Below are positions 1 through 64,000 of a stretch of DNA of 64,000 nucleotides, in pieces. The translations under genes and the position numbers were made by a program. Every line of letters starts with the position of its first letter. Position 1 is the stretch's first letter. Source of the DNA: Dehalococcoidia bacterium. GTDB lineage: Bacteria > Chloroflexota > Dehalococcoidia > DSTF01 > JACRBR01. The DNA lies in contig JAKFYB010000013.1 in the NCBI GenBank assembly GCA_021731085.1, positions 1-64,000 of the forward strand, read 5' to 3'. The notes beneath the pieces are model-generated. The model did no database searches. It saw only the letters and a list, made by a program, of their open reading frames with translations, and was not told the DNA's origin.

Positions 1-23
1 AAAGTGAAGGAGCGAGGCGATGG

Positions 24-725
24 ATGAATCAGCCGATCCGGATGCTCACGCTGACCATAATGATGGCATCAGTTGCCCTCACTATCGTCTCATGTCAGAC
101 CGGTAGCCAGGACAAACTCATTGGGCCTTCGGTCGTCGCAACCTCAAATTCAAGTCCCCCAACAAACAAGACTCCAGCACCAGTTGCTGATGTTCTTGAA
201 GAAGCTCTGATCGACAAGGATGATCTTCCTGCCGCTTCCTTTGGTGTCTGGCGGGCAGGTGCCGAGGCAGTACAAACTACGTGGGACAGCGGCCCATGTG
301 GCGAAGCCATTACGATAGCTGCCACCGACCGGGCGGAAGTCACGATTACACACCATCTATCGGAAATCAGCGAAAACAACGACGGATTCATCAAAGAGGT
401 AATCTTCCGGGTTCCAGCTTCATCGGGTGAGGAGTTCATCGCGGAGATCGGGAATGCGGTTCGAAAATGCCAAATCAGAATGGGAGAATCGGGCGAAGGT
501 GATATTTCCCAACCAGTTCTACCTACATTGAATCCCGCTACACAAGTATTCGCAATAGAGTTTTTCCCTTGTTGCTCGAGACCGTTGTCCGAGACGTCTC
601 TCGATCCACATGAGGTCGCTTACATACGGCAGGGTGACGTGATTGCGATTGTGCTTTCGACGCTTGATGATTCATTCTTGGACGCAGTCCTGAAGGCCGA
701 GCAAAAACTCAAAGAGATCACCTGA
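24..725 (+). CDS. Putative secreted lipoprotein of unknown function
   Basis: A 233-residue protein starting with a typical lipoprotein signal: a short basic N-terminus, a hydrophobic stretch and a lipobox ending LTIVSC at about residue 24. A low-complexity Ser/Thr/Pro/Asn linker (about 35-55) follows, then a globular domain with four further Cys (GPCGE near 91, RKCQI near 149, and CC near 183) that could form disulfides outside the cell. An AAGGAG-like ribosome site lies about 10 bases upstream of the ATG. I do not recognise the family. It lies 37 bases upstream of a small membrane protein on the same strand, so the two may be co-transcribed. Confidence 0.7.
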   Translation: MNQPIRMLTLTIMMASVALTIVSCQTGSQDKLIGPSVVATSNSSPPTNKTPAPVADVLEEALIDKDDLPAASFGVWRAGAEAVQTTWDSGPCGEAITIAATDRAEVTITHHLSEISENNDGFIKEVIFRVPASSGEEFIAEIGNAVRKCQIRMGESGEGDISQPVLPTLNPATQVFAIEFFPCCSRPLSETSLDPHEVAYIRQGDVIAIVLSTLDDSFLDAVLKAEQKLKEIT

Positions 726-762
726 TGCGGAATCGCTTCAATCGTAGGGGTGGGATCCACTA

Positions 763-1098
763 ATGTGGATTACTCGATTGGCTGCCATCGTCGCCGGACT
801 GATTCTCACCACGATCGCAGGCACTGTGATTTTACATAGTCGATACCAGAGCGGATTGGCACCCATACCGTTCATCGTCACTGCCTATATGCTTGGCGTG
901 TTAGTTTATGCGCCGGTGATCCGCGCGGTCTTCAACCACTTAGCAACGAGGATTCTATTGGTTGGCGTAGCTCTTTTGGCTATCGCACTCGTACTCGACG
1001 AAAGCTTCCAATTCGTGTTTTGGTTCCTCGCCATTCCTTCCTGTGGAGGTTTAGCAGCAACCTGGTCGAAGGGCTCCGATCACGAACTAGGTCGGTAG
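763..1098 (+). CDS. Small integral membrane protein
   Basis: A 111-residue protein made almost entirely of hydrophobic helices: about residues 5-25, 37-55, 63-80 and 83-100, so three or four membrane spans, with a short polar C-terminal tail. A GGGGTGGGA stretch upstream may serve as ribosome site. It follows the lipoprotein gene closely and may share its transcript. No family is recognised and no catalytic motif is visible. The 430 bases that follow hold no convincing gene. Confidence 0.6.
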   Translation: MWITRLAAIVAGLILTTIAGTVILHSRYQSGLAPIPFIVTAYMLGVLVYAPVIRAVFNHLATRILLVGVALLAIALVLDESFQFVFWFLAIPSCGGLAATWSKGSDHELGR

Positions 1099-1323
1099 CA
1101 ATTCGGCGATTACACACACCCGCTCGCTGGCGTACGAGGGAAAAAGTCTGCTCCATGCGCTCTTTGTGACTCGAAAATGACTCCATGCACTGAGCGGCCA
1201 TGAATCTATGACAGCGCCAGCCAGGGGCGGGTGCCTTTGCCGGCATTGTCGTTCATCGACCCGGAAATCTGTCATTTCACGAGGGTGGGTCATGTCCGGG
1301 GCCGGTGATGTTTTCGAGTCGGT

Positions 1324-1349
1324 AGTGCCGCACAATAAAGGTTGTGCGA
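1324..1349 (+). repeat. 26-bp palindromic repeat, copy 1 (in gap 1099-1527)
   Basis: Arms CGCACAA and TTGTGCG are separated by the 6-base centre TAAAGG. The same 26-base sequence, with one base changed in the left flank, occurs in reverse orientation at 6671-6696, and a related palindrome with another centre lies at 13971-13993. Two arms around a 6-base asymmetric centre resemble a tyrosine-recombinase core or a regulator site. There is no T-tract, so a terminator is less likely. The rest of the gap 1099-1527 shows no gene I can support. Confidence 0.6.
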
Positions 1350-1527
1350 ATCGACGAAGCGCATTCGCCGGCGCAGACTCGTAACGACGAATCGGGTGGC
1401 CTCATGGGCCGACCGATAGCCCCTGGTCGCTCAGGAAGGTTAGGTCAGACGAACCCGTATCCCTGGCGTGATTGGTGGGCACCGACCCCTCTCGCGACTG
1501 CAGCCAATGCCTGGGCTCCGTTAACGT

Positions 1528-1722
1528 TCAGCCGAGGGCGCCGTCGTCGGTCATCATTGTGTCCCACTCGGCGGCGCACTCAGCACAAACACGGAACGGA
1601 AAGCTGGGCGTCGGCACGGTCAACGGCATCTGCGCGCTGCGTGCCGCATCGTCGTCATCCTGCTGGCACACCTCGCACCAGCGCTCTTCGTCGGTCGCCC
1701 ATTGTTCGATCGCCTGAGTCAT
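1528..1722 (-). CDS. Small CxxC protein (64 aa), zinc-ribbon-like
   Basis: A 64-residue acidic protein starting MTQAIEQWATDEERW. Two CxxC pairs (CEVC near 16-19 and CAEC near 46-49) suggest a small zinc ribbon. Its ATG overlaps the stop codon of the 49-aa gene before it (TGATG), a sign of coupled translation, which is the main reason to accept it. The longer reading frame running upstream is an artefact crossing the neighbouring gene. Function unknown; it may be a phage- or element-type accessory protein. Confidence 0.5.
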   Translation of the reverse strand: MTQAIEQWATDEERWCEVCQQDDDDAARSAQMPLTVPTPSFPFRVCAECAAEWDTMMTDDGALG

Positions 1723-1871
1723 CAGTCTTGCCCCATGCGCGCTGCGTAGTACCGGCAGGTTACGTCCGCCGCGAACAGGGCCGCTAGCCGCGGTTCCACC
1801 ATCATGCCGCAGACGATCGAGATCATCGTCCTTGGTTTGGCGCTCGCGTCCGCCAGATGCTTCTTGTTCAT
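1722..1871 (-). CDS. Tiny ORF (49 aa) coupled to the CxxC protein
   Basis: Translation begins MNKKHLADASAKPRT and ends RMGQD. AAGGAC lies directly before the ATG, within a longer purine run GGGAAAGGGACAAGGAC. The stop overlaps the start of the 64-aa gene by two bases. Too short for family recognition. It is accepted because of its ribosome site and the overlapping downstream start. It is transcribed divergently from the RAMA/zinc-finger gene at 2096. Confidence 0.4.
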   Translation of the reverse strand: MNKKHLADASAKPRTMISIVCGMMVEPRLAALFAADVTCRYYAARMGQD

Positions 1872-1936
1872 GTCCTTGTCCCTTTCCCACATTCATCACT
1901 CTGCGGAGCGCACAAGTCAACGAGTATGGCGGGCAA

Positions 1937-2003
1937 GTAGAGACAATCTCTGCGGCCGGTTGTCGGCGCGCCACAATCTCTCCAGACGGTGCGCATAATC
2001 TCG
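1937..2003. promoter_or_regulatory. Divergent control region with repeated AATCTCT boxes
   Basis: Between two divergent genes the motif AATCTCT/G occurs three times, at about 1945-1951, 1975-1981 and 1997-2003. The first copy is the dyad AGAGA-CAA-TCTCT (1939-1951). Spaced boxes of this sort between divergent genes are what operators of a small repressor look like. The regulator is not identified; the XRE protein at 5638 is one candidate. Confidence 0.35.
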
Positions 2004-2095
2004 CCACATCCCGTTGACTTTCGTCTGGCACCCGAGTGATGAATGGCATCGCCAACGAAGACGCCCCGACAAGGGCTTTCAAAAGGAGATGCCGC

Positions 2096-2557
2096 ATGCC
2101 ACTCAAGAACAGGGAACTGAAGCCGGGGACTGTGCTGGTCGCACGGTACAAGAAGGAGGATCACACCTGCGTAGTGATGGAGACGGAGGACGGATTGCGC
2201 TACCGGGTCGCAGGAACGGACCACAAGAGCCCGTCCTCCGCGGCGAAAGCGGTCATGGGCGGGATCGCCGCGAACGGTTGGCGGTTCTGGAGCTTGCAGG
2301 GCGAGCTCAAGCCAGCGCCCGCGCAGAAGACCAAAAGGTCCACCACAATGAAGCCACCGGCCAAGAGCGTGACGAAACAGGTTGCAAAGGGTAAGGCGCC
2401 CGCGAAGGCGCGCAAGAACGCAACGAAGAAGAGCACGCCGAAGAAGAAAGTAGCGAAGATGGAAAGTGCAGGTGCGTTCGGTTGCGGCGCCTGCGGCCAG
2501 GAGTTCCGGACGATGAAGGCGGCGACGGAACATGCGCTGACGCACACGGCGAACTGA
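2096..2557 (+). CDS. RAMA-like domain protein with Lys/Ala-rich linker and C2H2 zinc finger
   Basis: The 153-residue protein has three parts. Residues about 5-68 (LKPGTVLVARYKKEDHTCVV through GWRFWSLQG) resemble RAMA/DUF2924 domains, thought to recognise modified DNA in restriction-linked proteins. Residues 72-121 are a Lys/Ala/Pro-rich, histone-H1-like basic tail. Residues 130-150 form a perfect C2H2 finger, C-x2-C-x12-H-x3-H (Cys130, Cys133, His146, His150). The start at 2096 is chosen for AAAAGGAGAT five bases upstream; the longer frame from 2036 lacks such a site. The likely role is DNA binding, possibly sensing modified DNA. The RAMA assignment is by sequence pattern only. Confidence 0.7.
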   Translation: MPLKNRELKPGTVLVARYKKEDHTCVVMETEDGLRYRVAGTDHKSPSSAAKAVMGGIAANGWRFWSLQGELKPAPAQKTKRSTTMKPPAKSVTKQVAKGKAPAKARKNATKKSTPKKKVAKMESAGAFGCGACGQEFRTMKAATEHALTHTAN

Positions 2558-2701
2558 CCCAATCCGTATTTCGTCCCGAGACGGGTCGCTTCGGCGGCCT
2601 GCTCTCGTTACTTTCATGCGCCTGCGGCCCGCCGCGCGCATCGCAGAGCGCGCACTTGCTTGTCCCCTGGTGCTGCCCGCTGAACTGCCCATAGAGACGA
2701 T

Positions 2702-2749
2702 CTCGCCTAGATCCGGAAGCAGGTCGATCGATACTTGGTTAGGCGCGAG
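2702..2749. repeat. Imperfect inverted repeat with GTTAGGC end (gap 2558-2958)
   Basis: The gap between the convergent zinc-finger and E1 genes holds no gene I can support. It contains CTCGCCTAG (2702-2710) facing TTAGGCGCGAG (2739-2749), a pairing broken by two unpaired bases. GTTAGGC at 2738-2744 fits the integron attC right core GTTRRRY, but the left side does not match RYYYAAC, so this is only attC-like. It may instead be a simple hairpin between convergent genes. Confidence 0.3.
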
Positions 2750-2958
2750 TAGTCCCGCGTTGCCGGCATGCGTCCCAGGATGTCGTCCGCATCAGCGGAC
2801 CCCACCGTTTTCGACGTCCTTGTTACACGGCTCACCCATTTGACCTATTCGCGTGCAGCGTGATGCTGCGGCGGAGCTCCGACGCGAATTGTCACCCGGT
2901 GACCGGTGGTCGGCGAGGCGCGCCATATGCGAAACATATGCGACGACGACACGAGTAG

Positions 2959-4308
2959 TCACTGTTCGACGCGATCATCGGACAGATGTGCGAACCGCGA
3001 TCCGGCCAACATTGCTCGGTGAACCTCGGTCGTGCGATCTGCGCAAACACAGCCGTCGCGCAATGGTATGCGAGAATGCACGAACCGGAATTGTCCCTCG
3101 AACGTGTTCAAGGTGACCCGATTTGGACTTGTGGGTTCTCTTCCCGATGAGAGTTTGTGAGCCTCCGCTGCGGTCATGAGTCCCGCAGCGAACGACAGGA
3201 ACGGTAACGCGGCATCGATTTGCTCTCCCGAATCATTGACAGCTGAATCAGTGGCACAGGTATCGGGTCGGGCGGGCGCAACCGGTGGAAACAGGCAGCA
3301 CGAGCACGCGTCCAAGGTAGGAATGTGCCGTATCAGCGATACCTGCCACTGTTTGCCTGTCGTAGCATAGAGCTGAAGCGGCGGGAGCGCCGATTCGATG
3401 CGATAGCGAATGTCGTATTCGTTCGCCGCTGCAAACAACAGATCAGGAATACCATTCTGACGCTGCTCCAAGAGTGCGATTTGGTGAAGGTAAGCCGGAT
3501 GCGCCGTCACGCTGCGAACCCCCGAACGCGTTAGGTAGTTTCGCAAGGCTTCGGCCTTATTGGACCCGCAATCGGTGTCCCTAAAGGTGGGCGACCGGTC
3601 GAGGTTGTGAGTCTTAACGACATCGCCGTCCACCAGTGTCCATTGTGGACGCCATCCGGCGAACGTCAGGAAGTATGCGATCGCGGATCCAACCGAACCG
3701 CAACCAATCAGCCAAGCCTGCAGGGACTCCATTTGCGCTGGAACGAACCTTGCGGCGTGTTCCGTTGCTGTCCAGTCGTACGCGTTGAAGCTCTGTGACC
3801 CGGATGCATCATGCCCTTCACGTGCGAAAGCGTGTGCGCCAGCAAGAACGGCAGCTAGAGCGGCACCAAATGGGTTTCCATCCTCGGCGTCTGCGAACGA
3901 CGGCGAGCCTGAGCCGAAGTGCGCGTTCCAGCCCGCTCCATAGACGACGTTGCTGGCGGGACCACGGCCGAACGAGAAAACCAGCGCGTCCGCCGGCACC
4001 GCGTCGACAGCGCGGACATTGGAGTACGGATCAATAGTCGCCATTTCCGCTACGGCCTCATCGATGACATCTCCGCTCCCACGTCGAGGACCCACACGTA
4101 AGGAAGTTGCCGGGCCACTCACGGTTACGGCAGGCGTCATTCGAACCAGTAGATTCGTGAGGACGAGAAACGCAACCTGTCCTGCATAGGTCTCGCCATA
4201 GTCAGACGCGAGGGCAACGTGAATTGGGCGGGTCGGATCGAGCAAGCGTCCCTCGTATCGAAGCGATCGGCTGTTTCGTTCTGCGTACCAGTGCTCGACG
4301 TCCTTCAA
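2959..4308 (-). CDS. ThiF/E1-like ubiquitin-activating enzyme
   Basis: A 449-residue protein whose C-terminal two thirds is an E1/ThiF adenylation domain: Rossmann glycine loop LIGCGSVGS (near 198), acidic loop LVDGDVVKTHNLDRS with the conserved N-x-x-R, and GSNKAEAL with the ATP-contacting Lys. A Cys cluster (CSCC near 365) may bind zinc or carry the thioester. The N-terminal 170 residues are a separate domain I cannot name. It would adenylate the C-terminus of the Ubl encoded upstream and pass it to the E2. The TTG start overlaps the stop of the JAMM gene (TTGA), implying coupled translation. It is the last gene of the Ubl-E2-JAMM-E1 operon. Confidence 0.9.
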   Translation of the reverse strand: MKDVEHWYAERNSRSLRYEGRLLDPTRPIHVALASDYGETYAGQVAFLVLTNLLVRMTPAVTVSGPATSLRVGPRRGSGDVIDEAVAEMATIDPYSNVRAVDAVPADALVFSFGRGPASNVVYGAGWNAHFGSGSPSFADAEDGNPFGAALAAVLAGAHAFAREGHDASGSQSFNAYDWTATEHAARFVPAQMESLQAWLIGCGSVGSAIAYFLTFAGWRPQWTLVDGDVVKTHNLDRSPTFRDTDCGSNKAEALRNYLTRSGVRSVTAHPAYLHQIALLEQRQNGIPDLLFAAANEYDIRYRIESALPPLQLYATTGKQWQVSLIRHIPTLDACSCCLFPPVAPARPDTCATDSAVNDSGEQIDAALPFLSFAAGLMTAAEAHKLSSGREPTSPNRVTLNTFEGQFRFVHSRIPLRDGCVCADRTTEVHRAMLAGSRFAHLSDDRVEQ

Positions 4309-4799
4309 GAGCAGTCACTCACTTCGACGATGTCTGAAGTCTTAATTCTCACGTACTCATGCGGCCCGACGCACATCAGAATCTCGGCGCCACCCCATTT
4401 CGGAAACTCGCGGCCGTACTTCGGCAGTACGATAGAGACATATCCCGGATAGCGGATCCGCATCCCATCGAAATCCCCGCCACTATGGAAGGCCTGCATC
4501 GGGTGCGTATGAACCTGGCCCACAATCGCGAGTCCCAAATCGGCCGCACGACGCACGATGGCCGCCATGGAGACCACAGTCACGTCGAAGCTTCCTGCCG
4601 TCGTTGTCGCGTGGGGCGTGATCGCGGAGACGGCAATCGTGCTGGAGGAGTCGGACATACCCAACAGGTAGACGATGCCTTCGTGAGACTGCTGGCGCGG
4701 ATCTGTGATCGACGTCCGAATGCCAGCAGTGCATTGGCGCGCGATGGCCAGTCTTTGTGTATCCGATGACCTTACGCTCGGCCGTTTCCATGTGTTCAT
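4305..4799 (-). CDS. JAB/JAMM-family deubiquitinase-like metalloprotease
   Basis: The 164-residue protein contains a full JAMM zinc site: Glu in HEGIVYLLG, then HTHPMQAFHSGGDFD, which fits H-x-H-P-x(5)-S-x2-D. In the family these residues hold zinc and cut isopeptide or C-terminal peptide bonds of ubiquitin-like proteins. The start at 4799 is chosen because its ATG overlaps the E2 stop codon (ATGA); the longer open frame to 5177 only runs across the E2 gene. It probably trims the Ubl tail (which ends GSGV) to expose glycine and/or removes Ubl from targets. Confidence 0.9.
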   Translation of the reverse strand: MNTWKRPSVRSSDTQRLAIARQCTAGIRTSITDPRQQSHEGIVYLLGMSDSSSTIAVSAITPHATTTAGSFDVTVVSMAAIVRRAADLGLAIVGQVHTHPMQAFHSGGDFDGMRIRYPGYVSIVLPKYGREFPKWGGAEILMCVGPHEYVRIKTSDIVEVSDCS

Positions 4800-5248
4800 C
4801 CGCGGCGCCCCGTGTAGCTGGCCTTCAGTTCGAAGGCCATTCTTAGCGCCATCGCGGCTAGCGTCTTCGTTGCTCCCGTCTGCGGGTTCGAGCGCCAGTC
4901 TCCGATCTGCCAGTCCCCATGCGGACCACGCGAATCGACCTGGCTGTAGGCCAAGCGGTTCCAAGGTGCGCAGATGACTCCCGAGGAGTGAAAGTAGCCG
5001 CCGCCAGCAGGGCTGTCCGGTGGCTGGTCCAGTGCCCCAGATTCGGGGTTGAGGTAGTGCCACGCCGGAGGCTGGCCGGGATACGCATCGCAGTCCACAA
5101 GGAAGTGCACCAGAGTGGCGTCCTTGGCCGGAAGGGCCAGAGTGAACGTCGTCTCGGATTTGATCTGCACAATCCATCCGCGCTCGCAGCCATTCTGCTG
5201 GACTGCTACCAGCTCTTCCGCAACCGTGAGGCCAGCGGCGGTCGTCAT
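4796..5248 (-). CDS. E2/UBC-like ubiquitin-conjugating enzyme
   Basis: A 150-residue protein with a bacterial E2-like core: HYLNPESG, then FHSSGVICAPWNRLAY, which lines up with the canonical FHPN...G-x-I-C segment and supplies the catalytic Cys (about residue 96). A C-terminal helix TGATKTLAAMALRMAFEL follows. It should accept the Ubl from the E1 as a thioester. The start at 5248 is chosen because that ATG lies one base after the Ubl stop and has CCGGAG upstream; a frame starting at 5275 would overlap the Ubl gene. No E3 is seen nearby. Confidence 0.88.
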   Translation of the reverse strand: MTTAAGLTVAEELVAVQQNGCERGWIVQIKSETTFTLALPAKDATLVHFLVDCDAYPGQPPAWHYLNPESGALDQPPDSPAGGGYFHSSGVICAPWNRLAYSQVDSRGPHGDWQIGDWRSNPQTGATKTLAAMALRMAFELKASYTGRRG

Positions 5249-5249
5249 C

Positions 5250-5501
5250 TCAGACTCCGGAACCTGTGGCGACAAGCTCGAGCTTGTCGCCGTCCTTTAG
5301 GCCGAAGGAGACGAGCGGTCGGGTCACAGGCTGAAGTACCGTTCCGTCTTGCACGAGATCGAACTGCTCGCCCGGCGTCAGCCCCATCTTCTCGATGGCG
5401 AATGCGATGACTTCCTCCACCTTGGTGTTCTTATCGAACGTCTCGGTGAAGGCGCCCCTGGGTGTCGCAATGTTGAGGGTGATGTCCTGGTCGGATGGCA
5501 T
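5250..5501 (-). CDS. Ubiquitin-like beta-grasp modifier protein
   Basis: An 83-residue single-domain protein with the beta-grasp pattern: two N-terminal strands (ITLNIATP, FTETFD), the helix KVEEVIAFAIEKMG, further strands and the end DGDKLELVATGSGV. The C-terminal Gly-Ser-Gly-Val tail follows the last strand as in ubiquitin-like modifiers and would leave a terminal Gly if Val is trimmed, presumably by the JAMM protease. AGGAGG lies just before the ATG. It is the first gene of the four-gene conjugation operon, whose order (Ubl, E2, DUB, E1) matches that of published bacterial Bil-type antiviral operons. Confidence 0.85.
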   Translation of the reverse strand: MPSDQDITLNIATPRGAFTETFDKNTKVEEVIAFAIEKMGLTPGEQFDLVQDGTVLQPVTRPLVSFGLKDGDKLELVATGSGV

Positions 5502-5637
5502 TGTGCTCCTCCTGTTTCTGAACTGATCTTCTGTCTCTCACAGTAAACGTGATCGCCGTCAGGCGTGTCAAGCCAGACTACGGCGTATTTGACCAGAAAC
5601 AGCCCTGGCCGTTAGTGTTCCTGCTGGAGGCACCCCC
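5502..5637. promoter_or_regulatory. Divergent promoter region with 9-bp inverted repeat
   Basis: This 136-base region separates the leftward conjugation operon from the rightward XRE gene, so it must hold both promoters. CTGTTTCTG (5512-5520) and CAGAAACAG (5594-5602) are exact reverse complements and sit near the two ends. A regulator such as the XRE protein binding both could close or loop the region. I see no strong -35/-10 pair. Confidence 0.45.
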
Positions 5638-6033
5638 ATGGCCGATGCCGTACGAGCCGAGGAGCTGGCCCAACTCCTCAGGACGAAGCGCAGGGGCATG
5701 ACGATTCGACAGGCGGCCGAGAAAGCCGGCGTCAGTCCAGCAACGATGTGGCGAGCTGAAAAGGGCGAAGCCATAAGGGATGTCGATGTCATCGGTCGGC
5801 TTTGCGACTGGCTAGGGGTACCACCATCGCGTGTGCTCGTTAGCGTGAGGACGGTAAGCGCGATGCACGGTGATGAGATTGAGCACGGCGTGAAGGAGTC
5901 GACCGCCGACATGATCGAAGCTCATCTTCGCGCCGACAAGAACCTGGCACCTGGAACGGCGGACGCACTTTCCAATGCGTTCCGCACGCTGTACGAAGCG
6001 TATCCGAAGAAGAACAACCGTGACAAAAAGTGA
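5638..6033 (+). CDS. XRE-family helix-turn-helix regulator
   Basis: A 131-residue protein with a lambda-repressor-type HTH at about residues 8-65: LAQLLRTKRRGMTIRQAAEKAGVSPATMWRAEKG is laid out as expected, with the recognition helix at SPATMWRAEKG. The C-terminal half is helical and unassigned. GCTGGAGG lies upstream of the ATG. It is divergent to the Ubl operon and overlaps the next gene by 14 bases. It probably represses the divergent promoter region and hence the conjugation operon, perhaps relieved by the M78-like protein encoded next, as in ImmA/ImmR pairs. Confidence 0.8.
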   Translation: MADAVRAEELAQLLRTKRRGMTIRQAAEKAGVSPATMWRAEKGEAIRDVDVIGRLCDWLGVPPSRVLVSVRTVSAMHGDEIEHGVKESTADMIEAHLRADKNLAPGTADALSNAFRTLYEAYPKKNNRDKK

Positions 6034-6574
6034 TGGCTTCACGCGCTGGCTAGAGGGGAACGCGCAGGGAATGCGTCAGCTTGTGGGCCTAGGCCCGTCT
6101 GAGCGCCTCGTGCCGCGGGAGTTCGCTGAAGCGCTTTACTACACGATCGTGTTTCCGGCTGATATCGAAGGTCTCTCCCCAGGGGATCTCGTTCAGCTCA
6201 CGCAGGTTGACTCCCGCGGCTGGTCCGGATCGAGCGCCATTCTTCCAAATGGGCAACCTGTCGTGCTGCTTAATCCGACAGATTCCGTGACAAGAAATAA
6301 CATCACGATCATGGAGGAGCTGGCGCACGATTACTTGGGCCACCGGCCGTCCCTGTCATCTGCCGGCACCGCAAACGTGCGTCAGAGAGACTTTAGCAAG
6401 TCGAACGAGAAGCAAGCCTATGCGCTCGGAGCCGCCGCAGTTCTGCCCTATCGCCGCCTAGAAAACCTCGTGCAGCGGCGGATGCAAGTGAGCGAGATAG
6501 CGGATGTAGAAGAACTCAGCCGGAGCGTTGTGACCTATCGACTGAATGTTTCGGGCCTGGGGCGAGCTGCTTGA
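6020..6574 (+). CDS. ImmA/IrrE (M78)-like protein with altered zinc motif
   Basis: About 184 residues from a GTG at 6020 (MTKSDGFTRWLEG), which overlaps the end of the XRE gene; the in-frame extension to 5975 lies entirely inside that gene. The core NNITIMEELAHDYLGHRPS sits where M78 peptidases carry HExxH, but the first His is Glu (EELAH), followed by a further GH. C-terminal helices with YALGAAAVLPY match the family layout. It may be a variant-site peptidase or a non-catalytic sensor acting on the XRE repressor. I believe EExxH variants exist in M78 but cannot confirm this here. Confidence 0.7.
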   Translation: MTKSDGFTRWLEGNAQGMRQLVGLGPSERLVPREFAEALYYTIVFPADIEGLSPGDLVQLTQVDSRGWSGSSAILPNGQPVVLLNPTDSVTRNNITIMEELAHDYLGHRPSLSSAGTANVRQRDFSKSNEKQAYALGAAAVLPYRRLENLVQRRMQVSEIADVEELSRSVVTYRLNVSGLGRAA

Positions 6575-6670
6575 TGAATCCATGCACAGTCTGGTTTGAT
6601 CGATAGGTCCGGCGAGTCGGACTCGAGGCCGCAGTTCGAGTCAGCTACCACCCGCGCGATCGTCTCCGTG

Positions 6671-6696
6671 TCGCACAACCTTTATTGTGCGACACT
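6671..6696 (-). repeat. 26-bp palindromic repeat, copy 2 (inverted)
   Basis: This is the reverse-oriented copy of the element at 1324-1349, with the same arms and the same 6-base centre (CCTTTA on this strand); 25 of 26 positions agree. It covers the stop codon of the hydrolase gene at 6682. Together the two copies bracket the block holding the zinc-finger gene, the Ubl operon and its XRE/M78 pair. Confidence 0.6.
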
Positions 6697-8007
6697 GATG
6701 TCGTCTGCGTACACTGGTACTGAGGCCGAGTAAGGGGGCAGTGGTTTCTCACCGTGAGAGACCCAGCGCACCAACGTATCAAACGCGTCAATACCGTCTT
6801 CATAGTCGAATCCACAGTGGTAAGCATTCTCAAGCACGCGAACGCGTAACAAGTCACCTTTACCCTGGCCTTGGATTTGTTCTGCAGTGAGCTTGGCATA
6901 GGACAGAGGTGCGATACCATCCCCGGTCGTGTGCAACAAGATCACAGGTCCATCGATGCTGCCAGTAGGGTCGCCCGGATCCCCCACCTTCGCAGGATCC
7001 CGCGAAACGCGAATAGCCAGACGATTAAAGTCGTCGTCGTCGATTCCAGCATCACCCAAGTCATAAACTCGGCCTACGTTGTCTGACAGATTCAGTCTTG
7101 TATCGTCGATTGCCAGTGACCAAATGTCTTGCCGCATTTGATAGCCCTCTACGAAAAATGGCCGAACTCCGCCGCTAAGCTGCTCCCAGATCGCGAGAAA
7201 TCTTCCACGCACTTCCGGATCGCGCTCGATCACGGCTACAATTCGGTTTTCTACTACATCCTGCAGCGGGCCAGCGTCGAACTCAGCTTGGGTGACGCCA
7301 GCAGCGTACGCACCAGCGGCCAACAAATCTGCACTCAGGTCGAAACTGGGCAGGACGCCAGCGACGCCACAGGCCACCAATGCGCCGTCGAACCGATCTG
7401 GGTACTCGTCCATCGCCACCAGGGCGCCGTCACCACCAGCTGAATCAGCCACGGCAAAGGTTCTGCCAGGCCGACCAAACTCTTGAGCGAAATGGTCCCA
7501 GAGCAAGGCGGCTTGCCTTGCTTCGTCACCGCTAATTGGCAAATTCGTGTTGTAACTTGTGGCCGCCCATGCGTAGCCTTGAGAAATGAAATGCGACCTC
7601 AGAGGCGGAGATTCTACGAGTAGGTCGCGGGAGAATCGGTTGCTTCCTTTGAAGTAAATGACAAGATCACCGTTCCAATCCTCTGGCACTTCGATTTGAT
7701 ATACGCCTCCATCAAGTTCCCCGTAGTGTGCCTTTGCGTCAGAAAGCGAATCAAACGCTGGCGAGATGCGCGTATAGGGATCAAAACCAGAGGGGTCTGG
7801 TGTGCTCGTGGGGATGGCTTGGGGCAAATGAACGTCCGATGAGCCTCCGCAGGCAGAAAGGCCTAGAATCCACACTACGATTCCGAAACTTGCGAAGCGC
7901 AGTAGTGGCCGTCCGGCAGATCCGGAGCCAGATCCTTCGCACCGGCTCTCCGCTCGCTTGGCTCGAAGTCGCACTGAACTAAGACGTAATATCGTGCGGA
8001 CATCCAC
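6682..8007 (-). CDS. Secreted alpha/beta-hydrolase lipoprotein
   Basis: A 441-residue protein. After a basic N-terminus a hydrophobic helix ends in the lipobox LGLSACGG (about 48-55), so it is likely a membrane-anchored lipoprotein. The body shows alpha/beta-hydrolase features: a beta strand VIYFKGS, the nucleophile-like turn ADSAGGDGAL (Ser as nucleophile), GPVILLHTTGDGIAPL before the acid residue and AYHCGFD with the candidate His. Substrate unknown; the architecture recalls tannase/feruloyl-esterase-type enzymes. The start is uncertain because about 35 residues precede the signal helix. The final codons lie within the palindromic repeat, so its 3' end may have been altered by that element. 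Confidence 0.75.
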   Translation of the reverse strand: MDVRTILRLSSVRLRAKRAESRCEGSGSGSAGRPLLRFASFGIVVWILGLSACGGSSDVHLPQAIPTSTPDPSGFDPYTRISPAFDSLSDAKAHYGELDGGVYQIEVPEDWNGDLVIYFKGSNRFSRDLLVESPPLRSHFISQGYAWAATSYNTNLPISGDEARQAALLWDHFAQEFGRPGRTFAVADSAGGDGALVAMDEYPDRFDGALVACGVAGVLPSFDLSADLLAAGAYAAGVTQAEFDAGPLQDVVENRIVAVIERDPEVRGRFLAIWEQLSGGVRPFFVEGYQMRQDIWSLAIDDTRLNLSDNVGRVYDLGDAGIDDDDFNRLAIRVSRDPAKVGDPGDPTGSIDGPVILLHTTGDGIAPLSYAKLTAEQIQGQGKGDLLRVRVLENAYHCGFDYEDGIDAFDTLVRWVSHGEKPLPPYSASVPVYADDISVAQ

Positions 8008-8100
8008 ACCTACAGTCTAGTCGCTTTGAGGTACGTCACCTATGGCCTCCTTGGCAGCCAACCGGAGAATTCCTCCACCGCGCGCGTAACGAGTTGTTGG

Positions 8101-11100
8101 TCAATAGAGAGGGCCTGGCGTTAGACAAGGGGTATACCCAGCGCGTTTACAGAGTGCTCTCTTCGCTTGTTCTTGGAGTTTCGCGATAGCAAGGTTGATC
8201 AGTCGGCCTAGGTCTAGACCAGAATTACCGTGGTACGTAGGTCCGCATGGCTGCACGCTATTGTATGAGCAATCGAGTGGATGTTGGGCGCAACGCTGCG
8301 ACCGATTGGGCATGTACACACTGCTTTCACAACGATCAGGACCTCCGCATGTCTCGTCCCACTTCCAGTAGCCCGGGCGAGGCGGGTAGCATACGCTAGT
8401 CGCCGTTGGCGTCGGCGTGGGTGTGTTAGTTGCGGTGGGTACGGGCGTATTCATGCCGCCCTCAAGCGCGTCGTGTCCCGACGGATCTATGAGATTTGTT
8501 GGGTTGTTGTAAACGTAACTATAGAAGTTGCCGACATTAAGCGTGTCGCGACTAAGGAAGCGGCCCAGAGCCGGATCATAGTGGCGAGCCCGCAAGTACG
8601 TAAGTCCGCGGTTCGCGTTGTGATCCGCTTGCTCGCCCGCAAACTCGAACTGGTTAGGCACGCTGCCGGTGCTGGCACGGATGGCACCCCACACGTCGTA
8701 GGTGTAGGTGTTGGCGATGTCACCATCCGACTCAGCGATGACTCTAGTGCTGCCAAGACCGTCGGCGAGGTAGAAGCTGTCGCCGCTGGCGTTGGTCTCA
8801 GCGATTAGCCCGATTCCGTAGAGATACGTCGTCGTTGACGGCGAGCCTGTGCTTGGCGTACGAACGTCCTGAAGTACCACGGGCAGCCCAGCGCCCTGAT
8901 CCCAGACATAGTCGTTGTCGACATAGGTCGGTGATGCAGGGAACGTTCGCTGCCGCGTCCGGAGCCCGTCGCCGTTGTACCAATGCCTAGCGTTCCCGGT
9001 GTTAGCACCCGTGTTCTTACAGGACCAACCAAGCGTCTGATCCGCTGCCAGAATGCCTGCATCGGCGTTGTTTATGGTCAGATCATGATTTAGGTCGACC
9101 AGCAGGTCGTAATCGTTTGTGCCCTCCGCTTTGTTATTGCGCGCTGCGCGAATTCCCGAGTCAGCTGGGTTCACGGTGGCGTCCGCGTTCAGATCGCCGC
9201 GGCACGGGCCGGTGCGAAAGAGCTGATTGTCCAGGTCCCAGAGAAACGTATTACCGTTCGGCGTAGCGCCGGTGTCAATTTTCTGAAGGTTACCGTCAGC
9301 ATCATGCGTGTTGCCCGTTCCGCCAATAGCGGAGAGTTGGTCAACCGCGTCGTATGTGTACGACGTAGATGGACTGGATACTGACAACCGATTTCCAACC
9401 TTGTCGTAGGTGTACGTGATGGCTGATGCGCTTGGATACGTGGCGCTCGTCAGCCGTTCCAATTCGTCGTAGGCAAAGGTGCTCACACCTTCACTATCGG
9501 TCAGTTGTGTCCGATTCCCATTGGCGTCTAGGACATAGTCGAAAGCCGCAATGTCGGTTGGTCCAGTCGTATCCGTGTCGGTGATACCGACAAGGCGGTT
9601 TGCATCGTCGTAGTCGTACGTCGTTTCGAGGTCTGTCGAAGATGGTAGCGTCGTGAGGATGAGCCGACCTGCAGCGTCATAGTCATAGTCCGTCGTTCCT
9701 GCAAACCAGCTCGCGGTCACTTGCTCCAAACGGTTGAGTGCATCGTAGCTATAGCTCGCGACTTTACTGTCCGGATAGGTGATAGAAGTGCGATTGTTGG
9801 CGGCATCGTGGGTGTAGGAGACGGTGCGCGACGTACCATCAAATGTGGTTTGTACTGACGCGAGGCGGTTCAAATCGTCATACACGTAGGTCGTCGTGTC
9901 GTTCTCTGTTGTGTTCAAGCTGCAACTTGAGGTGTATCCAGTTTCGCAGGCGCCGCGCGTGTCGGTCATCGTTAGCCGGTTTCCGTTCGCATCGTACGTG
10001 TACGCGGTCGTGTAGTGCACATCCGGATGTGCGATGAGCTCCAATTGGTTGACCTCGTCGTACGTGTAATTAGTTTCACGGCCCGTCCCTTGGTGGAGTG
10101 GATCCGTGACACTATCAAGGTTGTCGTTCGCATCGTACGTGTATGTGGTCTTACGTGTGGACCCGGCTCCAGCAATTCGCGCCTGGATTACATTTGTAAG
10201 CCGGTTCTTTACGTCGTAGGTGTAGGCAACCGAAAGACAGCCGTCATCGACTACGCTGTCAGTGTCGTTGTCCACGCCATTGCCGGTTCCGGTCGTGTTG
10301 TCGCAATTGGAGCCAGATTCTGGCGAGCCGGAGGCAAGGCGATTGGCGTTGCGCATGCCAGTTTGATTGCCCACAACGTCATAAATGAAGTCAGTAATAG
10401 GCGGTCCGCCAGTAACATAGGCGTCGGTAGCTTGTGTGAGATTGTTCTGCTGGTCGTATTCAAAGATTGACGACGGGCAGCCATCGTCCACGGATGTGTC
10501 ACTGTCGTCATCGACGCCGTCGCCGGTGCCATCGGATCCGCAGTCGGCCCCCGACTCAGGCGTGCTATTCGCCGCCCGAGAGGGCTTAGTGACCGTCAGA
10601 ACCCGTCCGCCTAGGTCATAGGTGTAACCGGTCACGTTGCCTTCGGCGTCCTCGACAGTGAGTATGTTTCCGTATTCATCGTAGGTGAACAGAGTGTCAT
10701 TGCCGTTGGCGTCGGTGATGATGCAGAGCATGCTGCGGTCGGCCGGCGAGCCCCCACCTGAGCAGGAATCCCCAGATCCAGTTTCCCAGTCGAAGTCTGT
10801 GTCATTACTCAAGGCATCCGTGATCTGGATCAGGTTTCCGTCACCGTCGTAGTCATAGTCTGTTGAGTTACCGCGAGCGTCCGTCACGATGTCGACGTCA
10901 TTGAGCCCGGTATACGTGACAACCGTGCTGGGACACCCATCGTCAATGACCGTGTCGCTGTCATCGTCAACACCGTCTCCAGTACCTGGACCGCCACAAT
11001 CTCCGCCCGTCTCCGGTGCGCTCACGGGTTGCCGCAGGGCATTGAAAACTTCTTCGACATTGCCATCTGCGTCGTAGGTATAGCTAGTCACGTTGGCGAG

Positions 11101-12669
11101 CGGGTCGGTAACGCTTTCGAGATTATTGTCAGCGTCGTAAGTGTAGGCCGTGTCGATGTTGACGCTGTTGGCAACCCGGTGGATCAGGGTGGGTCGGAAG
11201 GAGGTGTCGAACTCGTGCAACTCCTCGTTGCCGCGAGGGTCGCGCATGATGGTTTGACCTGCTGATGGGCTCGGTGCTCCGGAAGTACAGCCGGTGGCGC
11301 TGTTTGCTGGGCCAGTCCCGTAGTACATACATGTGACGCCGCCCGCAGCGTCCGTCTGCTTCCTCACGCGGTCTGCGGTGTCGTACTCGTTCGTCACTTG
11401 CAGATTCGTGAGTCCATTGGTAACCGTCGCGAGAAGGTGGCTCGTACTTGCATAGCCATAGGTTGTCGTGGCCGTCGAGGTGGTTACTGTTCGGTAGGTG
11501 ACAGTCTGGAGGTCGCCGTTGCCGTCATAGGCAAAGGTGAAGACGCGGTTGTCAGGCGATAGCCCGTCGCTGACCGTTGTGATGTTCTTGGTTGTGGAAT
11601 TGACCGTGAACTGTAGGACACGGCCACCTGGGTCCGTCACGTAGTCGATGCCGTCACTGTCGTACGTGATAGTCGTTGTGTTGCCATTGCGGTCGACCTG
11701 GCTGGTCAGTCGCCCGCCTGAGTCGAAATTCAACTCAGTTTGGTCTGTCATCGTGAGTGTGAAGTCACCACCGCCATTCTGGACGAGGGTGTCGTACACG
11801 CCGTCTGGAGCGGTAAAGGTTCCTCCACTCTTCGCGAAGAACGGTCCGGCGCCATTCGGATAGTTCACCGTCGCGGACCCATCGGTTAGCAATGTGAGTG
11901 AGGTGCTGTAATTGTGGGTCCAACCATAGCCAAGGTCGGTCTTCAAAGTGTTGCGGCCGGAATAGTAGTGACGCGTGAACTCGAGAGGCACGCCACGACC
12001 GGGAATCGCGATGTCGGTGTGTTCGTACGTGAGCGCTCCGGACGTGAACGAGATCGGATCTTTCGTCCAGTCGCCATGCAGGAAGTCGTATAGCGAGGAC
12101 ATGGTCCCGCCGTTCATGACTCTTGTAACGCGGGAGCTGAGCGCCACGAACCTTACCTTGACGACCTGACCCGCGTACGTCGATACATCGCACGACATGG
12201 AGAACGCTCTATTTGCGGGGATGGTGTAGCCGACTCCAGAAAGCGCTACGGTCGTTGAGAAGCTGGGGTCGGTCAACAGTTGAACTTGGACGTGGCCCTG
12301 CTGGCTTGCACTACTTGCGAACGCGAAGTTGAGTCGCGACCCGTCCTGCGGGATCATGAATGCATCAGACGTAAGAGAGTTCACAGTAACGGCATTCGCA
12401 GCGATACTTGTCGTAATCGCCGCGCCACCCTTACAGGTCCCTGCTCCGGCATCACCAAGCGATGGATCACTAGTCATGCCGGAAGCTGACACCGTGTTCC
12501 ACGTGCCGGATGTGGTCCAGTGGGTAAGGCCAGCGCTGAAGTTGCTGTTCAACGGCTGGCGGGAAAGTGCGCCAGAGGGTGCCGCCTCTACGGAAGGGGG
12601 TTGCGATGGTAATACGACCGGAAGAAACGAAATAAGCGAGGCGCAACAAGCTAGAAGCAGGTATTTCAC
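8101..12669 (-). CDS. Large secreted YD/RHS-repeat protein with dockerin-like insert
   Basis: A 1,522-residue protein. A GTG start with GGAGGG upstream is followed by a Sec signal peptide, a jelly-roll-like N-terminal region, a DUF6531-type motif (FTSGALTYEHTDIAIPGRG), and more than 20 YD repeats (Y-x-Y-D-x-x-G-N-x). Three Asp/Cys-rich inserts of the type GVDDDSDTVIDDGCP interrupt the repeats (near 10,920-11,020, 10,480-10,570 and 10,240-10,330). A dockerin-like double calcium loop (DLNADATVNPADSGI, DLNHDLTINNADAGI) lies at about 9,010-9,210. The RHS core end RARHYDPALGRFLSRDTLN is followed by DPSGHD and a unique tail with PTPTPTAT and nine Cys. Such shells usually enclose a C-terminal toxin; no toxin family is recognised here and no immunity gene is obvious. 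Confidence 0.9.
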   Translation of the reverse strand: MKYLLLACCASLISFLPVVLPSQPPSVEAAPSGALSRQPLNSNFSAGLTHWTTSGTWNTVSASGMTSDPSLGDAGAGTCKGGAAITTSIAANAVTVNSLTSDAFMIPQDGSRLNFAFASSASQQGHVQVQLLTDPSFSTTVALSGVGYTIPANRAFSMSCDVSTYAGQVVKVRFVALSSRVTRVMNGGTMSSLYDFLHGDWTKDPISFTSGALTYEHTDIAIPGRGVPLEFTRHYYSGRNTLKTDLGYGWTHNYSTSLTLLTDGSATVNYPNGAGPFFAKSGGTFTAPDGVYDTLVQNGGGDFTLTMTDQTELNFDSGGRLTSQVDRNGNTTTITYDSDGIDYVTDPGGRVLQFTVNSTTKNITTVSDGLSPDNRVFTFAYDGNGDLQTVTYRTVTTSTATTTYGYASTSHLLATVTNGLTNLQVTNEYDTADRVRKQTDAAGGVTCMYYGTGPANSATGCTSGAPSPSAGQTIMRDPRGNEELHEFDTSFRPTLIHRVANSVNIDTAYTYDADNNLESVTDPLANVTSYTYDADGNVEEVFNALRQPVSAPETGGDCGGPGTGDGVDDDSDTVIDDGCPSTVVTYTGLNDVDIVTDARGNSTDYDYDGDGNLIQITDALSNDTDFDWETGSGDSCSGGGSPADRSMLCIITDANGNDTLFTYDEYGNILTVEDAEGNVTGYTYDLGGRVLTVTKPSRAANSTPESGADCGSDGTGDGVDDDSDTSVDDGCPSSIFEYDQQNNLTQATDAYVTGGPPITDFIYDVVGNQTGMRNANRLASGSPESGSNCDNTTGTGNGVDNDTDSVVDDGCLSVAYTYDVKNRLTNVIQARIAGAGSTRKTTYTYDANDNLDSVTDPLHQGTGRETNYTYDEVNQLELIAHPDVHYTTAYTYDANGNRLTMTDTRGACETGYTSSCSLNTTENDTTTYVYDDLNRLASVQTTFDGTSRTVSYTHDAANNRTSITYPDSKVASYSYDALNRLEQVTASWFAGTTDYDYDAAGRLILTTLPSSTDLETTYDYDDANRLVGITDTDTTGPTDIAAFDYVLDANGNRTQLTDSEGVSTFAYDELERLTSATYPSASAITYTYDKVGNRLSVSSPSTSYTYDAVDQLSAIGGTGNTHDADGNLQKIDTGATPNGNTFLWDLDNQLFRTGPCRGDLNADATVNPADSGIRAARNNKAEGTNDYDLLVDLNHDLTINNADAGILAADQTLGWSCKNTGANTGNARHWYNGDGLRTRQRTFPASPTYVDNDYVWDQGAGLPVVLQDVRTPSTGSPSTTTYLYGIGLIAETNASGDSFYLADGLGSTRVIAESDGDIANTYTYDVWGAIRASTGSVPNQFEFAGEQADHNANRGLTYLRARHYDPALGRFLSRDTLNVGNFYSYVYNNPTNLIDPSGHDALEGGMNTPVPTATNTPTPTPTATSVCYPPRPGYWKWDETCGGPDRCESSVYMPNRSQRCAQHPLDCSYNSVQPCGPTYHGNSGLDLGRLINLAIAKLQEQAKRALCKRAGYTPCLTPGPLY

Positions 12670-12701
12670 GGCTTGCCCTCCACGATCCAGCGGGGTGCGT
12701 A

Positions 12702-12756
12702 GCCAGCTCAGCCTCTAGCTGGCGCTACCTTAAGGCCTTAAGGATCGTGTTGTCAA
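12702..12756 (-). promoter_or_regulatory. Promoter, perfect palindrome and leader hairpin of the YD-repeat gene
   Basis: On the minus strand TTGACA (12751-12756) is followed 17-18 bases on by TTAAGG/TAAGGT, a weak -10. Between and over these lies the perfect 16-base palindrome CCTTAAGGCCTTAAGG (12728-12743), a likely operator. Further down, GCCAGCT (12702-12708) pairs with AGCTGGC (12717-12723) to form a 7-base leader hairpin ahead of the GTG start. The rightward DUF4917 gene starts 113 bases away. Confidence 0.45.
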
Positions 12757-12868
12757 GCGATTGCGGATCGGGCGAGACTGAAGCACAAAACATCGTTCGG
12801 ACCGCCGCATGTCGCTTATGGAACGTGTTTGTGGTGCGGGTGTGCGCTCCAACTCTAGAGGCTACGAA

Positions 12869-13906
12869 ATGCCTTCACCGAAAATCCTGACCTACGCTCA
12901 GGTTCGCGCCGAGACCGATGGGGAGACGCGTCACCTGCTCTTGGGGAATGGTTTTAGTATCTCCTGCCGACCCAAGATATTCACGTACGGGCAACTCTTC
13001 GAGCAGGCAGACTTTTCGAAGCTGGATCGTGCCAGGCGAGCCTTCGAAGTTTTGGAAACAAGAAATTTCGAGCAAGTAATTCGAGCATTGCGCAGCTACG
13101 AACAACTCATAGACGTCTACACACCAAACGACGGAGAAGTTAGAGAGGCTGCGGCAGCTGACGCGGCCGCCCTACGAGAAGTACTGGTCACGGCCGTCGC
13201 GAGATCTCATCCAAACCGACCGCATGACATTTCGGCCGCAGAGTACCTTTCGTGCCGCAAGTTCCTCAGAGGCTACACGAGCATCAATACGGTGAACTAC
13301 GATCTCTTACCGTATTGGTCCCTTATGCAAGATGACTTGGGAGATGAGAAGCTTCCTTGCGATGATGGTTTCAGGAAGCCAGCTGAGGATTCGGAGGCAG
13401 ACTATGTTACTTGGGATCCTGACAACTCGAAGACGCAAACGCTCCGCTATCTCCACGGTGCGCTCCATCTGTTCGATACCGGCGTGGAGATGCAGAAATA
13501 CACATGGGTCAACACACAAGTTCCACTCATCGAACAGATTCGCTACGCCTTGGAGAATGAACAGTATCCAGTGTTCGTGTCAGAGGGTACAAGCGACGAG
13601 AAGATCGATGCGATTCGCCACAACGATTACTTAAGCAAGATGTACCGGGGCTTCACGGAAATAAAGGGTTCGTTGGTGGTATTTGGTCACTCATTGGACC
13701 AGTCCGATGACCATATCTTCGCATCACGGATAGGGTTGCGTGGAAAGACGGGCAGACTCTATGTGAGCATTCATGGAGATCCATCCTTGAAGTCCAACGC
13801 ATCGATAATCCAGAAGGCATCTAGCCTCCCGCTCCTAAGAAAAGTCAACCGGCCGCTCGAAGTTAAGTTCTTCGATGCTGAGTCGGCGTCAGTTTGGACA
13901 GGCTGA
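12869..13906 (+). CDS. DUF4917-type SIR2-like protein
   Basis: 345 residues from the ATG at 12869 (MPSPKILTYAQV), chosen over an in-frame start at 12809 because AGAGG precedes it. Motifs are those of SIR2-like/DUF4917 proteins: LLLGNGFSISC (nucleotide loop, near 24), TVNYDLLPYW, TLRYLHGALHLF, and GSLVVFGHSLDQSDDHIF. In defence systems such domains degrade NAD. Whether this one hydrolyses NAD is an inference; the usual GAG loop is GNG here. It lies 170 bases before the TIR-SLOG pair on the same strand, giving a cluster with all domain types of Thoeris (SIR2, SLOG, TIR) in separate genes. Confidence 0.7.
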   Translation: MPSPKILTYAQVRAETDGETRHLLLGNGFSISCRPKIFTYGQLFEQADFSKLDRARRAFEVLETRNFEQVIRALRSYEQLIDVYTPNDGEVREAAAADAAALREVLVTAVARSHPNRPHDISAAEYLSCRKFLRGYTSINTVNYDLLPYWSLMQDDLGDEKLPCDDGFRKPAEDSEADYVTWDPDNSKTQTLRYLHGALHLFDTGVEMQKYTWVNTQVPLIEQIRYALENEQYPVFVSEGTSDEKIDAIRHNDYLSKMYRGFTEIKGSLVVFGHSLDQSDDHIFASRIGLRGKTGRLYVSIHGDPSLKSNASIIQKASSLPLLRKVNRPLEVKFFDAESASVWTG

Positions 13907-13970
13907 ACGCGCCTAAGACTCATGGCGTCCTTTCCCTACGTCGTTTCTCGATTGAAAAGTGTGAGCTGGT

Positions 13971-13993
13971 TCGCACAACAAGAGATTGTGCGA
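13971..13993. repeat. Related palindrome, copy 3
   Basis: TCGCACAA and TTGTGCGA arms surround the 7-base centre CAAGAGA. The arms match those of the repeats at 1324 and 6671 while the centre differs. It lies between the DUF4917 and TIR genes, suggesting either a shared regulator site or a recombination core with a different spacer. The remaining bases 13907-14075 hold no gene. Confidence 0.5.
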
Positions 13994-14075
13994 CGTACGG
14001 CGCTGCCTATACGGTTCCAGTCACGCTCGGTACGCTCGAGCAGGGCGGAATCGCGACTTCATCCGCAGGGTGTCT

Positions 14076-15263
14076 ATGTCGAAGCGATACGTCGTGTACT
14101 TAGTTCATGCTGATCAGGGGAAGTCCGCGCGAGTCCTTCGAGCACGCGTGCGGTCTGCACTCAAGCTCCTCGACATCCCCGGCGACTTACTTTCGATCAG
14201 ATCCAGTCTCCCGCCCGTCGACGATGCGCAGACAGTTCGGGTTTGCATCTACTTAGGAAGCAAACGGGGGAAAGGCAATGCGAGCTGCCATGCGGCCATC
14301 CAGACGGCACTCGAACGCGGAATAGCGACTTTTCCCGTGGTGCCACAGGGAGCCTTGTTCACCGAGGTAACCCCGGAGATTCTAAACGAGTTCAACGCGT
14401 TTCAATGCGATGGGCGAGATCCATTCAGGAGGTTGTCTCAAGTCATTCTTCGCACGCTCCATCTGACCGATATTCAGCGTCGCGTTTTCATCAGCTACGC
14501 ACGCAAAGATGCGACAGCTATGGCAGAACAATTATGGGAGGCTCTGTCGGCCCGGGGCTTCGAAGTGTTCCTAGATCGCGTGTCACTGGATACGGGCGCA
14601 AACTGGCGCGAGCGGCTCTTCGAAGCACTTGAGCGGAAATCATTCGTATTGATGATTGAATCTCCAGAGGCTGTCACAGCGAAGGGTGTCGAGATGGAGT
14701 TCAACTATGCACGTGAGCGGGATATGGGACTCTTGACGTTGACTTGGCATCAAACCGTAGACAGAGGTCTAACACTGCCAGGCATTTACGAGAAGTACAG
14801 AACGCATCTTCCGAAAAGTGCCCTCCGGTCGGACAGAGTTGGCAACGTTCGCTTGAAATCTCACGTTGTACAAAAAGTACTTGACGAGATTGAATCAAGG
14901 CATGCGGAGGCGTTGCTCAGGAGGCGCCGGGCGGTTCTCGGCAGTCTGATGCGAGCTCTGGAGTGGCAGGGGATTTCCTTCAAGGGGATTTCGCAATGGT
15001 CCTTGGTTGCCGATATGGTGGCCCGCGGCTGGAAGTACGACCTTGTTTTCAGCGTGACGCCGCGTGCTCCCGAAGTGCCAGACCTTTATGTGTTGGATTC
15101 AGCTCGGCAGTATGATAAAGGCCGCGAAGCGGACGGGATACTCGTTCACACAATGAGGGCCGTTCCCTCTCAAACAGCAGGGCTACTGGATTGGGTGATC
15201 GCCGGCAGGCGAATCAAGTCGATCGCCGACGATGAAATCGTTCGTTTTGTGAGTGGACTATGA
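14076..15263 (+). CDS. TIR-domain protein with N- and C-terminal extra domains
   Basis: 395 residues from the ATG at 14076 (AGGG upstream; the frame from 13986 would start inside the palindrome). Residues about 1-130 are an alpha/beta domain (VRVCIYLGSKRGKGNASCHAAI) that may itself be a degenerate TIR-like fold. Residues 135-215 are a clear TIR domain: RRVFISYARKD, GFEVFLDRVSLDTGANW, and GVEMEFNYAR with the candidate catalytic Glu (206 or 208). Residues 285-395 form an unassigned C-terminal domain. TIR domains cleave NAD and make cyclic ADP-ribose signals in immunity. The stop overlaps the start of the SLOG gene (ATGA), so the pair is translationally coupled. Confidence 0.85.
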   Translation: MSKRYVVYLVHADQGKSARVLRARVRSALKLLDIPGDLLSIRSSLPPVDDAQTVRVCIYLGSKRGKGNASCHAAIQTALERGIATFPVVPQGALFTEVTPEILNEFNAFQCDGRDPFRRLSQVILRTLHLTDIQRRVFISYARKDATAMAEQLWEALSARGFEVFLDRVSLDTGANWRERLFEALERKSFVLMIESPEAVTAKGVEMEFNYARERDMGLLTLTWHQTVDRGLTLPGIYEKYRTHLPKSALRSDRVGNVRLKSHVVQKVLDEIESRHAEALLRRRRAVLGSLMRALEWQGISFKGISQWSLVADMVARGWKYDLVFSVTPRAPEVPDLYVLDSARQYDKGREADGILVHTMRAVPSQTAGLLDWVIAGRRIKSIADDEIVRFVSGL

Positions 15264-16000
15264 AGAGCCTTCAACCTGCCTGGTCAGCATCACCAGTGTT
15301 GAATGGCCAGAGCCTGTTCCTATCAGCCAGTTTTCCGCGACCCGAGCGGAATGCGAAATTCTACGAGACAGCAGATCCCGACGAGCTGACGCAAGCAATC
15401 GTGGCGTTTGCAAGGGCTGTTCTTGGAGCAGGCGGAGGAGTTGTGTTTGGCGGTCATCCAACAGTTTCACCATTGATAATGTTGGTGGCTAGCGAGTACG
15501 TCGCCAAGGATTCGGCCCCAGGAGCGGCGAAGCCGCCAGCGCTGATCTATCAGTCCAAGGTCTTTGCGGGGGCGCTCACTCCAGCCACGCGACGCATGGA
15601 ACGCGACCGCCTCGGACAGATCATTTGGACAGCAAGATCTAGAACCGAGCCGCCGAGACGCCGACGGAAGTCAGCCCCTCCTTATCCACGGAGCTTGGCG
15701 ATCATGCGGCGGCAGATGCTCAAGAGAGAAGATCTGATCGGTGCGGTGTTCCTAGGCGGAATGGAAGGCATTGAGGATGAAGCCAAGATGTTCAGAAAAT
15801 TGCATCCGACGCGAGTAGCGGCGTACGTTGGCGCACCTGGTGGCGCTGCCCGTGAACTGGCCGAACGCGAACTCGCGCACGTCCGGGCAAACCCACAGGC
15901 GGAGATCGAGTGGTTCGCGGATCTCGCCCAGTCGCGCGAGTATCCAGCATTGATGCAGCGAATCGTCTTGACTTGTGCGGCGCAGGCGGGCCTGACGTAG
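15260..16000 (+). CDS. SLOG-domain protein (putative nucleotide-signal sensor)
   Basis: A 246-residue Rossmann-like protein with SLOG-family features: the opening strand LFLSASFPRPERNAKFY, a glycine-rich turn AGGGVVFGGHPTVSPLIMLVA, and the late motif GAVFLGGMEGIEDEAKMF. SLOG domains bind nucleotide-derived ligands; in ThsA of Thoeris the SLOG domain senses a TIR product. Here it is a stand-alone protein joined to the TIR gene by a 4-base overlap. A basic loop (PPRRRRKSAPP) in the middle is unusual. The simplest role is ligand sensing for an effector encoded elsewhere in the cluster, perhaps the DUF4917 protein. Confidence 0.75.
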   Translation: MKSLQPAWSASPVLNGQSLFLSASFPRPERNAKFYETADPDELTQAIVAFARAVLGAGGGVVFGGHPTVSPLIMLVASEYVAKDSAPGAAKPPALIYQSKVFAGALTPATRRMERDRLGQIIWTARSRTEPPRRRRKSAPPYPRSLAIMRRQMLKREDLIGAVFLGGMEGIEDEAKMFRKLHPTRVAAYVGAPGGAARELAERELAHVRANPQAEIEWFADLAQSREYPALMQRIVLTCAAQAGLT

Positions 16001-16199
16001 TCCGTGCGGTCGTGCCAAGTCAGTGTGCGCGATAGGAGATCAGGACTCGAACTCGGTACATCCTTGTCGACGCCGTCTCGTCGGACGAGTGGAACTGTTA
16101 TTGCGTTTCCTGTAGATGCATCGCAGCCCAACTACCCGCGGGTTGGCGAAGCATGTTTCGTTTCTCCTACATCCAATTCACGGGTGGACGCGATGTTCG

Positions 16200-16691
16200 C
16201 TAGTACTTTGCTCGGATCGTAATCGCTTCGTCCACCCACGACGCGAGGTTAGCTTTGATGTGGTCGTAGACATAGGTGCTCGTCGTGAACGGCGGATCGT
16301 AAGCCCTCACAATCTCGCTGAGCTTGCGCTCACCGACGGTGAAGCCGGTAAAAGGGTTCGTTCCTTTGGTGCTCTGCTTTTCGGCACTGTTCTTTAGGTT
16401 GTGTATGTAAATGCCGACGACGCCCCTCTTGTCCTTCCAGGCCCTTTCGATTTCGTAGTTAATCCACTTGCGGCCTGCTGTGTTGGAGCCGATCAGGACG
16501 ATCGCGCAAGAACGACCCGTCAGTTGGTCATTGATCCAGTCCTGAATTGCCTTGTCTCCCTTCTTGGTGACTGACTCCCAGTCGTTGTCGGAGCAAGGCT
16601 TATTCCCTTCGACCGTTCCTATATTTCGAACCTGTGAGGCTCTCCAGGCATCTGGTTGGTAGTGAAAACTGTAGAAGGCCTTTTTCGCCAC
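16200..16691 (-). CDS. thsB: ThsB-type TIR protein (DUF1863)
   Basis: A 163-residue protein that strongly resembles ThsB of Thoeris: the opening MAKKAFYSFHYQ, then SCAIVLIGSNTAGRKWINYEI with the likely catalytic Glu80, the downstream KGTNPF, and a C-terminal STYVYDHIKANLASWV helix. In Thoeris, ThsB senses phage and makes a cyclic ADP-ribose isomer that activates ThsA (SIR2-SLOG). Here it is convergent with the TIR-SLOG pair and has no ThsA on its own strand. A ribosome site is not clear. The 199 bases 16001-16199 between the convergent genes hold nothing recognised. Confidence 0.85.
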   Translation of the reverse strand: MAKKAFYSFHYQPDAWRASQVRNIGTVEGNKPCSDNDWESVTKKGDKAIQDWINDQLTGRSCAIVLIGSNTAGRKWINYEIERAWKDKRGVVGIYIHNLKNSAEKQSTKGTNPFTGFTVGERKLSEIVRAYDPPFTTSTYVYDHIKANLASWVDEAITIRAKY

Positions 16692-17008
16692 GGGACGTCC
16701 TTTACTTTGGCCCGCGAAGGGGTGCTCCCGACCGGATTGCTGCTCGAACTTATGTTTGGAATGAGTGTCCTATTCTCGATCGATATCTCGGGGCTGTCAA
16801 GGCAAATTCAATCCAGGTGAACCTGAATCCATACGCTCGATGCAGACATGGACTATCAAGGACAGCCTGCATACGCGATCATTTCCGAATCTTCCGCGCC
16901 TCAAAAGTTCAGGAAGGCAAACGACATTCATCGATGCAGCTTCCGTCGCGCACGCCTTTGATAGGCACGGCGCGGCGCACAGTCGCCACCTACACCCACG
17001 AATTCGTT

Positions 17009-17043
17009 AGCGCAGAGTCTCTGGACGGTAGAAACTCTGCGCT
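17009..17043. repeat. 10-bp perfect inverted repeat (in gap 16692-17214)
   Basis: AGCGCAGAGT (17009-17018) and ACTCTGCGCT (17034-17043) form a perfect stem with a 15-base loop. It lies about 170 bases past the 3' end of the leftward nuclease gene. It has no T-run, so it may be a transcript-end hairpin or a mobile-repeat relic. The rest of the 523-base gap shows no gene; short open frames there have no ribosome site and biased composition. Confidence 0.4.
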
Positions 17044-17214
17044 TCTTCATCCCAACGATGACCTGCCGCCAGGCGCTCCCCCTGCTGTGCCTCGGCCTCG
17101 GCCCGGGCGCGTCCCTATAGCCTCATGCTCAGGCGCGATCCCAATCCACGCAGGACGCTCATCACACTGCAAAAGACCTTCCTGGGATTTGGACGCCAAC
17201 GTCGAAGCACGACG

Positions 17215-17976
17215 TCATGGACGCTTGAGGAGAAAGTCTATCGCCCGCGCGGGATCGGCTGAAAGATCGCGCTTACCCTTGCACCTATCGGCCACGCAAC
17301 GAAGCCACCACCCGTGCATTGATCGATTAAGGACCATCGCCGCGCCGCACGTTGGACACGGCTCAAGCTGGCGGACGCGCTCCATGCGCTCATAGAGGTC
17401 CGCTCCGTCGATCAAATCAATGCCCTGCGCCTTCGCCTCGTCTTGCGCCGCGCCGGTGAAGCGCGACAGCGTCACAAAGCACCCATCACCCCTTCCAACA
17501 TCCCGACCACGCAGCGTGCCGCCGAAGCTTCGAATCTCATCTACACCGACCTGCCGCGCTTGCCACCGCTTGCACTGCACAAGAACGCGTCGACCTTGTC
17601 GCGTCAGAACGAGGTCCACGTTGCCGTCCGGCGCATCCTGGCGACCGGTCTCCTGAACGTTCCATCCCTCCCGTCGGAACACTTCGCCGACCAGCCACTC
17701 GAACTCGCCGCCATCAAGGGTCCGTAGGTTTGACGTCCATTCGACGAGCAAGCGCCGATGGCTATCGCGCACAACGCCGGCGAGCCAGAGCAGGCCTAAG
17801 AATCCGGCCAGGCTCACCGCGATCGCGTTGAAGGCGATGAACAGCGGAAGACTGACATCAAGCAACGTCGGGAGGATCAGGCCGAAGCCGCCGTAGATGG
17901 ACCCGAGTACGATGGCGATCGTCCACTCAGACAATGCGGCGACCGCCGGCTGGAGACGCTCCTCGATGAACTTCAC
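17215..17976 (-). CDS. Membrane-anchored Mrr-family restriction endonuclease with zinc ribbon
   Basis: A 253-residue protein with two N-terminal membrane spans (about 18-40 and 43-66). An Mrr_cat nuclease domain follows (about 88-195): GEFEWLVGEVFRREGW, then GNVDLVLTRQ and VLVQCKRW, giving the D...QxK form of the PD-(D/E)xK site. The C-terminal zinc ribbon CPTCGAAMVLNRS...CVADRC resembles topoisomerase zinc fingers. Mrr proteins cut modified or foreign DNA, and membrane anchoring would place this one near entry sites. Its ATG overlaps the stop of the upstream gene (ATGA), so the two form an operon. Confidence 0.85.
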   Translation of the reverse strand: MKFIEERLQPAVAALSEWTIAIVLGSIYGGFGLILPTLLDVSLPLFIAFNAIAVSLAGFLGLLWLAGVVRDSHRRLLVEWTSNLRTLDGGEFEWLVGEVFRREGWNVQETGRQDAPDGNVDLVLTRQGRRVLVQCKRWQARQVGVDEIRSFGGTLRGRDVGRGDGCFVTLSRFTGAAQDEAKAQGIDLIDGADLYERMERVRQLEPCPTCGAAMVLNRSMHGWWLRCVADRCKGKRDLSADPARAIDFLLKRP

Positions 17977-18875
17977 GCCGAGTCGAGCGCTTTCTGGACA
18001 GCGCCGTTAAGGACGGCTACAGCGAGCTCTCCCTTCTCGATTTGAAACAACGGCGAGTTCTGGCGATTCGAAAGGTGGATGCGCACGCCGTCACTGTAGC
18101 CGTCGAAGTCGAGCATCTTCGAGTAGGGCATCTCCATCGCCTTCTTCTCACCGGTGAAGACGAGGCGCTGTGACGTGATGCTCAACGTACCCGCATCCTC
18201 AACGCGGAACTGAGATCCCACCACGACGCTCCGACCGCGCGTACCACCAGTATGGAAACGGACGCCCTTCATGACACGGAAACTCACACCTTGATGGCCG
18301 GCCTGATACTCGCGCACCGCGACCTCCTTCAACAACGACGCGGGGAACTCAGCATGCACTACCTCATTTCGCTTGGTCAGGACGCTTGGCGCTTCCGTGA
18401 CCGGAAGGCGTCCGTCGTTGATGCGGGCAATTATCAATCGATGCCACACTTCGGAAAACTCATCAATCAATACGGTCATCGGCAGGTCGAGCAGCTCCGT
18501 GACGTCATTCCACGTCGCTTCCTCTTCAACGCTCAGGATGTCGTCGGCCAAGAGGCGCGATGCCCACGTGCCGAATGCTTCACGCTGCAGCTGGCGGCGG
18601 TCGTCGGCACTGAGGGTCTGGGCTACCTGTCCGATCTCGGAACGTCGCGCGGTGTCGATGGTCACCACATCCGCACTCGTGTACTCGCCGAGCATGGCTG
18701 CGTACTGGGTGCGAGCCGCCGATCGCTGAGCAGCGAGTTCCTGCTCGCGCTGGGCCAGTTCATGTTTGCAGTCGTCGCAGCTCGATCGGCCCGTGATGAG
18801 GCCAACGGGTCCGAGCGACCTTGCGCACGTCGAGCACTTCATCGCCATCGGGTGGACATCTTTCACACTGCTCAC
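17973..18875 (-). CDS. Zinc-finger protein with C-terminal GRAM/PH-like domain
   Basis: Up to 300 residues. The N-terminus has CSTC...CDDC spacing (about 14-37), a likely zinc ribbon, then a charged helix (coiled coil, about 38-60). A middle helical region follows, and a C-terminal beta domain, GTLSITSQRLVFTGEKKAMEMPYSKM, is typical of short PH/GRAM-like membrane or ligand-binding domains. The start is uncertain: a GTG at 18875 or ATGs at 18848/18842 nearer the Cys motif. It overlaps the Mrr gene by 4 bases and probably works with it as regulator or sensor. Function not known. Confidence 0.65.
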   Translation of the reverse strand: MSSVKDVHPMAMKCSTCARSLGPVGLITGRSSCDDCKHELAQREQELAAQRSAARTQYAAMLGEYTSADVVTIDTARRSEIGQVAQTLSADDRRQLQREAFGTWASRLLADDILSVEEEATWNDVTELLDLPMTVLIDEFSEVWHRLIIARINDGRLPVTEAPSVLTKRNEVVHAEFPASLLKEVAVREYQAGHQGVSFRVMKGVRFHTGGTRGRSVVVGSQFRVEDAGTLSITSQRLVFTGEKKAMEMPYSKMLDFDGYSDGVRIHLSNRQNSPLFQIEKGELAVAVLNGAVQKALDSA

Positions 18876-18994
18876 GGAGGATTGTCCACGGCCAGTTCAT
18901 GGCACTTTGTTCGCGCCGAACACCGCGCCATTTGTCTCAACACATTTGGCCTCGCAGGAGTGGCGATCATACGTGCGCGAGGCATTCTGATCAA

Positions 18995-19336
18995 TCAAAC
19001 GAGCCGACGAGGCGACCCGGACCTATCCCAAGACATCGCTTCCACAAAGCCGAAGCTCAATGGTTCGCAAGCTGCGCGACCCGAGTTCCGCCACAACACA
19101 CGGAAGGTCAGCGAAGCCGAGCGGGTTCCGCGCTTTGGCTCCGCGGGCAGAGGGGCGGCTTGAGCGGTACTTAAATCGAAGGTGAGACTGTCGACAATGC
19201 CTGCAGCTTCCTTCGGCATTGGCCCCGCGTCGATGGCGCTGCACCAATTCTCGAACGTGAAAGCCGAGAGGTCGAGCGGCTTGGCCTTGGGCTCTTGCTG
19301 GCCATCTCGGCTCCATTCTAGTTGCCGTTGGGGCAC
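18995..19336 (-). CDS. Doubtful ORF between two defence genes
   Basis: A 113-residue open frame starting MPQRQLEWSRD and overlapping the end of the preceding coiled-coil gene by 19 bases. The first half (LDLSAFTFENWCSAIDAG) looks protein-like; the second half is rich in Arg/Ser and looks like chance translation. It could be a decayed gene or a real short partner. Without it, bases 18876-19317 hold no gene. Confidence 0.2.
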   Translation of the reverse strand: MPQRQLEWSRDGQQEPKAKPLDLSAFTFENWCSAIDAGPMPKEAAGIVDSLTFDLSTAQAAPLPAEPKRGTRSASLTFRVLWRNSGRAACEPLSFGFVEAMSWDRSGSPRRLV

Positions 19337-20238
19337 TGCACAGTTAGTTCTCCCCCTTTCAATAAATTTCCTTCTTGTATCAATGTCCCATCCACCGGAT
19401 TTTGCAATCGGTAGGACAAGATCATCCCTTTAGTTTCCAGAGTGATCGTGTTGTGCGTGAGGATGTATTGCTTGATCTCATCCTGACGCCCGAACACGTA
19501 CTGCCTGAGAAGCACAAACACTCCGACCGGCCCCGCGCCCTCGAAGGGGAACGATTGATTGGAGAGGGGCTGTTCTTCTGGTTGCGGCAAGTCTGCGAAT
19601 TGCACGTCGTTGAAGCCGAACTTCCCTTTGAATTCCTGGCCGACCACGAGTTTCATGACACCGCGATAGGGAAATTCGATGACGATGTCCATGTATGGCT
19701 GATCGTCTGTGAGGTGATTGGCCCTCGCCACATGGCAGCGAATCATGGGATGCTCAAACAGTGGGTACTTTCTTTCGCGTTCGATTAACCTGTCAGCCCA
19801 TTCCGCCTTTGGCTCCAGTTCACCGATTTTCTGCCAACCTTCGAGCTTGCGCTTGATTTCCTCGAAGTGCTTTTGTTCCAACTCGTCACGTTCGGCTCTG
19901 AGATTTTCGACTTGCTCGCGAAGTTGGATTTTTTCACTCTCGTTATAGGCCTCCCGCGTGGCTTCCATCGCGTTGTCGTAGTCATGAGCCGGTGCATTGG
20001 GCTGGCGGTTTGGTGCGTGAACGATAATCTGCGCCGCTGCATAACCACCGGCCAGAATCACGGAAACACACACAACGATGATTCCGATGTCCCTTGCGAG
20101 ATCGTCCTCGACAAAGAAATTCACCAGCGCAACGAGTAGGATCGCAATCAACGCCTGCACGAGGCCCACCAGGAAGTGCTGACGCCAGTCTTGGCTCTTA
20201 ATCCATTCCACAAAGCACCCCCTGACGACTGCTGTCAC
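19318..20238 (-). CDS. Membrane protein with coiled coil and beta-rich C-terminal domain
   Basis: A 306-residue protein. Two hydrophobic spans (about 22-43 and 49-71) are followed by a long charged helix (about 90-140, ESEKIQLREQVENLRAERDE), an evident coiled coil. A C-terminal domain of about 150 residues is rich in predicted strands and has no Cys pattern. The whole gene is AT-richer than its neighbours, a sign of transfer. No family is recognised. The position between the Mrr operon and the deaminase set suggests an accessory or defence role, perhaps a membrane effector. Confidence 0.65.
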   Translation of the reverse strand: MTAVVRGCFVEWIKSQDWRQHFLVGLVQALIAILLVALVNFFVEDDLARDIGIIVVCVSVILAGGYAAAQIIVHAPNRQPNAPAHDYDNAMEATREAYNESEKIQLREQVENLRAERDELEQKHFEEIKRKLEGWQKIGELEPKAEWADRLIERERKYPLFEHPMIRCHVARANHLTDDQPYMDIVIEFPYRGVMKLVVGQEFKGKFGFNDVQFADLPQPEEQPLSNQSFPFEGAGPVGVFVLLRQYVFGRQDEIKQYILTHNTITLETKGMILSYRLQNPVDGTLIQEGNLLKGGELTVQCPNGN

Positions 20239-20349
20239 AGATCATGACAGAGCCTGCATGGTGTGCAATAGGCACCATTTTCCAAGGGCCCATTGATGTG
20301 TCGCCTGAATCTGAAGCAGTTGAACGACGCCCACACTCAGAACAAATCT

Positions 20350-20380
20350 GGTGCTTATGCCCGCGGGCCATCTAAGCACC
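20350..20380. repeat. Hairpin repeat A (in gap 20239-20464)
   Basis: GGTGCTTA (20350-20357) pairs with TAAGCACC (20373-20380) around a 15-base loop ATGCCCGCGGGCCAT-like in sequence, followed by GGAT. A second copy lies at 23099-23127. The two loops share ATGCCCGC and GCCA, and the stems differ by a T-A to C-G swap that keeps pairing. CTGAATCTGA also precedes both copies. It sits downstream of the leftward deaminase gene. Confidence 0.55.
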
Positions 20381-20464
20381 GGATCATAACGGAGACACCT
20401 CAGCCAATCGAGTCCAGACTCGTGTTCGACAAAACTACGTGGCCGGCCCTTCGCCACCGTTACC

Positions 20465-21028
20465 TCATCGACCTCCGCCGAGACCTTGCTCATTCTTCAA
20501 ACGCAAGTCTAGTTGCCCAACTGAGGAAATAAAGATGTCCTCAGCAATCGTGCGGAGTTTTGGCGAACAATGCGCAAGCTGCCAGTCCTGATCCTGCGCA
20601 AGGTCCACCCAAACGCTGGGTAATGTTTCGCGTCGGCGCACGATCCCAGCGTTATCATCCTCCGCTGCATATCGAACGCTCCCAACGCGGCTCGTGACCA
20701 GACGCGCGAAGCACATCGGGCAACACTCGACCGAAGTGTAAAGAGTTAACTCATTCGCGTTTAGATCGGCTGGAGAAGCCTCAAAAAGGCTTATCGCTTG
20801 CATCTCGGCGTGGGCGTCACTACGAAAAGTCGGAACGAACACCTGATTTCTCGCCTGCGCGATGATGGCTCCATCGCCGGAAACGAGGACAGCTCCTACG
20901 CCGAAGTTTCCTTCCTCGGCGGCTGAGAGTGCTTCTCGGACGGCAACGAGAATGTACGCGTCGTCTGCGAACCTCGCATTAGGCTCATAAGATTCGAGCT
21001 TGCGCGCAATCGACGTTAGTTTGGGCAC
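20465..21028 (-). CDS. Cytidine/deoxycytidylate-type deaminase
   Basis: 187 residues with the zinc deaminase signature: DAHAEMQAISL (HAE, His zinc ligand and catalytic Glu, near 73) and TSVECCPMCFARLV (C-x2-C zinc ligands, near 97). The layout EEGNFGVGAVLVSGDGAIIAQARNQV fits CMP/dCMP, guanine or tRNA adenosine deaminases; the exact substrate cannot be read. It lies on the same strand as the small protein and dGTPase upstream, with a 12-base gap to the former. Defence deaminases convert dCTP to deplete nucleotides during phage growth, which would fit beside a dGTPase. Confidence 0.8.
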   Translation of the reverse strand: MPKLTSIARKLESYEPNARFADDAYILVAVREALSAAEEGNFGVGAVLVSGDGAIIAQARNQVFVPTFRSDAHAEMQAISLFEASPADLNANELTLYTSVECCPMCFARLVTSRVGSVRYAAEDDNAGIVRRRETLPSVWVDLAQDQDWQLAHCSPKLRTIAEDIFISSVGQLDLRLKNEQGLGGGR

Positions 21029-21040
21029 TTGAGAAGTGTC

Positions 21041-21250
21041 CTATTGATGGGCCGTTGCTGCTGAATTGCTGTTGTGTGGTTGCGGCTGAGACTCAACGTC
21101 ATCCAACGCCCTCTGAAGGAGCGTCTCGAGTTTGGCGGCGCTCTGTCGATAATCCTCACTGGATGAGGCGAGTAGACGATTCCCAACTCGGTTTAGGAGT
21201 GCTTCCCTTCGCTTAAACTCGACGCTTCTTTCGTCTTCACTGGCTGACAT
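21041..21250 (-). CDS. Small helical protein between deaminase and dGTPase
   Basis: A 69-residue charged, mostly helical protein (MSASEDERSVEFKRRE...) with no Cys or hydrophobic segment and a polar tail (QPQPHNSNS). It lies 12 bases before the deaminase gene and 53 bases after the dGTPase stop, on the same strand, with GGAGG-like bases (AAGGAGGCCCTC) upstream. Function unknown; it could regulate or bridge the two enzymes. Confidence 0.5.
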   Translation of the reverse strand: MSASEDERSVEFKRREALLNRVGNRLLASSSEDYRQSAAKLETLLQRALDDVESQPQPHNSNSAATAHQ

Positions 21251-21303
21251 TGAGGGCCTCCTTGGGTTAGAATAATAGTTCTGATCGGCCCAGTGGTCAA
21301 TAC

Positions 21304-22650
21304 TTAAAAGTCTCTGAGGGCGCTTCGTTCAGCCGTAAAGAGGCGTCTATACATACGCTGGGCGTATTCATCAGTCATCCCTGCAATGTAGTCGCATGCG
21401 ACACGCCTTCTAGCTTCCTTGGACGTCGCAATTCCCATTTCGAAAAGGTCGCGGAGCTGGCCCTCCGGATAGGACTTCGCCGAATTCTCTTTTCCAAAAT
21501 CGATAAACAGTCTCCTCAGCACTTCTTCCGCGCGCGCTTCGAGTGTATGAACGGTTTGATCTGTGATGAGCAGGACATAACTCAGGGCCTTGAGCGCGTG
21601 GACTCGTCTGGCCACCTCGCCGTCGGTCACCATCTCGAAGCGATATCGATCGGTAGCTAAGCCCTCGCCGCCCTTTCGTTCTCCACGGTCCGTCCCCTGA
21701 ATGAACTGATTGATTAACTCAGATGTCTTTCTCTTCCTCGAAACGGACCGTGAGATCGTACGGCCCTCTGGTGGCGAGAGGACGGTGCGTACTTGTTCAA
21801 TCGACCACGACACGTCGTCATCCGTCATCGCGAGCCCGTCCTTCGCCGCCGCGACCGCAGCTATCTTCTTGATTTCTTGCCGATGATCATCGGCCCTTTC
21901 CCAGGTTATGAGGCCGGCATGCAATCCATCTTCGAGATCATGGACGGCGTACGCGATGTCGTCTGCAAAAGTCATGATTTGACACTCGAACGATTGCCCT
22001 GCTTCGACCTCCTTAAGCCACCCCGCCAATTCATCCTCGGCGTAGTGAAACTTCTTTTCATCGGCTCCCTTAACCCACGCGTTCTTGTACTTGAACTGAG
22101 CGTCGAGAACCGCACGTGTGAGGTTAAGCCCCTTGTACGCACCAGACTTTTCCTCGAGAAAACCCAGCACTCTGAGATTCTGCGCGTTCGCCTCGAAGCC
22201 ACCGCACGGTTTCATAAGTGCAGCAAGGACATTTTCCCCACGATGGCCGAACGGAGGATGCCCTATGTCGTGTGCCAATGCGGCCGCTTCGCAGATGTCG
22301 GGACTTGCCCCCAGCCGAAGCGCAATGCCCTTCGCGATTTGCGCGGTCTCTAGGGAGTGGGTCAATCTCGTGCGAAAGAAGTCACTCTGATCGGTCGCGA
22401 AAACTTGAGTCTTGCCTTGCAACCGGCGGAATCCCGCACTGTGGATAATGCGAGAACGGTCGATCTCGAAAGGATTCCGCTCATCGCGGTCCTTTCCTCC
22501 CTCGGAGACGCGCCGCTCGCAGTCGCGCCCCCGATAGGCTATCGGCTCGTAAGCCGCAGTCCCCGTCGGACACGGGGTCGGTTCGTTGTCGCTCGGAGTG
22601 TGCCCGCCCTCAGCTGAAGTCATTGCCGAACTCCCTGTTCGTGGAAGCAA
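21304..22650 (-). CDS. dgt: dGTPase-like HD-domain triphosphohydrolase
   Basis: A 448-residue protein with the complete dGTPase pattern: RSRIIHSAGFRRLQGKTQVF, TRLTHSLETAQI, ALAHDIGHPPFGHRGE (HD metal site), NLTRAVLDAQFKYK, and FADDIAYAVHDLEDG. These residues bind metal and split dNTPs into nucleosides and triphosphate. The length is normal for bacterial dGTPases. The ATG at 22650 gives about 30 extra N-terminal residues; the internal start at MTSAEGG is an alternative. It leads a three-gene set with the small protein and deaminase. dGTPases are known to block phages by emptying dGTP pools, but housekeeping use is also possible. Confidence 0.9.
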   Translation of the reverse strand: MLPRTGSSAMTSAEGGHTPSDNEPTPCPTGTAAYEPIAYRGRDCERRVSEGGKDRDERNPFEIDRSRIIHSAGFRRLQGKTQVFATDQSDFFRTRLTHSLETAQIAKGIALRLGASPDICEAAALAHDIGHPPFGHRGENVLAALMKPCGGFEANAQNLRVLGFLEEKSGAYKGLNLTRAVLDAQFKYKNAWVKGADEKKFHYAEDELAGWLKEVEAGQSFECQIMTFADDIAYAVHDLEDGLHAGLITWERADDHRQEIKKIAAVAAAKDGLAMTDDDVSWSIEQVRTVLSPPEGRTISRSVSRKRKTSELINQFIQGTDRGERKGGEGLATDRYRFEMVTDGEVARRVHALKALSYVLLITDQTVHTLEARAEEVLRRLFIDFGKENSAKSYPEGQLRDLFEMGIATSKEARRRVACDYIAGMTDEYAQRMYRRLFTAERSALRDF

Positions 22651-23098
22651 ACCCTATCGGAGGCCCGTGATCAAGCGAGACGTGGCACTGGGTCACTACC
22701 AGCTGGCGTGCGCCTCGCGGTTTGCATAGTGCACCGGGGCAGTCAGTCCTTGCCGCCGTTCCGTTGTAGTGAAGTCCTGAGCGCTCTGCAACCCCATTGG
22801 CCAGATGTTCACCGCAGGCGCGAAGATCACGCCAGAACTGGCGCTCATTAGCGCCTGCGCCCGCATCCTTCGACCCAAGTCCGAGCCAAGCCGTGCTCGG
22901 TCCGCGACCTCACGAAGCCCGGAGCCCGGCGACGTCGCTGACCTTCCTTTTCATGGTGGCGAAATCGCGGAATTGAACGCCGTGGGAGCGACAAACGTGC
23001 GCATTTGCTTCGGAGTAAGGTGGTCGGCCCGACGGATCAAAAGTCTCGTGCGGAGATTTGATGTCCATCTGTCACCGCTGAATCTGACAACGTTGCGA

Positions 23099-23127
23099 GT
23101 GCTCATGCCCGCTAGCCAATTGAGCAC
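23099..23127. repeat. Hairpin repeat B (in gap 22651-23366)
   Basis: GTGCTCA (23099-23105) pairs with TGAGCAC (23121-23127) around a loop sharing ATGCCCGC and GCCA with repeat A, and is followed by CGGAT as there. The other 700 bases of this gap show no gene: several short frames exist on both strands, but none has a ribosome site or protein-like composition. Confidence 0.55.
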
Positions 23128-23366
23128 CGGATTGATGTGCAACTTCCGTCCGTGTCCAATCGTCTCACGGGTCATGCTTCTTTGGTCGCAGCGGTTTGTT
23201 TAAAAGAAGGCCGTTCACCTGTTCAATGCAAAGGCGCGCGCGCGAACTCTTTGATTTAGCTGAGCACAACGCCGTCAAACACTCCATAGGGACATCGACA
23301 ACGTTGAAGCCGCCTTCGGTCCGTTCGGTTCGTTGTATCCGAAGAGACCCATCCGGACGGCGTCGT

Positions 23367-24854
23367 TCAGTCGTGCGTCAATCGCGGCTGGACAGACCTC
23401 TGCACCAGCATTCTTGACTTCGCCGCCGCAATCTGGCCCTCGTCTGCCTCAAGGAGGCGCGGTTTTGTGCGTAGCCGCACGCGTTGACCGACGTCGAACT
23501 CGACGTCAACCAGCGTAACGGTGCCGCCACTTCGCCGACGAATCGCTTGCGTATCGACGTGAACCACCCATCCCCGACCGAAGATCGGGTGGACAAGTCT
23601 CTGGCCACGAGTGAACTTGGTAGCATGGCTCAGATCGGTGCTTTCTGGCCCGACGCTGGTCGGGTCAATTTGTGGACCTAGTTCCCAACCTGTTGCTTCT
23701 CTAAGTCCTATGTCTACGAGCGCCTCCGCAACTCTATTGAGGTAGTTGTAGTCCTGCACCTTTACTGTCCAGTCCTCAGGGAGTGAAATCGAACCTCCCA
23801 TCGCACCTGCCAGCGATGCCGCCATCGCGCCAATCGTGTCTGTGTCCGTGCCAATAAGGTTGACGGCATGCTCGACGCACGCCTTGAAGTTGCCGCCGTA
23901 TCGATAAAACAGCGCTAGCGCAGCGGAAGTTGTAGCGATGCCAGAACCCTTGAATTCCTTGTCATAGCAGCCGAGCGCCTTGAGCACATCCTCGATTGGT
24001 AGATCTCGCGACCTTGAAGCGATCTGTAAGGCTTCTACAGACTCTAGCTTCGTCACTAGTAATTCCCTTTGAAAATCGTGAGTGTCCCCGTCATTCCATC
24101 GGCGCAACCACTGATCAAACTCGTCGGTTCGAGGAACTGAGACTTCTCGCACGAATTCAATGAGGCTTGGAAAGAATTCGGAGGTATGAAGCTCCTCTCG
24201 CGCAAGGACGCGTCGTTGGGCCTCGCTGATGAGCAGCGCCCCAACAATTGCACGAGGATGGCCGTGCGTGCTTATGGCGTTTATCCAAACCTGGGTCTGC
24301 AGCGACGTCCTGTCCTCGAAATTTGCAATTGCGAGAGGTAAGACACGCATCGCGGCGCCGTTGGCGCCAGACTGCCTATAGTCAATGGTGCGTGCGCCGC
24401 GCCGATACTGAAAAAAATTCGCGTAAGGCGTCGCACTCTTGCGCGAGGCTGCATTGGCAGCGGCGGTTATTGTGGAGCCCGCACCTCGTGCATATTGCAT
24501 CCAAAGAGGCAGTTCTACCTTGAGAAAATATGCCGCGTTCACACTTCCGTCAGGATCGGTCGATCGTGCGACTGAAAGCGCAAGTTGCGTATCGTCTGAA
24601 TAATCCCCTTCGTTAATCTGATCGATGTACGTGTTAAATCGACCGCCGGTATTCTTGGGCCAAGAAACGTATCGGTCGAGCCAGTCAAGGCCGGTGTACC
24701 GCAATAGCGCGTCATGCGACTTCATGAACTCCGTAATCCAGCCCATGGCGTCAGCGATAGCGCTTCCAATTAGAGCGGCGACCGCGCGATCTCGTATGAG
24801 TTCGCCTTCAGAAGGTTCGGTGAATTCGAATGTTTGCGTTGGCTGCGTTGACAT
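23367..24854 (-). CDS. ADP-ribosylglycohydrolase (DraG/ARH family) with Tudor-like tail
   Basis: A 495-residue protein. Residues about 24-385 form a DraG-type hydrolase: GSAIADAMGWITEF, INEGDYSDDTQLALSVA (metal-binding S-D-D-T), and IGTDTDTIGAMAASLAGAMGG with the second metal-binding D-x-D. It would remove ADP-ribose from proteins or nucleic acid. The C-terminal 85 residues add a small beta domain, RGQRLVHPIFGRGWVVHVD...VDVEFDVGQRVRL, resembling the Tudor-like tail of UvrD/PcrA, which suggests contact with DNA or polymerase. It lies 6 bases after a DarT-like gene, so it is the likely antitoxin. Confidence 0.85.
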   Translation of the reverse strand: MSTQPTQTFEFTEPSEGELIRDRAVAALIGSAIADAMGWITEFMKSHDALLRYTGLDWLDRYVSWPKNTGGRFNTYIDQINEGDYSDDTQLALSVARSTDPDGSVNAAYFLKVELPLWMQYARGAGSTITAAANAASRKSATPYANFFQYRRGARTIDYRQSGANGAAMRVLPLAIANFEDRTSLQTQVWINAISTHGHPRAIVGALLISEAQRRVLAREELHTSEFFPSLIEFVREVSVPRTDEFDQWLRRWNDGDTHDFQRELLVTKLESVEALQIASRSRDLPIEDVLKALGCYDKEFKGSGIATTSAALALFYRYGGNFKACVEHAVNLIGTDTDTIGAMAASLAGAMGGSISLPEDWTVKVQDYNYLNRVAEALVDIGLREATGWELGPQIDPTSVGPESTDLSHATKFTRGQRLVHPIFGRGWVVHVDTQAIRRRSGGTVTLVDVEFDVGQRVRLRTKPRLLEADEGQIAAAKSRMLVQRSVQPRLTHD

Positions 24855-24860
24855 AGTGGC

Positions 24861-25529
24861 CTACCTTACGCCGAAGATTCGCGGAGAGGCATTCAGTTTG
24901 ATTGAGGGCCCTGAATAGGCGATGTTTGCGGTGCGAACTACCGCTTGAACCCGCTGGCCGTGTTCCTTATCCCGTACGTACAACCATGTAACGTCCTCCA
25001 AACCAACAGAGCCATGGATGAGAATTTCCCCAGGAGGAGGTGCTGGGAAGTCCGAATTAGGGTTGTCAAACATGGCGTCGAAGTGAGCAATGCCTTCGCG
25101 TGCGCGAACATCAGCAGCGCCGGTGATAGTGCCGCTGGAGCTCCACTCACCGATAAAGGCGGTTCCACGCCTCCAAAGTTGTCTCGCCTGAATTCCGAAG
25201 ACAACGCAATCAGGCTCGTGTTGCATCATGCCCCACGGTCGCTTTATCCCCATCGCGACGTATGGAGCCAATTCTTCCGCCTTGCGTCCGTCCGGACTCC
25301 ATCTTCCGGGATCGTCCTTGAACGGAATGTTTCTGCCACGCAGGATCGTTCGTGGGTGTATTCCGCCGTTGGCCAAAATCATCGGAACCTGAACGAGCGG
25401 CGTGAAATGGTAGACCTCGACGATCCGGCGTCGCGAGGCGCTTGCTTGGATTGCCGGAGCATCTACAGCAGCCTCAAACAATACGAACGTCCGTTCTAAG
25501 TTTACTCTCCGACCTTGCCCAATACGCAA
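24861..25529 (-). CDS. DarT-like DNA ADP-ribosyltransferase (DUF4433)
   Basis: Up to 222 residues. The core starts VYHFTPLVQVPMILANGGIHPRT, the NAD-binding opening of DarT/DUF4433 proteins (H-F-T and the helix leading to the G-I loop). It continues GRNIPFKDD and PYVAMGIKRPWGMM, and ends with GEILIHGSVGLEDV, where the Glu matches the catalytic Glu of DarT. DarT toxins add ADP-ribose to DNA bases. The recorded start is a TTG at 25529 without a clear ribosome site, so the true start may be further in. It pairs with the DraG-type gene 6 bases downstream rather than the macrodomain DarG. Confidence 0.75.
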   Translation of the reverse strand: MRIGQGRRVNLERTFVLFEAAVDAPAIQASASRRRIVEVYHFTPLVQVPMILANGGIHPRTILRGRNIPFKDDPGRWSPDGRKAEELAPYVAMGIKRPWGMMQHEPDCVVFGIQARQLWRRGTAFIGEWSSSGTITGAADVRAREGIAHFDAMFDNPNSDFPAPPPGEILIHGSVGLEDVTWLYVRDKEHGQRVQAVVRTANIAYSGPSIKLNASPRIFGVR

Positions 25530-25574
25530 GCTGCGCCACGATGTCGCGTATGTTGCTTCGTTCCGCTACCGATG

Positions 25575-25706
25575 CTAACACAGCCGATTGGCGCTTTGGC
25601 GTGTCCGCCAGGACGGAATTCAGCTTCAGTTTGGCAGTGAGATGAGGCAGCAGTGTCCGAGAATCGCGCGTGCTGCCGTCGCCGCTAGCGTTGGCGGTTG
25701 TGTTAG
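25575..25706. repeat. 132-bp element with 12-bp terminal inverted repeats
   Basis: CTAACACAGCCG (25575-25586) faces CGGTTGTGTTAG (25695-25706), a match at 11 of 12 positions. Inside lies a second inverted pair, GGCAGCA (about 25645) with TGCTGCC (about 25670). It is 132 bases long, non-coding, and fills the gap 25530-25840 upstream of the DarT-like gene. The nested arms and CTAAC...GTTAG ends recall integron attC sites or a MITE; the consensus core is not fully met. Confidence 0.45.
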
Positions 25707-25840
25707 TCGAAGAAGTAAATCTGGCCGAAGTCGTCGGCTGATGCTCCTCGTCAATGGGCTAGTTCTAATTGTTTCACCAGTAGCCTTGGTAGGCCACAGG
25801 TAATGCTGTGGCGCTTCGTCTTAGCCTGACGGTAACCCGA

Positions 25841-26935
25841 CTAGGCATTGGGCGCTCGCCGGTCATCAATTGACACGACCTTCGCTTCCGGTGGCGATCG
25901 CAGAACGACGTTAGTAAGAGATTCCAACAGCGTGATGTTCATATCCAGATGATCCGCCACAGTGGATGCCGGGATCCCGCCCGCGGCTAGGGCGTTGAAC
26001 GCAAGGCTTAGGCTCTCAGGGCGCTCCGTCACCAGTTCATTCGGCTCACCACGATGCCAGCCTTGGCGACGGATGTGCATCTGGGCGGTTCGGTACTGCA
26101 ACGGGCCGATTACCTCGCAATCCAAACCGCGGTGTACCAGCGCTGAAACGCTGATCCCCCATCGTGCCTTCAATGCGAAAAGCGTAGGCCACTTTGAACG
26201 GCCGAGTGGAAATTCGGCACGAACTATCTCCCTCGGAATGAGCAGCGCTCCGGCAAACCTATCCGCTTCGCGTTCCTCGCGTTCCGAATCAACCCCTAGC
26301 TCACTGTGCATGCATAGGTGGCCTAGCTCATGGGCAACATCGAAGCGTGTTCGCGACCAACTCCCTTTTGATGTGCTGTGAACAATGAGCGGGCGGGCGG
26401 ACTGGACGGAGAATGCATCCACCTTGTCCGACACGTCTCCAAAGCTGGCGACGACGGCACCCGTTGTCTCAGCGACGCGCATCATGCTCGCGAGAGGGGC
26501 CGCCCGAGCCACACCGAGCTGACGGCGCAACTCATTGGCCACGTCCTCGGCTTCTTCGATTGAAGCGGGGCGCTGTTTCAATTTCAGAGGTGAAGGAAAG
26601 GAGACGTACTGCTCCAGCGCATTCACAACGGCTAAAAGAAGTCGGCTCAACGAGCGCACACGCTCACGTGTAGCAACGAGCGTGGTTCGTCGAGCACGAA
26701 AGCTGCACTTGGTGTCGTCGATGTCCGGAAGTAATCCGCCGCTGAAGAACCTCGGCTCCACTTCCAGAAGCTGCGCAAGAGCGTCAATGAGTTCAGGTGA
26801 GGGAGATCGACCGCCCCGCTCCAGCTGTTGCATGAATTGGCGACTGACTCCAACCGCCTGCCCCAATTGATCTAGGGTTTGGCTGTGCGCTTGTCGCAGG
26901 ATGCGTAGACGTTCGCCGGAAAATCCATCACGCAT
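25841..26935 (-). CDS. XRE regulator fused to ImmA/IrrE (M78) metallopeptidase
   Basis: A 364-residue protein: N-terminal XRE HTH (about 7-62, LRILRQAHSQTLDQLGQAVGVSRQFMQQLERG), then a linker, then an M78 peptidase domain with an intact zinc motif FDVAHELGHLCMH (HELGH, near 205) and the downstream E in REEREADRFAGALLIP. Fusions of this type act as antitoxins or stress-relieved repressors. Its start overlaps the end of the upstream gene by 8 bases, so the two are one operon, with this protein probably controlling the promoter at 27576. Confidence 0.9.
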   Translation of the reverse strand: MRDGFSGERLRILRQAHSQTLDQLGQAVGVSRQFMQQLERGGRSPSPELIDALAQLLEVEPRFFSGGLLPDIDDTKCSFRARRTTLVATRERVRSLSRLLLAVVNALEQYVSFPSPLKLKQRPASIEEAEDVANELRRQLGVARAAPLASMMRVAETTGAVVASFGDVSDKVDAFSVQSARPLIVHSTSKGSWSRTRFDVAHELGHLCMHSELGVDSEREEREADRFAGALLIPREIVRAEFPLGRSKWPTLFALKARWGISVSALVHRGLDCEVIGPLQYRTAQMHIRRQGWHRGEPNELVTERPESLSLAFNALAAGGIPASTVADHLDMNITLLESLTNVVLRSPPEAKVVSIDDRRAPNA

Positions 26936-27530
26936 GCTGCGCTGGTGGGCCTTGCGCGACGGACCTTAGGCTCACGTCGGGTGCCGGTAGATTGGCCGCA
27001 GGCGTGTTCCTTCGGAGGTGCGTTGGAACGATGTCCGTCGGAATCTCCAGGGGCCAAGCGTTGAGAATCTCGGATTCGCCGTTCACTTGGACGAGCACCA
27101 CTTCGTCGACCGCCATGGTTTCATCATTGGTCTCATAGATAATGCGCCAACGCCCCTCGATGGGGAAATCCGGCCCCAAAGCTTCGAAGGCCAGCTGTTG
27201 TGCCTTCAGTTCCTTGGATCGACGGCGCAAGTGACGTGGCTTTGGGTGTTCCGAGTCACCGTTCTCAAAGCGGATCGGAACACCGCCGACCGTGAAGACA
27301 AAGTGAAGACTATGGTCGAGAATGCCGAGCCACTTATGCTGTGTCGCCGCCTTAACGATGGTATTTCTACATCGGTCATACACAACACAACCGAAGCCCC
27401 AAGAAGAGTCGCCCTTTTCCGGGTCGAAGATGGCCAAGGCGTCCTGACGAACTCGGATGAGGATCTCAGCGATGAGAGACATGCGGTCCGATGTGAGGGC
27501 CGGCGCCATGTCCCAATAGTTGACCTTCAT
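26928..27530 (-). CDS. Unknown protein paired with the XRE-M78 regulator (possible toxin)
   Basis: 200 residues from the ATG at 27530 (MKVNYWDMAP), chosen for AAAGGAA eight bases upstream. The sequence is a mixed alpha/beta domain with WGFGCVVYDRCR and a basic patch HLRRRSKELKAQQ, and a proline-rich C-terminus. It contains no motif I recognise. Its position before an XRE-M78 gene with overlapping reading frames is typical of toxin or effector genes held by an XRE-type antitoxin, but toxicity is only inferred. Confidence 0.65.
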   Translation of the reverse strand: MKVNYWDMAPALTSDRMSLIAEILIRVRQDALAIFDPEKGDSSWGFGCVVYDRCRNTIVKAATQHKWLGILDHSLHFVFTVGGVPIRFENGDSEHPKPRHLRRRSKELKAQQLAFEALGPDFPIEGRWRIIYETNDETMAVDEVVLVQVNGESEILNAWPLEIPTDIVPTHLRRNTPAANLPAPDVSLRSVAQGPPAQHA

Positions 27531-27575
27531 GATGGTTCCTTTCGAACGGGCAGTCCAGAATCGCCGTCTTTCAGG

Positions 27576-27603
27576 ATCGTACACAAACGACAGTTTTTGT
27601 CAA
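27576..27603 (-). promoter_or_regulatory. Promoter with operator-like dyad before the XRE-M78 operon
   Basis: On the minus strand TTGACA (27598-27603) is followed after 16 bases by TACGAT (27576-27581). The dyad GACA-GTTTT-TGTC (27589-27601) covers the -35 box, as an autorepressor site would. A further 12-base palindrome AGATCATGATCT lies at 27606-27617, just upstream. The likely regulator is the XRE-M78 protein of the same operon. Confidence 0.5.
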
Positions 27604-27767
27604 GCAGATCATGATCTGTCAACCGATCGCTGTAGAAGCGACCTCTTCGATCAGCTCACTGCGCCGGGCGGATTCAACTGGAACGCATGGCCATCGACAT
27701 CATCGGCCCATGGTCCGTGTTGGTGTCTAGGTCGCCATGTCGACGGACGCGCGGTCCGCTACGAAGG

Positions 27768-27813
27768 TCGCATGACGGAAGACCCTCTGCTCAGAAAGCA
27801 GATGGTCATGCGA
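27768..27813. repeat. Cruciform holding a copy of the tRNA-Gly anticodon arm
   Basis: TCGCATGAC (27768-27776) and GTCATGCGA (27805-27813) are a perfect 9-base inverted pair. Inside is a block beginning GACCCTCTGCT and ending AAGCAGATG that matches the anticodon arm of the tRNA-Gly at 27869, differing only in the loop (CAGA instead of TGGG). It lacks D and T arms, so it is not a functional tRNA. It may be a left-over attachment site from integration into the tRNA. Confidence 0.5.
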
Positions 27814-27830
27814 GCGGCGGGCACCAAGAA

Positions 27831-27851
27831 AGGGCTACAAAATGTAGCCCT
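27831..27851 (-). terminator. tRNA-Gly terminator hairpin
   Basis: AGGGCTACA pairs perfectly with TGTAGCCCT around a 3-base loop. On the minus strand the stem is followed by a T-rich tail (TTCTT). It sits 18 bases past the tRNA 3' end, the position expected for a rho-independent terminator. Confidence 0.75.
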
Positions 27852-27868
27852 CCGAGTCTGGAAACTGC

Positions 27869-27943
27869 TGGAGCGGGAGATGGGATTCGAACCCACGACC
27901 CTCTGCTTGGGAAGCAGATGCTCTACCCCTGAGCTACTCCCGC
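27869..27943 (-). tRNA. tRNA-Gly (anticodon CCC)
   Basis: The complement strand folds into a full cloverleaf: acceptor GCGGGAG pairing with CTCCCGC, D arm GCTC...GAGC, anticodon stem TCTGC/GCAGA with loop TTCCCAA (anticodon CCC at 27909-27911), and T arm GTGGGTTCGAATCCCAT. The CCA end is encoded (27869-27871). It stands at the junction between the accessory island and chromosome-like genes. tRNA genes are common integration targets. A partial copy of its anticodon arm lies 60 bases downstream. Confidence 0.95.
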
Positions 27944-27948
27944 CCGAT

Positions 27949-27990
27949 GGACGCTCCGCCTCGATCTTAACCGATCGCTGTGGAGCGTCC
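27949..27990 (-). terminator. 9-bp inverted repeat past the cupredoxin gene
   Basis: GGACGCTCC (27949-27957) and GGAGCGTCC (27982-27990) form a perfect 9-base stem with a long loop, 10 bases past the stop of the copper operon and just before the tRNA. It has no T-run, so it may end transcription weakly or act in RNA processing. AACCGATCGCTGT within the loop also occurs at 27621-27633 on the other side of the tRNA. Confidence 0.45.
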
Positions 27991-27999
27991 ACGAGGACG

Positions 28000-28536
28000 T
28001 TAGCTGACCTTCAGGTCGCCCTTCATCGTCGTGGGGTGCGCATCGCACTGATAGAAGTAGTCGCCGGGTTCGAGGTTGAGTTCCAGCGTCTGTTCGATCT
28101 CGCCGCTCTCCAGCTCCGTTGCGCCGATCGGATTCTCTGATGCGTCATCGCCGGGATAGACGGCGACGTTGTGTACAACGCCTGCGTCCTGATTGTTGAA
28201 TTTGATGGTGATCGGACCTGCGGGTGCTTCCAGTTCCTCCAGGTCAAAGACACTGCCGACGCCGACGAGATCCAGGACCGCGCCTTCCGTCGACGGCGTG
28301 CCTGCCGGCGGCTTCGTCGCTTCGACGCCGGGCGTCGTGCTCACGACGAAGTCGGTCGCAGCGGGCGTGATTTTCCACGTCTTGACCGGCGTTGGATCCT
28401 GCGCCGCTGGCTCGCCGCACGCCATCAATGCGAACGCCGAAGCTACGATTGCCATGAGCGCACATACTGCACCGGCGCGCTTCCTGTTGCGAAACAATGG
28501 GCCCTCCCCTGTGTGCGAAGGATTCATGAGCGTCAT
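28000..28536 (-). CDS. Cupredoxin-domain lipoprotein (plastocyanin-like)
   Basis: A 178-residue protein with a signal helix ending in the lipobox FALMACG (about 35-41). The C-terminal 100 residues are a cupredoxin: VVHNVAVYPG supplies the first His, and FYQCDAHPTTMKG supplies Cys, His and Met, a complete type-1 copper site. It is an electron carrier or copper binder outside the membrane. Its start overlaps the stop of the multicopper oxidase gene (ATGA), so the two are made together and the carrier may deliver electrons to that enzyme. Confidence 0.85.
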   Translation of the reverse strand: MTLMNPSHTGEGPLFRNRKRAGAVCALMAIVASAFALMACGEPAAQDPTPVKTWKITPAATDFVVSTTPGVEATKPPAGTPSTEGAVLDLVGVGSVFDLEELEAPAGPITIKFNNQDAGVVHNVAVYPGDDASENPIGATELESGEIEQTLELNLEPGDYFYQCDAHPTTMKGDLKVS

Positions 28537-29639
28537 GGCGCGGGCGTCGCCATCCCCGCCATCGAGGAGTTCATGTCCTCCATAGCTCCCGACAGATCGC
28601 CGCTGCCTGGTCGAATACCAACCTCCTTCAACGAGGCCACGGCGGCAGTCAGCGCGCTGATGATCTCGTCGATGTTCTCGCTGTCCTCATAGACGACGGG
28701 AACGATCATGCCGCCGTTTGCCATCGCCAGATTGAGTGACTTGCCGTCGGGCCCCATGACGTGCGAGATCACGTGGCAATGCCAGATCCATGCGCCCTTA
28801 CCTGGCCCATCCATCTTCACCGCGACGTCGATCGTCTGGCCCGGTGCGACGAGTACGGTGTTCTCGGTCCGCGCAGTGGCGCTGTTCGAAATGTCTGTGC
28901 CGTCGCGGGCGATCTCCTTGGTGAAGTGCCCGTGGAAGTGCATCGGGTGAAAGTCATTCGGCCCGACATTGATGATGCGCACGCGGATCTCGTCGCCCTT
29001 CCGCACGAGGTAGGGATCGACGTTCGGGAATTCTTTGCCGTTGATCAGGAAGTGGCCCTTGATCGTGTTCAGGAACATGATGTGGTCCTGGTCGTATTTC
29101 CCGTCGCCACCGTCCCGTGGCTCGACGATGAACGCGCCGACCATGCCGTTGCCCATTTGCTCCATGTCGTTCATGTGGGCATGGAACATGAACGTGCCTG
29201 GCGTGTTCGGAATGTCGAACTCGTACACGAATGTCTCGCCGGGCATGATCGGTGGCTGCGTCAACAGTCCTACGCCGTCCATTGAATTCGGCACGACCAG
29301 CCCGTGCCAGTGCAGCGTCGTCGCCTCATCCAGTTCATTCCGAAGGTAGATGCGCACCTTGTCGCCCGCTCTGAATCGCAGCGTCGGCCCCGGGATCTGC
29401 TGGTTGTATCCCCAGACCTCGACGGGCTCCTGGTCGTCGCGAAACTGCCACATGAACTTCGAGGCTGTGAAGTGAACGGTCTTCACGTCACCATCCTCGA
29501 TAGTGACGTCGGCTTCCTTCGGCCCGAAATTCTGCGTCGCCGATGCTGCGGGATCGCTCTGACAAGCGACGAGCAAAACGGCCACCAGGGCCGCGGTTCC
29601 GATGGTCAACCATGAGCCGAATATCCACGTTCGCTTCAC
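28533..29639 (-). CDS. Two-domain multicopper oxidase
   Basis: A 368-residue lipoprotein (lipobox LLVACQ near residue 26) with all multicopper oxidase motifs: HWHG (110-113), FMFHAHM, HPMHFHGH and HCHVISHVMG (the last giving type-1 Cys and trinuclear His ligands). With only two cupredoxin domains and this motif set it resembles small two-domain laccases rather than nitrite reductases, though the families are close. It would oxidise Cu(I), phenols or another donor with O2 outside the membrane. A Met-rich tail (GAMEDMNSSMAGM) may bind copper. First gene of an operon with the cupredoxin. Confidence 0.88.
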   Translation of the reverse strand: MKRTWIFGSWLTIGTAALVAVLLVACQSDPAASATQNFGPKEADVTIEDGDVKTVHFTASKFMWQFRDDQEPVEVWGYNQQIPGPTLRFRAGDKVRIYLRNELDEATTLHWHGLVVPNSMDGVGLLTQPPIMPGETFVYEFDIPNTPGTFMFHAHMNDMEQMGNGMVGAFIVEPRDGGDGKYDQDHIMFLNTIKGHFLINGKEFPNVDPYLVRKGDEIRVRIINVGPNDFHPMHFHGHFTKEIARDGTDISNSATARTENTVLVAPGQTIDVAVKMDGPGKGAWIWHCHVISHVMGPDGKSLNLAMANGGMIVPVVYEDSENIDEIISALTAAVASLKEVGIRPGSGDLSGAMEDMNSSMAGMATPAP

Positions 29640-29901
29640 TTGATGCTCCTGCTCCAGCGCAATCCGTCCTGCCGGTCACTATCTCGAAAGTCCAATTGGC
29701 GACGAAGGGCCATACGTCACATTGGTTGGGCCATTGGGCCTTCGAGAGCGACAACGTCGCGGTGAGAAACGGCACCCAGAAGCTTCGCTGTGCCGTTCGG
29801 CCCACGCATTCACGCCTTCCGGCCAGTTACTTGTCGAGGGTGCACAACTAGGCTTGTTTCAAACGTTCCCACGGCGCCACACAAGTGTGAGGAGGAAGGC
29901 T

Positions 29902-30447
29902 ATGAAGGTTCTCGCAACATTCGACGGTTCGACGTCTGCCGAATCGATCATCCCGCAGCTCGAAAAGATGACGCGGCTTCCGTTCGACGAGATCGTGCTC
30001 TTTTCGATCGTCGAGCATGCAGGCGGGGCCGTACGTATGCGCGGCCCTCTACGTTCGGTGATCGCGCTTACGTCAATACAGGGCGGAAATTCTGTCGTCG
30101 TTGAACGCGATGTGGCTGGCTACGTCGAAAACAAGGGCCAGGCTCTGGAGCGGGAGCTCGCCGAACGCGATGACTATCTCAAGCACATCGCCGCTGGCCT
30201 TCCGCCCGGGCCGACGTATCGAACAGTCGCCGTTGCCGCGGATGACGCCGCCACGGCCATCGTTCAGCGCGCGTTGGTCGAGCAGCCAGACGTGATCGTC
30301 ATGGCGACCCACGGGCGAACGGGGCTCGTTCATATCCTCTTTGGCGACACAGCGGAGGAGGTTGTTCGCTCGGGCGTCGCGCCGGTGCTTCTCGTTCATC
30401 CTTCGAGCGTTCGAGACGCCAGAAGGACGCTTGCTACCGCTCCGTAG
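29902..30447 (+). CDS. Universal stress protein (UspA family)
   Basis: 181 residues from the ATG at 29902, which has GAGGAGGAAGG upstream; the longer frame from 29722 lacks this. A single Usp domain opens KVLATFDGSTSAESIIP and ends VIVMATHGRTGLVHILFGDTAEEVVRSGVAPVLLVHP, containing the ATP-binding G-2x-G-9x-G-(S/T)-like segment, here G-R-T-G...GDTAEEV. It is a cytosolic stress or redox-linked protein. It overlaps the 3' end of the convergent response regulator by 14 bases. Confidence 0.85.
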   Translation: MKVLATFDGSTSAESIIPQLEKMTRLPFDEIVLFSIVEHAGGAVRMRGPLRSVIALTSIQGGNSVVVERDVAGYVENKGQALERELAERDDYLKHIAAGLPPGPTYRTVAVAADDAATAIVQRALVEQPDVIVMATHGRTGLVHILFGDTAEEVVRSGVAPVLLVHPSSVRDARRTLATAP

Positions 30448-31084
30448 CGTCGTGACGTGCGATGTACGCTGCTGCTTCACTTCGGCGGCGAAGATTCAGC
30501 TTGTTGAGGATGTTGCTCACGTAGTTCTTGACTGTCTTGTCGCTGAGAAACACCTCGACGGCGATCTCTTTGTTCGTCTTGCCATCCGCGATCAGCGAGA
30601 GGATCTTGCGCTCCTGATCCGACAATACGTCCAGCGGATCCGCTTCCTTCTTGTTCTCTGATGCTGCCCGCATACGCTCGAGCACCTTCTGCGTGACGGC
30701 GGAGTCCAGCAGTGACTCTCCGCGGGCTGCCGCAGCTATTGCGTCAGCTAGCACGGAGCCGCGCGTCTGCTTCAACACGTAACCGGCGGCTCCAGCCAGG
30801 ATCGAAGCGAACACAGCTTCCTCGTCAGCGTACGACGTGAGGATAATCACCTTCGTCTCTGGACGTGTCTCGCGTATCTCCCGGCATGCCTCGATACCGC
30901 TGCCATCCGGCAGGCGCACATCCATCACAATGACATCCGGCTTCATGCGTGCGGCTTCGGTGATCGCCTCCGCGACCGTGCCCGCCTGGCCCACGACCTC
31001 CATGCCATCCCGGCGATTGAGCAGCGCCCGCAAACCTTCGCGCACAACCTCGTGATCATCAACTATCAGCACGCGCGTCGTCAT
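30434..31084 (-). CDS. NarL/DevR-type response regulator
   Basis: 216 residues from the ATG at 31084 (MTTRVLIVDDHEVVREGL), one base after the kinase stop. The receiver domain has the acidic pair DD, phospho-acceptor Asp in VIVMDVRLPDGSG and Lys in GYVLKQT. The C-terminal LuxR HTH reads LSDQERKILSLIADGKTNKEIAVEVFLSDKTVKNYVSNIL. It is controlled by the adjacent PAS kinase and resembles DevR/DosR oxygen or redox regulators, but no heme domain is present. The flanking stress protein and copper genes are plausible targets. Confidence 0.9.
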   Translation of the reverse strand: MTTRVLIVDDHEVVREGLRALLNRRDGMEVVGQAGTVAEAITEAARMKPDVIVMDVRLPDGSGIEACREIRETRPETKVIILTSYADEEAVFASILAGAAGYVLKQTRGSVLADAIAAAARGESLLDSAVTQKVLERMRAASENKKEADPLDVLSDQERKILSLIADGKTNKEIAVEVFLSDKTVKNYVSNILNKLNLRRRSEAAAYIARHDATER

Positions 31085-31085
31085 C

Positions 31086-32144
31086 TCAACCCTCCTCGCC
31101 GGGTTCAATCGGCAGTTCTAGCGTTACCTTCGTGCCCGCGCCGGAATCAGTTTCCACGCGGAATGCGCCAGCAGCGGCACCTGTCCGCTCAAGCATGTTG
31201 CGCAGACCTCGGTGGTCCCGCGGCACTTCAGCGGTGGGATCGAAGCCAGCGCCGTTGTCCCGAATGACCAGCCGAATGAGGCCATCGACGGACTGCAGCG
31301 AAAGCGAGACCCGGGAAGCACGCGAATGCTTGCGCGCGTTGTTGAGCGCTTCCTGCGCAACGTGAAAGATCGCAGATTCCTGCGACTCCGTCAGCACCGG
31401 CAGATAGGGCACGATGTCAACGCTCGTCTCGATCAGCGAATTGGCGCGAAACTCCGCGAGCATCTCCTCGAGTGATACCACCAGATCGCCGCCATAGCGC
31501 GCGGGGCGCAGGTCGAGGATGTAGCTCCGTATGTCGCGGATCGTGTCATTGAGTTGATCGATCGTTCGGTCAATCCCCGCGACTGCCGCATCCGGCGCTT
31601 CGCGAACATCCTCCACCGCAGCCTCGAGCTGTAGAGCGGCCGCATAAATCGACTGGATGATCCCATCGTGCAGATCCATCGCGATGCGTTGGCGTTCTCG
31701 CTCTGTGTCGGCAACCATGCGCAACTGTTCGCGCTCCTCTTCGAGGCGGCGGCGTTCCGTAACGTCACGAACAATGCTGACGATGAGCCGCTCTCCGTCC
31801 GCTTCGAACGGACTGAGGCTGATCTCCACCGGAAATTCGCTGCCATCCCTGCGCTGACCACGTAACTGGAGACCGCTGCCCATCGCCCGTGCAGCAGGGT
31901 GGGATAGATATTGCGTTCGATGCCTCGAATGCTGCTGCCGCACTCCATCAGGCACGAGTTGTTCGACAGGCGCGCCAAGCAATTCGTCCCGGCTGTACCC
32001 GAACTGCTGCTCCGCACATGCATTGACCATGACGATACGACCATCCGAACCGACGACGACAATGCCGTCAGGAGCGGCTTCGCAGATGTGGTGAAAGAGG
32101 TTGTCGGCCACTGTGTTCCTGACCCGCAGACGCTGTGTTTCCAT
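31086..32144 (-). CDS. PAS-domain sensor histidine kinase (HisKA_3 type)
   Basis: A 352-residue protein without membrane segments, so probably cytosolic. A PAS domain (about 15-130, DGIVVVGSDGRIVMVNACAE) is followed by a short coiled coil, then the HisKA_3 phospho-site RQRIAMDLHDGIIQSIY (His in LHDG). The HATPase has AQEALNNARKHSRA (N box), DNGAGFD (G1) and HRGLRNMLER (G2). It pairs with the downstream NarL-type regulator, one base away. No cofactor-binding residues can be named in the PAS, so the signal is unknown. Confidence 0.9.
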   Translation of the reverse strand: METQRLRVRNTVADNLFHHICEAAPDGIVVVGSDGRIVMVNACAEQQFGYSRDELLGAPVEQLVPDGVRQQHSRHRTQYLSHPAARAMGSGLQLRGQRRDGSEFPVEISLSPFEADGERLIVSIVRDVTERRRLEEEREQLRMVADTERERQRIAMDLHDGIIQSIYAAALQLEAAVEDVREAPDAAVAGIDRTIDQLNDTIRDIRSYILDLRPARYGGDLVVSLEEMLAEFRANSLIETSVDIVPYLPVLTESQESAIFHVAQEALNNARKHSRASRVSLSLQSVDGLIRLVIRDNGAGFDPTAEVPRDHRGLRNMLERTGAAAGAFRVETDSGAGTKVTLELPIEPGEEG

Positions 32145-32387
32145 GCGAGTCTAGGTCTCCCGGGCAGCCGACGCCAAGTTCGATCACAGCGTCGCCCTCA
32201 TGTGCGAGCGTACGCAAATCACGCGAGGCAACCGAAGGGCCATTTGGCACTGAAGTTGTTCCTCCCGGCACTACCCGTCGTGTTTGCGTTCGGCGCACAC
32301 TCGAAAGACAGAGTCAGGTCGGATCTGGGAAGCAGTGCCCGGCGGTCGCTGGCGACATTGCTTCCCTTCCCAGCAGCGAGGGTTCGC

Positions 32388-32837
32388 GTGACCAAGAAGA
32401 CGTCGAGCAAGCATCGCAAGAGCATCCTCGACCGTAGGAGCATCCTTCGCCGCCGTCCCTACCTAATGGCGTCCATCGCCGTGCTCAGCGTCACCGCCGT
32501 CGCGCTCGCCCTGTACCTGGCGTTCGGTGAGAGCGAGGCCGAACCGCAGAGGCGGGTGCGTCAAGAGCCCGTCGTCACAACGGAGAAACTCGTCTCCGTC
32601 GAAGTCGTCGACAGCGACTTTGTGCCGAAGGACCTCACGGTGAATGTCGGCGCAACGGTGACATGGGAGTTCACAGGCGATCTGCCACACGACGTGACCG
32701 AAGACCGCGGCAAGTTCGAGAGTCCGAAACTCAGCAAAGGCGACGAATGGTCGCTGACGATGGATGAGCCCGGCACGTATTACTACTACTGCACACTCCA
32801 CCACGTCATGCAAGGAACACTGACCGTCGTGCCCTGA
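32388..32837 (+). CDS. Membrane-anchored cupredoxin
   Basis: About 149 residues from a GTG at 32388, with an ATG at 32466 as alternative. A basic N-terminus (KHRKSILDRRSILRRR) precedes one membrane span (about 27-47). The cupredoxin domain shows DLPHDVTED (first His) and YYYYCTLHHVMQGTLTV (Cys, His, Met), a full type-1 copper site. The upstream part of the open frame overlaps the divergent kinase region and is not coding. It probably carries electrons at the outer face of the membrane, with the nearby oxidase as possible partner. Confidence 0.85.
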   Translation: MTKKTSSKHRKSILDRRSILRRRPYLMASIAVLSVTAVALALYLAFGESEAEPQRRVRQEPVVTTEKLVSVEVVDSDFVPKDLTVNVGATVTWEFTGDLPHDVTEDRGKFESPKLSKGDEWSLTMDEPGTYYYYCTLHHVMQGTLTVVP

Positions 32838-32885
32838 GCGAGCCCGTCGGGCTACACGCCCCCGTCACCAAGCACCTACAATGGC

Positions 32886-34949
32886 GTGGTGGAACCAGAC
32901 CGTGACGGCTCGCCACTAGTCGCACAGCTTCTCGCACGATCGCACGCGCTCGGGGCCGACCCGCGCGTTACGAACTACGGCGGCGGTAACACGTCTGTGA
33001 AGATCGCGGCCACAGACCCCGCAACTGGCACTCCTGCAACGCTGCTCTATATCAAAGGAAGCGGTGGTGATCTCGGCACGCTCACGCGAGAGGGTCTCGC
33101 TGTCCTCAACCTCGATCGCATCCTAGCCTCGAAGGCGAAGTACGGCGGACTCGAGCGCGAGGACGAGATGTTCCCCATGCTAGAAGGACACTGCTGCTTC
33201 GGGCCGCAGACCGCTGCCCCATCCATCGACACGGCCTCACACGCCTTCATCCCTGCAGCACATGTCGATCACGTCCACCCCGACGCGGTCATCGCGTTCG
33301 CCACAGCGAAGGACGGCGAGCGGCTCACGCGCGAATGCTTCGGCGATGAGGTCGTCTGGATTCCGTGGCAGCGGCCCGGCTTCGAGCTCGCGCTGATGAT
33401 GGAAGCGGCCTACAAGCCCGGAGTGAAGGGCATGGTGCTCGGCGGTCACGGACTCTCGTCTTGGGGCGACACATCGGACGAATGCCAGCGCGCGACACTC
33501 GACATCAACGCCCGCGCCGAGGCATACATCGTGGAGCACGGCCGTCCTGATCCGTTTGGCGCCGTCGTCTCTGGTCGCGAGCCACTCCCTCAGGATGAGC
33601 GCCGCCGCGTCGCCGCCGATCTCGCGCCCTTCATCCGTGGCCTCTGCGCCACCGACAAGCTCCCGAATCTTTCGGGCGTCGTCGGCCACTTCGACGATTC
33701 CGAAGCCGTTCTCTCTTTTATGTCACGCGAACGAGCCCCTGCCCTTTCACAAAAAGGCACGTCTTGCCCGGACCACTTCCTCCGCACGAAAATCCGGCCG
33801 CTGTTTCTCGACCTCGCGCCCACGTCCGAGCGCGACGAGATCACCGCACGCCTGCGCGACCTACACGCCGAATACCGCGCTGAGTACACCGCCTACTACG
33901 CCCGCCACGCCACCGCCGACTCTCCTGCGATGCGCGGCGCTGACCCAGCGATCGTCCTCGTGCCAGGCGTCGGCATGTTCTCGTTCGGCACCGACGCCCA
34001 GACCGCACGTGTAGCGGGCGAGTTCTACGTGAACGCGATCAACGTCATGCGCGGCGCCGAAGCGATCTCCGAGTACGAGCCGATCCCCGAATCCGAGAAG
34101 TTTCGCGTCGAGTATTGGCCGCTCGAAGAGGCGAAGCTGCGCCGCCGTCCGCCCTCGAAGCCGCTGACTGGCAAGGTCGCCTTCATCACGGGCGCCGCTT
34201 CGGGCATCGGCAAGGCCATCGCGGAACGTTTCGCGGCAGAAGGCGCCGCCGTTGTCGTCGCCGACATCAGCCCCGCCCGCGACGATGTCGCAGCGTCGAT
34301 TGGCGGCCCTGACAAGGCGACCGCCGTGGCATGCGACGTCACGGACGAAGTATCCGTCGAAGCAGCGATGCGCGCGGCCTGCCTCGCGTACAGCGGTGTC
34401 GACATCGTCGTGAACAACGCCGGCATCTCACAATCGGCGCCGCTCACGGAGACGACGTTAGAGTCATGGGATCGCCAGCACGCCATCATGGCGCGCGGCT
34501 CGTTTCTCGTAAGCCGCGCCGCCGCCGGCATCATGATCGAGCAGGCGCATGGCGGCGACATCATGTACATCGTCTCGAAGAACAGCGTCTTCGCCGGGCC
34601 CAACAACATCGCCTACGGCGCCGCCAAGGCCGATCAGGCGCACCAAGTCCGCCTCCTCGCCGCCGAACTCGGCGAACACCACATTCGCGTGAACGGCATC
34701 AACCCCGACGCCGTCGTCCGCGGCTCCGGCATCTTCGACGGCGACTGGGGCGACCAACGCGCCGCCGTCTACAACGTCCCCCGCGAGGATCTCGGCAAGT
34801 TCTACGCCGAGCGCACGCTCCTCAAGCAGGAGGTCCTCCCCGAACACATCGCCGCCGCCGCCTACACTCTCGTCGCCGGCGACCTTCCACTCACCACAGG
34901 CACGATCATCCCCGTGGACGGCGGCGTACCGGGGGCTTTTCTGCGATAG
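32886..34949 (+). CDS. rhaEW: Bifunctional rhamnulose-1-phosphate aldolase / lactaldehyde dehydrogenase
   Basis: A 687-residue fusion. Residues about 10-400 are a class II aldolase (TNYGGGNTSVKI, LYIKGSGGDL, and His ligands in AHVDHVHPDA). Residues about 425-687 are an SDR with TGAASGIGKAIAER (NAD site), NNAGIS, and a late catalytic region where YGAAKADQ supplies Tyr and Lys. Known homologues cleave L-rhamnulose-1-phosphate to DHAP and L-lactaldehyde, then oxidise the latter. A GTG start at 32886 or 32889 is likely. It is the first gene of the rhamnose set with the isomerase and kinase. Confidence 0.9.
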   Translation: MVEPDRDGSPLVAQLLARSHALGADPRVTNYGGGNTSVKIAATDPATGTPATLLYIKGSGGDLGTLTREGLAVLNLDRILASKAKYGGLEREDEMFPMLEGHCCFGPQTAAPSIDTASHAFIPAAHVDHVHPDAVIAFATAKDGERLTRECFGDEVVWIPWQRPGFELALMMEAAYKPGVKGMVLGGHGLSSWGDTSDECQRATLDINARAEAYIVEHGRPDPFGAVVSGREPLPQDERRRVAADLAPFIRGLCATDKLPNLSGVVGHFDDSEAVLSFMSRERAPALSQKGTSCPDHFLRTKIRPLFLDLAPTSERDEITARLRDLHAEYRAEYTAYYARHATADSPAMRGADPAIVLVPGVGMFSFGTDAQTARVAGEFYVNAINVMRGAEAISEYEPIPESEKFRVEYWPLEEAKLRRRPPSKPLTGKVAFITGAASGIGKAIAERFAAEGAAVVVADISPARDDVAASIGGPDKATAVACDVTDEVSVEAAMRAACLAYSGVDIVVNNAGISQSAPLTETTLESWDRQHAIMARGSFLVSRAAAGIMIEQAHGGDIMYIVSKNSVFAGPNNIAYGAAKADQAHQVRLLAAELGEHHIRVNGINPDAVVRGSGIFDGDWGDQRAAVYNVPREDLGKFYAERTLLKQEVLPEHIAAAAYTLVAGDLPLTTGTIIPVDGGVPGAFLR

Positions 34950-34963
34950 ACTGGCCAACTTCC

Positions 34964-35389
34964 ATGAAACGCCTCATCCGGTTAGTCGCAATGTCCTGTG
35001 CGCTCTTCCTTCTGTTAGCCGTCGGTTCGTGCAAAGACGCTGATGGTCCAAAGATCGAGCAATGGGACGGTCCTCCAAGTCCGATGATCGAGTCGGTTTT
35101 CGGAGTCGTCGATTGTCCAGAACCGTTTCCCAGCAGCCTCGTGGCTCAGGGTGTCCCGCTTGAGCTGAGGGAGACCATCGACGGGAAGACGCGATCCTAC
35201 GGCGATCCCCGACCGGTGGAGACGGGCAGATTTGGCGCTCGCCCAACGGGCTACAAGCAAAGGTTCATGACGTTGTTCCGGGCAGACTTACCACGCGACG
35301 ATCCGCGGTACGCATATATCATCGTGTCTCGAGATGGCCCTGACCCCCTCCTATACCAACCTTGCGACTCCGGTGAGGACGAACCATGA
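34964..35389 (+). CDS. Small lipoprotein inside the rhamnose operon
   Basis: 141 residues with a clear lipoprotein signal: MKRLIRLVAMSCALFLLL, then the lipobox LAVGSC at about 21-26. The mature part has two further Cys (VVDCPEPF and YQPCDSG) and no recognised domain. It starts 14 bases after the aldolase gene and overlaps the isomerase start by 4 bases (ATGA), so it is part of the operon despite having no known metabolic role. It may be a recent insertion or a surface sugar-binding helper. Confidence 0.7.
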   Translation: MKRLIRLVAMSCALFLLLAVGSCKDADGPKIEQWDGPPSPMIESVFGVVDCPEPFPSSLVAQGVPLELRETIDGKTRSYGDPRPVETGRFGARPTGYKQRFMTLFRADLPRDDPRYAYIIVSRDGPDPLLYQPCDSGEDEP

Positions 35390-36669
35390 TCCCCAAAGAC
35401 CGCATCAACGCCGACAACAACACCCGCATCGACACCCACAAGCACGATCTCGACCACGCCCGCGAACTCCTCGCACGAACGAACATCGACGCGGACGCCG
35501 TGATCATCGAAGTCGCGCGGTTCTCAGCCGCCGCGCCCTCGTGGGCGCTCGGCACCGGCGGTACGCGCTTCGGACGTTTCCCGATCGGCGGCGAACCGCG
35601 GACGACGGAGGAGAAGGTCGACGACGTCGCTGCGATGAACGCCCTCACCGGCGCCAACCGCTCGATCTCCCTCCACGTCCCCTGGGATAACCCCGACGAC
35701 CCAGCAGCACTCAAGCAGTACGCCGAGGAGCGAGGCATCGCCTTCGACGCGATGAACTCCAACACCTTCCAGGACAATCCATCGACGACGCGCGACGGCG
35801 CGATCTCGTACAAGTTCGGCAGCCTGTGCCACACCGACGCCGCCGTCCGCGACGCCGCCGTCGAACACAACCACTACTGCATCGATCTCGGCATAAAGCT
35901 CGGCTCGAAGGCGATCACCGTCTGGCTCGCCGACGGCACGAGCTTTCCCGGGCAGGCGAACTTCCGCGGACAATTCGAGCGCACCCTCGACGGCCTCCGA
36001 CGCGTCTACGCGCACCTGCCCGATGACTGGCGCATGTTCACGGAGCACAAGCCGTACGAGCCGCAGTTCTACTCGTCGGTCGTCAACGACTGGGGCTCAT
36101 CGCTCATGCTGGCGCATGGCGTCGGCGAGCGCGCGATGTGCCTTGTCGATCTCGGCCACCACCTGCCGAACGCCAACATCGAACAGATCGTCTCGCGGCT
36201 GGCTATGGCCGGACGCCTCGGCGGCTTTCACTTCAACGACAGCAAGTACGGTGACGACGACCTCACCACCGGCAGCATAAAGCCGTACCAGCTCTTCCTC
36301 ATCTTCCTCGAACTACTCGATGCAGGCGAAGGTCGTATGCCCGACATCGCGTACATGATCGACCAGAGCAACAACCTCAAGGACCCGCTGGAGGATCTCA
36401 TGCAGGCGACCGACGCCATGCAGATCGCACTCGCCCAGGCACTGCTCGTTGATCAGGCGGCGTTGGCCGACGCCCAGCAGTCGAACGACCCGGCCCTCGC
36501 GCAGGAGATCCTACAAGGAGCCTTCCGCACCGACGTCCGCCCGCTCGTCGCGGAGGCACGCCGCCGCAACAACGCCGCCCTCGACCCGATCGGCACATAT
36601 CGCGCTCTCGGCTATCGCGTTGAGAAGATACGACAGCGCGGGGCGGAAGCCGTGTCTACCGGGCTGTAG
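35386..36669 (+). CDS. rhaI: L-rhamnose isomerase (RhaI type)
   Basis: A 427-residue TIM-barrel protein of the xylose-isomerase-like superfamily. Metal and substrate residues are visible in SLHVPWD, EHKPYEPQFYSSVVNDWGSS, LVDLGHHLPNANIEQI and FHFNDSKYGDDDL. This pattern matches the RhaI form found in Bacillus, Pseudomonas and many Chloroflexota rather than E. coli RhaA. It converts L-rhamnose to L-rhamnulose. The start overlaps the lipoprotein stop by 4 bases. Confidence 0.9.
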   Translation: MIPKDRINADNNTRIDTHKHDLDHARELLARTNIDADAVIIEVARFSAAAPSWALGTGGTRFGRFPIGGEPRTTEEKVDDVAAMNALTGANRSISLHVPWDNPDDPAALKQYAEERGIAFDAMNSNTFQDNPSTTRDGAISYKFGSLCHTDAAVRDAAVEHNHYCIDLGIKLGSKAITVWLADGTSFPGQANFRGQFERTLDGLRRVYAHLPDDWRMFTEHKPYEPQFYSSVVNDWGSSLMLAHGVGERAMCLVDLGHHLPNANIEQIVSRLAMAGRLGGFHFNDSKYGDDDLTTGSIKPYQLFLIFLELLDAGEGRMPDIAYMIDQSNNLKDPLEDLMQATDAMQIALAQALLVDQAALADAQQSNDPALAQEILQGAFRTDVRPLVAEARRRNNAALDPIGTYRALGYRVEKIRQRGAEAVSTGL

Positions 36670-36745
36670 TCCATGCAACCCGCTCACCCCTAACCCCTTC
36701 GCTGAAAATCTGTGAGAATCTGTGGTTCCTACAAAGGAGATCCAC

Positions 36746-37495
36746 ATGCCCGAACAAACCCTGAAAGACAAAGTTGCGCTCGTGACCGGCGGCAGCCGCG
36801 GGCTTGGACGCGAGATGGTGCTCGCCTTCGCGCACGCCGGCGCTGACGTGATCATCGCCAGCCGCAAGCTGGAGTCGTGCGAAGCGCTCGCGCGCGAAGT
36901 CGAGGCGGAGACCGGCCGCCAGGCGATGCCCTTTGCCTGCCACGCCGGCCACTGGGCGAACGTCGAAGCGCTTGCCGAAGCGGCATACGCGCGCTTCGGT
37001 CGCATCGACGTGCTCGTGAACAACGCGGGCATGTCGCCGCTTTATCCGAGCAACGTCGCCGTCACCGAGGATCTCTTCGACAAGGTAATCGGCGTGAACA
37101 TGAAGGGCGCCTATCGCCTGACGTCGATCGTCGGCACGCGCATGGCGGAAGGCGATGGCGGCTCGATCATCAACGTCAGCAGCACCGCCGCCATACACGC
37201 CGAGCCGAATGTGATCCCGTACGCCGCCGCAAAGGCCGGTCTTAACGCCATGACGGAAGGCTTCGCGCGCGCGTTCGGACCGAAGGTGCGCGTGAACTGC
37301 ATCATGCCCGGACCCTTCCTGACGGACATCTCGAAGGCGTGGAACTTGGAGCTCTTCGAACAGCAGGCGAAGTGGTTTGCGCTCAAGCGCGGCGGACAGC
37401 CGCATGAGATCGTTGGTGCGGCACTGTACTTCGCGAGCGACGCATCGTCATTCACGACCGGCAGCATCCTAAAGATCGACGGCGGCGCCCGCTAA
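36746..37495 (+). CDS. Short-chain dehydrogenase/reductase in the rhamnose operon
   Basis: 249 residues from the ATG at 36746, with AAAGGAG upstream. Classical SDR: VALVTGGSRGLGREM (cofactor loop), NNAGMSPLYP, the catalytic Ser in NVSSTAAIH, Tyr and Lys in PYAAAKAGL, and C-terminal GSILKIDGGAR. The Arg in SRKLE after the second strand suggests NADP(H). It lies between isomerase and kinase, so it probably acts on rhamnose or a related sugar or its breakdown products. The exact substrate is not known. Confidence 0.85.
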   Translation: MPEQTLKDKVALVTGGSRGLGREMVLAFAHAGADVIIASRKLESCEALAREVEAETGRQAMPFACHAGHWANVEALAEAAYARFGRIDVLVNNAGMSPLYPSNVAVTEDLFDKVIGVNMKGAYRLTSIVGTRMAEGDGGSIINVSSTAAIHAEPNVIPYAAAKAGLNAMTEGFARAFGPKVRVNCIMPGPFLTDISKAWNLELFEQQAKWFALKRGGQPHEIVGAALYFASDASSFTTGSILKIDGGAR

Positions 37496-37497
37496 TC

Positions 37498-38814
37498 GTG
37501 CTGAACGTCCTCGCCGCCGACCTCGGCGCATCCTCGATCCGCGTCGCCGTGGTCGACCTCGATGCGCGTCCGCTCACGCCACGCATCCTGCACCGCTTCG
37601 AGAACGCGCCTGTCCGGCACGACGACGGCAGCCTGCGATGGGACTGGGCCCGCATCGTCGCCGCAGTAACGCACGGTCTCGAGCTTGGCATCGCTGCTGG
37701 ACCGATCGCCTCCATCGGCATCGACGCCTGGGGTGTGGACTACGGGCTCCTCGACGCCGACGGCGAACTCCTCTCGCCACCCTACGCGTACCGCGATGCG
37801 CGCACGGACGGCTGGCGCGCAAGCGTGGAGCGCATCGGGGCGGAGCGCCTCTATCGAACAACGCGCATCCAGCTCATGCAGATCAACACCATCTTCCAGC
37901 TCGCCGCGCACGATCGCGAAGAACTCGCCCGCGCACGCCGGCTGCTCATGCTGCCCGAACTTCTGGTGTACGCTCTGACCGGCGCTGCCATGGGAGAACG
38001 CACGTCAGCCGGCACAACAGCCCTCGTCGACGCTGCCACCGGCGACTGGTCGCAGGAACTGCTTTCGGAAATCGGCGTCAACCCGGCGATCTTCCCGAAG
38101 ATTTCGCCCGCGACGACGTTCGCAGGCACATGGCGCAGCATCCCCGTGCATCTCGTCGGTGGTCACGACACGGCCTCCGCTATTGCAGCGCTCCCTTCGC
38201 CAGCAGCGAACGCCGCATTCATCTCATCCGGCACATGGATGCTCGTTGGCGCTGAGCGCGACGCCGCTGACACGTCCGACGCGGCAATGCGCGCCAACTT
38301 CTCCAACGAGCCCGGGGTGTTCGGCAACATGCGGCTCCTGAAAAACGTGATGGGCCTCTGGATGCTCGAACAGTGCCGGGCGGCTTGGACGGACACGAAC
38401 ATCGAGGCGCTCCTCGTTGCCGCGGCAACTGTCGCGCCCGGCGGGCCGACGGTAGACGCTACGGACCAACGCTTTCTTGCGCCGCAGGATGTGGAGTCCG
38501 AAGTCCGGAAAGCTGCGGGGCTGAGCGCGACAGCGGGTCGAGATGTGGTAACGCGCTGCATCCTTGACTCCCTCGCGGTCGCGACGGCCAAGGTCATCGA
38601 CGAACTCTCGGCGATCTCAGGGGAACGTCCTGGCGAGATCGTCATCGTCGGAGGCGGCGCGCTGAATGAGCTGCTTAACGCACTGATCGCTGATTCAACC
38701 AACCTTCCCGTAAGAATCGGCCCGATCGAGGCGACGCTCCTTGGCAACGCCATCACGCAGGGCGTCGCACTCGGCCGCTTCGAATCACTCGCTGCCTCGC
38801 GCACACTGCTCTAA
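37498..38814 (+). CDS. rhaB: Rhamnulokinase (FGGY family)
   Basis: 438 residues starting with GTG two bases after the SDR stop. The FGGY kinase signature is present: LAADLGASSIRVAVVD (phosphate loop 1), SIGIDAWGVDYGLLD with the catalytic Asp, GGHDTASAIAALP, SSGTWMLVG and EIVIVGGGALNELL. The WGVDY segment and the SSGTW motif are typical of rhamnulokinases. It phosphorylates L-rhamnulose for the bifunctional aldolase. No transport or regulator gene for rhamnose is seen in the window. Confidence 0.9.
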   Translation: MLNVLAADLGASSIRVAVVDLDARPLTPRILHRFENAPVRHDDGSLRWDWARIVAAVTHGLELGIAAGPIASIGIDAWGVDYGLLDADGELLSPPYAYRDARTDGWRASVERIGAERLYRTTRIQLMQINTIFQLAAHDREELARARRLLMLPELLVYALTGAAMGERTSAGTTALVDAATGDWSQELLSEIGVNPAIFPKISPATTFAGTWRSIPVHLVGGHDTASAIAALPSPAANAAFISSGTWMLVGAERDAADTSDAAMRANFSNEPGVFGNMRLLKNVMGLWMLEQCRAAWTDTNIEALLVAAATVAPGGPTVDATDQRFLAPQDVESEVRKAAGLSATAGRDVVTRCILDSLAVATAKVIDELSAISGERPGEIVIVGGGALNELLNALIADSTNLPVRIGPIEATLLGNAITQGVALGRFESLAASRTLL

Positions 38815-38832
38815 CCGTATTGCCGGAGACGG

Positions 38833-39516
38833 ATGTATAGTCCGCGTATGCCGGAGCTCGATGCGGCGGCTAGGCCGGATGAAACGACGCGAGCCGAAGA
38901 CGCTGCTCTCGTGGAACGGCTCCGCGCGGGCGACGAGATGGCCTTCGCCGACCTCATCGCGACGTACCACAACGCGTTGCTCCGCATGGCCCGACAGTAC
39001 GTGGACTCGGCCGCTCTCGCCGGCGAGGTTGTGCAGGACACGTGGATCGCGCTCCTCGATAGCCTGCCGCGGTTCGAGGGCCGTTCGTCGCTGCAGACGT
39101 GGTTGTTCCGCATCCTGATGAACGTGGCACGCGCACGGCGACGCAAGGAAGCGCGCTCGATTCCGTTCTCGGCAGCGTTTCCTTCCGCGGACAACCAGTC
39201 GGGCGACAATCCAGGCTTCTATCCGGGATGGTTCCCTCGCGTCGGTGGCGCGTGGATCACCGGCCCGGCACGCTGGGAGGACCAACCTGAGGACGTCGCA
39301 CTCTCGTCAGAAACTCACGATCTCATCGCGCAAGCAGTTGCCACTTTGCCGCCGAGCCAGCGTGAAGTCATCACGCTCCGAGACATCGACGGCTTCGAGG
39401 CCGAGGAAGTCTGTAACCTTCTGGGCATTTCGGACACCAACCAACGGGTGCTTCTGCACCGCGCGCGGACTCGCGTCCGGAAGGCCTTGGCGCCTCACAT
39501 GGGAGAACGTCCGTGA
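38833..39516 (+). CDS. ECF-type RNA polymerase sigma factor
   Basis: A 227-residue protein. Sigma-2 region about 26-95: FADLIATYHNALLRMARQYV, EVVQDTWIALLDSL, FEGRSSLQTWLFRILMN. A spacer carrying FPRVGGAWITGPARWEDQPED marks an ECF subgroup with this conserved insert. Sigma-4 region about 165-220: LPPSQREVITLRDIDGFEAEEVCNLLGISDTNQRVLLHRAR. GGAGACGG precedes the ATG. Its stop overlaps the GTG of the zinc-finger gene, the usual sigma/anti-sigma arrangement. Confidence 0.9.
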   Translation: MYSPRMPELDAAARPDETTRAEDAALVERLRAGDEMAFADLIATYHNALLRMARQYVDSAALAGEVVQDTWIALLDSLPRFEGRSSLQTWLFRILMNVARARRRKEARSIPFSAAFPSADNQSGDNPGFYPGWFPRVGGAWITGPARWEDQPEDVALSSETHDLIAQAVATLPPSQREVITLRDIDGFEAEEVCNLLGISDTNQRVLLHRARTRVRKALAPHMGERP

Positions 39517-39770
39517 GCGGGAACTTGACTTGCAAGGAGCTCGTCGCACTCATCTCGGAGTACTTCGAGGGTACCCTGACACCCGACGTGCGTGCGCGCT
39601 TCGATGAACACATCGCGGGCTGTGGCAACTGTGCCGGATACATCGCGCAACTTCGGACCACGATCCGGCTCGTGGGCACCCTACGGGAGGACGACGTCGA
39701 GATCCCGGCGCGCGAAGCGCTGCTGGGTGCATTTCGAGACTGGAAGTCCAGAGCCGGTGCTGGCTCGTGA
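39513..39770 (+). CDS. Zinc-finger (zf-HC2) putative anti-sigma factor
   Basis: An 85-residue protein with TCKELVALISEYFEGTL and EHIAGCGNCAGY, giving the Cys...His-x3-Cys-x2-Cys pattern of zinc-containing anti-sigma domains. A short helical C-terminus follows with no membrane segment, so it should be cytosolic. The GTG start overlaps the sigma stop by 4 bases. It should hold the ECF sigma inactive until a redox or other signal releases zinc. The bases 39771-39884 hold no gene. Confidence 0.8.
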   Translation: MSGNLTCKELVALISEYFEGTLTPDVRARFDEHIAGCGNCAGYIAQLRTTIRLVGTLREDDVEIPAREALLGAFRDWKSRAGAGS

Positions 39771-39884
39771 CCTGAGAATCGCGGGACTTTCTTGTTCGAT
39801 GGTTTGTAACGAGAGCACACCTCGTCGCACGATTAGGAATCATGCGGCCACCCCGGCCGCCTGGCAGTGAAGGGAGCACACCTA

Positions 39885-40955
39885 GTGACAACTCAAACAT
39901 TGGACATGGCCAAGGCCGAAGCGTTTGCGGGACAGATGCTCGGCACGCTTACCGGTGCGCTGACCGCCCTCATGGTGAGCGTCGGACATCGGACGGGTCT
40001 CTTCGACAAACTGGCGACGATGGGGCCCGCGACCAGTGAGGAGATCGCGACGTCCACAGGTCTGAACGAGCGCTACATCCGCGAGTGGCTCGGCAACATG
40101 ACTACGGCACGCATCGTAGAGCACGACGTTTCGAACGGCACGTACTGGCTGCCAGCGGAGCACGCAGCGTCTCTCACGCGCGCCGCGGGGCCCGGCAACC
40201 TTGCGACGATGGCCGAGTTCATCTCGCTCTTCGGCAACGTCGAGGATCAGATCGTCGACTGCTTCAAGAATGGCGGCGGCGTTCCGTACTCGTCGTTCCC
40301 GAAGTTCCAGCAGTTGATGGCGCAGGAAAGCGCGCAAGTCTTCGATGCGACGCTACTCGACGTGACGTTGCCGCTCGTCTCGGGGCTGCAGGAGCGGCTC
40401 ACCAGCGGCATCGACGCGGCAGACGTCGGCTGCGGCAAGGGCCACGCCATCAACCTCATGGCGAAGGCGTTCCCGAAAAGCGACTTTACGGGCTTCGATT
40501 TCTCTGATGAAGGCGTGGCTGCTGGCAAAGCTGAAGCGAAGACTATGGGCAACACCAACGCTACGTTCGAGCAGAAGGACGTCGCACAACTCGACGGGTC
40601 GAAGCAGTTTGACTTCATCACTGCGTTCGACGCGATTCACGATCAGGCCAAGCCACGCGACGTCCTCGCGGGCATCTATGCCTCCCTGAAGCCGGGCGGC
40701 GTCTTCCTGATGGCGGACATCGCCGGGCACAGTACCCACGGAGGCAACATGGAAAACCCCATGGCGCCGATGATGTACGCCGTCTCGACCTTCCACTGCA
40801 TGACGGTCTCACTCGCACTTGATGGCGAAGGTCTTGGCACGATGTGGGGCGAGCAGAAGGCTGTCGAATTGCTGAATGAGGCCGGTTTCACTGACGTGAG
40901 CATCGAGCGCGTTGAGGGCGACATCATGAACGCCTACTACGTCTGCCGGAAGTAG
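39885..40955 (+). CDS. SAM-dependent methyltransferase with N-terminal winged-helix domain
   Basis: 356 residues from a GTG at 39885, preceded by AAGGGAG. The N-terminal helical domain (about 10-90; HRTGLFDKLATMGPATSEEIATSTGLNERYIREWLG) is the dimerisation/HTH-like module common in small-molecule O-methyltransferases. The Rossmann core has AADVGCGKGHAINLMAK (SAM loop I), FTGFDFSD, DFITAFDAIHDQAKP and SLKPGGVFLMADI. The substrate cannot be predicted. It is followed by two small ferredoxin-fold genes and may be co-transcribed with them. Confidence 0.85.
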   Translation: MTTQTLDMAKAEAFAGQMLGTLTGALTALMVSVGHRTGLFDKLATMGPATSEEIATSTGLNERYIREWLGNMTTARIVEHDVSNGTYWLPAEHAASLTRAAGPGNLATMAEFISLFGNVEDQIVDCFKNGGGVPYSSFPKFQQLMAQESAQVFDATLLDVTLPLVSGLQERLTSGIDAADVGCGKGHAINLMAKAFPKSDFTGFDFSDEGVAAGKAEAKTMGNTNATFEQKDVAQLDGSKQFDFITAFDAIHDQAKPRDVLAGIYASLKPGGVFLMADIAGHSTHGGNMENPMAPMMYAVSTFHCMTVSLALDGEGLGTMWGEQKAVELLNEAGFTDVSIERVEGDIMNAYYVCRK

Positions 40956-41005
40956 CGAGACACGCAGCAGATTGCTGACGCAAGAAGCATCTAGGAGGTT
41001 GAGTC

Positions 41006-41356
41006 ATGGCAGGTCGAAAGTACGCTGTAGTTGTCTTCGCAAAGACGCCGCCAACATACCAGGGGATGTCCGACGCCGAGAAGGCAAAGGCCGGCAAGGC
41101 GTTCGACCAGACGCTCACGAAGTACGGCGGGAAGGTAGACATCGTTCGGCGCTATTGGACGGGCGGATTCACGCACGAGTCATCTGACATCTTCATCATG
41201 GAGGCCGACGACCCGGAGACCCTGCACAACTTCCAGGAGGATCTCGACAAGGCGTTCGCGAAGACGGGTGGCGATCCATCGCGCTTCGGCGCGACCGTGC
41301 ACGTCACGCTGGGCCTGAACCCGGATGCAGACGCGCCGAAGCGCGGAAAGAAGTAG
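41006..41356 (+). CDS. Small alpha/beta protein of unknown function
   Basis: 116 residues starting AGRKYAVVVFAKTPPTYQG, with GGAGG seven bases before the ATG. The strand-helix-strand order, KVDIVRRYWTGGFTHESSDIFIMEA and a final strand VHVTLGLN suggest a dimeric ferredoxin-like barrel of the YCII or ABM kind. A Lys-rich tail ends it. No catalytic residues are recognised. It stands between the methyltransferase and the ABM-like gene. Confidence 0.6.
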   Translation: MAGRKYAVVVFAKTPPTYQGMSDAEKAKAGKAFDQTLTKYGGKVDIVRRYWTGGFTHESSDIFIMEADDPETLHNFQEDLDKAFAKTGGDPSRFGATVHVTLGLNPDADAPKRGKK

Positions 41357-41392
41357 GCGGAATCGGGCCTAACAGGATAAGGGAGTTATGAA

Positions 41393-41662
41393 ATGGCCGT
41401 GTTGATGACGGCGGAGGTTCCAGGTCAGACGACGGAAGGTTACGACGGCATGCTGTCCGTCCTCACGGAGCCACTGAAGCAGGCGCCTGGCTTCATTGCC
41501 CACATGGCCGGGCCTGACGGTGACGGCTGGCGCGTCACGGAAATCTGGGATTCTGTTAAGGAGGCCTCGGCCTTCTACGCAAAGTACGTCGATCCGAATC
41601 TGCCCCCGGGCGTAAAGCCAAAGCGGCGCTTTATGGAGCTCCACAGCTTGATTCGCGTGTAG
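41393..41662 (+). CDS. ABM-like dimeric alpha/beta barrel protein
   Basis: 89 residues with the pattern of antibiotic-biosynthesis-monooxygenase-like proteins: an opening strand AVLMTAEVPGQ, helix EGYDGMLSVLTEPL, APGFIAHMAGPDGDGWRVTEIWDS (the second strand pair), helix KEASAFYAKYV and a final strand MELHSLI. Such proteins are small dimeric oxygenases or binders of unknown substrate. It ends just before a strong terminator. Confidence 0.7.
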   Translation: MAVLMTAEVPGQTTEGYDGMLSVLTEPLKQAPGFIAHMAGPDGDGWRVTEIWDSVKEASAFYAKYVDPNLPPGVKPKRRFMELHSLIRV

Positions 41663-41687
41663 CTGGCACAGTGGATCCGACAAAACA

Positions 41688-41713
41688 AAAGGGCGGCCTG
41701 AGAGCCGCCCTTT
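41688..41713. terminator. Bidirectional terminator hairpin
   Basis: AAAGGGCGGC and GCCGCCCTTT form a perfect 10-base stem with a 6-base loop CTGAGA. It has A/T runs on both sides, so it can end transcripts from the rightward ABM-like gene and the leftward VOC gene, which converge here. Confidence 0.85.
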
Positions 41714-41733
41714 GTCTTGTCATCCGGTGAGCG

Positions 41734-42219
41734 CTATGTGGCGGGCACTGCCGCCTTTCCGAATCGCTTGACCTCGCGATCAAGGTCGAGCGGCAAAACG
41801 ACGGCGCGCTCGGCGTACTCGCCCCACTGATCGCGCGGAACCTCGAACATGACTTCGAACTCGATGCCGTCGGGGTCCTTCGCATACAGCGACTTCGAGA
41901 CCCCGTGGTCACTCATGCCACCGAGCGCATCCATCTCGACCAGCCGCTGCGCCATCTCGGCCAGCTCCTCGATCGTCGCCACCTGCCACGCGAGGTGATA
42001 GAGGCCGACCGATCGCGGCGCCGGTCGCGGGGCGTTCGGGCCGACCGACATCAGCGCCAGGTCGTGGTGGTTATCGGTATCGGCGCCGCGGAGAAAGACC
42101 GCTTGCTCGCCCATACTGTCGACCACCGCGAAACCGAAAGCCTTCTGGTAGAAGTCCTGCGATCGCTTCACGTCCGAGACATATAGGACTGCGTGGTTAA
42201 GGCGTGTTACCTGCGCCAT
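41734..42219 (-). CDS. VOC-family (glyoxalase/dioxygenase-like) protein
   Basis: 161 residues from the ATG at 42219, with AGGAGG nine bases upstream (a GTG at 42228 is the alternative). Two beta-alpha-beta-beta-beta modules are visible: LNHAVLYVSDVKRSQDFYQKAFG and LYHLAWQVATIEELAEMAQRL, ending in KDPDGIEFEVMFE. Metal ligands His near 9, His near 80 and Glu near 130 are in the usual places for extradiol dioxygenases and glyoxalases. Substrate unknown. Confidence 0.8.
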   Translation of the reverse strand: MAQVTRLNHAVLYVSDVKRSQDFYQKAFGFAVVDSMGEQAVFLRGADTDNHHDLALMSVGPNAPRPAPRSVGLYHLAWQVATIEELAEMAQRLVEMDALGGMSDHGVSKSLYAKDPDGIEFEVMFEVPRDQWGEYAERAVVLPLDLDREVKRFGKAAVPAT

Positions 42220-42278
42220 CGCTGGCACCTCCTAGGCTATGCGTGGGCTAAGGGCCCGCGCCACATCTGCTGACCGAG

Positions 42279-42839
42279 CTAGCTCTGCTTCACTACTTCA
42301 ATGTTGAGCGCGATCTTCACCGTGTCGCTGACGACGACACCGCCGGCTTCTATGACGCCGTTCCAGTTTACGCCGAAGTCCTTGCGGTTGATCTTCGTCG
42401 ACGCGGTGAAGCCGGCACGCTCGCCGCCAAATGCATCGGGCGCGCGTCCCTCGAACTCAACGTCGAGGACGACGGGCTTTGTGATGTCGCGGATGGTCAG
42501 GTCGCCGGCAAGCTTCCAGTCATCGCCCTTACCTTCGATGTTCGTTCCGCGGAACGTGATCTCCGGATACTGTGCGGCGTTGAAGAAGTCGTCCGAGCGC
42601 AGGTGCTCGTCGCGCTGTTCGGCACCGGTTTCGACGCTCGCCACTTCGACGGCTGCTGTGATCTCGGATCGAGACGGGTTTGCCTCGTCGATGTTCAGGG
42701 TGCCGCTGACGTTCTTGAAGCGCCCCTTTACGGTCGAGACCATCATGTGCTTGACGGAGAACTCGACGTTCGAGTGCGAGGCGTCGATGGTCCACGTGCT
42801 CGTCGCGGGTACTGTCTGTGGGCTGGTCAGGGTGGTCAT
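42279..42839 (-). CDS. YceI-family lipid-binding protein
   Basis: 186 residues with clear YceI motifs: WTIDASHSNVEFSVKHMMVSTVKG, DDFFNAAQYPEITFRGT, LTIRDITKPVVLDVEFEG and INRKDFGVNWN. No signal peptide is present, so it is probably cytosolic here. YceI proteins form a lipocalin-like barrel that binds isoprenoid chains. AAAGGAAC precedes the ATG. It is divergent from the HxlR regulator, and a strong promoter lies between (TTGACA/TATAGT), so it is likely the regulated target. Confidence 0.9.
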   Translation of the reverse strand: MTTLTSPQTVPATSTWTIDASHSNVEFSVKHMMVSTVKGRFKNVSGTLNIDEANPSRSEITAAVEVASVETGAEQRDEHLRSDDFFNAAQYPEITFRGTNIEGKGDDWKLAGDLTIRDITKPVVLDVEFEGRAPDAFGGERAGFTASTKINRKDFGVNWNGVIEAGGVVVSDTVKIALNIEVVKQS

Positions 42840-42890
42840 CTCTGTTCCTTTCGAATCTGGCGGCCGCCCCCAAGCGGCCAGTGGTTATCT

Positions 42891-42949
42891 TTCGTAAGTC
42901 ACTATACGGGCATAACCTAACTATTGTCAAGGGACTTACTTTGTGTAAG
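42891..42949 (-). promoter_or_regulatory. YceI promoter and HxlR-type operator
   Basis: On the minus strand TTGACA (42925-42930) and TATAGT (42901-42906) stand 18 bases apart, a near-consensus promoter for the YceI gene. Upstream lies the dyad CTTAC-TTTGT-GTAAG (42935-42949), typical of HxlR operators, and a further half site GTAAGT occurs at 42894-42899. The dyad also sits close before the regulator's start, so autoregulation is likely. Confidence 0.65.
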
Positions 42950-42958
42950 ACTGTGGGC

Positions 42959-43324
42959 ATGGACAAGCCTGTGGACGGCGCATTCTGCGAGGTGTTTCAC
43001 CACGCGATCGAACTCATTGGAGCGCGGTGGACCGGTGCGATCGTGCGCGCCATGCTCAGTGACGTACGCCGCTTCAGTGAACTCAGCGAGGCCATTCCGG
43101 GCCTCAGCGACCGCATGCTCTCCGAACGACTCAAGGAGCTGGAGGCGGAGGGCATCGTCGTGCGGGAGGTCACACCGACCACGCCCGTGCGTGTCGAGTA
43201 CCACCTGACAGACAAGGGCCGCGGGCTCGCTGCCGTTTTCGAGTCAGTGTCAACGTGGGCCTCGGACTGGGTAGGCGTGGGTGTGGCGCCCGTGTCAGAC
43301 GATCGCAGTCCAGGGCCAGCGTAG
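42959..43324 (+). CDS. HxlR-family transcriptional regulator
   Basis: 121 residues from the ATG at 42959 (MDKPVDGAFCEVFHHAIELI); the longer frame is antisense to the YceI leader. The HxlR winged helix reads GARWTGAIVRAMLSDVRRFSELSEAIPGLSDRMLSERLKELE. Cys10 is placed where redox-sensing HxlR proteins carry their reactive Cys. It should bind the dyad before it and control itself and the YceI gene, possibly in response to electrophile or oxidant. Confidence 0.88.
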   Translation: MDKPVDGAFCEVFHHAIELIGARWTGAIVRAMLSDVRRFSELSEAIPGLSDRMLSERLKELEAEGIVVREVTPTTPVRVEYHLTDKGRGLAAVFESVSTWASDWVGVGVAPVSDDRSPGPA

Positions 43325-43372
43325 GTTTGCTGTCACTGGAATCAGACCGAGCGAACACGTACGCTCCCGGTC

Positions 43373-44671
43373 ATGACGAGAGAGCTACAGCAGCGCGGCC
43401 GCCGTCTCCCCTTCGCCTTCTCCGAACTCGATGCGTCTGTGCGACGAGACGTCGTCTGGCTTGAGGCGACAGACACGGGACAGAGTTCGGGCATCCTCTA
43501 TCGGCCACCCGCGCGGCCTGGACGACCAGAACCAAAGACCGTCGTGTTTTTGATGCACCCGCGCGGGGAGTTCACGCGCCACTACGTCGTTCCGCCGCTG
43601 GTCGAGCGCGGGTATGCCGTCTTCGGGCAGAACAGCCGCTACCTCAACAACGACAGCGACATGGTCCACGAGCGGCTGCTCTTCGACATCGCCGCCGGCC
43701 TGCGACACCTGCGCGACACCGGTTTCGAGAAGATTGTCCTGCTGGGGAACAGCGGCGGCGGTTCGCTGCTGTCGTTCTATCAGTCACAAGCGTCGCGCCC
43801 GCCGGACGAACGTCTCACGACGACGCCCGGCGGCGAGCCTATCGACCTGACCCACGAAGAGATGCCGGAAGCCGACCTCTATATCGCCGTCGCCGCGCAC
43901 CTCGGCGAAGGGCGTTTCATGCTGAACGTGCTCGATCCGGCCGTTGTCGACGAGCACGACCCGCTCGCCATCGATCCGGCGTGGGACATGTACAACCCGG
44001 CGAACGGCTATCGCCCGTATCCAGATCCGAGCTCCTACGAACCGGCGTGGATCGTCGGCTATCGCCAGAAGCAGCGCGAGCGCAATCACCGACTCGACAC
44101 GATTGCGCGCGCTGCCATCGCCGAACAGCAGGACGCTCGCACGCGCATGCGTTCGCCGGCGTACAACGATCTCCCCGACGATGAGCAGTCACGAATCACG
44201 CGACAACGCTGGCTGGGCCGCTACATGGTCATCTACCGGACCCTGGCGAACCCCGCCTATCTCGATCCGAGCATCGACCCGAGCAAGCGGCCGCTGGGCA
44301 GCATCTTCTCGCCGGGCGATCCGATCATCGGTAACTACGCAGCGCTCGGCCTGGCACGCGTGATGACGCCGCGCGCATGGCTCAGCACATGGAGCGGGCT
44401 CAGCAGCCAGGCCGACCTGCCGGACACCATCGCGCACGTGCGCATCCCGACGCTCGTCGTATACGCGGACGGCGACTGCGACATCTTTCCATCAGAGCAG
44501 CAAGAGATCTTCGAGAAGAGCGGAGCCGCCGACAAGACGATGCTCGAACTGTCGTACGCCGACCACTATCTCAACCCAGTAGGCGACGCCGGACGCGGGC
44601 TGGCAGACCCGCGCGAGCGCCTGATCGAGATGATCGTGCCATGGATCGAAGAGCGCATCGGCGCGCCGTAG
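43373..44671 (+). CDS. Alpha/beta-hydrolase of about 430 residues
   Basis: 432 residues without signal peptide. Hydrolase fold: TVVFLMHPRGEFTRHY near 60, the nucleophile turn KIVLLGNSGGGSLLSFY (Ser in GNSGG, near 128), RIPTLVVYADGDCDIFPSEQ with the acid, and SYADHYLNP with the candidate His. A large insert (about 145-330) forms a lid. The family is not narrow enough to name a substrate; it resembles long-chain hydrolases in actinobacteria and Chloroflexota. Confidence 0.8.
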   Translation: MTRELQQRGRRLPFAFSELDASVRRDVVWLEATDTGQSSGILYRPPARPGRPEPKTVVFLMHPRGEFTRHYVVPPLVERGYAVFGQNSRYLNNDSDMVHERLLFDIAAGLRHLRDTGFEKIVLLGNSGGGSLLSFYQSQASRPPDERLTTTPGGEPIDLTHEEMPEADLYIAVAAHLGEGRFMLNVLDPAVVDEHDPLAIDPAWDMYNPANGYRPYPDPSSYEPAWIVGYRQKQRERNHRLDTIARAAIAEQQDARTRMRSPAYNDLPDDEQSRITRQRWLGRYMVIYRTLANPAYLDPSIDPSKRPLGSIFSPGDPIIGNYAALGLARVMTPRAWLSTWSGLSSQADLPDTIAHVRIPTLVVYADGDCDIFPSEQQEIFEKSGAADKTMLELSYADHYLNPVGDAGRGLADPRERLIEMIVPWIEERIGAP

Positions 44672-44674
44672 GTT

Positions 44675-46996
44675 CTAGCTGCATTGCTCGCCGGGTGAAG
44701 GACCTGTGGTGCCGGCGGAAGTAATCGTGCTGCTGGCGTAGTCAGCGTAGAACAGACTGCGGCAGGGGTATTCCGCAAGGAGCCTCGCGTCGTCATCCCC
44801 AACTCCGTATGCCCAGACGATGTCTCCGTTGAGATCAACATCGTTGCTCAAGAACACACTGAGATAGCAGCGTCGGTTGAAATCGCACTCATCCACGATG
44901 ATCAACGCATCGTGGATGTCCTGTCGATTCGCCTCAAGGGACAAGCGATCGTCGTGGAGACGATGGCCGCGCATTGCGCGCGCGCTCTCCGGCGTCGCAT
45001 AGACGACGGCCCGTGAGGTGTTCGGCAACAGCCAATTGGCGGCAGAAGCGACGATCAGGGACGCCGCTCCAGCGCCGATCACGAGGCGAAACCAGTACGT
45101 CGGAGCGGCATGCGCGCTTTCACCGCTGCCAGAAATACGCGCGATGCGCCGCGGCGTCTGGGCCAGCAGCGTGACGCCACGAGCCGACAGCAGCAATAGC
45201 AGCGGCACGGCCTCGACCACATAACGCGGACCGTAGAAAAACCCAGTCGTGAAGAACAACGCTGCGCCTGCGATCACACTGGCGGCAGCGCAAAGAAGCA
45301 GCCAGTCATAGAACGTTCGCGTGCCGAGCACGAATGGCATGAACACGAACGCAAGGCCGATCCATGCGGGCCAGCCGTTGAGTACGACGAGGAGCGCCAT
45401 GATGTTAGTGACCTGGTTGCTGATCCCGTCGGCGACACTATGGCCTCCTTCGAATCCGAACGCCGAGCTTAAGTCCCCGCTGGCCGCGTACCCACTGTCG
45501 AGCGGGTCGCCCGTGATGGTCCAGTTGTACCCGAGGTACGCGCCGAAGAGCACCATTGCGGCGCAGGAGAACGCGCCAAGGAACACCGTTTGAGAAACGC
45601 GATGTTCGCGTGCCAACCAACGCACACCAATGAGCGCCACAAACGCGGGGAGAAGCATCACTGCAGTAAGCGGACGCGTGTTGAACAGCAGGCCGAACGC
45701 CACACCACCAATCACACCGGCGAAGACTGGTCGGCGCCACGAAAGCAAGCAGGCCAGCAAGCACGTCAGCAGGTACGTGATCGCCGTCGTATGGGACATG
45801 TACGAACTGGCTTGCATGAGGATGAACGGCGAGGTCGCCATGAGCCCGGCCGCGAGAACGCCCGTCCAAGCCCCGTACATCAGGCGCCCAATGGCATACA
45901 TGAGGAGTACGTTGACGCCCGCGAGCAACGGCGGCACAAGCCACGGCGCGCCGACGAACGCACCGAACGACAGGGCGAGTGGATGTCCGAACGGGTAAAA
46001 CGACGCCCAGCGACCATCGTTGTCGATAACGAACGGCGTGTATGCGAACGCGAATGCGTTTGGTACGGCGGGCGGTTCCATATGAGTACGCCCGGACGCC
46101 AATAGCCTCGCCTGGAAGACGTACGACGCCTCGTCGGCCACATAGACCAGGCCGTCCATCCGGAACCGCAGCAAGAACACAGCCAGGGCCGTCGTGCAGC
46201 CCGCAGCTGTGATCGCAAGAACCAGCGCCGTGCGTTGAGGGACATGCGGGCCCTGCGGAGCCACGGACGACGGCGCCAACCGCATGAAGACGATGGTGGC
46301 CACCACGGCAACCGCCACTACCGCAACCGTCACGGGATACGCGCGGAGTACGGCCGCTGTCGCGGCTTTCGCGGACTCCGTGCGACTCGGCTCCATATGT
46401 GCCACGGAAACTCCAACCTGTTCATCAGTGGCCTGTTCCGGATGGGACGACACGAGGCGAACCTCCGGTGCGGAAAATCGCCGTGCGCGAAACGTTACTT
46501 TACGCTCACCATCGATACGGAGGTCGACGTCACCCTCGATCATGTTGCGATACCTGATGTCGACTGCATAGTCGCGCCACGGCCGGTCGTGAAGGTCGAG
46601 GACAGGGCCGTCGCGACCATCTAGCGCCGGTGGCGGGTCGGCGATCGCATCCGACTCATAGAGCAGTTCGTCCGTTTCAAGCGAGGTTACGCGCAACGAC
46701 TCGATCCGGCCCGCCGTGGGCAGCGTCGGGGGATCGACGCGCGGATTCACCGAGTAGACGCGGATCCCGCCTGTAGAGGGCGCGGGCATTTCAGCGCGCA
46801 AGCGTTCGCGCCCATCGACGGCCACGACAAATTCACTGCCTCGGACTTCGATGTGAACGGTCGTGACCTGTCCGCCTCGGCTCCACAAGTAGGCGCCAAG
46901 CAGGACGGCATTCACCGCAAAGATGAACGCAAACGTCCAGAACCGCGGCCGATAGCGGCCCAGCGGCGCAAGCATGGACCGAACGCCATGCAACAT
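44675..46996 (-). CDS. Polytopic membrane protein, GT39-like glycosyltransferase
   Basis: 773 residues. After one N-terminal span (about 18-37) comes an exported beta-rich domain (about 40-205, VHIEVRGSEFVVAVDGRERL). Then follow ten or more membrane helices from 215 to 650, and a soluble tail ending in a CS. The loop MDGLVYVADEASYVFQARLLASGR after the first helices has the Asp-Glu typical of the GT-C (PMT/ArnT/GT39) active site. It may move sugars from lipid carriers onto proteins or lipids. GCAATC stands before the ATG; no strong ribosome site is visible. Confidence 0.75.
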   Translation of the reverse strand: MLHGVRSMLAPLGRYRPRFWTFAFIFAVNAVLLGAYLWSRGGQVTTVHIEVRGSEFVVAVDGRERLRAEMPAPSTGGIRVYSVNPRVDPPTLPTAGRIESLRVTSLETDELLYESDAIADPPPALDGRDGPVLDLHDRPWRDYAVDIRYRNMIEGDVDLRIDGERKVTFRARRFSAPEVRLVSSHPEQATDEQVGVSVAHMEPSRTESAKAATAAVLRAYPVTVAVVAVAVVATIVFMRLAPSSVAPQGPHVPQRTALVLAITAAGCTTALAVFLLRFRMDGLVYVADEASYVFQARLLASGRTHMEPPAVPNAFAFAYTPFVIDNDGRWASFYPFGHPLALSFGAFVGAPWLVPPLLAGVNVLLMYAIGRLMYGAWTGVLAAGLMATSPFILMQASSYMSHTTAITYLLTCLLACLLSWRRPVFAGVIGGVAFGLLFNTRPLTAVMLLPAFVALIGVRWLAREHRVSQTVFLGAFSCAAMVLFGAYLGYNWTITGDPLDSGYAASGDLSSAFGFEGGHSVADGISNQVTNIMALLVVLNGWPAWIGLAFVFMPFVLGTRTFYDWLLLCAAASVIAGAALFFTTGFFYGPRYVVEAVPLLLLLSARGVTLLAQTPRRIARISGSGESAHAAPTYWFRLVIGAGAASLIVASAANWLLPNTSRAVVYATPESARAMRGHRLHDDRLSLEANRQDIHDALIIVDECDFNRRCYLSVFLSNDVDLNGDIVWAYGVGDDDARLLAEYPCRSLFYADYASSTITSAGTTGPSPGEQCS

Positions 46997-47044
46997 GATT
47001 GCACCTTCGGTATATCGTAGACGCGTTATTGGCGTGTGACGTAG

Positions 47045-47072
47045 ATAGTAGGATATTTCCGCGAGGTGTCAA
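47045..47072 (-). promoter_or_regulatory. Promoter of the GT39-like gene
   Basis: TTGACA (47067-47072) and TACTAT (47045-47050) lie 16 bases apart on the minus strand, about 50-75 bases before the gene start at 46996. It stands just after the 3' end of the calcium-loop gene, so the membrane protein is transcribed by itself. Confidence 0.55.
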
Positions 47073-47092
47073 GTGACTCTGGGGGCGCGAGG

Positions 47093-48478
47093 TCAGTCCT
47101 CTGGGATGCAGGCAAGATCGTAGCTAAGTGCGACGATCAGGAGATCGTTCGAGTTGACGATGCCGTTCTTGTCGATATCGATGTTCGGGCGAGTGGTGGA
47201 GGCGAAGCTGAGCCCGACAATCAGCAGGTCATTGGAGTTCACGACCTCATTCGTGTCGAGCGAGCTGATCTCGAGGCCGTCGGGACAGCCGTCGTCATCC
47301 GTATCGACGTCCGTGGGAGACGTGTTGTAGCCCTTGAACTCGACGCCATCACGGATGCCATCGTCGTCTGAGTCTGCGTCGTTGGGGCTGGAGCCGATCC
47401 CGTTCTCCCAACTGCTCGACAGGCGGTCACCGTCTGGGTCGTTGGCGGCGGAAGGGTTGGCGGGAATCGAGTTCGGGTTCAGGGGGTTCGAGCCGAGATC
47501 GCACTCCGCGAGGTCCCCGACACCGTCCTGGTCCGTGTCGAACAGCAGTGGATCTGGACGCACACCGAGACAGAGGCTGGCGAACGGACCTTCCTGCCAG
47601 TCAAAGGCTCCATCGCTGTCGTCGTCCGAGTCACACGCGTCACCGTCCCGGTCGCTGTAGGCGAGTGTCACGTCGACCGGGCCTATGCCGGTTGTGGCGA
47701 TTGGTTCGTTGTCGGTGTTGTGCTGGTTAGCGTTGGCGACGTACGGGCAGTTGTCGCCGTCGTCGGTAAGCACGCCATCGCCGTCGGGATCGAGCGCGGC
47801 GTTGGGGTCGTTGCGGGTTTCATCCGAGATGATGATGGCTTCAGATTGCTGGACGGCCTCTTGTTGGATGTTGACGATCTTTTCTTCCTGATCGCTCGCG
47901 CCAGCCGTCAACAGCCTGAAGATGACAATGCCATCCCCATTGGAGGCGACGCTATCTGAGCAGTCGTCGTCCAGGCCGAGGGCCGCGCCGTCCGTGGTGC
48001 AGATGAAATCCGTTGTCGCACCGGCCGCCTCGATGGTTGTCATGCCGGAATCGTTGTCGATGGTGACCGGCGTTTCGTCATCCACGAAGGCGAACACCAA
48101 CAGCGTGCATCCCGCTGCTGGTTTTGTCTGCTGCGCGATGACGGAGTCGTATGTGCAGGAAGCGCTAATCCGATTGCGATCAAGGAAAGAGACAGTGGCA
48201 AGCTCCTCCCACGTCAATGCGCCGTTCCCATCACCGAGTGCGGCTTCGACTCCTGCAACAGACACCGGGCCTGTCGGTGGAAGCGCATCAACGCAGGCTG
48301 CTTGCAGATCGGCTGGCGTCGTCGCGTCGCCACCGTCGCCATCGAGATACGGCGCGAGGTTCTCGCAGGCGATGATCGTGACACGCGTCGTTTCCGCACG
48401 CACGGCGCCGTCGCCGCTGGCAAACAGCAGCCCGGCGGCGAGCACGGCTAGCGAGATGACGGCGATTCTGTGGAGCAC
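47093..48478 (-). CDS. Secreted calcium-loop protein with dockerin-like C-terminus (paralog 1)
   Basis: 461 residues with a Sec signal peptide (MLHRIAVISLAVLAAGLLF). The N-terminal part has a conserved Cys pattern and EF-hand-like loops; the middle carries thrombospondin-type-3-like repeats (DPDGDGVLTDDGDNCPYVAN, DSDDDGIRDGVEF, DTDDDGCPDGLEI). The C-terminus has a double dockerin-like motif (VNSNDLLIVGLSF, DIDKNGIVNSNDLLIVALSY). It is likely a surface or secreted calcium-binding protein. The neighbour at 48559 is a paralog with an almost identical last 80 residues. Confidence 0.85.
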   Translation of the reverse strand: MLHRIAVISLAVLAAGLLFASGDGAVRAETTRVTIIACENLAPYLDGDGGDATTPADLQAACVDALPPTGPVSVAGVEAALGDGNGALTWEELATVSFLDRNRISASCTYDSVIAQQTKPAAGCTLLVFAFVDDETPVTIDNDSGMTTIEAAGATTDFICTTDGAALGLDDDCSDSVASNGDGIVIFRLLTAGASDQEEKIVNIQQEAVQQSEAIIISDETRNDPNAALDPDGDGVLTDDGDNCPYVANANQHNTDNEPIATTGIGPVDVTLAYSDRDGDACDSDDDSDGAFDWQEGPFASLCLGVRPDPLLFDTDQDGVGDLAECDLGSNPLNPNSIPANPSAANDPDGDRLSSSWENGIGSSPNDADSDDDGIRDGVEFKGYNTSPTDVDTDDDGCPDGLEISSLDTNEVVNSNDLLIVGLSFASTTRPNIDIDKNGIVNSNDLLIVALSYDLACIPED

Positions 48479-48558
48479 GCGTGCATCGTACGTCCGGCGA
48501 CGATCGGGCTACAAGGTCTGTTGGCAGGGCACGATCCATGCCCTCGGGCAGATCAGTC

Positions 48559-49956
48559 CTAGGTGGCGCAGGCGCGACCATAGCTGAGGGCGACGATCAG
48601 GAGGTCATTGGAGTTCACTATGCCGTTCTTGTCGATATCGATGTTCGGCCGCGTGGTCGACGCGAAGCTGAGCCCGACGATCAGCAGGTCATTGGAGTTG
48701 ACGACCTTGTTCGTGTCCAGCGAACTGATCTCGAGGCCATCCGGGCAGCCGTCAGTATCGCTGTCCTCGGCAACAGGCGACGTGTGGTAGCCCTTGATCT
48801 CGACGCCGTCGCGGATGCCGTCGTCGTCCATGTCGGCGTCCGTAGAACTCCAGCCGCGAATGTTCTCGAACGCGTTGCTGAGTGCGTCGCCATCGGTATC
48901 GTCGGCCGCCTGCGGCACCACGGGCACGGACGCCGCGTTCGTCGGATCGGAGCCCAGCGCACACTCTCCGCCGTCCGTCACCAGGTCGCCATCGGTGTCC
49001 AGAAGGGCGGGGTTCAGCGTCCCGGTGACAGGCCCGGCGCAGCTGAATGGTGGAGCGGGGGCGGTTGGCTCGAAGCGGTCAGGGAACCCATCTGCGTCGG
49101 CGTCTATGTCGCACACATCGCCCTGCGGGTCGCCTCTCGGTCGTGTTGCGTCGGCTGGCCCGATGCCCTGTGTCGAGACGGGATCGTTGTCCGTGTTGAG
49201 CTGGCTCGCATTGGGGATGTTGGGACAGTTGTCTGCGTCGTTCAGTACGAAATCCCCGTCGGTGTCTTCCGCGCCGTTTGGGTCAAGGCGCGTCGCGCTG
49301 GAAATGTTGATCCAGGCCTCAGGGCGAATGGCCTCCTGGTCGACTTCGATCTTACGCGTGTCGCCGTTAGAGGCAGCGTCGTTGAGGACGCGGAAGATCA
49401 CGACGCCGTCGCCGTTGAGATCAGGGGTCTCGGAGCAGTCGGCGTCCTGCCCGAGACCAACCCCGTCGACGTTGCAGACGACATCGGGAAGTCCCGACGC
49501 TTCGATCGAAGCCAGCCCTGCGGTCTGGTCGAGCAGCGTGACCTTCTCGTCCTCGACAAAGGCAAAGACGAGGAGTGTGCAACCCATCGCGGCCTTGGAT
49601 TGCTCGACCACGACGGCCTGGTAGGTGCAGGTCTCGTCTATACGGTTGTGGTCGAGCGCGTCGAGGTCGTTCAGTTCACCCTGCTCGAGGCGAGCGTCCC
49701 CATCGCCGAAGGCCGTCGCCAACGAAGCGATGCTCACCGCTTCAGCGGGCGGGATGACATTGAGGCATGCCGTCTGTTCGTCGGCGGGCGTCGTGACGTC
49801 GTTCGGGTCGCCGTCCAGATAGGGCGCGATGTTCTCGCAGGCGATGACCGCCACGTCGAGAGCATCCGCGTCCGTAGCAGGCGGAGCGCCGAATGCGAGA
49901 AAACAAGCGGTTAGCAGGGTGGCAGCGGCGAGTGGAAGTTTGAGGGACATACTCAC
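48559..49956 (-). CDS. Secreted calcium-loop protein with dockerin-like C-terminus (paralog 2)
   Basis: 465 residues, same architecture as the downstream paralog: signal peptide, an N-terminal Cys-containing domain with a calcium loop (FGDGDARLEQGEL), thrombospondin-3-like loops (DTDGDFVLNDADNCPNIPN, DMDDDGIRDGVEI, DSDTDGCPDGLEI) and the dockerin-like pair ending NSNDLLIVALSYGRA. The two genes lie in tandem 80 bases apart and share long near-identical stretches at their 3' ends, a sign of duplication with gene conversion. The role may be adhesion or assembly of extracellular structures. No cohesin partner is seen here. Confidence 0.85.
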   Translation of the reverse strand: MSMSLKLPLAAATLLTACFLAFGAPPATDADALDVAVIACENIAPYLDGDPNDVTTPADEQTACLNVIPPAEAVSIASLATAFGDGDARLEQGELNDLDALDHNRIDETCTYQAVVVEQSKAAMGCTLLVFAFVEDEKVTLLDQTAGLASIEASGLPDVVCNVDGVGLGQDADCSETPDLNGDGVVIFRVLNDAASNGDTRKIEVDQEAIRPEAWINISSATRLDPNGAEDTDGDFVLNDADNCPNIPNASQLNTDNDPVSTQGIGPADATRPRGDPQGDVCDIDADADGFPDRFEPTAPAPPFSCAGPVTGTLNPALLDTDGDLVTDGGECALGSDPTNAASVPVVPQAADDTDGDALSNAFENIRGWSSTDADMDDDGIRDGVEIKGYHTSPVAEDSDTDGCPDGLEISSLDTNKVVNSNDLLIVGLSFASTTRPNIDIDKNGIVNSNDLLIVALSYGRACAT

Positions 49957-50132
49957 ATCATAGGGTCGAGCTGAACTCCTTCAACCCCGAACGCCCGATT
50001 CGCGCCGCCAATAATGTGGCGGTTTTCGTCAATTTCGCCGCGCTGGTATGATCTCGGCCCACAGGGAATCATCGCGATAGGCGCGGCGCTATGCGCCGGC
50101 AAGAGGGAGTTCACTCAGGAGCGCAACCGGGC

Positions 50133-52196
50133 ATGAAGGAATACACGACCGATCAGATCCGCAACGTCGTCCTGCTGGGCCATGGTGGCACGGGGAAAAC
50201 GTCATTGTCGGAGGCGGCGCTGTTTTCATGCGGAGGGACGTCGCGGCTGGGGAAGGTGGACGAAGGCACAACCACGTCCGACTTCGAACCAGACGAGACC
50301 AAGCGCAAGATAAGTCTGAGCCTCGCCCTCATCCCCTGCGAGTGGTCCGGCCACAAGATCAACCTTGTCGACACACCCGGGTACGCCGACTTCGTCGGTG
50401 AAGTGAAGTCCGGCATTCGTGCCGCCGACATCGGCGTAATCCTCATCGACGCCGTTGCGGGCGTGCAGGTCGGTACCGAGATGGCCTGGAGCCACGGCGA
50501 GCAGGCTGGCCTGCCACGCTTGTTCTTCATCAACCGCATGGATCGCGAAAACGCGAACTTCGAACAGACCGTCGCGCAGTTGCAACAGCGATTTGGCAAA
50601 GGCATCGCTCCATTGATGCTGCCGATCGGCTCGCAGGACAGCTTCGTAGGCGTCGTCAACGTCATCGAGAACAAGGCGTACATGGGCGACAAAGGCACGC
50701 CTGCCGAGGTACCGGCCGACATGGTCGACGCCGTCGCTACCGCGCGCGATCTGATTATCGAAGCCGCAGCCGAAGCGGATGACGAACTGCTGGAGAAGTA
50801 TCTCGATGGCAAGGAGATCGGCGAGGACGAACTGACGCATGCCCTGCGCCATGGCATCGTCGAGGGCGCGGCCCACCCGGTGTTCGTCGGCTCGGCCGCG
50901 AAGAACATCGGTGTCTCGAATTTCCTTGACGCGTTGGTCGCCGACTGCCCGGCGCCTGCCGAAATGCACGCCGTCCACGCGGGCGACGAAGACATCACAG
51001 CGTCGCCCGCGGGACCACTCGCGGCGTTCGTGTTCAAGACATCGGCCGACCCGTTCGTCGGACGGCTGACGTACCTCCGCGTCGTGTCCGGCACGCTGAA
51101 GGCGGACTCGCACGTCTGGAACACACAACACAAGGCGGACGAGCGCATCGGCCAGATCAGCGTGCTCAAGGGTAAGACGCAGGATCACGTCCCGACGCTG
51201 GTCGCGGGTGACATCGGAGCCGTCGCGAAGCTCGCGCACACAGTCACGGGCGACACGCTGTCCACGAAGGAACATCCGGTCGAACTGCCTGCGCTCGTCT
51301 TCCCGAAGCCTCCGTTCAACGTCGCTGTAACGCCGAAAGGCAAGGGTGACGTCGAGAAGTTGGGGTCGTCACTACAGCGCATCGCAGAAGAAGATCCGAC
51401 GCTCTACGTCCACCGCGACGAGACTACAGGCGAGACGATCATCTCCGGCATGGGCGAAACGCACGTTGACGTCGCAGCCGAGAAGATGAAGCGCAAGTTC
51501 GGCGTGGAGGTGGACATGCACGCACCGCGCATACCGTATCGCGAAACGGTGCACGGCTTTGCTGACTCCGAGTACATCCACAAGAAGCAGTCGGGCGGGC
51601 ACGGCCAATACGCGCGCGTTGCGATCAAGCTCGAGCCCAACAAGGGTGGCGGCTTCCAGTTTATCGATGCCGTGGTTGGCGGGTCCGTGCCTCGCAACTT
51701 CATACCGGCCGTCGAGAAAGGCATCGTCGAGGCGATGTATGAAGGCGCGCTCGCACACTTCCCGATGGTCGACATGAAGGTCACCCTGTACGACGGCAAG
51801 GAGCATCCCGTCGATTCGTCGGAGATGGCCTTCAAGATCGCCGGCTCACAGGCGCTCAAGCAGGGCATGATCAAGGCGACGCCGGTCCTACTCGAGCCGG
51901 TGTACGAGATGAACATCCATGTGCCGGAGGCGTTCACCGGCGATGTCATGAGCGATCTGAATACGAAGCGCGCGAAGGTTCACGGCATGTCACCGGACGA
52001 CTACGGCATGACGATGATCAACGCCGAAGCGCCACTCGCGGAAGTGCTCCGTTATGCGACAGATCTCCGCTCGATCACGCAGGGACGCGGGACATTCGAG
52101 ATGGAGTTCCATCATTACGACGAGGTGCCCCTGCATATCGCGCAGAAGGTCATCGCCGAAGCGCAGAAGGCGCGTGAGGCCTTGGCTGCGCACTAA
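50133..52196 (+). CDS. fusA: Elongation factor G, EF-G2-like type
   Basis: 687 residues from the ATG at 50133 (CAGGAG upstream); a start at 50091 is possible. The GTPase motifs are G1 GHGGTGKT, G3 DTPGYADF and G4 NRMD, and the G1 form differs from the AHIDAGKT of canonical EF-G and matches the EF-G2/FusA2 type. Domain IV appears as SGGHGQYARVAIKLEP and the C-terminal domain as HVPEAFTGDVMSDLNTKR. All domains are present, so it may serve translocation or ribosome recycling. The symbol follows common annotation; a second fusA elsewhere is likely. Confidence 0.9.
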   Translation: MKEYTTDQIRNVVLLGHGGTGKTSLSEAALFSCGGTSRLGKVDEGTTTSDFEPDETKRKISLSLALIPCEWSGHKINLVDTPGYADFVGEVKSGIRAADIGVILIDAVAGVQVGTEMAWSHGEQAGLPRLFFINRMDRENANFEQTVAQLQQRFGKGIAPLMLPIGSQDSFVGVVNVIENKAYMGDKGTPAEVPADMVDAVATARDLIIEAAAEADDELLEKYLDGKEIGEDELTHALRHGIVEGAAHPVFVGSAAKNIGVSNFLDALVADCPAPAEMHAVHAGDEDITASPAGPLAAFVFKTSADPFVGRLTYLRVVSGTLKADSHVWNTQHKADERIGQISVLKGKTQDHVPTLVAGDIGAVAKLAHTVTGDTLSTKEHPVELPALVFPKPPFNVAVTPKGKGDVEKLGSSLQRIAEEDPTLYVHRDETTGETIISGMGETHVDVAAEKMKRKFGVEVDMHAPRIPYRETVHGFADSEYIHKKQSGGHGQYARVAIKLEPNKGGGFQFIDAVVGGSVPRNFIPAVEKGIVEAMYEGALAHFPMVDMKVTLYDGKEHPVDSSEMAFKIAGSQALKQGMIKATPVLLEPVYEMNIHVPEAFTGDVMSDLNTKRAKVHGMSPDDYGMTMINAEAPLAEVLRYATDLRSITQGRGTFEMEFHHYDEVPLHIAQKVIAEAQKAREALAAH

Positions 52197-52216
52197 GCGG
52201 GCGCCACATGCGGTAG

Positions 52217-52236
52217 GGGCGCAGCCTGCTGCGCCC
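52217..52236. terminator. GC-rich hairpin between convergent genes
   Basis: GGGCGCAGC and GCTGCGCCC form a perfect 9-base stem with a 2-base loop, 20 bases past the EF-G stop and before the end of the leftward DinB-like gene. No T-run follows, but position and strength fit a shared transcription end. Confidence 0.5.
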
Positions 52237-52257
52237 GCTGCGACCGACTCACCGTCG

Positions 52258-52761
52258 TTACAGGTCGTAAAACTTGCGCGTGTTCCCCATGCCGGCGACA
52301 AGCGGCGCCTGCAGGATCGATGCCGCCTGCTTGAGGTGCATCAGATCATGGTACGCCCACTGGTGAATGAGATCGCTCACCGTGATCGGACCCGCCTCGT
52401 CATGCTCGCCGGTGCGAGCGAGCTGTTCCTCGGTGAGCACCATCAATGCGGCGCACTCCTCCGGCCGGCGCGTTTCGAGCGCTTCGAGCATTTCGCACAC
52501 GTCCCGATCGAGCAGGCCACGCTCCTGCATCCTTGCCAGCGGGTCGATCGAGCGGATGAACGGGCGATCTTCGTCCAGAATGCGGTGGATGCGGTCGTCG
52601 AAGATTACGGCATCGACGTCGACGATGTGGGCAACGACGTGGTGGACTGACCACCCTTCGTCGTGCGGCTCGCCAATGACGGCTGCGGGGTAGTCGGCCA
52701 GCATCTCGTCGAGCGTCGCCGCCGTGCTGTTCAGGATGTTGAAGACTGTTGGGTGAATCAT
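52258..52761 (-). CDS. DinB-like four-helix protein
   Basis: 167 residues from the ATG at 52761, with GAAGGAG seven bases upstream (the frame to 52776 lacks it). A four-helix bundle of the DinB/YfiT kind with the metal-site His in SVHHVVAHIVDVD and YHDLMHLKQ, and Asp/His in between. Members act as metal-dependent thiol transferases or have unknown roles. Convergent to EF-G and upstream-adjacent to the EamA gene on the same strand. Confidence 0.75.
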   Translation of the reverse strand: MIHPTVFNILNSTAATLDEMLADYPAAVIGEPHDEGWSVHHVVAHIVDVDAVIFDDRIHRILDEDRPFIRSIDPLARMQERGLLDRDVCEMLEALETRRPEECAALMVLTEEQLARTGEHDEAGPITVSDLIHQWAYHDLMHLKQAASILQAPLVAGMGNTRKFYDL

Positions 52762-52780
52762 CGCGCGCTCCTTCATCTGC

Positions 52781-53674
52781 CTACAGTAGCACCAGCCAAA
52801 GGCCGGCGATCGTGACCAGCGTGCCGAGCAGGATGCGCGGTGTCAGCTGTTCATGCAGAAACAGAAAACCCATCGGCAAGGCGAAGAGCGGCGCCGACGT
52901 CGTCACGAAGGCCGTCCGTGCCGCTCCTATATTCTCGACTGCATAGATGAAGAGCACGCTGCCGATGCCGGTGCCGACGAGGCCTGCCGCCGCGATCATC
53001 GCGATGCCGAGCCGCGTCGGAGGCTCGCGCCACGGCGCCTGCTGGAAGCGCCCGTGCGTCAGTGCGATCGTCGCCCAGACGGCCGCGGACGCGGCGGGTA
53101 TGCGCAGGCTCGCCGCGCCGATCGCATCGAGATCGCCCTGCTGGCCACGCAGCCAGATCGTCGCGATGGCCCACGAAGCGGCGGCCGCAACGGCAAACAT
53201 GACGCCCCGTACGACATCGACACGGACGGGGTTGTCGGCGTCGGCCTGGTGCTGCTCAAGGACGATCCAGATGATGCCGGCAACAATCAGCACGCCGCCG
53301 ATGGGCAGCGTCCATGTCACATCTTCACCGAGCAGAAGCACGGCGAGCAGAAACGTCGTGAAGGGATAGACGCTGTTCGTGATTGGGAACGAGCGATTGA
53401 CGCCGAGAATGCCCAGGCCATTGATATACAACGTATCGCCCACAGCCTGACCCATGATGCCGGATCCCATCATCGAGACCGCCGTAAGGAGTGTCATCGC
53501 GCCGAACTGGGCGAAGCCATCACTCACGAACAGCATCGCGACGAGAAAGATGCTCGCGGTCAGGCTGCGGATCGCCGACATGAGCAACGGCGGCATCCGC
53601 CCGGCCTGCGACGCGAGCAGCACGGAACTCAGCGCCCAGAGCGCAGAAGAAAGCAGTGCTGCCCCGGCGCCCAT
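52781..53674 (-). CDS. EamA/DMT-family transporter
   Basis: 297 residues with ten predicted membrane helices arranged as two five-helix EamA repeats. The first half shows SSALWALSSVLLASQAGRMPPLL and the second FAVAAAASWAIATIWLRG. The last helix ends LVTIAGLWLVLL. Members export amino acids, nucleotides or other small metabolites; the substrate cannot be read from sequence. Its gene ends 20 bases before the DinB-like gene and may share its transcript. Confidence 0.85.
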   Translation of the reverse strand: MGAGAALLSSALWALSSVLLASQAGRMPPLLMSAIRSLTASIFLVAMLFVSDGFAQFGAMTLLTAVSMMGSGIMGQAVGDTLYINGLGILGVNRSFPITNSVYPFTTFLLAVLLLGEDVTWTLPIGGVLIVAGIIWIVLEQHQADADNPVRVDVVRGVMFAVAAAASWAIATIWLRGQQGDLDAIGAASLRIPAASAAVWATIALTHGRFQQAPWREPPTRLGIAMIAAAGLVGTGIGSVLFIYAVENIGAARTAFVTTSAPLFALPMGFLFLHEQLTPRILLGTLVTIAGLWLVLL

Positions 53675-53710
53675 CGAGAGTGCCTTCCTGAGAACATGCG
53701 TAGAACGGAG

Positions 53711-53733
53711 CGCGGGCTTTCAGCCCGCGTTTT
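53711..53733 (+). terminator. Hairpin with T-run upstream of the EamA gene
   Basis: CGCGGGCT pairs with AGCCCGCG around a 3-base loop, followed by TTTT on the plus strand. It lies between the leftward prephenate dehydratase and EamA genes, so it faces away from both. On the minus strand it could still pause the pheA transcript. This may be a copy of a common genomic hairpin repeat. Confidence 0.4.
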
Positions 53734-53795
53734 CGCTTGGCAACGTCTATCGTTGGATGGCCTATGTTACCGGCGCGCGAAGTTGACGGCGAGCC

Positions 53796-54614
53796 TCAGC
53801 CGCGCCATGCGGCGTAGGACCCGAAGATCTTGAAGAAGTTGGCCTGCTCCTTCACTGCCGCCAGCGCCTGCGCCACCTGCTGGTCGTCGCGATGACCTTC
53901 GCAGTCGATGAGGAAGATGTAGATCCCCAGCTCGCCGCCGGATGGCCGCGACTCGATCTTCGTGAGGTTGATGCCGCGATCCGCGAACTCGTGCAACACG
54001 CTCACGAGCGTGCCCGGCCGGTCATGCGCGACGGCGAAGCCAATCGACGTCTTGTCATCGCCCGTTCGCGCGCTGCCATCGGCGGCGAGAGAAACAAAGC
54101 GCGTCTGGTTAACGTGCGAGTCCTCGATGTTGCGCTCGATGATCTGCGCGCCGTAGATCTCGGCCGCACGTTCGGGTGCGATCGCAGCCGCGCCGGGCAT
54201 CTTCAGCATGACGATAACGGCCTCTGCGTTCGAAAGCGCCGCTTCGGTCCGCACATCAGGGAAGTTGGCTTCGAGGTACTTGCGGCACTGCCCCAACGAC
54301 TGGGGGTGCGAATAGATCACCCTGATGGCGTCGCGCGCCGCACCGGGCGGCACCATCAGGAAGTGCTCGATCGGCAGGACGACTTCGCCGCAGATGGCGA
54401 TCTCATGCTCCTCGATGAGAAGGTCAACGGTCTCAGTGACGCTGCCCTGCAGGCTGTTCTCGATGGGGATCACGGCGCGTTCGGCTTCGCCCTGTCGCAC
54501 GGCGCGGACACAGCGTGTGATCGAAGGTACCGGGATGAGCGTGTCGCTCGGAAACAGGCGCATCGCAGCGACTTCTGTGTTGTTACCCGCGGGACCGAAA
54601 TAGGCTACGCGCAC
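53796..54614 (-). CDS. pheA: Prephenate dehydratase
   Basis: 272 residues from a GTG that overlaps the TrkA stop. Catalytic PDT domain (about 1-180): VAYFGPAGNNTEVAA, VIPIENSLQGSVTETVDLL, YSHPQSLGQCRKYL, and SHVNQTRFVSLA carrying the Thr-Arg-Phe catalytic motif. The C-terminal ACT domain (about 195-265) has the phenylalanine-binding ESRPSG and GIYIFLIDCEGH. It makes phenylpyruvate for Phe synthesis and is probably inhibited by Phe through the ACT part. No chorismate mutase domain is fused. Confidence 0.92.
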   Translation of the reverse strand: MRVAYFGPAGNNTEVAAMRLFPSDTLIPVPSITRCVRAVRQGEAERAVIPIENSLQGSVTETVDLLIEEHEIAICGEVVLPIEHFLMVPPGAARDAIRVIYSHPQSLGQCRKYLEANFPDVRTEAALSNAEAVIVMLKMPGAAAIAPERAAEIYGAQIIERNIEDSHVNQTRFVSLAADGSARTGDDKTSIGFAVAHDRPGTLVSVLHEFADRGINLTKIESRPSGGELGIYIFLIDCEGHRDDQQVAQALAAVKEQANFFKIFGSYAAWRG

Positions 54615-55318
54615 TAGAAGCTGCGCACCGGCGGCGGCGACATGAGCGCCTCCCGCAGTTGCTCCTCGCTCTCGTGAAGGGTCACCGCGATCACTTCGTC
54701 GTCGGCGTGGATGATCGTGTCGGGCGACGGCACCTTCGGCTGGCCGTCATTGCCGACGACGAGGCAGATCATCGATTGGTACGGAAGCAGGATCGACTTG
54801 ATCGGCGCTCCGACGACGCGCGAGTCCTCCGGAATGCGAACTTCGACCAGTTCGAGACCGCTGCCTTTGAGCTCGAGCAGCTGAATCAGGTGATGCGTCG
54901 TCGGCAGACCTTGCTCGATGTGCGCCATAATCGCAGATGTTGCCGACACCGTCGTGTCGACCTCGTCCAGCATCCGGAAGAAAGCTTCGTTCTTGGGATT
55001 GTTGATGCGGGCGACCGTGCGCTCGACGTTGAAGAGCTGCTTGGCGACCTGGCAGGCGACCATGTTGTCTTCATCGTCGCCCGTCACAGCGAGCAGCATG
55101 TTCGCGCGGCGCGTGCCTGCCTTCTCGTGTACAGACGCTTCGCAACCGTCGCCCTCGAGCACGATATCGCCGAGGTCGTCGGCGATAGCGCGCGCCTGTT
55201 CGGGATCCTGTTCGATCACGAGGACTTCGTAATTCGCCTCGACGAGTTCCTTGGCGAGATGGAACCCGACCTTACCGCCACCGACGATGATGATGTACAT
55301 CCGCGCTGAGGACGTCAT
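54614..55318 (-). CDS. trkA: TrkA-type potassium channel regulator (TrkA-N plus TrkA-C)
   Basis: 234 residues. The RCK/TrkA-N Rossmann domain opens MYIIIVGGGKVGFHLAKELVE and carries VIEQDPEQARAIADD and the Asn/Asp-rich AVTGDDEDNMVACQVAK. The TrkA-C domain (about 145-225) ends DDEVIAVTLHESEEQLREAL. It should bind NAD(H) or ATP and gate a Trk/Ktr potassium channel whose membrane part is not in the window. Its start overlaps the stop of the second TrkA gene (ATGA), so both subunits are made together. Confidence 0.88.
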   Translation of the reverse strand: MTSSARMYIIIVGGGKVGFHLAKELVEANYEVLVIEQDPEQARAIADDLGDIVLEGDGCEASVHEKAGTRRANMLLAVTGDDEDNMVACQVAKQLFNVERTVARINNPKNEAFFRMLDEVDTTVSATSAIMAHIEQGLPTTHHLIQLLELKGSGLELVEVRIPEDSRVVGAPIKSILLPYQSMICLVVGNDGQPKVPSPDTIIHADDEVIAVTLHESEEQLREALMSPPPVRSF

Positions 55319-55770
55319 TCGTCCTCCTGGCGCAGGAACGCCGCGACGACTTCGCTTGCAGCCTCGTCGGAAGGCGCCTCGATGATCTTCTTCAGGCGCT
55401 TGGCCTGCACGCGCGTCGGGTTGATCGTACGGAGGCCCATGTTGCGGTACATCTCTTCACGCAACGGATCGAACACACGGCTGGCGACGACAGGCACACC
55501 GAAGACGTGCTTGGCCATCTGCGCCGCCATGACGTTGCGGTTGTCGCCGCGCGTCGTGCTGACGAAGGCGTCGGCCTCACGCAGCTTGATCCGCTCCAGC
55601 ACGTCAATGTCCATACCGTTGCCAACATGCGTCTTGCCGCGAAAGTCCTCGGGCAAAAAGCGGAACGCCGTGGAATCCGCGTCCAGCACTAGGACGTCGT
55701 TGCCTGCACTATCAAACTCTGTCGCGAGCGCGGCGCCTGTGCGACCGCAGCCCATGATGACGACTTTCAC
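55315..55770 (-). CDS. TrkA-N protein (second potassium-uptake regulator)
   Basis: 151 residues from a GTG at 55770 (MKVVIMGCGRTGAALATEF), with GGGAG upstream; the longer frame enters the stress-protein gene and is not used. The Rossmann fold includes the loop MGCGRTG, VLVLDADSTAFRFL, and STTRGDNRNVMAAQMAKHVFG, but no TrkA-C domain. It probably forms a heterodimer or octamer with the following TrkA-NC protein. Confidence 0.85.
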   Translation of the reverse strand: MKVVIMGCGRTGAALATEFDSAGNDVLVLDADSTAFRFLPEDFRGKTHVGNGMDIDVLERIKLREADAFVSTTRGDNRNVMAAQMAKHVFGVPVVASRVFDPLREEMYRNMGLRTINPTRVQAKRLKKIIEAPSDEAASEVVAAFLRQEDE

Positions 55771-55798
55771 TGTGCTCCCTCTCGTTGCGCTGTTACGC

Positions 55799-56248
55799 CT
55801 ATTCGTGCACAGGGTGGCGCCACAGCCACACGCTGCACGGCGCCGCGCGCACCACATACTGCGTCAGGCGCCCCATCTGGTACTCGCCCAGCGGCGCCTT
55901 GTGCTCGGCACCCATGACAATCAGATCGACGCCGCGCTCCATCGCCTCATCGACGATCGCGTGGCCAGCTTCCCGCGCCTGCAGCAACTCGCCTTCGATC
56001 TTGAAGTCGTGCTCCTGCGCGACCTTCTCCGCCTGCACAAGCACGCCTTCACCCGACGAAGCCTCATCCGAAAGGTCGGCGTCGAGCGGCAGCGACCGCT
56101 TCACCTCTATGACGTGAACGGCGTAGACCTTGCCTTTGTTCTTGCGGGCGATGTTGCAGGCGAGCGCGACGGCGTCCATGCTCGCCGGGGATCCGTCAAC
56201 AGGCACGAGGATGGTCCGGAATCCCGCCGTCGGATCGGTTGTTGCCAC
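55799..56248 (-). CDS. Universal stress protein (UspA family)
   Basis: A 149-residue single Usp domain: FRTILVPVDGSPASMDAVALACNIA and VDLIVMGAEHKAPLGEYQMGRLTQYVVRAAPCSVWLWR. The usual ATP loop G-x2-G-x9-G-(S/T) is not intact (GAEHKAPLGEYQMGRL), so ATP binding is doubtful. It precedes the TrkA pair by 28 bases on the same strand and may regulate ion transport, as Usp proteins do beside transporters. Confidence 0.85.
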   Translation of the reverse strand: MATTDPTAGFRTILVPVDGSPASMDAVALACNIARKNKGKVYAVHVIEVKRSLPLDADLSDEASSGEGVLVQAEKVAQEHDFKIEGELLQAREAGHAIVDEAMERGVDLIVMGAEHKAPLGEYQMGRLTQYVVRAAPCSVWLWRHPVHE

Positions 56249-56389
56249 AGGTTCCTATGCTCCAGATCTCCCCGTTTCCGGGGCGTCTGGGCATTATAGG
56301 AACGCATGTCTAAAGCGGCAACCGAATCTGACCGCGTTCAGCTATGAAACAGGCCGACTCTCGTCACATTGACGCTAACGGCCGGTCGC

Positions 56390-58102
56390 TCAGTCCTCAA
56401 GCCACATCGTCGTCAACCACAGATGCGTCGTGCCAACGCCCGCCGGCATGTTGTGGAGGCGCTTGCTGTGCGCCCGATAGCGATACGGCGTCACAAGCGG
56501 CAGATACGCTGGATCGCGCGCATAGATCACATCCTGCGCGGCGAGCACAGCATCACGACGGGCTTCGAACTCCAACAGTTCCTTTGTGGCGGTGATCGCG
56601 GCATCGACGTCAGCGTCGCCCAGCCCCGGTGAGTAGGAGCCGTCGCCGAGCGGGCCGCCGCTGCGGTGGAAGTCGAGCGGGAACTCCGGCGTTTCGTACA
56701 CCTGGTTCAGTGCGAGCGTCAGCGTGTACTCGCCCTTCGCGTACGCCGCCAGCCAGTTGTCGAGATTCATCGGCTCTTCACGCAGCCCTATCCCCGCCTG
56801 GTTCATCTGCTCGCGGAACACCGCCAGGTGCGCATCGTGTTGGTCGAGAGTGACCTCCGCCGGATACAGGAACGGCACGTCGATGCCGCCAACCGCCTCG
56901 GCCAGCGCCCGCGCCTCTTCGGGATCGTACGGCTGCCGCTCGGCCAGCGCCTCACCCTCGAACGCGTAGGAGCCCATCGTCCAGTGCACAAGACCGTTCT
57001 CGCGCGCGTCTCCGCCGTAGACGATGTCCACGTATTGATCGCGATTCAGCGCGAGGGCCAGTGCACGTCGAGCACGCGGGTCGTTGAACGGCGGTTTTTC
57101 GGGGTGCATAACGGGCGCGATGTATGTGGCGCCCGGCATCTTCTCGATGTAGATCGTCGGATCCGACGCCATGTCATCGGCTTCGGCCTTGTCCGCCGGA
57201 TAGTACGACTGCGTCTGTCCTGACGTGAACGCCGTGCGAGCCGCCGCACGGTCGGTGATGATCAGCGCGTCGATGCCGTCGATGTACGGAAGCTGGTCGC
57301 CCGTCGCTTCGTCGCGCCGGTAATAGGCCGCATTGCGCTCCATCGTTGCGCCCTCACCCTCATTCGATGACATCAGCGTGTACGGACCACCGCCCGCACT
57401 CCTGTTGCGCATGCTGGCGATAGCGGATTCGCTCGCGAGCAGTTCGCGCGGCGGGATCATGTTGAAGTACGAGCCGACGCGGCTGAGGAACCATGCATAT
57501 GGCTTCGTCGTGCGGATCGTTACGCCGGCGTCCGTCGCGGTGACGGACTCTACGTACTCCTTCACGAAGGCGCCGTTGTTCGTGCGGGCGTCATTGCGGA
57601 TCCGGTCGAAGGTCGCTATGACGTCTTGTGCATCCATATCGCGCTCCGGCACGCCCAGCGCGTTTGCTCCGACCTTCACGCCCGGTCGCAGGACGAAGTT
57701 CCACGTCAGCGGGTCGGGGTTCTCGAGCGACTGTGCGAGATCGAAGAAGAAGAACTCCGGCCGCGTCGGCGACTGATGTGCCAGCGTGTTGTACAGGCGC
57801 GGGAAGAAGTCGGTCGACCCGGCGACCCCCAGGTGTGGATCGAAGGTGTCGAACGGCTCCGCAAGCGACAGCGCGTAGCGGCCGCCGCGAACGGGTGGGT
57901 TCAATTCGTTGAGGATGTCCGGCGCGTTGACGTTGCCCGACTGCGGCGGCAGCCCGGGCGTCGCGACCGGATCCATAGGACTGCCGCCACACCCGACCAC
58001 CCAGATCGCCGCGCCGGCAGCGCCAGCGACGCCGGCCGTCTGCAGCAACCGACGTCGCGAGACACGGCGTGTCGTGAACTTATCCCAGTACGTCGCGGAC
58101 AT
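56390..58102 (-). CDS. ABC transporter substrate-binding protein, peptide/nickel type (SBP_bac_5)
   Basis: A 570-residue protein with a twin-arginine signal (VSRRRLLQTAGVAGAAGAAIW) leading to the lipobox WVVGCGG (about 34-40). The mature protein shows SBP_bac_5 features: YALSLAEPFDTFDPHLG, the DVIATFDRIRND segment and the late YRRDEATGDQLPYIDGIDALI region. It would bind a peptide or similar solute at the outer membrane face. No permease or ATPase genes adjoin it, so the transporter partner lies elsewhere. Confidence 0.88.
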   Translation of the reverse strand: MSATYWDKFTTRRVSRRRLLQTAGVAGAAGAAIWVVGCGGSPMDPVATPGLPPQSGNVNAPDILNELNPPVRGGRYALSLAEPFDTFDPHLGVAGSTDFFPRLYNTLAHQSPTRPEFFFFDLAQSLENPDPLTWNFVLRPGVKVGANALGVPERDMDAQDVIATFDRIRNDARTNNGAFVKEYVESVTATDAGVTIRTTKPYAWFLSRVGSYFNMIPPRELLASESAIASMRNRSAGGGPYTLMSSNEGEGATMERNAAYYRRDEATGDQLPYIDGIDALIITDRAAARTAFTSGQTQSYYPADKAEADDMASDPTIYIEKMPGATYIAPVMHPEKPPFNDPRARRALALALNRDQYVDIVYGGDARENGLVHWTMGSYAFEGEALAERQPYDPEEARALAEAVGGIDVPFLYPAEVTLDQHDAHLAVFREQMNQAGIGLREEPMNLDNWLAAYAKGEYTLTLALNQVYETPEFPLDFHRSGGPLGDGSYSPGLGDADVDAAITATKELLEFEARRDAVLAAQDVIYARDPAYLPLVTPYRYRAHSKRLHNMPAGVGTTHLWLTTMWLED

Positions 58103-58221
58103 GGGCGATCCTCCAGTAAAGGATCGGCGCGAGCGCGTGAATCCACGAGTGAAGGTGTGTTAAGGAATGGTCGCAGTAACGCTCGACGGGCGCGAAACGG
58201 GCCTCTCCCTAAGGGACTGCG

Positions 58222-59594
<1,373 letters not shown>

Positions 59595-59598
<4 letters not shown>

Positions 59599-60392
59599 CC
59601 GCGGGTCGCCTCTCTGCTTTGAAGCGCGGCGCTGCCGAGCGCGGCGTTCGGTCCGGGTGGGTCATCGTTGGCCTCACCCAGCTCACGCGGGCGGTGCAGG
59701 TGCAGTGGTTCGGCATCGTCGGCAGGCGCATCCGGCGGCCGTTCGCCCAATGACTCAAGCTTCTGTTGGAGATCGCGGATGCGGCGATCCATGCGCTCGA
59801 TGTGCCGCTCCAACGCATCGATGCGATCCCACTCGGGGTCCGGCAACCGCAGGATCGTGTCGGAGCCGGGATCGTAGTACGAAACGATGTGTCCCGGCAC
59901 ACCGACGACGGTCGCGTTTGGCGGGACATTCGTCACGACGACGGAGCCCGCCCCGATGCGGGCATCATCGCCGATTTCGATCGCGCCGATGAGCTTCGCG
60001 CCCGTGCCGACCGTCACGCGGTCATGAAGCGTCGGGTGGCGTTTCGTGTGCTGTGTGCTTGTTCCGCCGAGTGTCACGCCCTGCAGCAGATTGCAGTCAT
60101 TGCCGATCTCCGCGGTCTCGCCAATCACGATGCCCATGCCGTGGTCGATGAAGAGCCCTTCGCCGATCGTCGCGCCCGGATGGATCTCGATCCCCGTCGC
60201 AAATCGGTTGAAATACGAAATCATGCGTGGCAGGATCGGCACGTCGGCGTTATGTAGCGTATGAGCCAGACGATGCAGTTGCCGCGCCTGAAAGCCTGGA
60301 TACGCAAGCACGACCTCAGCCGCGTTCTTTGCCGCAGGATCGCGGTCGAGAACAGCCTGGATGTCGCGCTTGATCGAGTCGAATACAGACAC
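59595..60392 (-). CDS. cysE: Serine O-acetyltransferase
   Basis: 265 residues from a GTG at 60392 with GGAGGG upstream; the frame extends to 60575 but without a ribosome site. The helical N-terminal domain is followed by a left-handed beta helix with hexapeptide repeats: IEIHPGATIGEGLFIDHGMG, GETAEIGNDCNLLQGVTLGG and HPTLHDRVTVGTGAKLIG. It then has an unusual C-terminal coiled coil (DRIDALERHIERMDRRI) and a Pro/Ala-rich tail. It makes O-acetylserine for cysteine. The extra tail of about 80 residues is longer than the usual short CysE end. Confidence 0.92.
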
Positions 60393-60607
60393 GGGGCCGT
60401 GCCCTCCATTTTCGCGTCGGTTTGGTGTGGTGTCGGCAGCCATGGGGGCGTCCGCGCGGCGGCTCACCCCTCGGGACAAGCGCAGAGCGCTCCTGTCGCA
60501 CGCCAATGCCGCCGCGCCGGGCGGCCAATCACGGAACTCGGGAATTTCGCGCTGCGCACTGTGATTGCTCCCCAACCGGACTCAGATTCCGATTGATGTG
60601 TTAGCGA

Positions 60608-61075
60608 TTACTCTAGCAGCACGTTCGCGAAGGCGGCAATGCCCTCGCCACGACCTGTAAACCCCATCCCGTCCGATGTGGTGGCCTTTACGCTGACCTG
60701 TGGCACGTCGACCGCCAGCGCCGCCGCGATCGCCTGCCGCATCGCCTGCACATGCGGAGCCAGCTTCGGCGCCTCCGCGACGACGGTGCAGTCGATGTTG
60801 ACGACGCTGAATCCATGCGCACGGACGACCTCGTACGCTCGGCCGAGGAGATCGAGGCTGCTTGCGCCCTCCCACGCCCGGTCGGACGACGGAAACAGCG
60901 CGCCGATGTCACCAAGAGCCGCCGCACCGAGTAGCGCGTCAATGACGGCATGCAGCACGACGTCAGCGTCGGAATGCCCGTCGAGGCCTCGGTCGTGCGC
61001 GACCGTCACGCCACCGAGAATGAGCGCGCGACCGTCGGCGAAACGGTGTGCGTCGAAGCCATGTCCAACACGCAT
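60608..61075 (-). CDS. ispF: 2-C-methyl-D-erythritol 2,4-cyclodiphosphate synthase
   Basis: 155 residues of normal length with the full signature: RVGHGFDAHRFADGRALILGGV (metal ligands Asp and His), LDGHSDADVVLHAVIDALLGAAALGDIG, and the late SVKATTSDGMGFTGRGEGIAAFA. It makes MECPP in the non-mevalonate isoprenoid route. ispD is not adjacent. The region 60393-60607 upstream of cysE holds no gene. Confidence 0.95.
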   Translation of the reverse strand: MRVGHGFDAHRFADGRALILGGVTVAHDRGLDGHSDADVVLHAVIDALLGAAALGDIGALFPSSDRAWEGASSLDLLGRAYEVVRAHGFSVVNIDCTVVAEAPKLAPHVQAMRQAIAAALAVDVPQVSVKATTSDGMGFTGRGEGIAAFANVLLE

Positions 61076-61110
61076 GCGGTGATCTTACGTGCGCGCCGCT
61101 GTGGGGGCCA

Positions 61111-62028
61111 TCAATCGAAGTGGCGCGCGACCTCGGACGCATATCGCTTGCCAACCTGGTCACGATGCTCCCGTAGCCACTCGGTCAAGCGCGTCTCACC
61201 CGTCGGCGGGCCGTCGGTCACGAGCAGGTCCTCCATCAGGCCCTTCACTTCGTCCGAGGTCAGGACAACGTCGCGCATCACCAGGCCGATTGCGCGGGAC
61301 GCCCAGAGCGCCAGCGTTGGCGGCAGATGCACGATGCGCGTTCGGCTCTCTACGTTCGTGGCCAGCAGCTTCAGCCATTCGCCGAACGTGAGCGTCTCCG
61401 GGCCGACAGCATCGACGGTCACGTTGTCGTCGCGTTCAGCGAGAGACACCGCAAGCTCCGCCATGTCCTCGACGAAGATGGGCCGCATGCGATAGTTGCC
61501 GCCGCCCGGCGCGCCGAACAGCGGGAAGTGACGGAGGATCCAGGTGATGTTGTTGATAAGGATGTCTTCGTCGCCGAAGATCACCGTCGGACGGATGATA
61601 GCGTGCGACATCGCGGACGCCTTCACAGATTCCTCAAGCGCGGCTTTGCCCGCGTAGTACGGCAGATGCGGCGCAGATGTCGCGTTGGCGATGCTGACGT
61701 GCACCAGGCGACGCACGCCAGCACGCTCGGCCGCAGCAATCAACGCGCGTGTGTTCGCAACGGCACCCGCGAACGTCTGGCCACCGCGTTCGAAGCGAAT
61801 CCAGTACGTGTTGAACAGCACATCCACGTCGTCGAGGCTTGCCGCGAGCTCGTGAGGCCGTTCGAAGTCCAGTGGGCGCGCCTCGACGCGAGCACCAAAC
61901 TCGTTCGGCCGATTCGGGTGTCCCGTCAGCGTGCGAACGCGATGCCCGTCCGCGAGCAATCGCCGCGTGATGTACTTCCCCGTGTAACTGAACGAGCCAG
62001 TGACGGCGCACAGCCGTGGGTCCGCCAC
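61111..62028 (-). CDS. NAD(P)-binding epimerase/reductase-like protein (atypical SDR)
   Basis: 305 residues. The Rossmann loop is VTGSFSYTGKYITRRLLADG, a variant of TGGxGxxG; RTLTGHP marks the end of strand two and NTRALIAAAERAGVRRLVHVSI the central region. YYAGKAALEESVK supplies the Tyr-x3-Lys-like pair. It resembles NDUFA9-type atypical SDRs and complex-I-like quinone-linked oxidoreductase helpers. No substrate can be named. Bases 62029-62201 hold the divergent promoters of this gene and the LCP gene. Confidence 0.8.
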   Translation of the reverse strand: MADPRLCAVTGSFSYTGKYITRRLLADGHRVRTLTGHPNRPNEFGARVEARPLDFERPHELAASLDDVDVLFNTYWIRFERGGQTFAGAVANTRALIAAAERAGVRRLVHVSIANATSAPHLPYYAGKAALEESVKASAMSHAIIRPTVIFGDEDILINNITWILRHFPLFGAPGGGNYRMRPIFVEDMAELAVSLAERDDNVTVDAVGPETLTFGEWLKLLATNVESRTRIVHLPPTLALWASRAIGLVMRDVVLTSDEVKGLMEDLLVTDGPPTGETRLTEWLREHRDQVGKRYASEVARHFD

Positions 62029-62201
62029 GACGCCTCCCGGAACTAGACGGCCGCGCGCTTCGTAGATCCTCGTAGTTGGAGACTAGCGCGATCGCTGCGC
62101 TGATCCGCGACGAATTCTGCGCGAGACGTGGTGGATATGCACCATATGCATGCCCATCGCGCGCCGGCGCGCTTTCCTGATTGGGGTATGATCTGAGCGT
62201 C

Positions 62202-63359
62202 ATGGAAGACTTTGAAGCCTATGGACAGCTGCGTGAGCGGCCCGGACAAACACCGCCCTCGCCGGATGCCATCCCAACGACGGCAGCGCCGACCACCCCG
62301 CCCCGCCAGCGCCCTGCGCGGACGGCCAAGCCGGCGGTCGCGGCGCCGAAGCGTAAGCGCTCGCACTGGCTACGCAACATTTTCCTGCTGATCATCGCCT
62401 ACTTCGTGCTCGCTGTGGGAACGACGTTTCAGCCGGTGCCGGTGCCACTGACGGCGACGCGCGTCTCCGTGCCCTTCCCCGGCGGCGCGCCACTGATGTT
62501 TGGCCTCCCGAACCGTCCGTTCACCGTGCTCGTCATCGGCGTCGACCGCCGGCCAGGCGAACTGGGAGCGACGCGCACAGACACCGTGCTCCTTATGCGC
62601 ATCGACCCGAACCGCAACAAGGCGGCCTTCCTCAGCATCCCGCGCGACACGATGATGGAAATCCAGAACCCTGATGGGAGCCTGTTCAACGATCGCATCA
62701 ACACCGCATTCGTCTACAACTACTCCGACGAAGATCCGGGCGCGGCGCCGCGGGCGACGATGGACACGATCGAGCACAACCTCGGCATCAAGGTCGACCA
62801 CTACATCATCTTCGATCAGCGCTCGGCGGCGGCGCTCATCGACGCGATGGGCGGCGTAACCGTCGACAATCCCGTCGCCTTCGGTCAGGCCGACTACTCC
62901 GACGACGATGTCAACGTCATTCCGCAGGAATTCGCCGTCGGGAACCTGAGCCTCGATGGCTACCAGGCCGTCGCGTACGGCCGCATCCGCGAGGGGTCCT
63001 CGGATTTCGACCGCATCGAACGCCAGCAGCGTGTCGCTGCGGCCCTCATATCATCCGCGGCGTCGCCAACGACGCTGTTCAAGGCGCCAAGCCTGTACAG
63101 CGCCTACAAAGACACGGTCAACACAGACATGAGCGCGCGCCAAACGGCGGGTGTGCTCTCATTGCTCAAGCGTGTGAACGACAACGACCTGAAGACGAAG
63201 TCGCTCGCCGAGGCCGCGGTCTCCTGCGGCTACTGCACGGCCTCGATACAGCTTCTCGACCCGGTGAAAGCGCAGGAGATCATCGCTGAAGCGTTCGGTG
63301 ATCCGGAAGCGGGCGCCCGCGCGGCGGAACTCCTCGTCGCAGCGGGCGTGACGCCGTAG
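62202..63359 (+). CDS. LytR-CpsA-Psr (LCP) family protein
   Basis: 385 residues from the ATG at 62202. A Pro/Ala-rich cytosolic N-terminus (about 10-50) precedes one membrane span (about 58-78, NIFLLIIAYFVLAVGT), then the extracellular LCP domain: FTVLVIGVDRRPGELGATRTDTVLLMRID, SIPRDTMMEI, RINTAFVYNY, DHYIIFDQ and YGRIREGSSDFDRIERQQR (Arg and Asp residues that bind pyrophosphate lipid). LCP enzymes attach glycopolymers to cell walls or proteins. In a Chloroflexota-like cell the acceptor is not obvious. Confidence 0.9.
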   Translation: MEDFEAYGQLRERPGQTPPSPDAIPTTAAPTTPPRQRPARTAKPAVAAPKRKRSHWLRNIFLLIIAYFVLAVGTTFQPVPVPLTATRVSVPFPGGAPLMFGLPNRPFTVLVIGVDRRPGELGATRTDTVLLMRIDPNRNKAAFLSIPRDTMMEIQNPDGSLFNDRINTAFVYNYSDEDPGAAPRATMDTIEHNLGIKVDHYIIFDQRSAAALIDAMGGVTVDNPVAFGQADYSDDDVNVIPQEFAVGNLSLDGYQAVAYGRIREGSSDFDRIERQQRVAAALISSAASPTTLFKAPSLYSAYKDTVNTDMSARQTAGVLSLLKRVNDNDLKTKSLAEAAVSCGYCTASIQLLDPVKAQEIIAEAFGDPEAGARAAELLVAAGVTP

Positions 63360-63368
63360 TATTCCTTT

Positions 63369-63794
63369 ATGTCAGACATGCCTTCTGGAATCAGCGCCGA
63401 CTTCATGATCCTCTGCGACTCCGCGCAGGTACAGGGGCACAAGCTCTACATGCTCGGCGGGGGCTGGTCGCAGATCTCCGTGCGCCAGTTCCCGGCACAG
63501 CACGGCCTTACCGTCGCTGCGGGCATCCTCGTCCCGTGGATGGACACCAACGTGCGTCACAAGTTCGAGCTGGAGATCCGCACCGAGGATGGCTCTGTGC
63601 TCGCGAAAGCACAGGGCGAGTTCGAGCAGGGCCGCCCGCCCGGACTGCCTCCCGGTTCGGCGCAGCGCTTCATGGTGGCGTTACCGCTGAGCATTCGCGT
63701 CGAGAAGCCGTGCGAGGTCGTCGCTGAGTTAACGCTCGACGGCACGCAGGCGAAGTCGATCCCGTTCCGCGTGCTGCAGAAAGTGGCACGATAG
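63369..63794 (+). CDS. Small protein, DUF6941-like
   Basis: 141 residues, starting 9 bases after the LCP stop. It has ADFMILCDSAQVQGHKLYMLGGGW near the start and beta-rich middle strands (HKFELEIRTEDGSVLA), ending PFRVLQKV. This resembles the DUF6941 family of small beta proteins, with unknown function. Its closeness to the LCP gene suggests co-transcription. Confidence 0.65.
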   Translation: MSDMPSGISADFMILCDSAQVQGHKLYMLGGGWSQISVRQFPAQHGLTVAAGILVPWMDTNVRHKFELEIRTEDGSVLAKAQGEFEQGRPPGLPPGSAQRFMVALPLSIRVEKPCEVVAELTLDGTQAKSIPFRVLQKVAR

Positions 63795-63801
63795 GCCGCT
63801 T

Positions 63802-64000
63802 CAGCGACCCTTCTTCGTCTCTTCGATAAACGCACTGAACAGTTTGCGCTGCAGCGGATGAAAATCCGGCTTGTGAGCCTCCGGCCGCTCCGGGTGCCAC
63901 TGCACACCAACGACCCACGCGTGCTGCTTGCTCTCCATCGCCTCGACGAGCTGATCGCCGTGCTCATCCGCAAACCCGATGGGCTTCAGCCCGCTCGCGA
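63802..64000 (-). CDS. C-terminal part of a C26/class I glutamine amidotransferase-like hydrolase
   Basis: Only the last 66 residues are in the window, running off the right edge. GFADEHGDQLVEAMES and the motif VVGVQWHPERPE, with the catalytic His and Glu of the Cys-His-Glu triad, are typical of gamma-glutamyl-GABA hydrolase (PuuD/peptidase C26) proteins. The stop codon is at 63802-63804. It is convergent with the DUF6941-like gene. The nucleophile Cys lies outside the window. Confidence 0.8.

Follow-up and report, generated by a model that had tools for sequence, protein, structure and literature searches.

Gene sets for bacterial ubiquitin-like (Ubl), E2, JAB, and E1 proteins were grouped by Iyer et al. 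(2006) into types 6a–6e; type 6d includes a JAB-N domain and an additional helical protein, in type 6e the E2-like domain is inactive and the JAB is usually fused to the E1, and by description none of the types is made up of just one separate gene each for Ubl, E2, JAB, and E1 (PMC1779556). The closest described system is Bil (BilABCD, ISG15-like operons that act against phage), whose published cascade is reviewed, together with a later archaeal system from Caldiarchaeum, in PMC11354881; there BilC is reported to trim BilA, and BilB carries a CEHH motif (C, then E at +6, H at +8, and H at +13). The related bacterial ubiquitination-like operons called Bub often lie beside CapW or beside CapH plus CapP type regulators, and protection against phage has not been shown for them (PMC13373217). 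Type II CBASS uses similar E1, E2, and JAB chemistry in its Cap2 and Cap3 proteins.

Gene arrangement and relatives of the operon

The operon considered here lies in the window (the whole 64,000-nucleotide stretch of DNA that was analyzed) and is composed of four minus-strand genes, with two divergent regulatory genes adjoining it (Table 1). The Ubl and E2 genes are separated by a single base (5249), the E2 and JAMM genes overlap by 4 bases at an ATGA (4796–4799), and the JAMM and E1 genes overlap by 4 bases at a TTGA (4305–4308). The first-pass annotation had described this arrangement from the open reading frames as a complete operon in the Bil order Ubl, E2, DUB, E1, and had picked out the Ubl tail GSGV, the E2 motif GVICAPW, the JAMM motif HTHP...S-x2-D, and the E1 motif GCGSVGS; genes and motifs are all in place, and the same gene order was found in 22 further complete operons.

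Table 1. Features of the conjugation operon and its regulators in the window
Feature	Position	Strand	Description	Basis
Ubl	5250..5501	-	83 aa, single beta-grasp domain, precursor tail ...ATGSG-V	ORF
E2-like (UBC fold) conjugating enzyme	4796..5248	-	150 aa, ATG at 5248, stop 4796	
JAMM metalloprotease/deubiquitinase	4305..4799	-	164 aa	
E1 activating enzyme	2959..4308	-	449 aa, TTG start at 4308	
E1 domains	residues ~1-180; ~190-449 of 449 aa		inactive adenylation; active adenylation	
XRE-type HTH repressor, CapH-like	5638..6033	+	divergent from operon	Pfam HTH_31 7.7e-11; PADLOC capH 4e-5
M78 (ImmA/IrrE, CapP-like) protein	~6032..6574	+	translated open stretch, start approximate	Pfam Peptidase_M78 2.1e-11
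Divergent intergenic region	5502..5637	.	136 bp, presumed operator/promoters	position between divergent genes

A tblastn search of plasmids with the E1 gave five records (Mesorhizobium huakuii, Halomarina, Natrinema, Haloferacaceae XH8, and Mycolicibacterium chubuense), of which the M. huakuii plasmid E1 matches the window E1 at 39% over 97%. A scan seeded with an E1 alignment located one locus in a viral-contig set and 22 in GTDB genomes; three of the latter are haloarchaeal records already present among the plasmid matches. When peptide patterns were drawn from the window E1 alone, scans of genome and viral contigs turned up no relative, an E2-seeded viral scan gave no confirmed match, and phage records gave no match. 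By profile searches of the open reading frames there are 23 complete operons including that of the window, and the order is Ubl-E2-JAMM-E1 wherever the contig spans the region; two loci (L023 and L027) run off their contigs, and a third (L013) has only the Ubl tail in frame. In the last of these (at ~3850–4010) the start of the Ubl gene seems to be missing or broken; its tail, ...LELVATGSGV, is intact, as are the genes for the E2, JAMM, and E1 proteins.

The relatives span bacterial phyla, haloarchaea, and one Thermoplasmata bin, and so place E2-containing conjugation operons in both of these archaeal groups; several are on plasmids, one of them conjugative. Occurrence is sparse, at one genome in 400 from the window's phylum and two in 297 from one actinobacterial class. 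The operon family is rare and has spread horizontally across bacteria and archaea. Six closely related pairs gave dN/dS values of ~0.08–0.42 across the four genes (one E1 pair was saturated), indicating purifying selection. The four-gene arrangement is not a chance one, since 22 more operons have the identical order, their genes mostly overlapping or a short gap apart, with invariant catalytic residues and with these dN/dS values. Genes near the relatives' operons, as listed without a background control, include a CBASS cyclase with a phospholipase effector, AbiE, IetA, and a dCTPase, as well as the mobility genes integrases, resolvase, relaxase, and transposases. The flanking hydrolase of the window has counterparts only 32–43% identical among the relatives.

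The four conjugation proteins

The Ubl is a single-domain protein in all 23 operons aligned. Its Gly82 is invariant in the 23-member alignment. The next residue is Val in 21 of the 23, and two haloarchaea have A-S-E or A-G-R there instead; an invariant tail Gly followed by Val or by Ala-x-x is the pattern expected of a trimmed precursor. The Ubl profile matches ubiquilin and ubiquitin chains (E ~6.5e-6 to 1e-5 for single-domain matches), and in profile-profile comparison it reaches a probability of just 28% against BilA.

No PDB sequence matched the E2 profile, so the fold of this protein was judged by structure. Its AlphaFold model (pLDDT 96) has a helix, a four-strand meander, and a C-terminal helix, which is the UBC fold; the outcome that the first-pass annotation had named as refuting its reading, a predicted structure outside this fold, was thus not obtained. 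The best PDB match of the model is BilB (Z 13.1 over 130 residues, VIA-align), and the next matches are mostly eukaryotic E2s (Z 8.7–10.2); Foldseek also places a Bil E2 on top, at an E-value of only 0.009, and the profile-profile match to Bil E2s has a probability of 97.8%. Cys93 lies in FHxxGVIC-APWNR, with His110 and Trp113 downstream; Cys93, Arg98, His110, Trp113, and Trp118 are invariant in the 24-member alignment. The GxIC pattern and the fold match together put Cys93 at the putative catalytic place of the UBC fold.

The JAMM protein has invariant Glu40, His97, His99, Ser106, and Asp109 (24-member alignment; H97-T-H99-P), and its profile is nearest to BilC (8tyx, 3.3e-17). It qualifies as a BilC-type DUB, and the PADLOC BilC model scores it at 2.3e-10, compared with ~1e-61 for true Bil.

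The E1 has a ThiF match (1.7e-17), and its profile matches BilD at 8.7e-28 and BubCD at 1.3e-5. Its AlphaFold model (pLDDT 87; residues 345–362 around Cys351 are poorly predicted) superposes from residue 7 to residue 444 on BilD (8tyz_A; Z 39.5, 393 residues) and reaches Z ~26 with eukaryotic Uba1 and Uba6. Because the model aligns along BilD over this whole length, the N-terminal 170 residues, which the first-pass annotation had left unassigned, are the inactive adenylation domain known from BilD and the eukaryotic E1s, as the profile also indicates. Cys335, Cys338, Cys351, Cys420, Asp227, Asp229, Arg238, and Lys251 are invariant in the alignment; Cys335, Cys338, and Cys420 are putative zinc ligands, and Cys351, the putative catalytic residue, is kept in 35 of 35 E1s of the new clade and the Bil type taken together.

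JAMM-trimmed sulfur carriers exist, and this precedent, together with a ThiF/MoeB-like CxxC and cysteine loop in the E1 that resembles the genome's own MoeB-like protein, raises a sulfur-carrier pathway as another reading, with the Ubl a ThiS/MoaD-like thiocarboxylate donor that the JAMM protein trims and the E1 only adenylates. It seems very improbable, given an E2 with an invariant catalytic-type Cys in every complete locus, an E1 whose inactive adenylation domain is characteristic of conjugating E1s, and an operon that includes no sulfurtransferase or biosynthetic gene.

Relationship to Bil and other systems

The new clade shares with Bil the Ubl-E2-JAMM-E1 order, an E1 with an inactive and an active adenylation domain and a conserved Cys, a UBC-fold E2, and a JAMM protein nearest to BilC. 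However, in an E1 tree its 24 members (support 95/95) stand apart from 10 Bil-type E1s (100/99); the root of this tree rests on one distant MoeB-like outgroup, and CBASS E1s are absent from it because a PADLOC E1-E2 (Cap2) search of 58 alphaproteobacteria found none. The CxxC at 335/338 and Cys420 are present in 25 of 25 E1s of the new clade and in none of the 10 of Bil, and Arg238 of the NxxR motif, also present in 25 of 25, is T in all 10 Bil E1s.

The E2s differ as well. Where present, the Cys of Bil E2s is usually in [P/A]-C-D-R, whereas that of the new clade, in G-x-I-C-A-P-[WF]-N-R, precedes this position by three residues. In place of the CEHH spacing of BilB the window E2 has invariant C93, R98 (+5), H110 (+17), and W113, though the Bil set itself varies. 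In several of the Bil-type E2s of L036, L037, L042, L043, L047, and L048 the Cys of the CDR position is absent (as in YRPWDR, PLDR, AADR, and AWQR); an E2 that lacks the usual cysteine may therefore serve in some Bil operons.

The PADLOC models for BilA, B, C, and D score a true Bil operon at 1e-45, 1e-56, 8e-62, and 4e-164, respectively, and the window operon at nothing, 0.013, 2.3e-10, and 5.4e-14; across the clade BilA is matched in 0 of 23, BilB weakly in 14 of 24, and BilD in 18 of 23. With this clade, complete Ubl-E2-DUB-E1 operons have a second widespread lineage in addition to Bil, one largely missed by current defence models. A single-domain Ubl, which had been put forward as a possible mark of a subtype, does not serve as one by itself: locus L036, whose E1 groups with Bil, has at the BilA position a 105-aa protein that looks single-domain, which suggests that a two-domain BilA is not universal in Bil (BilA is ~150–175 aa in nine other Bil-type loci). 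Another Bil-like case, deep-branching, is a pair of operons in one small genome (L038 and L039 in G485) with an unusual extended protein at the Ubl/E2 position.

The window operon could simply be a divergent member of Bil, tagging phage structural proteins during assembly; its gene order is that of Bil loci, the best structural or profile matches of its E1, E2, and JAMM proteins are all Bil proteins, and the profile-profile match of its E2 to Bil is strong. This has a lesser but real chance of being right, and it fits poorly with the separate E1 clade, PADLOC scores far below those of true Bil, an E1 CxxC...C and NxxR that divide the two groups 25 of 25 to 0 of 10, and a Ubl profile that barely matches BilA. 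With an E1 outside the Bil clade, a Ubl of one beta-grasp domain with a GxG-V tail in place of the two domains of BilA, and an E2 without CEHH, the operon is a sister variant of Bil and not Bil proper; the operon lists of the primary Bil and Bub papers may already contain the new clade. The suggestion of a distinct subtype thus holds on the E1 clade, the E2 motif, and the E1 cysteines, and the novelty is that of a sister clade to Bil; it is not a new kind of system, since the Bil cascade was already published (PMC11354881).

Bub belongs to a related bacterial ubiquitination-like family, but the window E1 profile is closer to BilD than to BubCD. Type II CBASS is similar in its E1 core, but its E1 and E2 are fused, adjoin a CD-NTase, and act on it, whereas the window operon has separate E1 and E2 genes, a Ubl, and no cyclase. 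The E1 and E2 active sites of the new clade are more canonical than those of Bil, which makes it a good system for studying minimal E3-less cascades and the relationship to eukaryotes. It is conceivable, though improbable, that the clade retains a state ancestral to eukaryotic-type conjugation and that Bil is a derived offshoot that lost features; the ancestral features would then be the single-domain modifier, the eukaryote-like E2 HxxGxIC, the E1 CxxC...C with canonical NxxR, and presence in both bacteria and archaea.

Regulators, proposed function, and surroundings

Divergent XRE and M78 genes do adjoin the operon, as first annotated, where they were raised as a possible mark of a distinct subtype; an HTH repressor adjoining an M78 peptidase gene beside an immune operon is the known CapH/CapP (and PprI/DdrO) arrangement and no new component. 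In 16 of 23 loci the operon has a divergent M78 gene upstream, either by itself or in fusion with an HTH (one is a contig-edge fragment). The M78 protein of the window has EELAH (EExxH) where CapP-like peptidases have the catalytic HExxH, which is kept in 14 of 14 M78 proteins of the relatives; judging from this motif, CapP-like cleavage may fail at the window locus, and the switch may differ or be dead there. In two other loci sigma-70 family proteins lie between the M78 gene and the operon (L022:2918-3529 and L030:2814-3437), where elsewhere there is an HTH repressor. A pattern search of the divergent intergenic region (5502–5637) found no sigma-70 consensus promoter or terminator pattern.

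From folds and active sites it is very likely that the operon encodes a Ubl conjugation cascade; the gene order and active sites are kept in 23 operons, the E2 and E1 models are nearest to BilB and BilD, and the JAMM profile is nearest to BilC. In such a cascade the JAMM protein would trim the C-terminal Val off the Ubl to expose ...GSG, and the E1 would adenylate the terminal Gly, take the Ubl onto Cys351, and hand it to Cys93 of the E2. The E2 would then attach it to target proteins, at lysines or at other nucleophiles, there being no dedicated E3 in the operon, and the JAMM protein could also take the Ubl back off; for Bil, such a course is reviewed in PMC11354881. The divergent XRE protein would repress the operon until its M78 partner lifts repression upon DNA damage or infection, the presumed trigger by analogy with CapH/CapP.

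HTH plus M78 pairs are DNA-damage switches in CapH/CapP and PprI/DdrO (PMC13373217, PMC10904395), and the operon carries no phage-specific gene, so conjugation might serve a cellular response to DNA damage and not act against phage. Such a role is rather unlikely, as the rare and patchy distribution, the plasmid locations, and the defence-gene neighbors suggest defence cargo. Bub is not known to protect against phage (PMC13373217), so conjugation alone does not mean defence. Phage defence as the output is nevertheless somewhat favored by kinship, by plasmid locations, and by the defence and mobility genes nearby (neighbors listed without a background control). Overall, the operon is probably an inducible Ubl conjugation pathway, sister to Bil, with phage defence its most likely output.

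A 26-nt inverted repeat (1324–1349 and 6671–6696, 96% complementary), present in exactly two copies in the whole genome, brackets a 5.37-kb segment in which a small gene lies together with the operon and its regulators. The core of both copies is a hairpin, CGCACAA-TAAAGG-TTGTGCG, that in its sequence resembles a mobile-element end or recombination site, and the right copy contains the stop codon of the 6682–8007 gene. The GC fraction of the bracketed segment is ~0.57–0.62, compared with 0.52–0.57 alongside. The product of the small gene (2096–2557, plus strand) combines a RAMA/DUF2924-like domain with a lysine-rich stretch and a C2H2-like zinc finger, and similar copies (78–83%) lie elsewhere in the genome on contigs C15, C20, and C43. 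Adjoining the segment, at 8101–12669 on the minus strand, is a gene for a 1522-aa RHS/YD-repeat-like protein.

Follow-up and report, generated by a model that had tools for sequence, protein, structure and literature searches.

A recurrent pairing of a DarT-like ADP-ribosyltransferase with an ARH-fold hydrolase, predicted to form a reversible ADP-ribosylation module

A gene for a DarT-like ADP-ribosyltransferase (ART), followed directly by a gene for an ADP-ribosylglycohydrolase of the ARH/DraG fold, was found in the 64-kb stretch of DNA analysed here (64,000 nucleotides; hereafter the window), and the same pairing recurs widely in other genomes, with the catalytic residues of both enzymes conserved, an extra C-terminal domain on the hydrolase and, frequently, a helicase gene alongside. 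We consider it probable, with moderate confidence, that the pair is a reversible nucleic-acid ADP-ribosylation module of the toxin-antitoxin or defence kind, in which the ARH-fold enzyme replaces a macrodomain or NADAR as the eraser; toxicity, the nucleic-acid target, the identity of the modified base, erasure by the ARH-fold enzyme and phage defence are what we infer.

The first-pass annotation of this DNA had reported the coordinates of the two genes, the 6-base gap between them, the HFT and GEILI motifs and the placement of a DarT-like gene beside an ADP-ribosylglycohydrolase gene, and all of these were seen in the open reading frames (ORFs) and their translations (Table 1). The start codon of the DarT-like gene is uncertain because there is another in-frame TTG 16 codons into the ORF. 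The window holds the plain two-gene form of the module, that is, the DarT-like gene and then the hydrolase, and profile matches place defence-type genes around it. Duplication of a tRNA end was considered as an island boundary and rejected: the 25-base end of tRNA-Gly is present once in the window, and therefore no attachment repeat was found there.

Table 1. Features of the gene pair (positions in the 64-kb window)
Feature	Position	Strand	Remarks
ADP-ribosylglycohydrolase, ARH/DraG fold, predicted antitoxin/eraser	23367..24854	-	495 aa, ATG start; PF03747, model, fold match
C-terminal small beta-barrel-like domain, residues 409-466	23457..23630	-	weak match to EF-P domain I
D-T-D metal-ligand motif, D337 T338 D339	23838..23846	-	invariant in 54 rows; aligns with DraG DAD
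T-H motif, T196 H197	24264..24269	-	invariant in 54 rows; aligns with DraG TH
S-D-D-T metal-ligand motif, S86 D87 D88 T89	24588..24599	-	invariant in 54 rows; aligns with DraG TDDT
Glu42, by inference counterpart of ARH3 Glu41	24729..24731	-	invariant in 54 rows; ARH3 E41A in PDB titles
Gap between DarT-like and hydrolase genes	24855..24860	-	6 bases; stop at 24861, ATG at 24854
DarT-like ADP-ribosyltransferase, predicted toxin	24861..25529	-	222 aa, TTG start; Pfam DarT, model, fold match
Glu168, GEILI, catalytic Glu = DarT1 Glu152	25026..25028	-	invariant in 70/70 rows
Trp129, aligned with DarT1 Asn104 (target-base contact)	25143..25145	-	alignment to 8baq
His41, HFT motif, = DarT1 His17	25407..25409	-	invariant in 70/70 rows

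Genome contigs were scanned with an alignment of eight hydrolases, which matched 581 stretches and yielded 268 relatives, and the best 80 of these were examined. A DarT-like ORF lay directly upstream (<200 bases) of the hydrolase, or was fused to it, in 68 of the best 80 of 268 relatives (in L132 and L135 the DarT-like part is a fragment only), a proportion that describes relatives of this hydrolase and not ARHs at large, because the eight query hydrolases had been picked beside DarT-like genes. The 12 loci without direct pairing comprised four (L066, L070, L093 and L117) with a DarT-like gene two or three genes off, two near a contig end (L101, with 0.3 kb upstream, and L119, with 0.06 kb) and six (L103, L105, L108, L109, L115 and L130; 6/80) where upstream sequence was present and a DarT-like gene was not found in it. 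The scan met G051, G409 and G513 again, as L056, L058 and L110. The window toxin itself was matched in 3 of 197 near genomes, its own included, and its gene is therefore sporadic; in G051 the same kind of hydrolase lies 9 bases downstream (ORF call) of a toxin with 30% identity to that of the window, and the other near-genome relative, G115 (L003), is NADAR-paired. Within genomes of the class and phylum, 20 regions were taken around weak DarT matches or near-genome toxin relatives, and seven of them contained this kind of ARH hydrolase; it was present in none of 30 strong DarT loci of the phylum (L004-L033, flanks ≤1.5 kb).

As a control, a PF03747 search of 61 genomes of the phylum gave 55 match rows with flanks of 1.5-2.5 kb, some of them ended by the contig. 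Five rows (G000:C3, G097:C1, G226:C1, G241:C5 and G249:C30) score E<1e-100 against the family profile, and a DarT-like gene stands beside four of these five versus none of the 50 other PF03747 rows; the exception, G241:C5 (L205), is a family member with no DarT-like gene. At the best-scoring ARH locus of 30 genomes a DarT-like gene was present in 0/30, and all 55 rows were counted because the best match per genome leaves this hydrolase family out. Distances between DarT-like proteins and between their ARH partners co-vary (69 pairs, Mantel r 0.885, with 0 of 2000 permutations as high), a result that common descent alone could give. Overall, the pairing is more than chance, and the two genes form a recurrent module. 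An accidental adjacency of unrelated genes in the window has in its favour only that the window toxin resembles DarT models poorly, and it is contradicted by the 68 of the best 80 of 268 relatives, by the gene fusions, by the co-variation and by the control (4/5 vs 0/50); we give it next to no credence.

Viral contigs carried a DarT-like gene at 6 of 18 hydrolase loci, the remainder being 11 loci with the ARH alone and one (L182) that ends at the contig end; in a pattern search of viral contigs for relatives of the window toxin, 5 stretches matched the pattern and none was a relative. By tblastn, relatives of the window toxin were found in neither plasmids nor phages, and the hydrolase of L129 was found on three plasmids and in no phage record.

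The window toxin matched Pfam DarT (PF14487; E 3.2e-6, 27.4 bits, above the cut-off of 22.5) and PADLOC DarT (3.9e-5), and it is a distant DarT member because it scored 15.2 bits against the NCBIfam DarT equivalog NF048013, for which the cut-off is 150. When its genome (G000) was searched in six frames with PF14487 (E≤0.001), the window gene was absent from the matches. Among the ARH-paired toxins at large, PF14487 matched at E≤0.001 in 49 of the 50 that were scanned, out of 76. The AlphaFold2 model of the window toxin (pLDDT 88.5, pTM 0.86) is predicted to have a DarT/PARP-like ART fold. Its best solved match was E. coli C7 DarT1 (8baq; Foldseek 2.4e-8; Z 18.6, 3.0 Å over 182 residues), with DarT2 entries at Z 13.2-14.9, the next unrelated row at 7.5 and cholera/pertussis-type ARTs at about 5-6; the family toxin profile, run against solved structures, reached 1.4e-43 for 8baq and 6.5e-16 to 1.6e-6 for DarT2 entries. 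The nearest solved relative of the toxin is thus the guanine-specific DarT1, which is NADAR-paired, and not the thymidine-specific DarT2. The model and its Foldseek match to 8baq, together with the His and Glu kept in all 70 rows, bear out the earlier description of a DarT-type protein with its catalytic residues. The accompanying statement that canonical DarT antitoxins are macrodomain proteins holds for the DarG type and was incomplete, as NADARs serve DarT1 (PMC11543638, in excerpt).

Active-site residues were counted over 70 distinct ARH-paired rows aligned to 8baq, three duplicates having been dropped and L097, L132 and L135 omitted for length. In DarT1, His17 contacts NAD and Asn104 contacts the target base (PMC11543638, section 10). 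The ARH-paired toxins keep Asn104 in 67/70 rows, Gln150 in 66/70, Phe18 and Ser63 in 62/70 each, Arg52 in 56/70 and Asp54 in 51/70. As aligned, these DarT1 active-site residues in most family members argue for a DarT1-like target, predicted to be guanine. Reading base specificity from Asn104 alone was rejected: Asn stands at this position also in 20 of 26 DarT2-type rows (assigned by strong Pfam score, not by macrodomain partner) and is therefore no separator of guanine from thymine enzymes. At position 63, the Tyr of the DarT2 H-Y-E motif was found in 26/26 DarT2-type rows and in 3/70 ARH-paired rows, the window toxin having Gly; position 18 is Ile in 22/26 DarT2-type rows.

The window toxin keeps the DarT1 residues His17, Phe18, Thr19, Met71 and Glu152, and it has Gly, Trp and Pro at positions 63, 104 and 150; Arg52 is present and Glu stands for Asp54, in an NAD-loop whose alignment is uncertain. 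Its own activity is unsure because it is divergent and departs from DarT1 at Ser63, Asn104, Gln150 and (as aligned) Asp54. Trp in place of Asn104 occurs only in the window toxin, L056 and L057 (3/70 rows), so the suggestion of another base, which the first-pass annotation had made for the pair, is left for the window subclade alone.

In a 109-row toxin tree, the DarT2 group forms one side of a branch (99/96). The window toxin, on a long branch (2.39), falls in a six-row group (100/100) whose five named other members are four from Chloroflexota and one from an actinomycete; within it, the window, L056 and L057 form a three-row group (98/81) of nearest relatives on the tree. Thirteen rows were labelled as DarT1, eight by a NADAR partner in Pfam and one (8baq) from the literature, with the partner of L141 giving no match and those of L143-L145 unscanned; control DarT1 partners matched NADAR-DarT1 in 8 of the 9 scanned. 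A single clade of ARH-paired toxins found no support: the label requires 3 changes and NADAR-type DarT1 lies within, on a tree whose root is not fixed and whose bootstrap is unsettled. Swaps between ARH and NADAR partners, or an ARH-paired ancestor, are possible on these sequences.

The window hydrolase matched ADP_ribosyl_GH (PF03747) at 1.5e-42 and had no match in PADLOC. Its model (pLDDT 91.6, pTM 0.91) has an all-alpha ARH fold with MJ1187 as best match (1t5j; Z 39.1, 1.9 Å over 300 residues), which agrees with the earlier proposal of a DraG/ARH-fold partner in the place of DarG; with this, both folds are supported by predicted models. The next matches were ARH3, the ART toxin/immunity pair 6dre (Z 34.8), which we take to be Tre1-Tri1, ARH1 and DraG entries, and 8za7 scored Z 34.5. 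The binuclear metal ligands of ARH/DraG hydrolases (S/T-D-D, D-x-D-T) and their TH motif are intact in it. The similarity of the C-terminal domain to EF-P domain I (Z 6.9, 2.0 Å over 55 residues) may reflect a common arrangement only. A profile of this domain, built from the family itself, matched 74 of 81 family loci and missed 7, and in the phylum control it matched three of the five family members (L040 and L053 were missed) and 0/50 other ARH matches; because some members are missed, we regard the C-terminal part as variable within the hydrolase family.

These hydrolase relatives would also fit a DarT-like enzyme that modifies protein (for example arginine) and an ARH that reverses protein ADP-ribosylation, as in Tre1-Tri1 and the Listeria pair, since DraG, ARH1 and ARH3 are named for ADP-ribosyl-protein substrates, 6dre and 8za7 are solved ART toxin/immunity pairs and a 2012 paper (PMC3482391, in excerpt) predicted that ARHs confer immunity to ART toxins. 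The toxin, however, has a fold closest to DarT1 (Z 18.6, cf. about 5-6 for cholera/pertussis-type ARTs), Imm-ARG goes strictly with R-S-E ARTs (PMC3482391, in excerpt) whereas the toxin here carries the DarT-type His and Glu and its best fold is DarT and not R-S-E, and a UvrD-like helicase is the most frequent third gene (53 of 88 loci); a protein target appears unlikely to us. We assign a still lower likelihood to the same module acting on RNA rather than DNA. RNA-modifying ART toxins do exist, namely RhsP2 (PMC11833690) and CmdTAC (PMC11618068; both in excerpt), and the C-terminal domain of the ARH is weakly like the EF-P barrel, but this match is below the level that would mean more than a common arrangement, and the nearest relatives, DarT1 and DarT2, modify single-stranded DNA (PMC11543638, in excerpt). 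Neutralisation of the toxin by binding, with hydrolase activity incidental, would find a parallel in DarG2, which also sequesters DarT physically (PMC12255303, in excerpt), and in the extra C-terminal domain, the profile of which matched 0/50 non-family ARHs; the metal ligands, invariant in 54/54 rows, would not be expected from binding alone, and this explanation is highly improbable in our judgement.

The module we favour, with nucleic acid as target and the ARH-fold enzyme as eraser, shares with DarTG1 the toxin fold, the nearest solved relative (8baq), a gene order in which the hydrolase immediately follows the toxin and, in most of the 70 family rows, the DarT1 pocket residues; it differs in its partner, an ARH-fold enzyme with metal-ligand motifs and not a NADAR, and, in the window toxin, in having Gly and Trp where DarT1 has Ser63 and Asn104. 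With DarTG2 it has in common the ART fold, the catalytic Glu, the toxin-hydrolase operon and an added C-terminal domain (found on DarG too, in the parts of the literature available to us), whereas its partner is of the ARH fold with no macrodomain and the DarT2 Tyr is Ser in 62/70 family rows. ART-ARH effector-immunity pairs (6dre; 8za7, Lmo0067) likewise combine an ART toxin with an ARH-fold protective enzyme, but the ARH here has the extra C-terminal domain and often stands in helicase or Zor-like operons. The toxins of the 6dre and 8za7 pairs are presumably not of DarT type. ARG-centred host systems (PMC9503650, in excerpt) are likewise predicted conflict systems built on an ARH/ARG core, some of them including helicases; those were chosen for having no coupled ART, whereas here an ART is the usual partner.

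In the available parts of the literature, an ART with a hydrolase as antitoxin or immunity protein is a known logic (DarT-DarG, DarT1-NADAR, Imm-ARG), which we counted for the favoured reading. The excerpt of PMC3482391 predicts Imm-ARG as ARH immunity to R-S-E ART toxins and remarks that an ARH-type enzyme might serve as antitoxin where ART toxins occur in toxin-antitoxin systems; that of PMC9503650 (section 3.8) names the couplings DraG-DraT, DarT-Macro/NADAR and Macro-sirtuin, and that of PMC11833690 gives macrodomains or NADARs as DarT antitoxins. The DarT-ARH pair was not found in open-licence PMC literature, and an earlier mention elsewhere is possible. The general idea of an ART with an ARH is thus old, and this widespread DarT-ARH pairing appears undescribed in the open-licence literature searched. 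On modified bases, S. coelicolor SCO5809 and human ARHs were inactive on guanosine-ADPr RNA (PMC11833690, in excerpt), and on U-ADPr bacterial ARHs were inactive and ARH3 weak (PMC13036486, in excerpt). We counted this inefficiency of published ARHs on base-linked ADP-ribose against the favoured reading, along with the divergence of the window toxin, the six unpaired hydrolases, NADAR-paired G115 and the choice of queries.

Under the favoured reading, the DarT-like enzyme would transfer ADP-ribose from NAD+ to a base in single-stranded nucleic acid, probably guanine for most family members, as for DarT1, and the adjacent ARH-fold enzyme would remove the mark through its binuclear metal site, perhaps tethered to the nucleic acid or to the toxin by its extra C-terminal domain; the module is probably anti-phage. 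The described DarT erasers are macrodomains and NADARs; the ARH pairing predicts that the third hydrolase superfamily includes members acting on nucleic acid. In the published tests available to us in excerpt, this superfamily showed weak or no activity on modified bases, and the module offers proteins, residues and a control set for examining the prediction. More tentatively, as a possibility we rate well below the favoured reading, the pair may represent a third DarT class, in which the ARH would be a true nucleobase de-ADP-ribosylase, the pair would be plugged in behind no further gene, a UvrD-like helicase or a ZorA/ZorB-like motor, and the Trp subclade would mark neither thymine N3 nor guanine N2 but a different base or position.

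Gene architectures were counted over 88 loci, three of them redundant, made up of the window, seven genome loci and the best 80 of the 268 scan relatives. A DarT-like gene adjoins the hydrolase in 76 of the 88, and in 53 of these 76 a UvrD-like helicase gene lies upstream; four of the 23 modules without a helicase (L060, L094, L112 and L132) have <500 bases upstream. Pfam supports UvrD in all three loci tested (L044, L045 and L053), and the viral-contig pairs have the helicase in five of six cases. Both domains are fused in single ORFs in L095 and L112, two loci that come from one flavobacterial MAG. ZorA/ZorB-like genes lie between the DarT-like gene and the hydrolase in L066, L070, L093 and L117, the ZorA call in L066 and L093 resting on weak PADLOC scores (2.8e-6 and 0.0068) plus predicted membrane segments, and the ZorB match in L093, the one locus tested, reaching 2.5e-10 in PADLOC. 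These helicase-linked and motor-linked versions suggest further defence systems. On a Rhodococcus plasmid, RefSeq annotates a UvrD-helicase, a DarT-family protein and an ADP-ribosylglycohydrolase in a row, and on a Streptomyces plasmid a '3'-5' exonuclease', a DarT-family protein and an ADP-ribosylglycohydrolase; the helicase profile matches both plasmid loci.

Four Bacteroidota operons recovered among the hydrolase-family loci (L066, L070, L093 and L117) carried a DarT-like gene, ZorA-like and ZorB-like genes and then the ADP-ribosylglycohydrolase (ARH) gene, and their DarT-like protein was long, with an N-terminal extension. In appearance, each operon combines a DarT effector with a Zorya-like motor; PADLOC was applied to two proteins of L066 and three of L093, and the other assignments were made by resemblance. 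By resemblance, L070 apparently has two ZorB-like genes. At another locus, L123, a helicase gene and a DarT-like gene preceded an ARH open reading frame of 1,411 residues.

No DarT-like gene was present in 11 IMG/VR viral contig loci with an ARH gene (L185–L195), 10 of which (all except L185) had a match to the helicase profile downstream of the ARH gene. The ARH genes of these loci are possibly phage erasers of DarT-type marks. Each of four Thermogemmatispora records (L103, L105, L108 and L109) had a copy of the family ARH; the DarT-like gene was likewise absent at these loci, and all four shared a similar chromosomal neighbourhood with apparent purine-synthesis genes (named by eye).

In the window, defence-type genes, the DarT-ARH pair among them, were clustered left of a tRNA-Gly gene (27869), and a YD/RHS-repeat-like gene sat left of these defence genes. 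G+C was 0.54–0.61 left of 28 kb versus 0.60–0.65 right of it.

Features in the window and at L123
Feature	Position	Strand	Remark
Large YD/RHS-repeat-like protein gene	8101-12669	minus	Named by eye
DUF4917/PDC-S21 gene	within 12809-27584
TIR protein gene	within 12809-27584		ThsB match 2.9e-35
SLOG cluster3 gene	within 12809-27584
Mrr-like nuclease gene	within 12809-27584
Cytidine-deaminase-like gene	within 12809-27584
dGTPase gene	within 12809-27584
DarT-ARH pair	within 12809-27584
RmrA/RmrT	within 12809-27584
ARH with very long extension	L123:4980-9212		Single ORF
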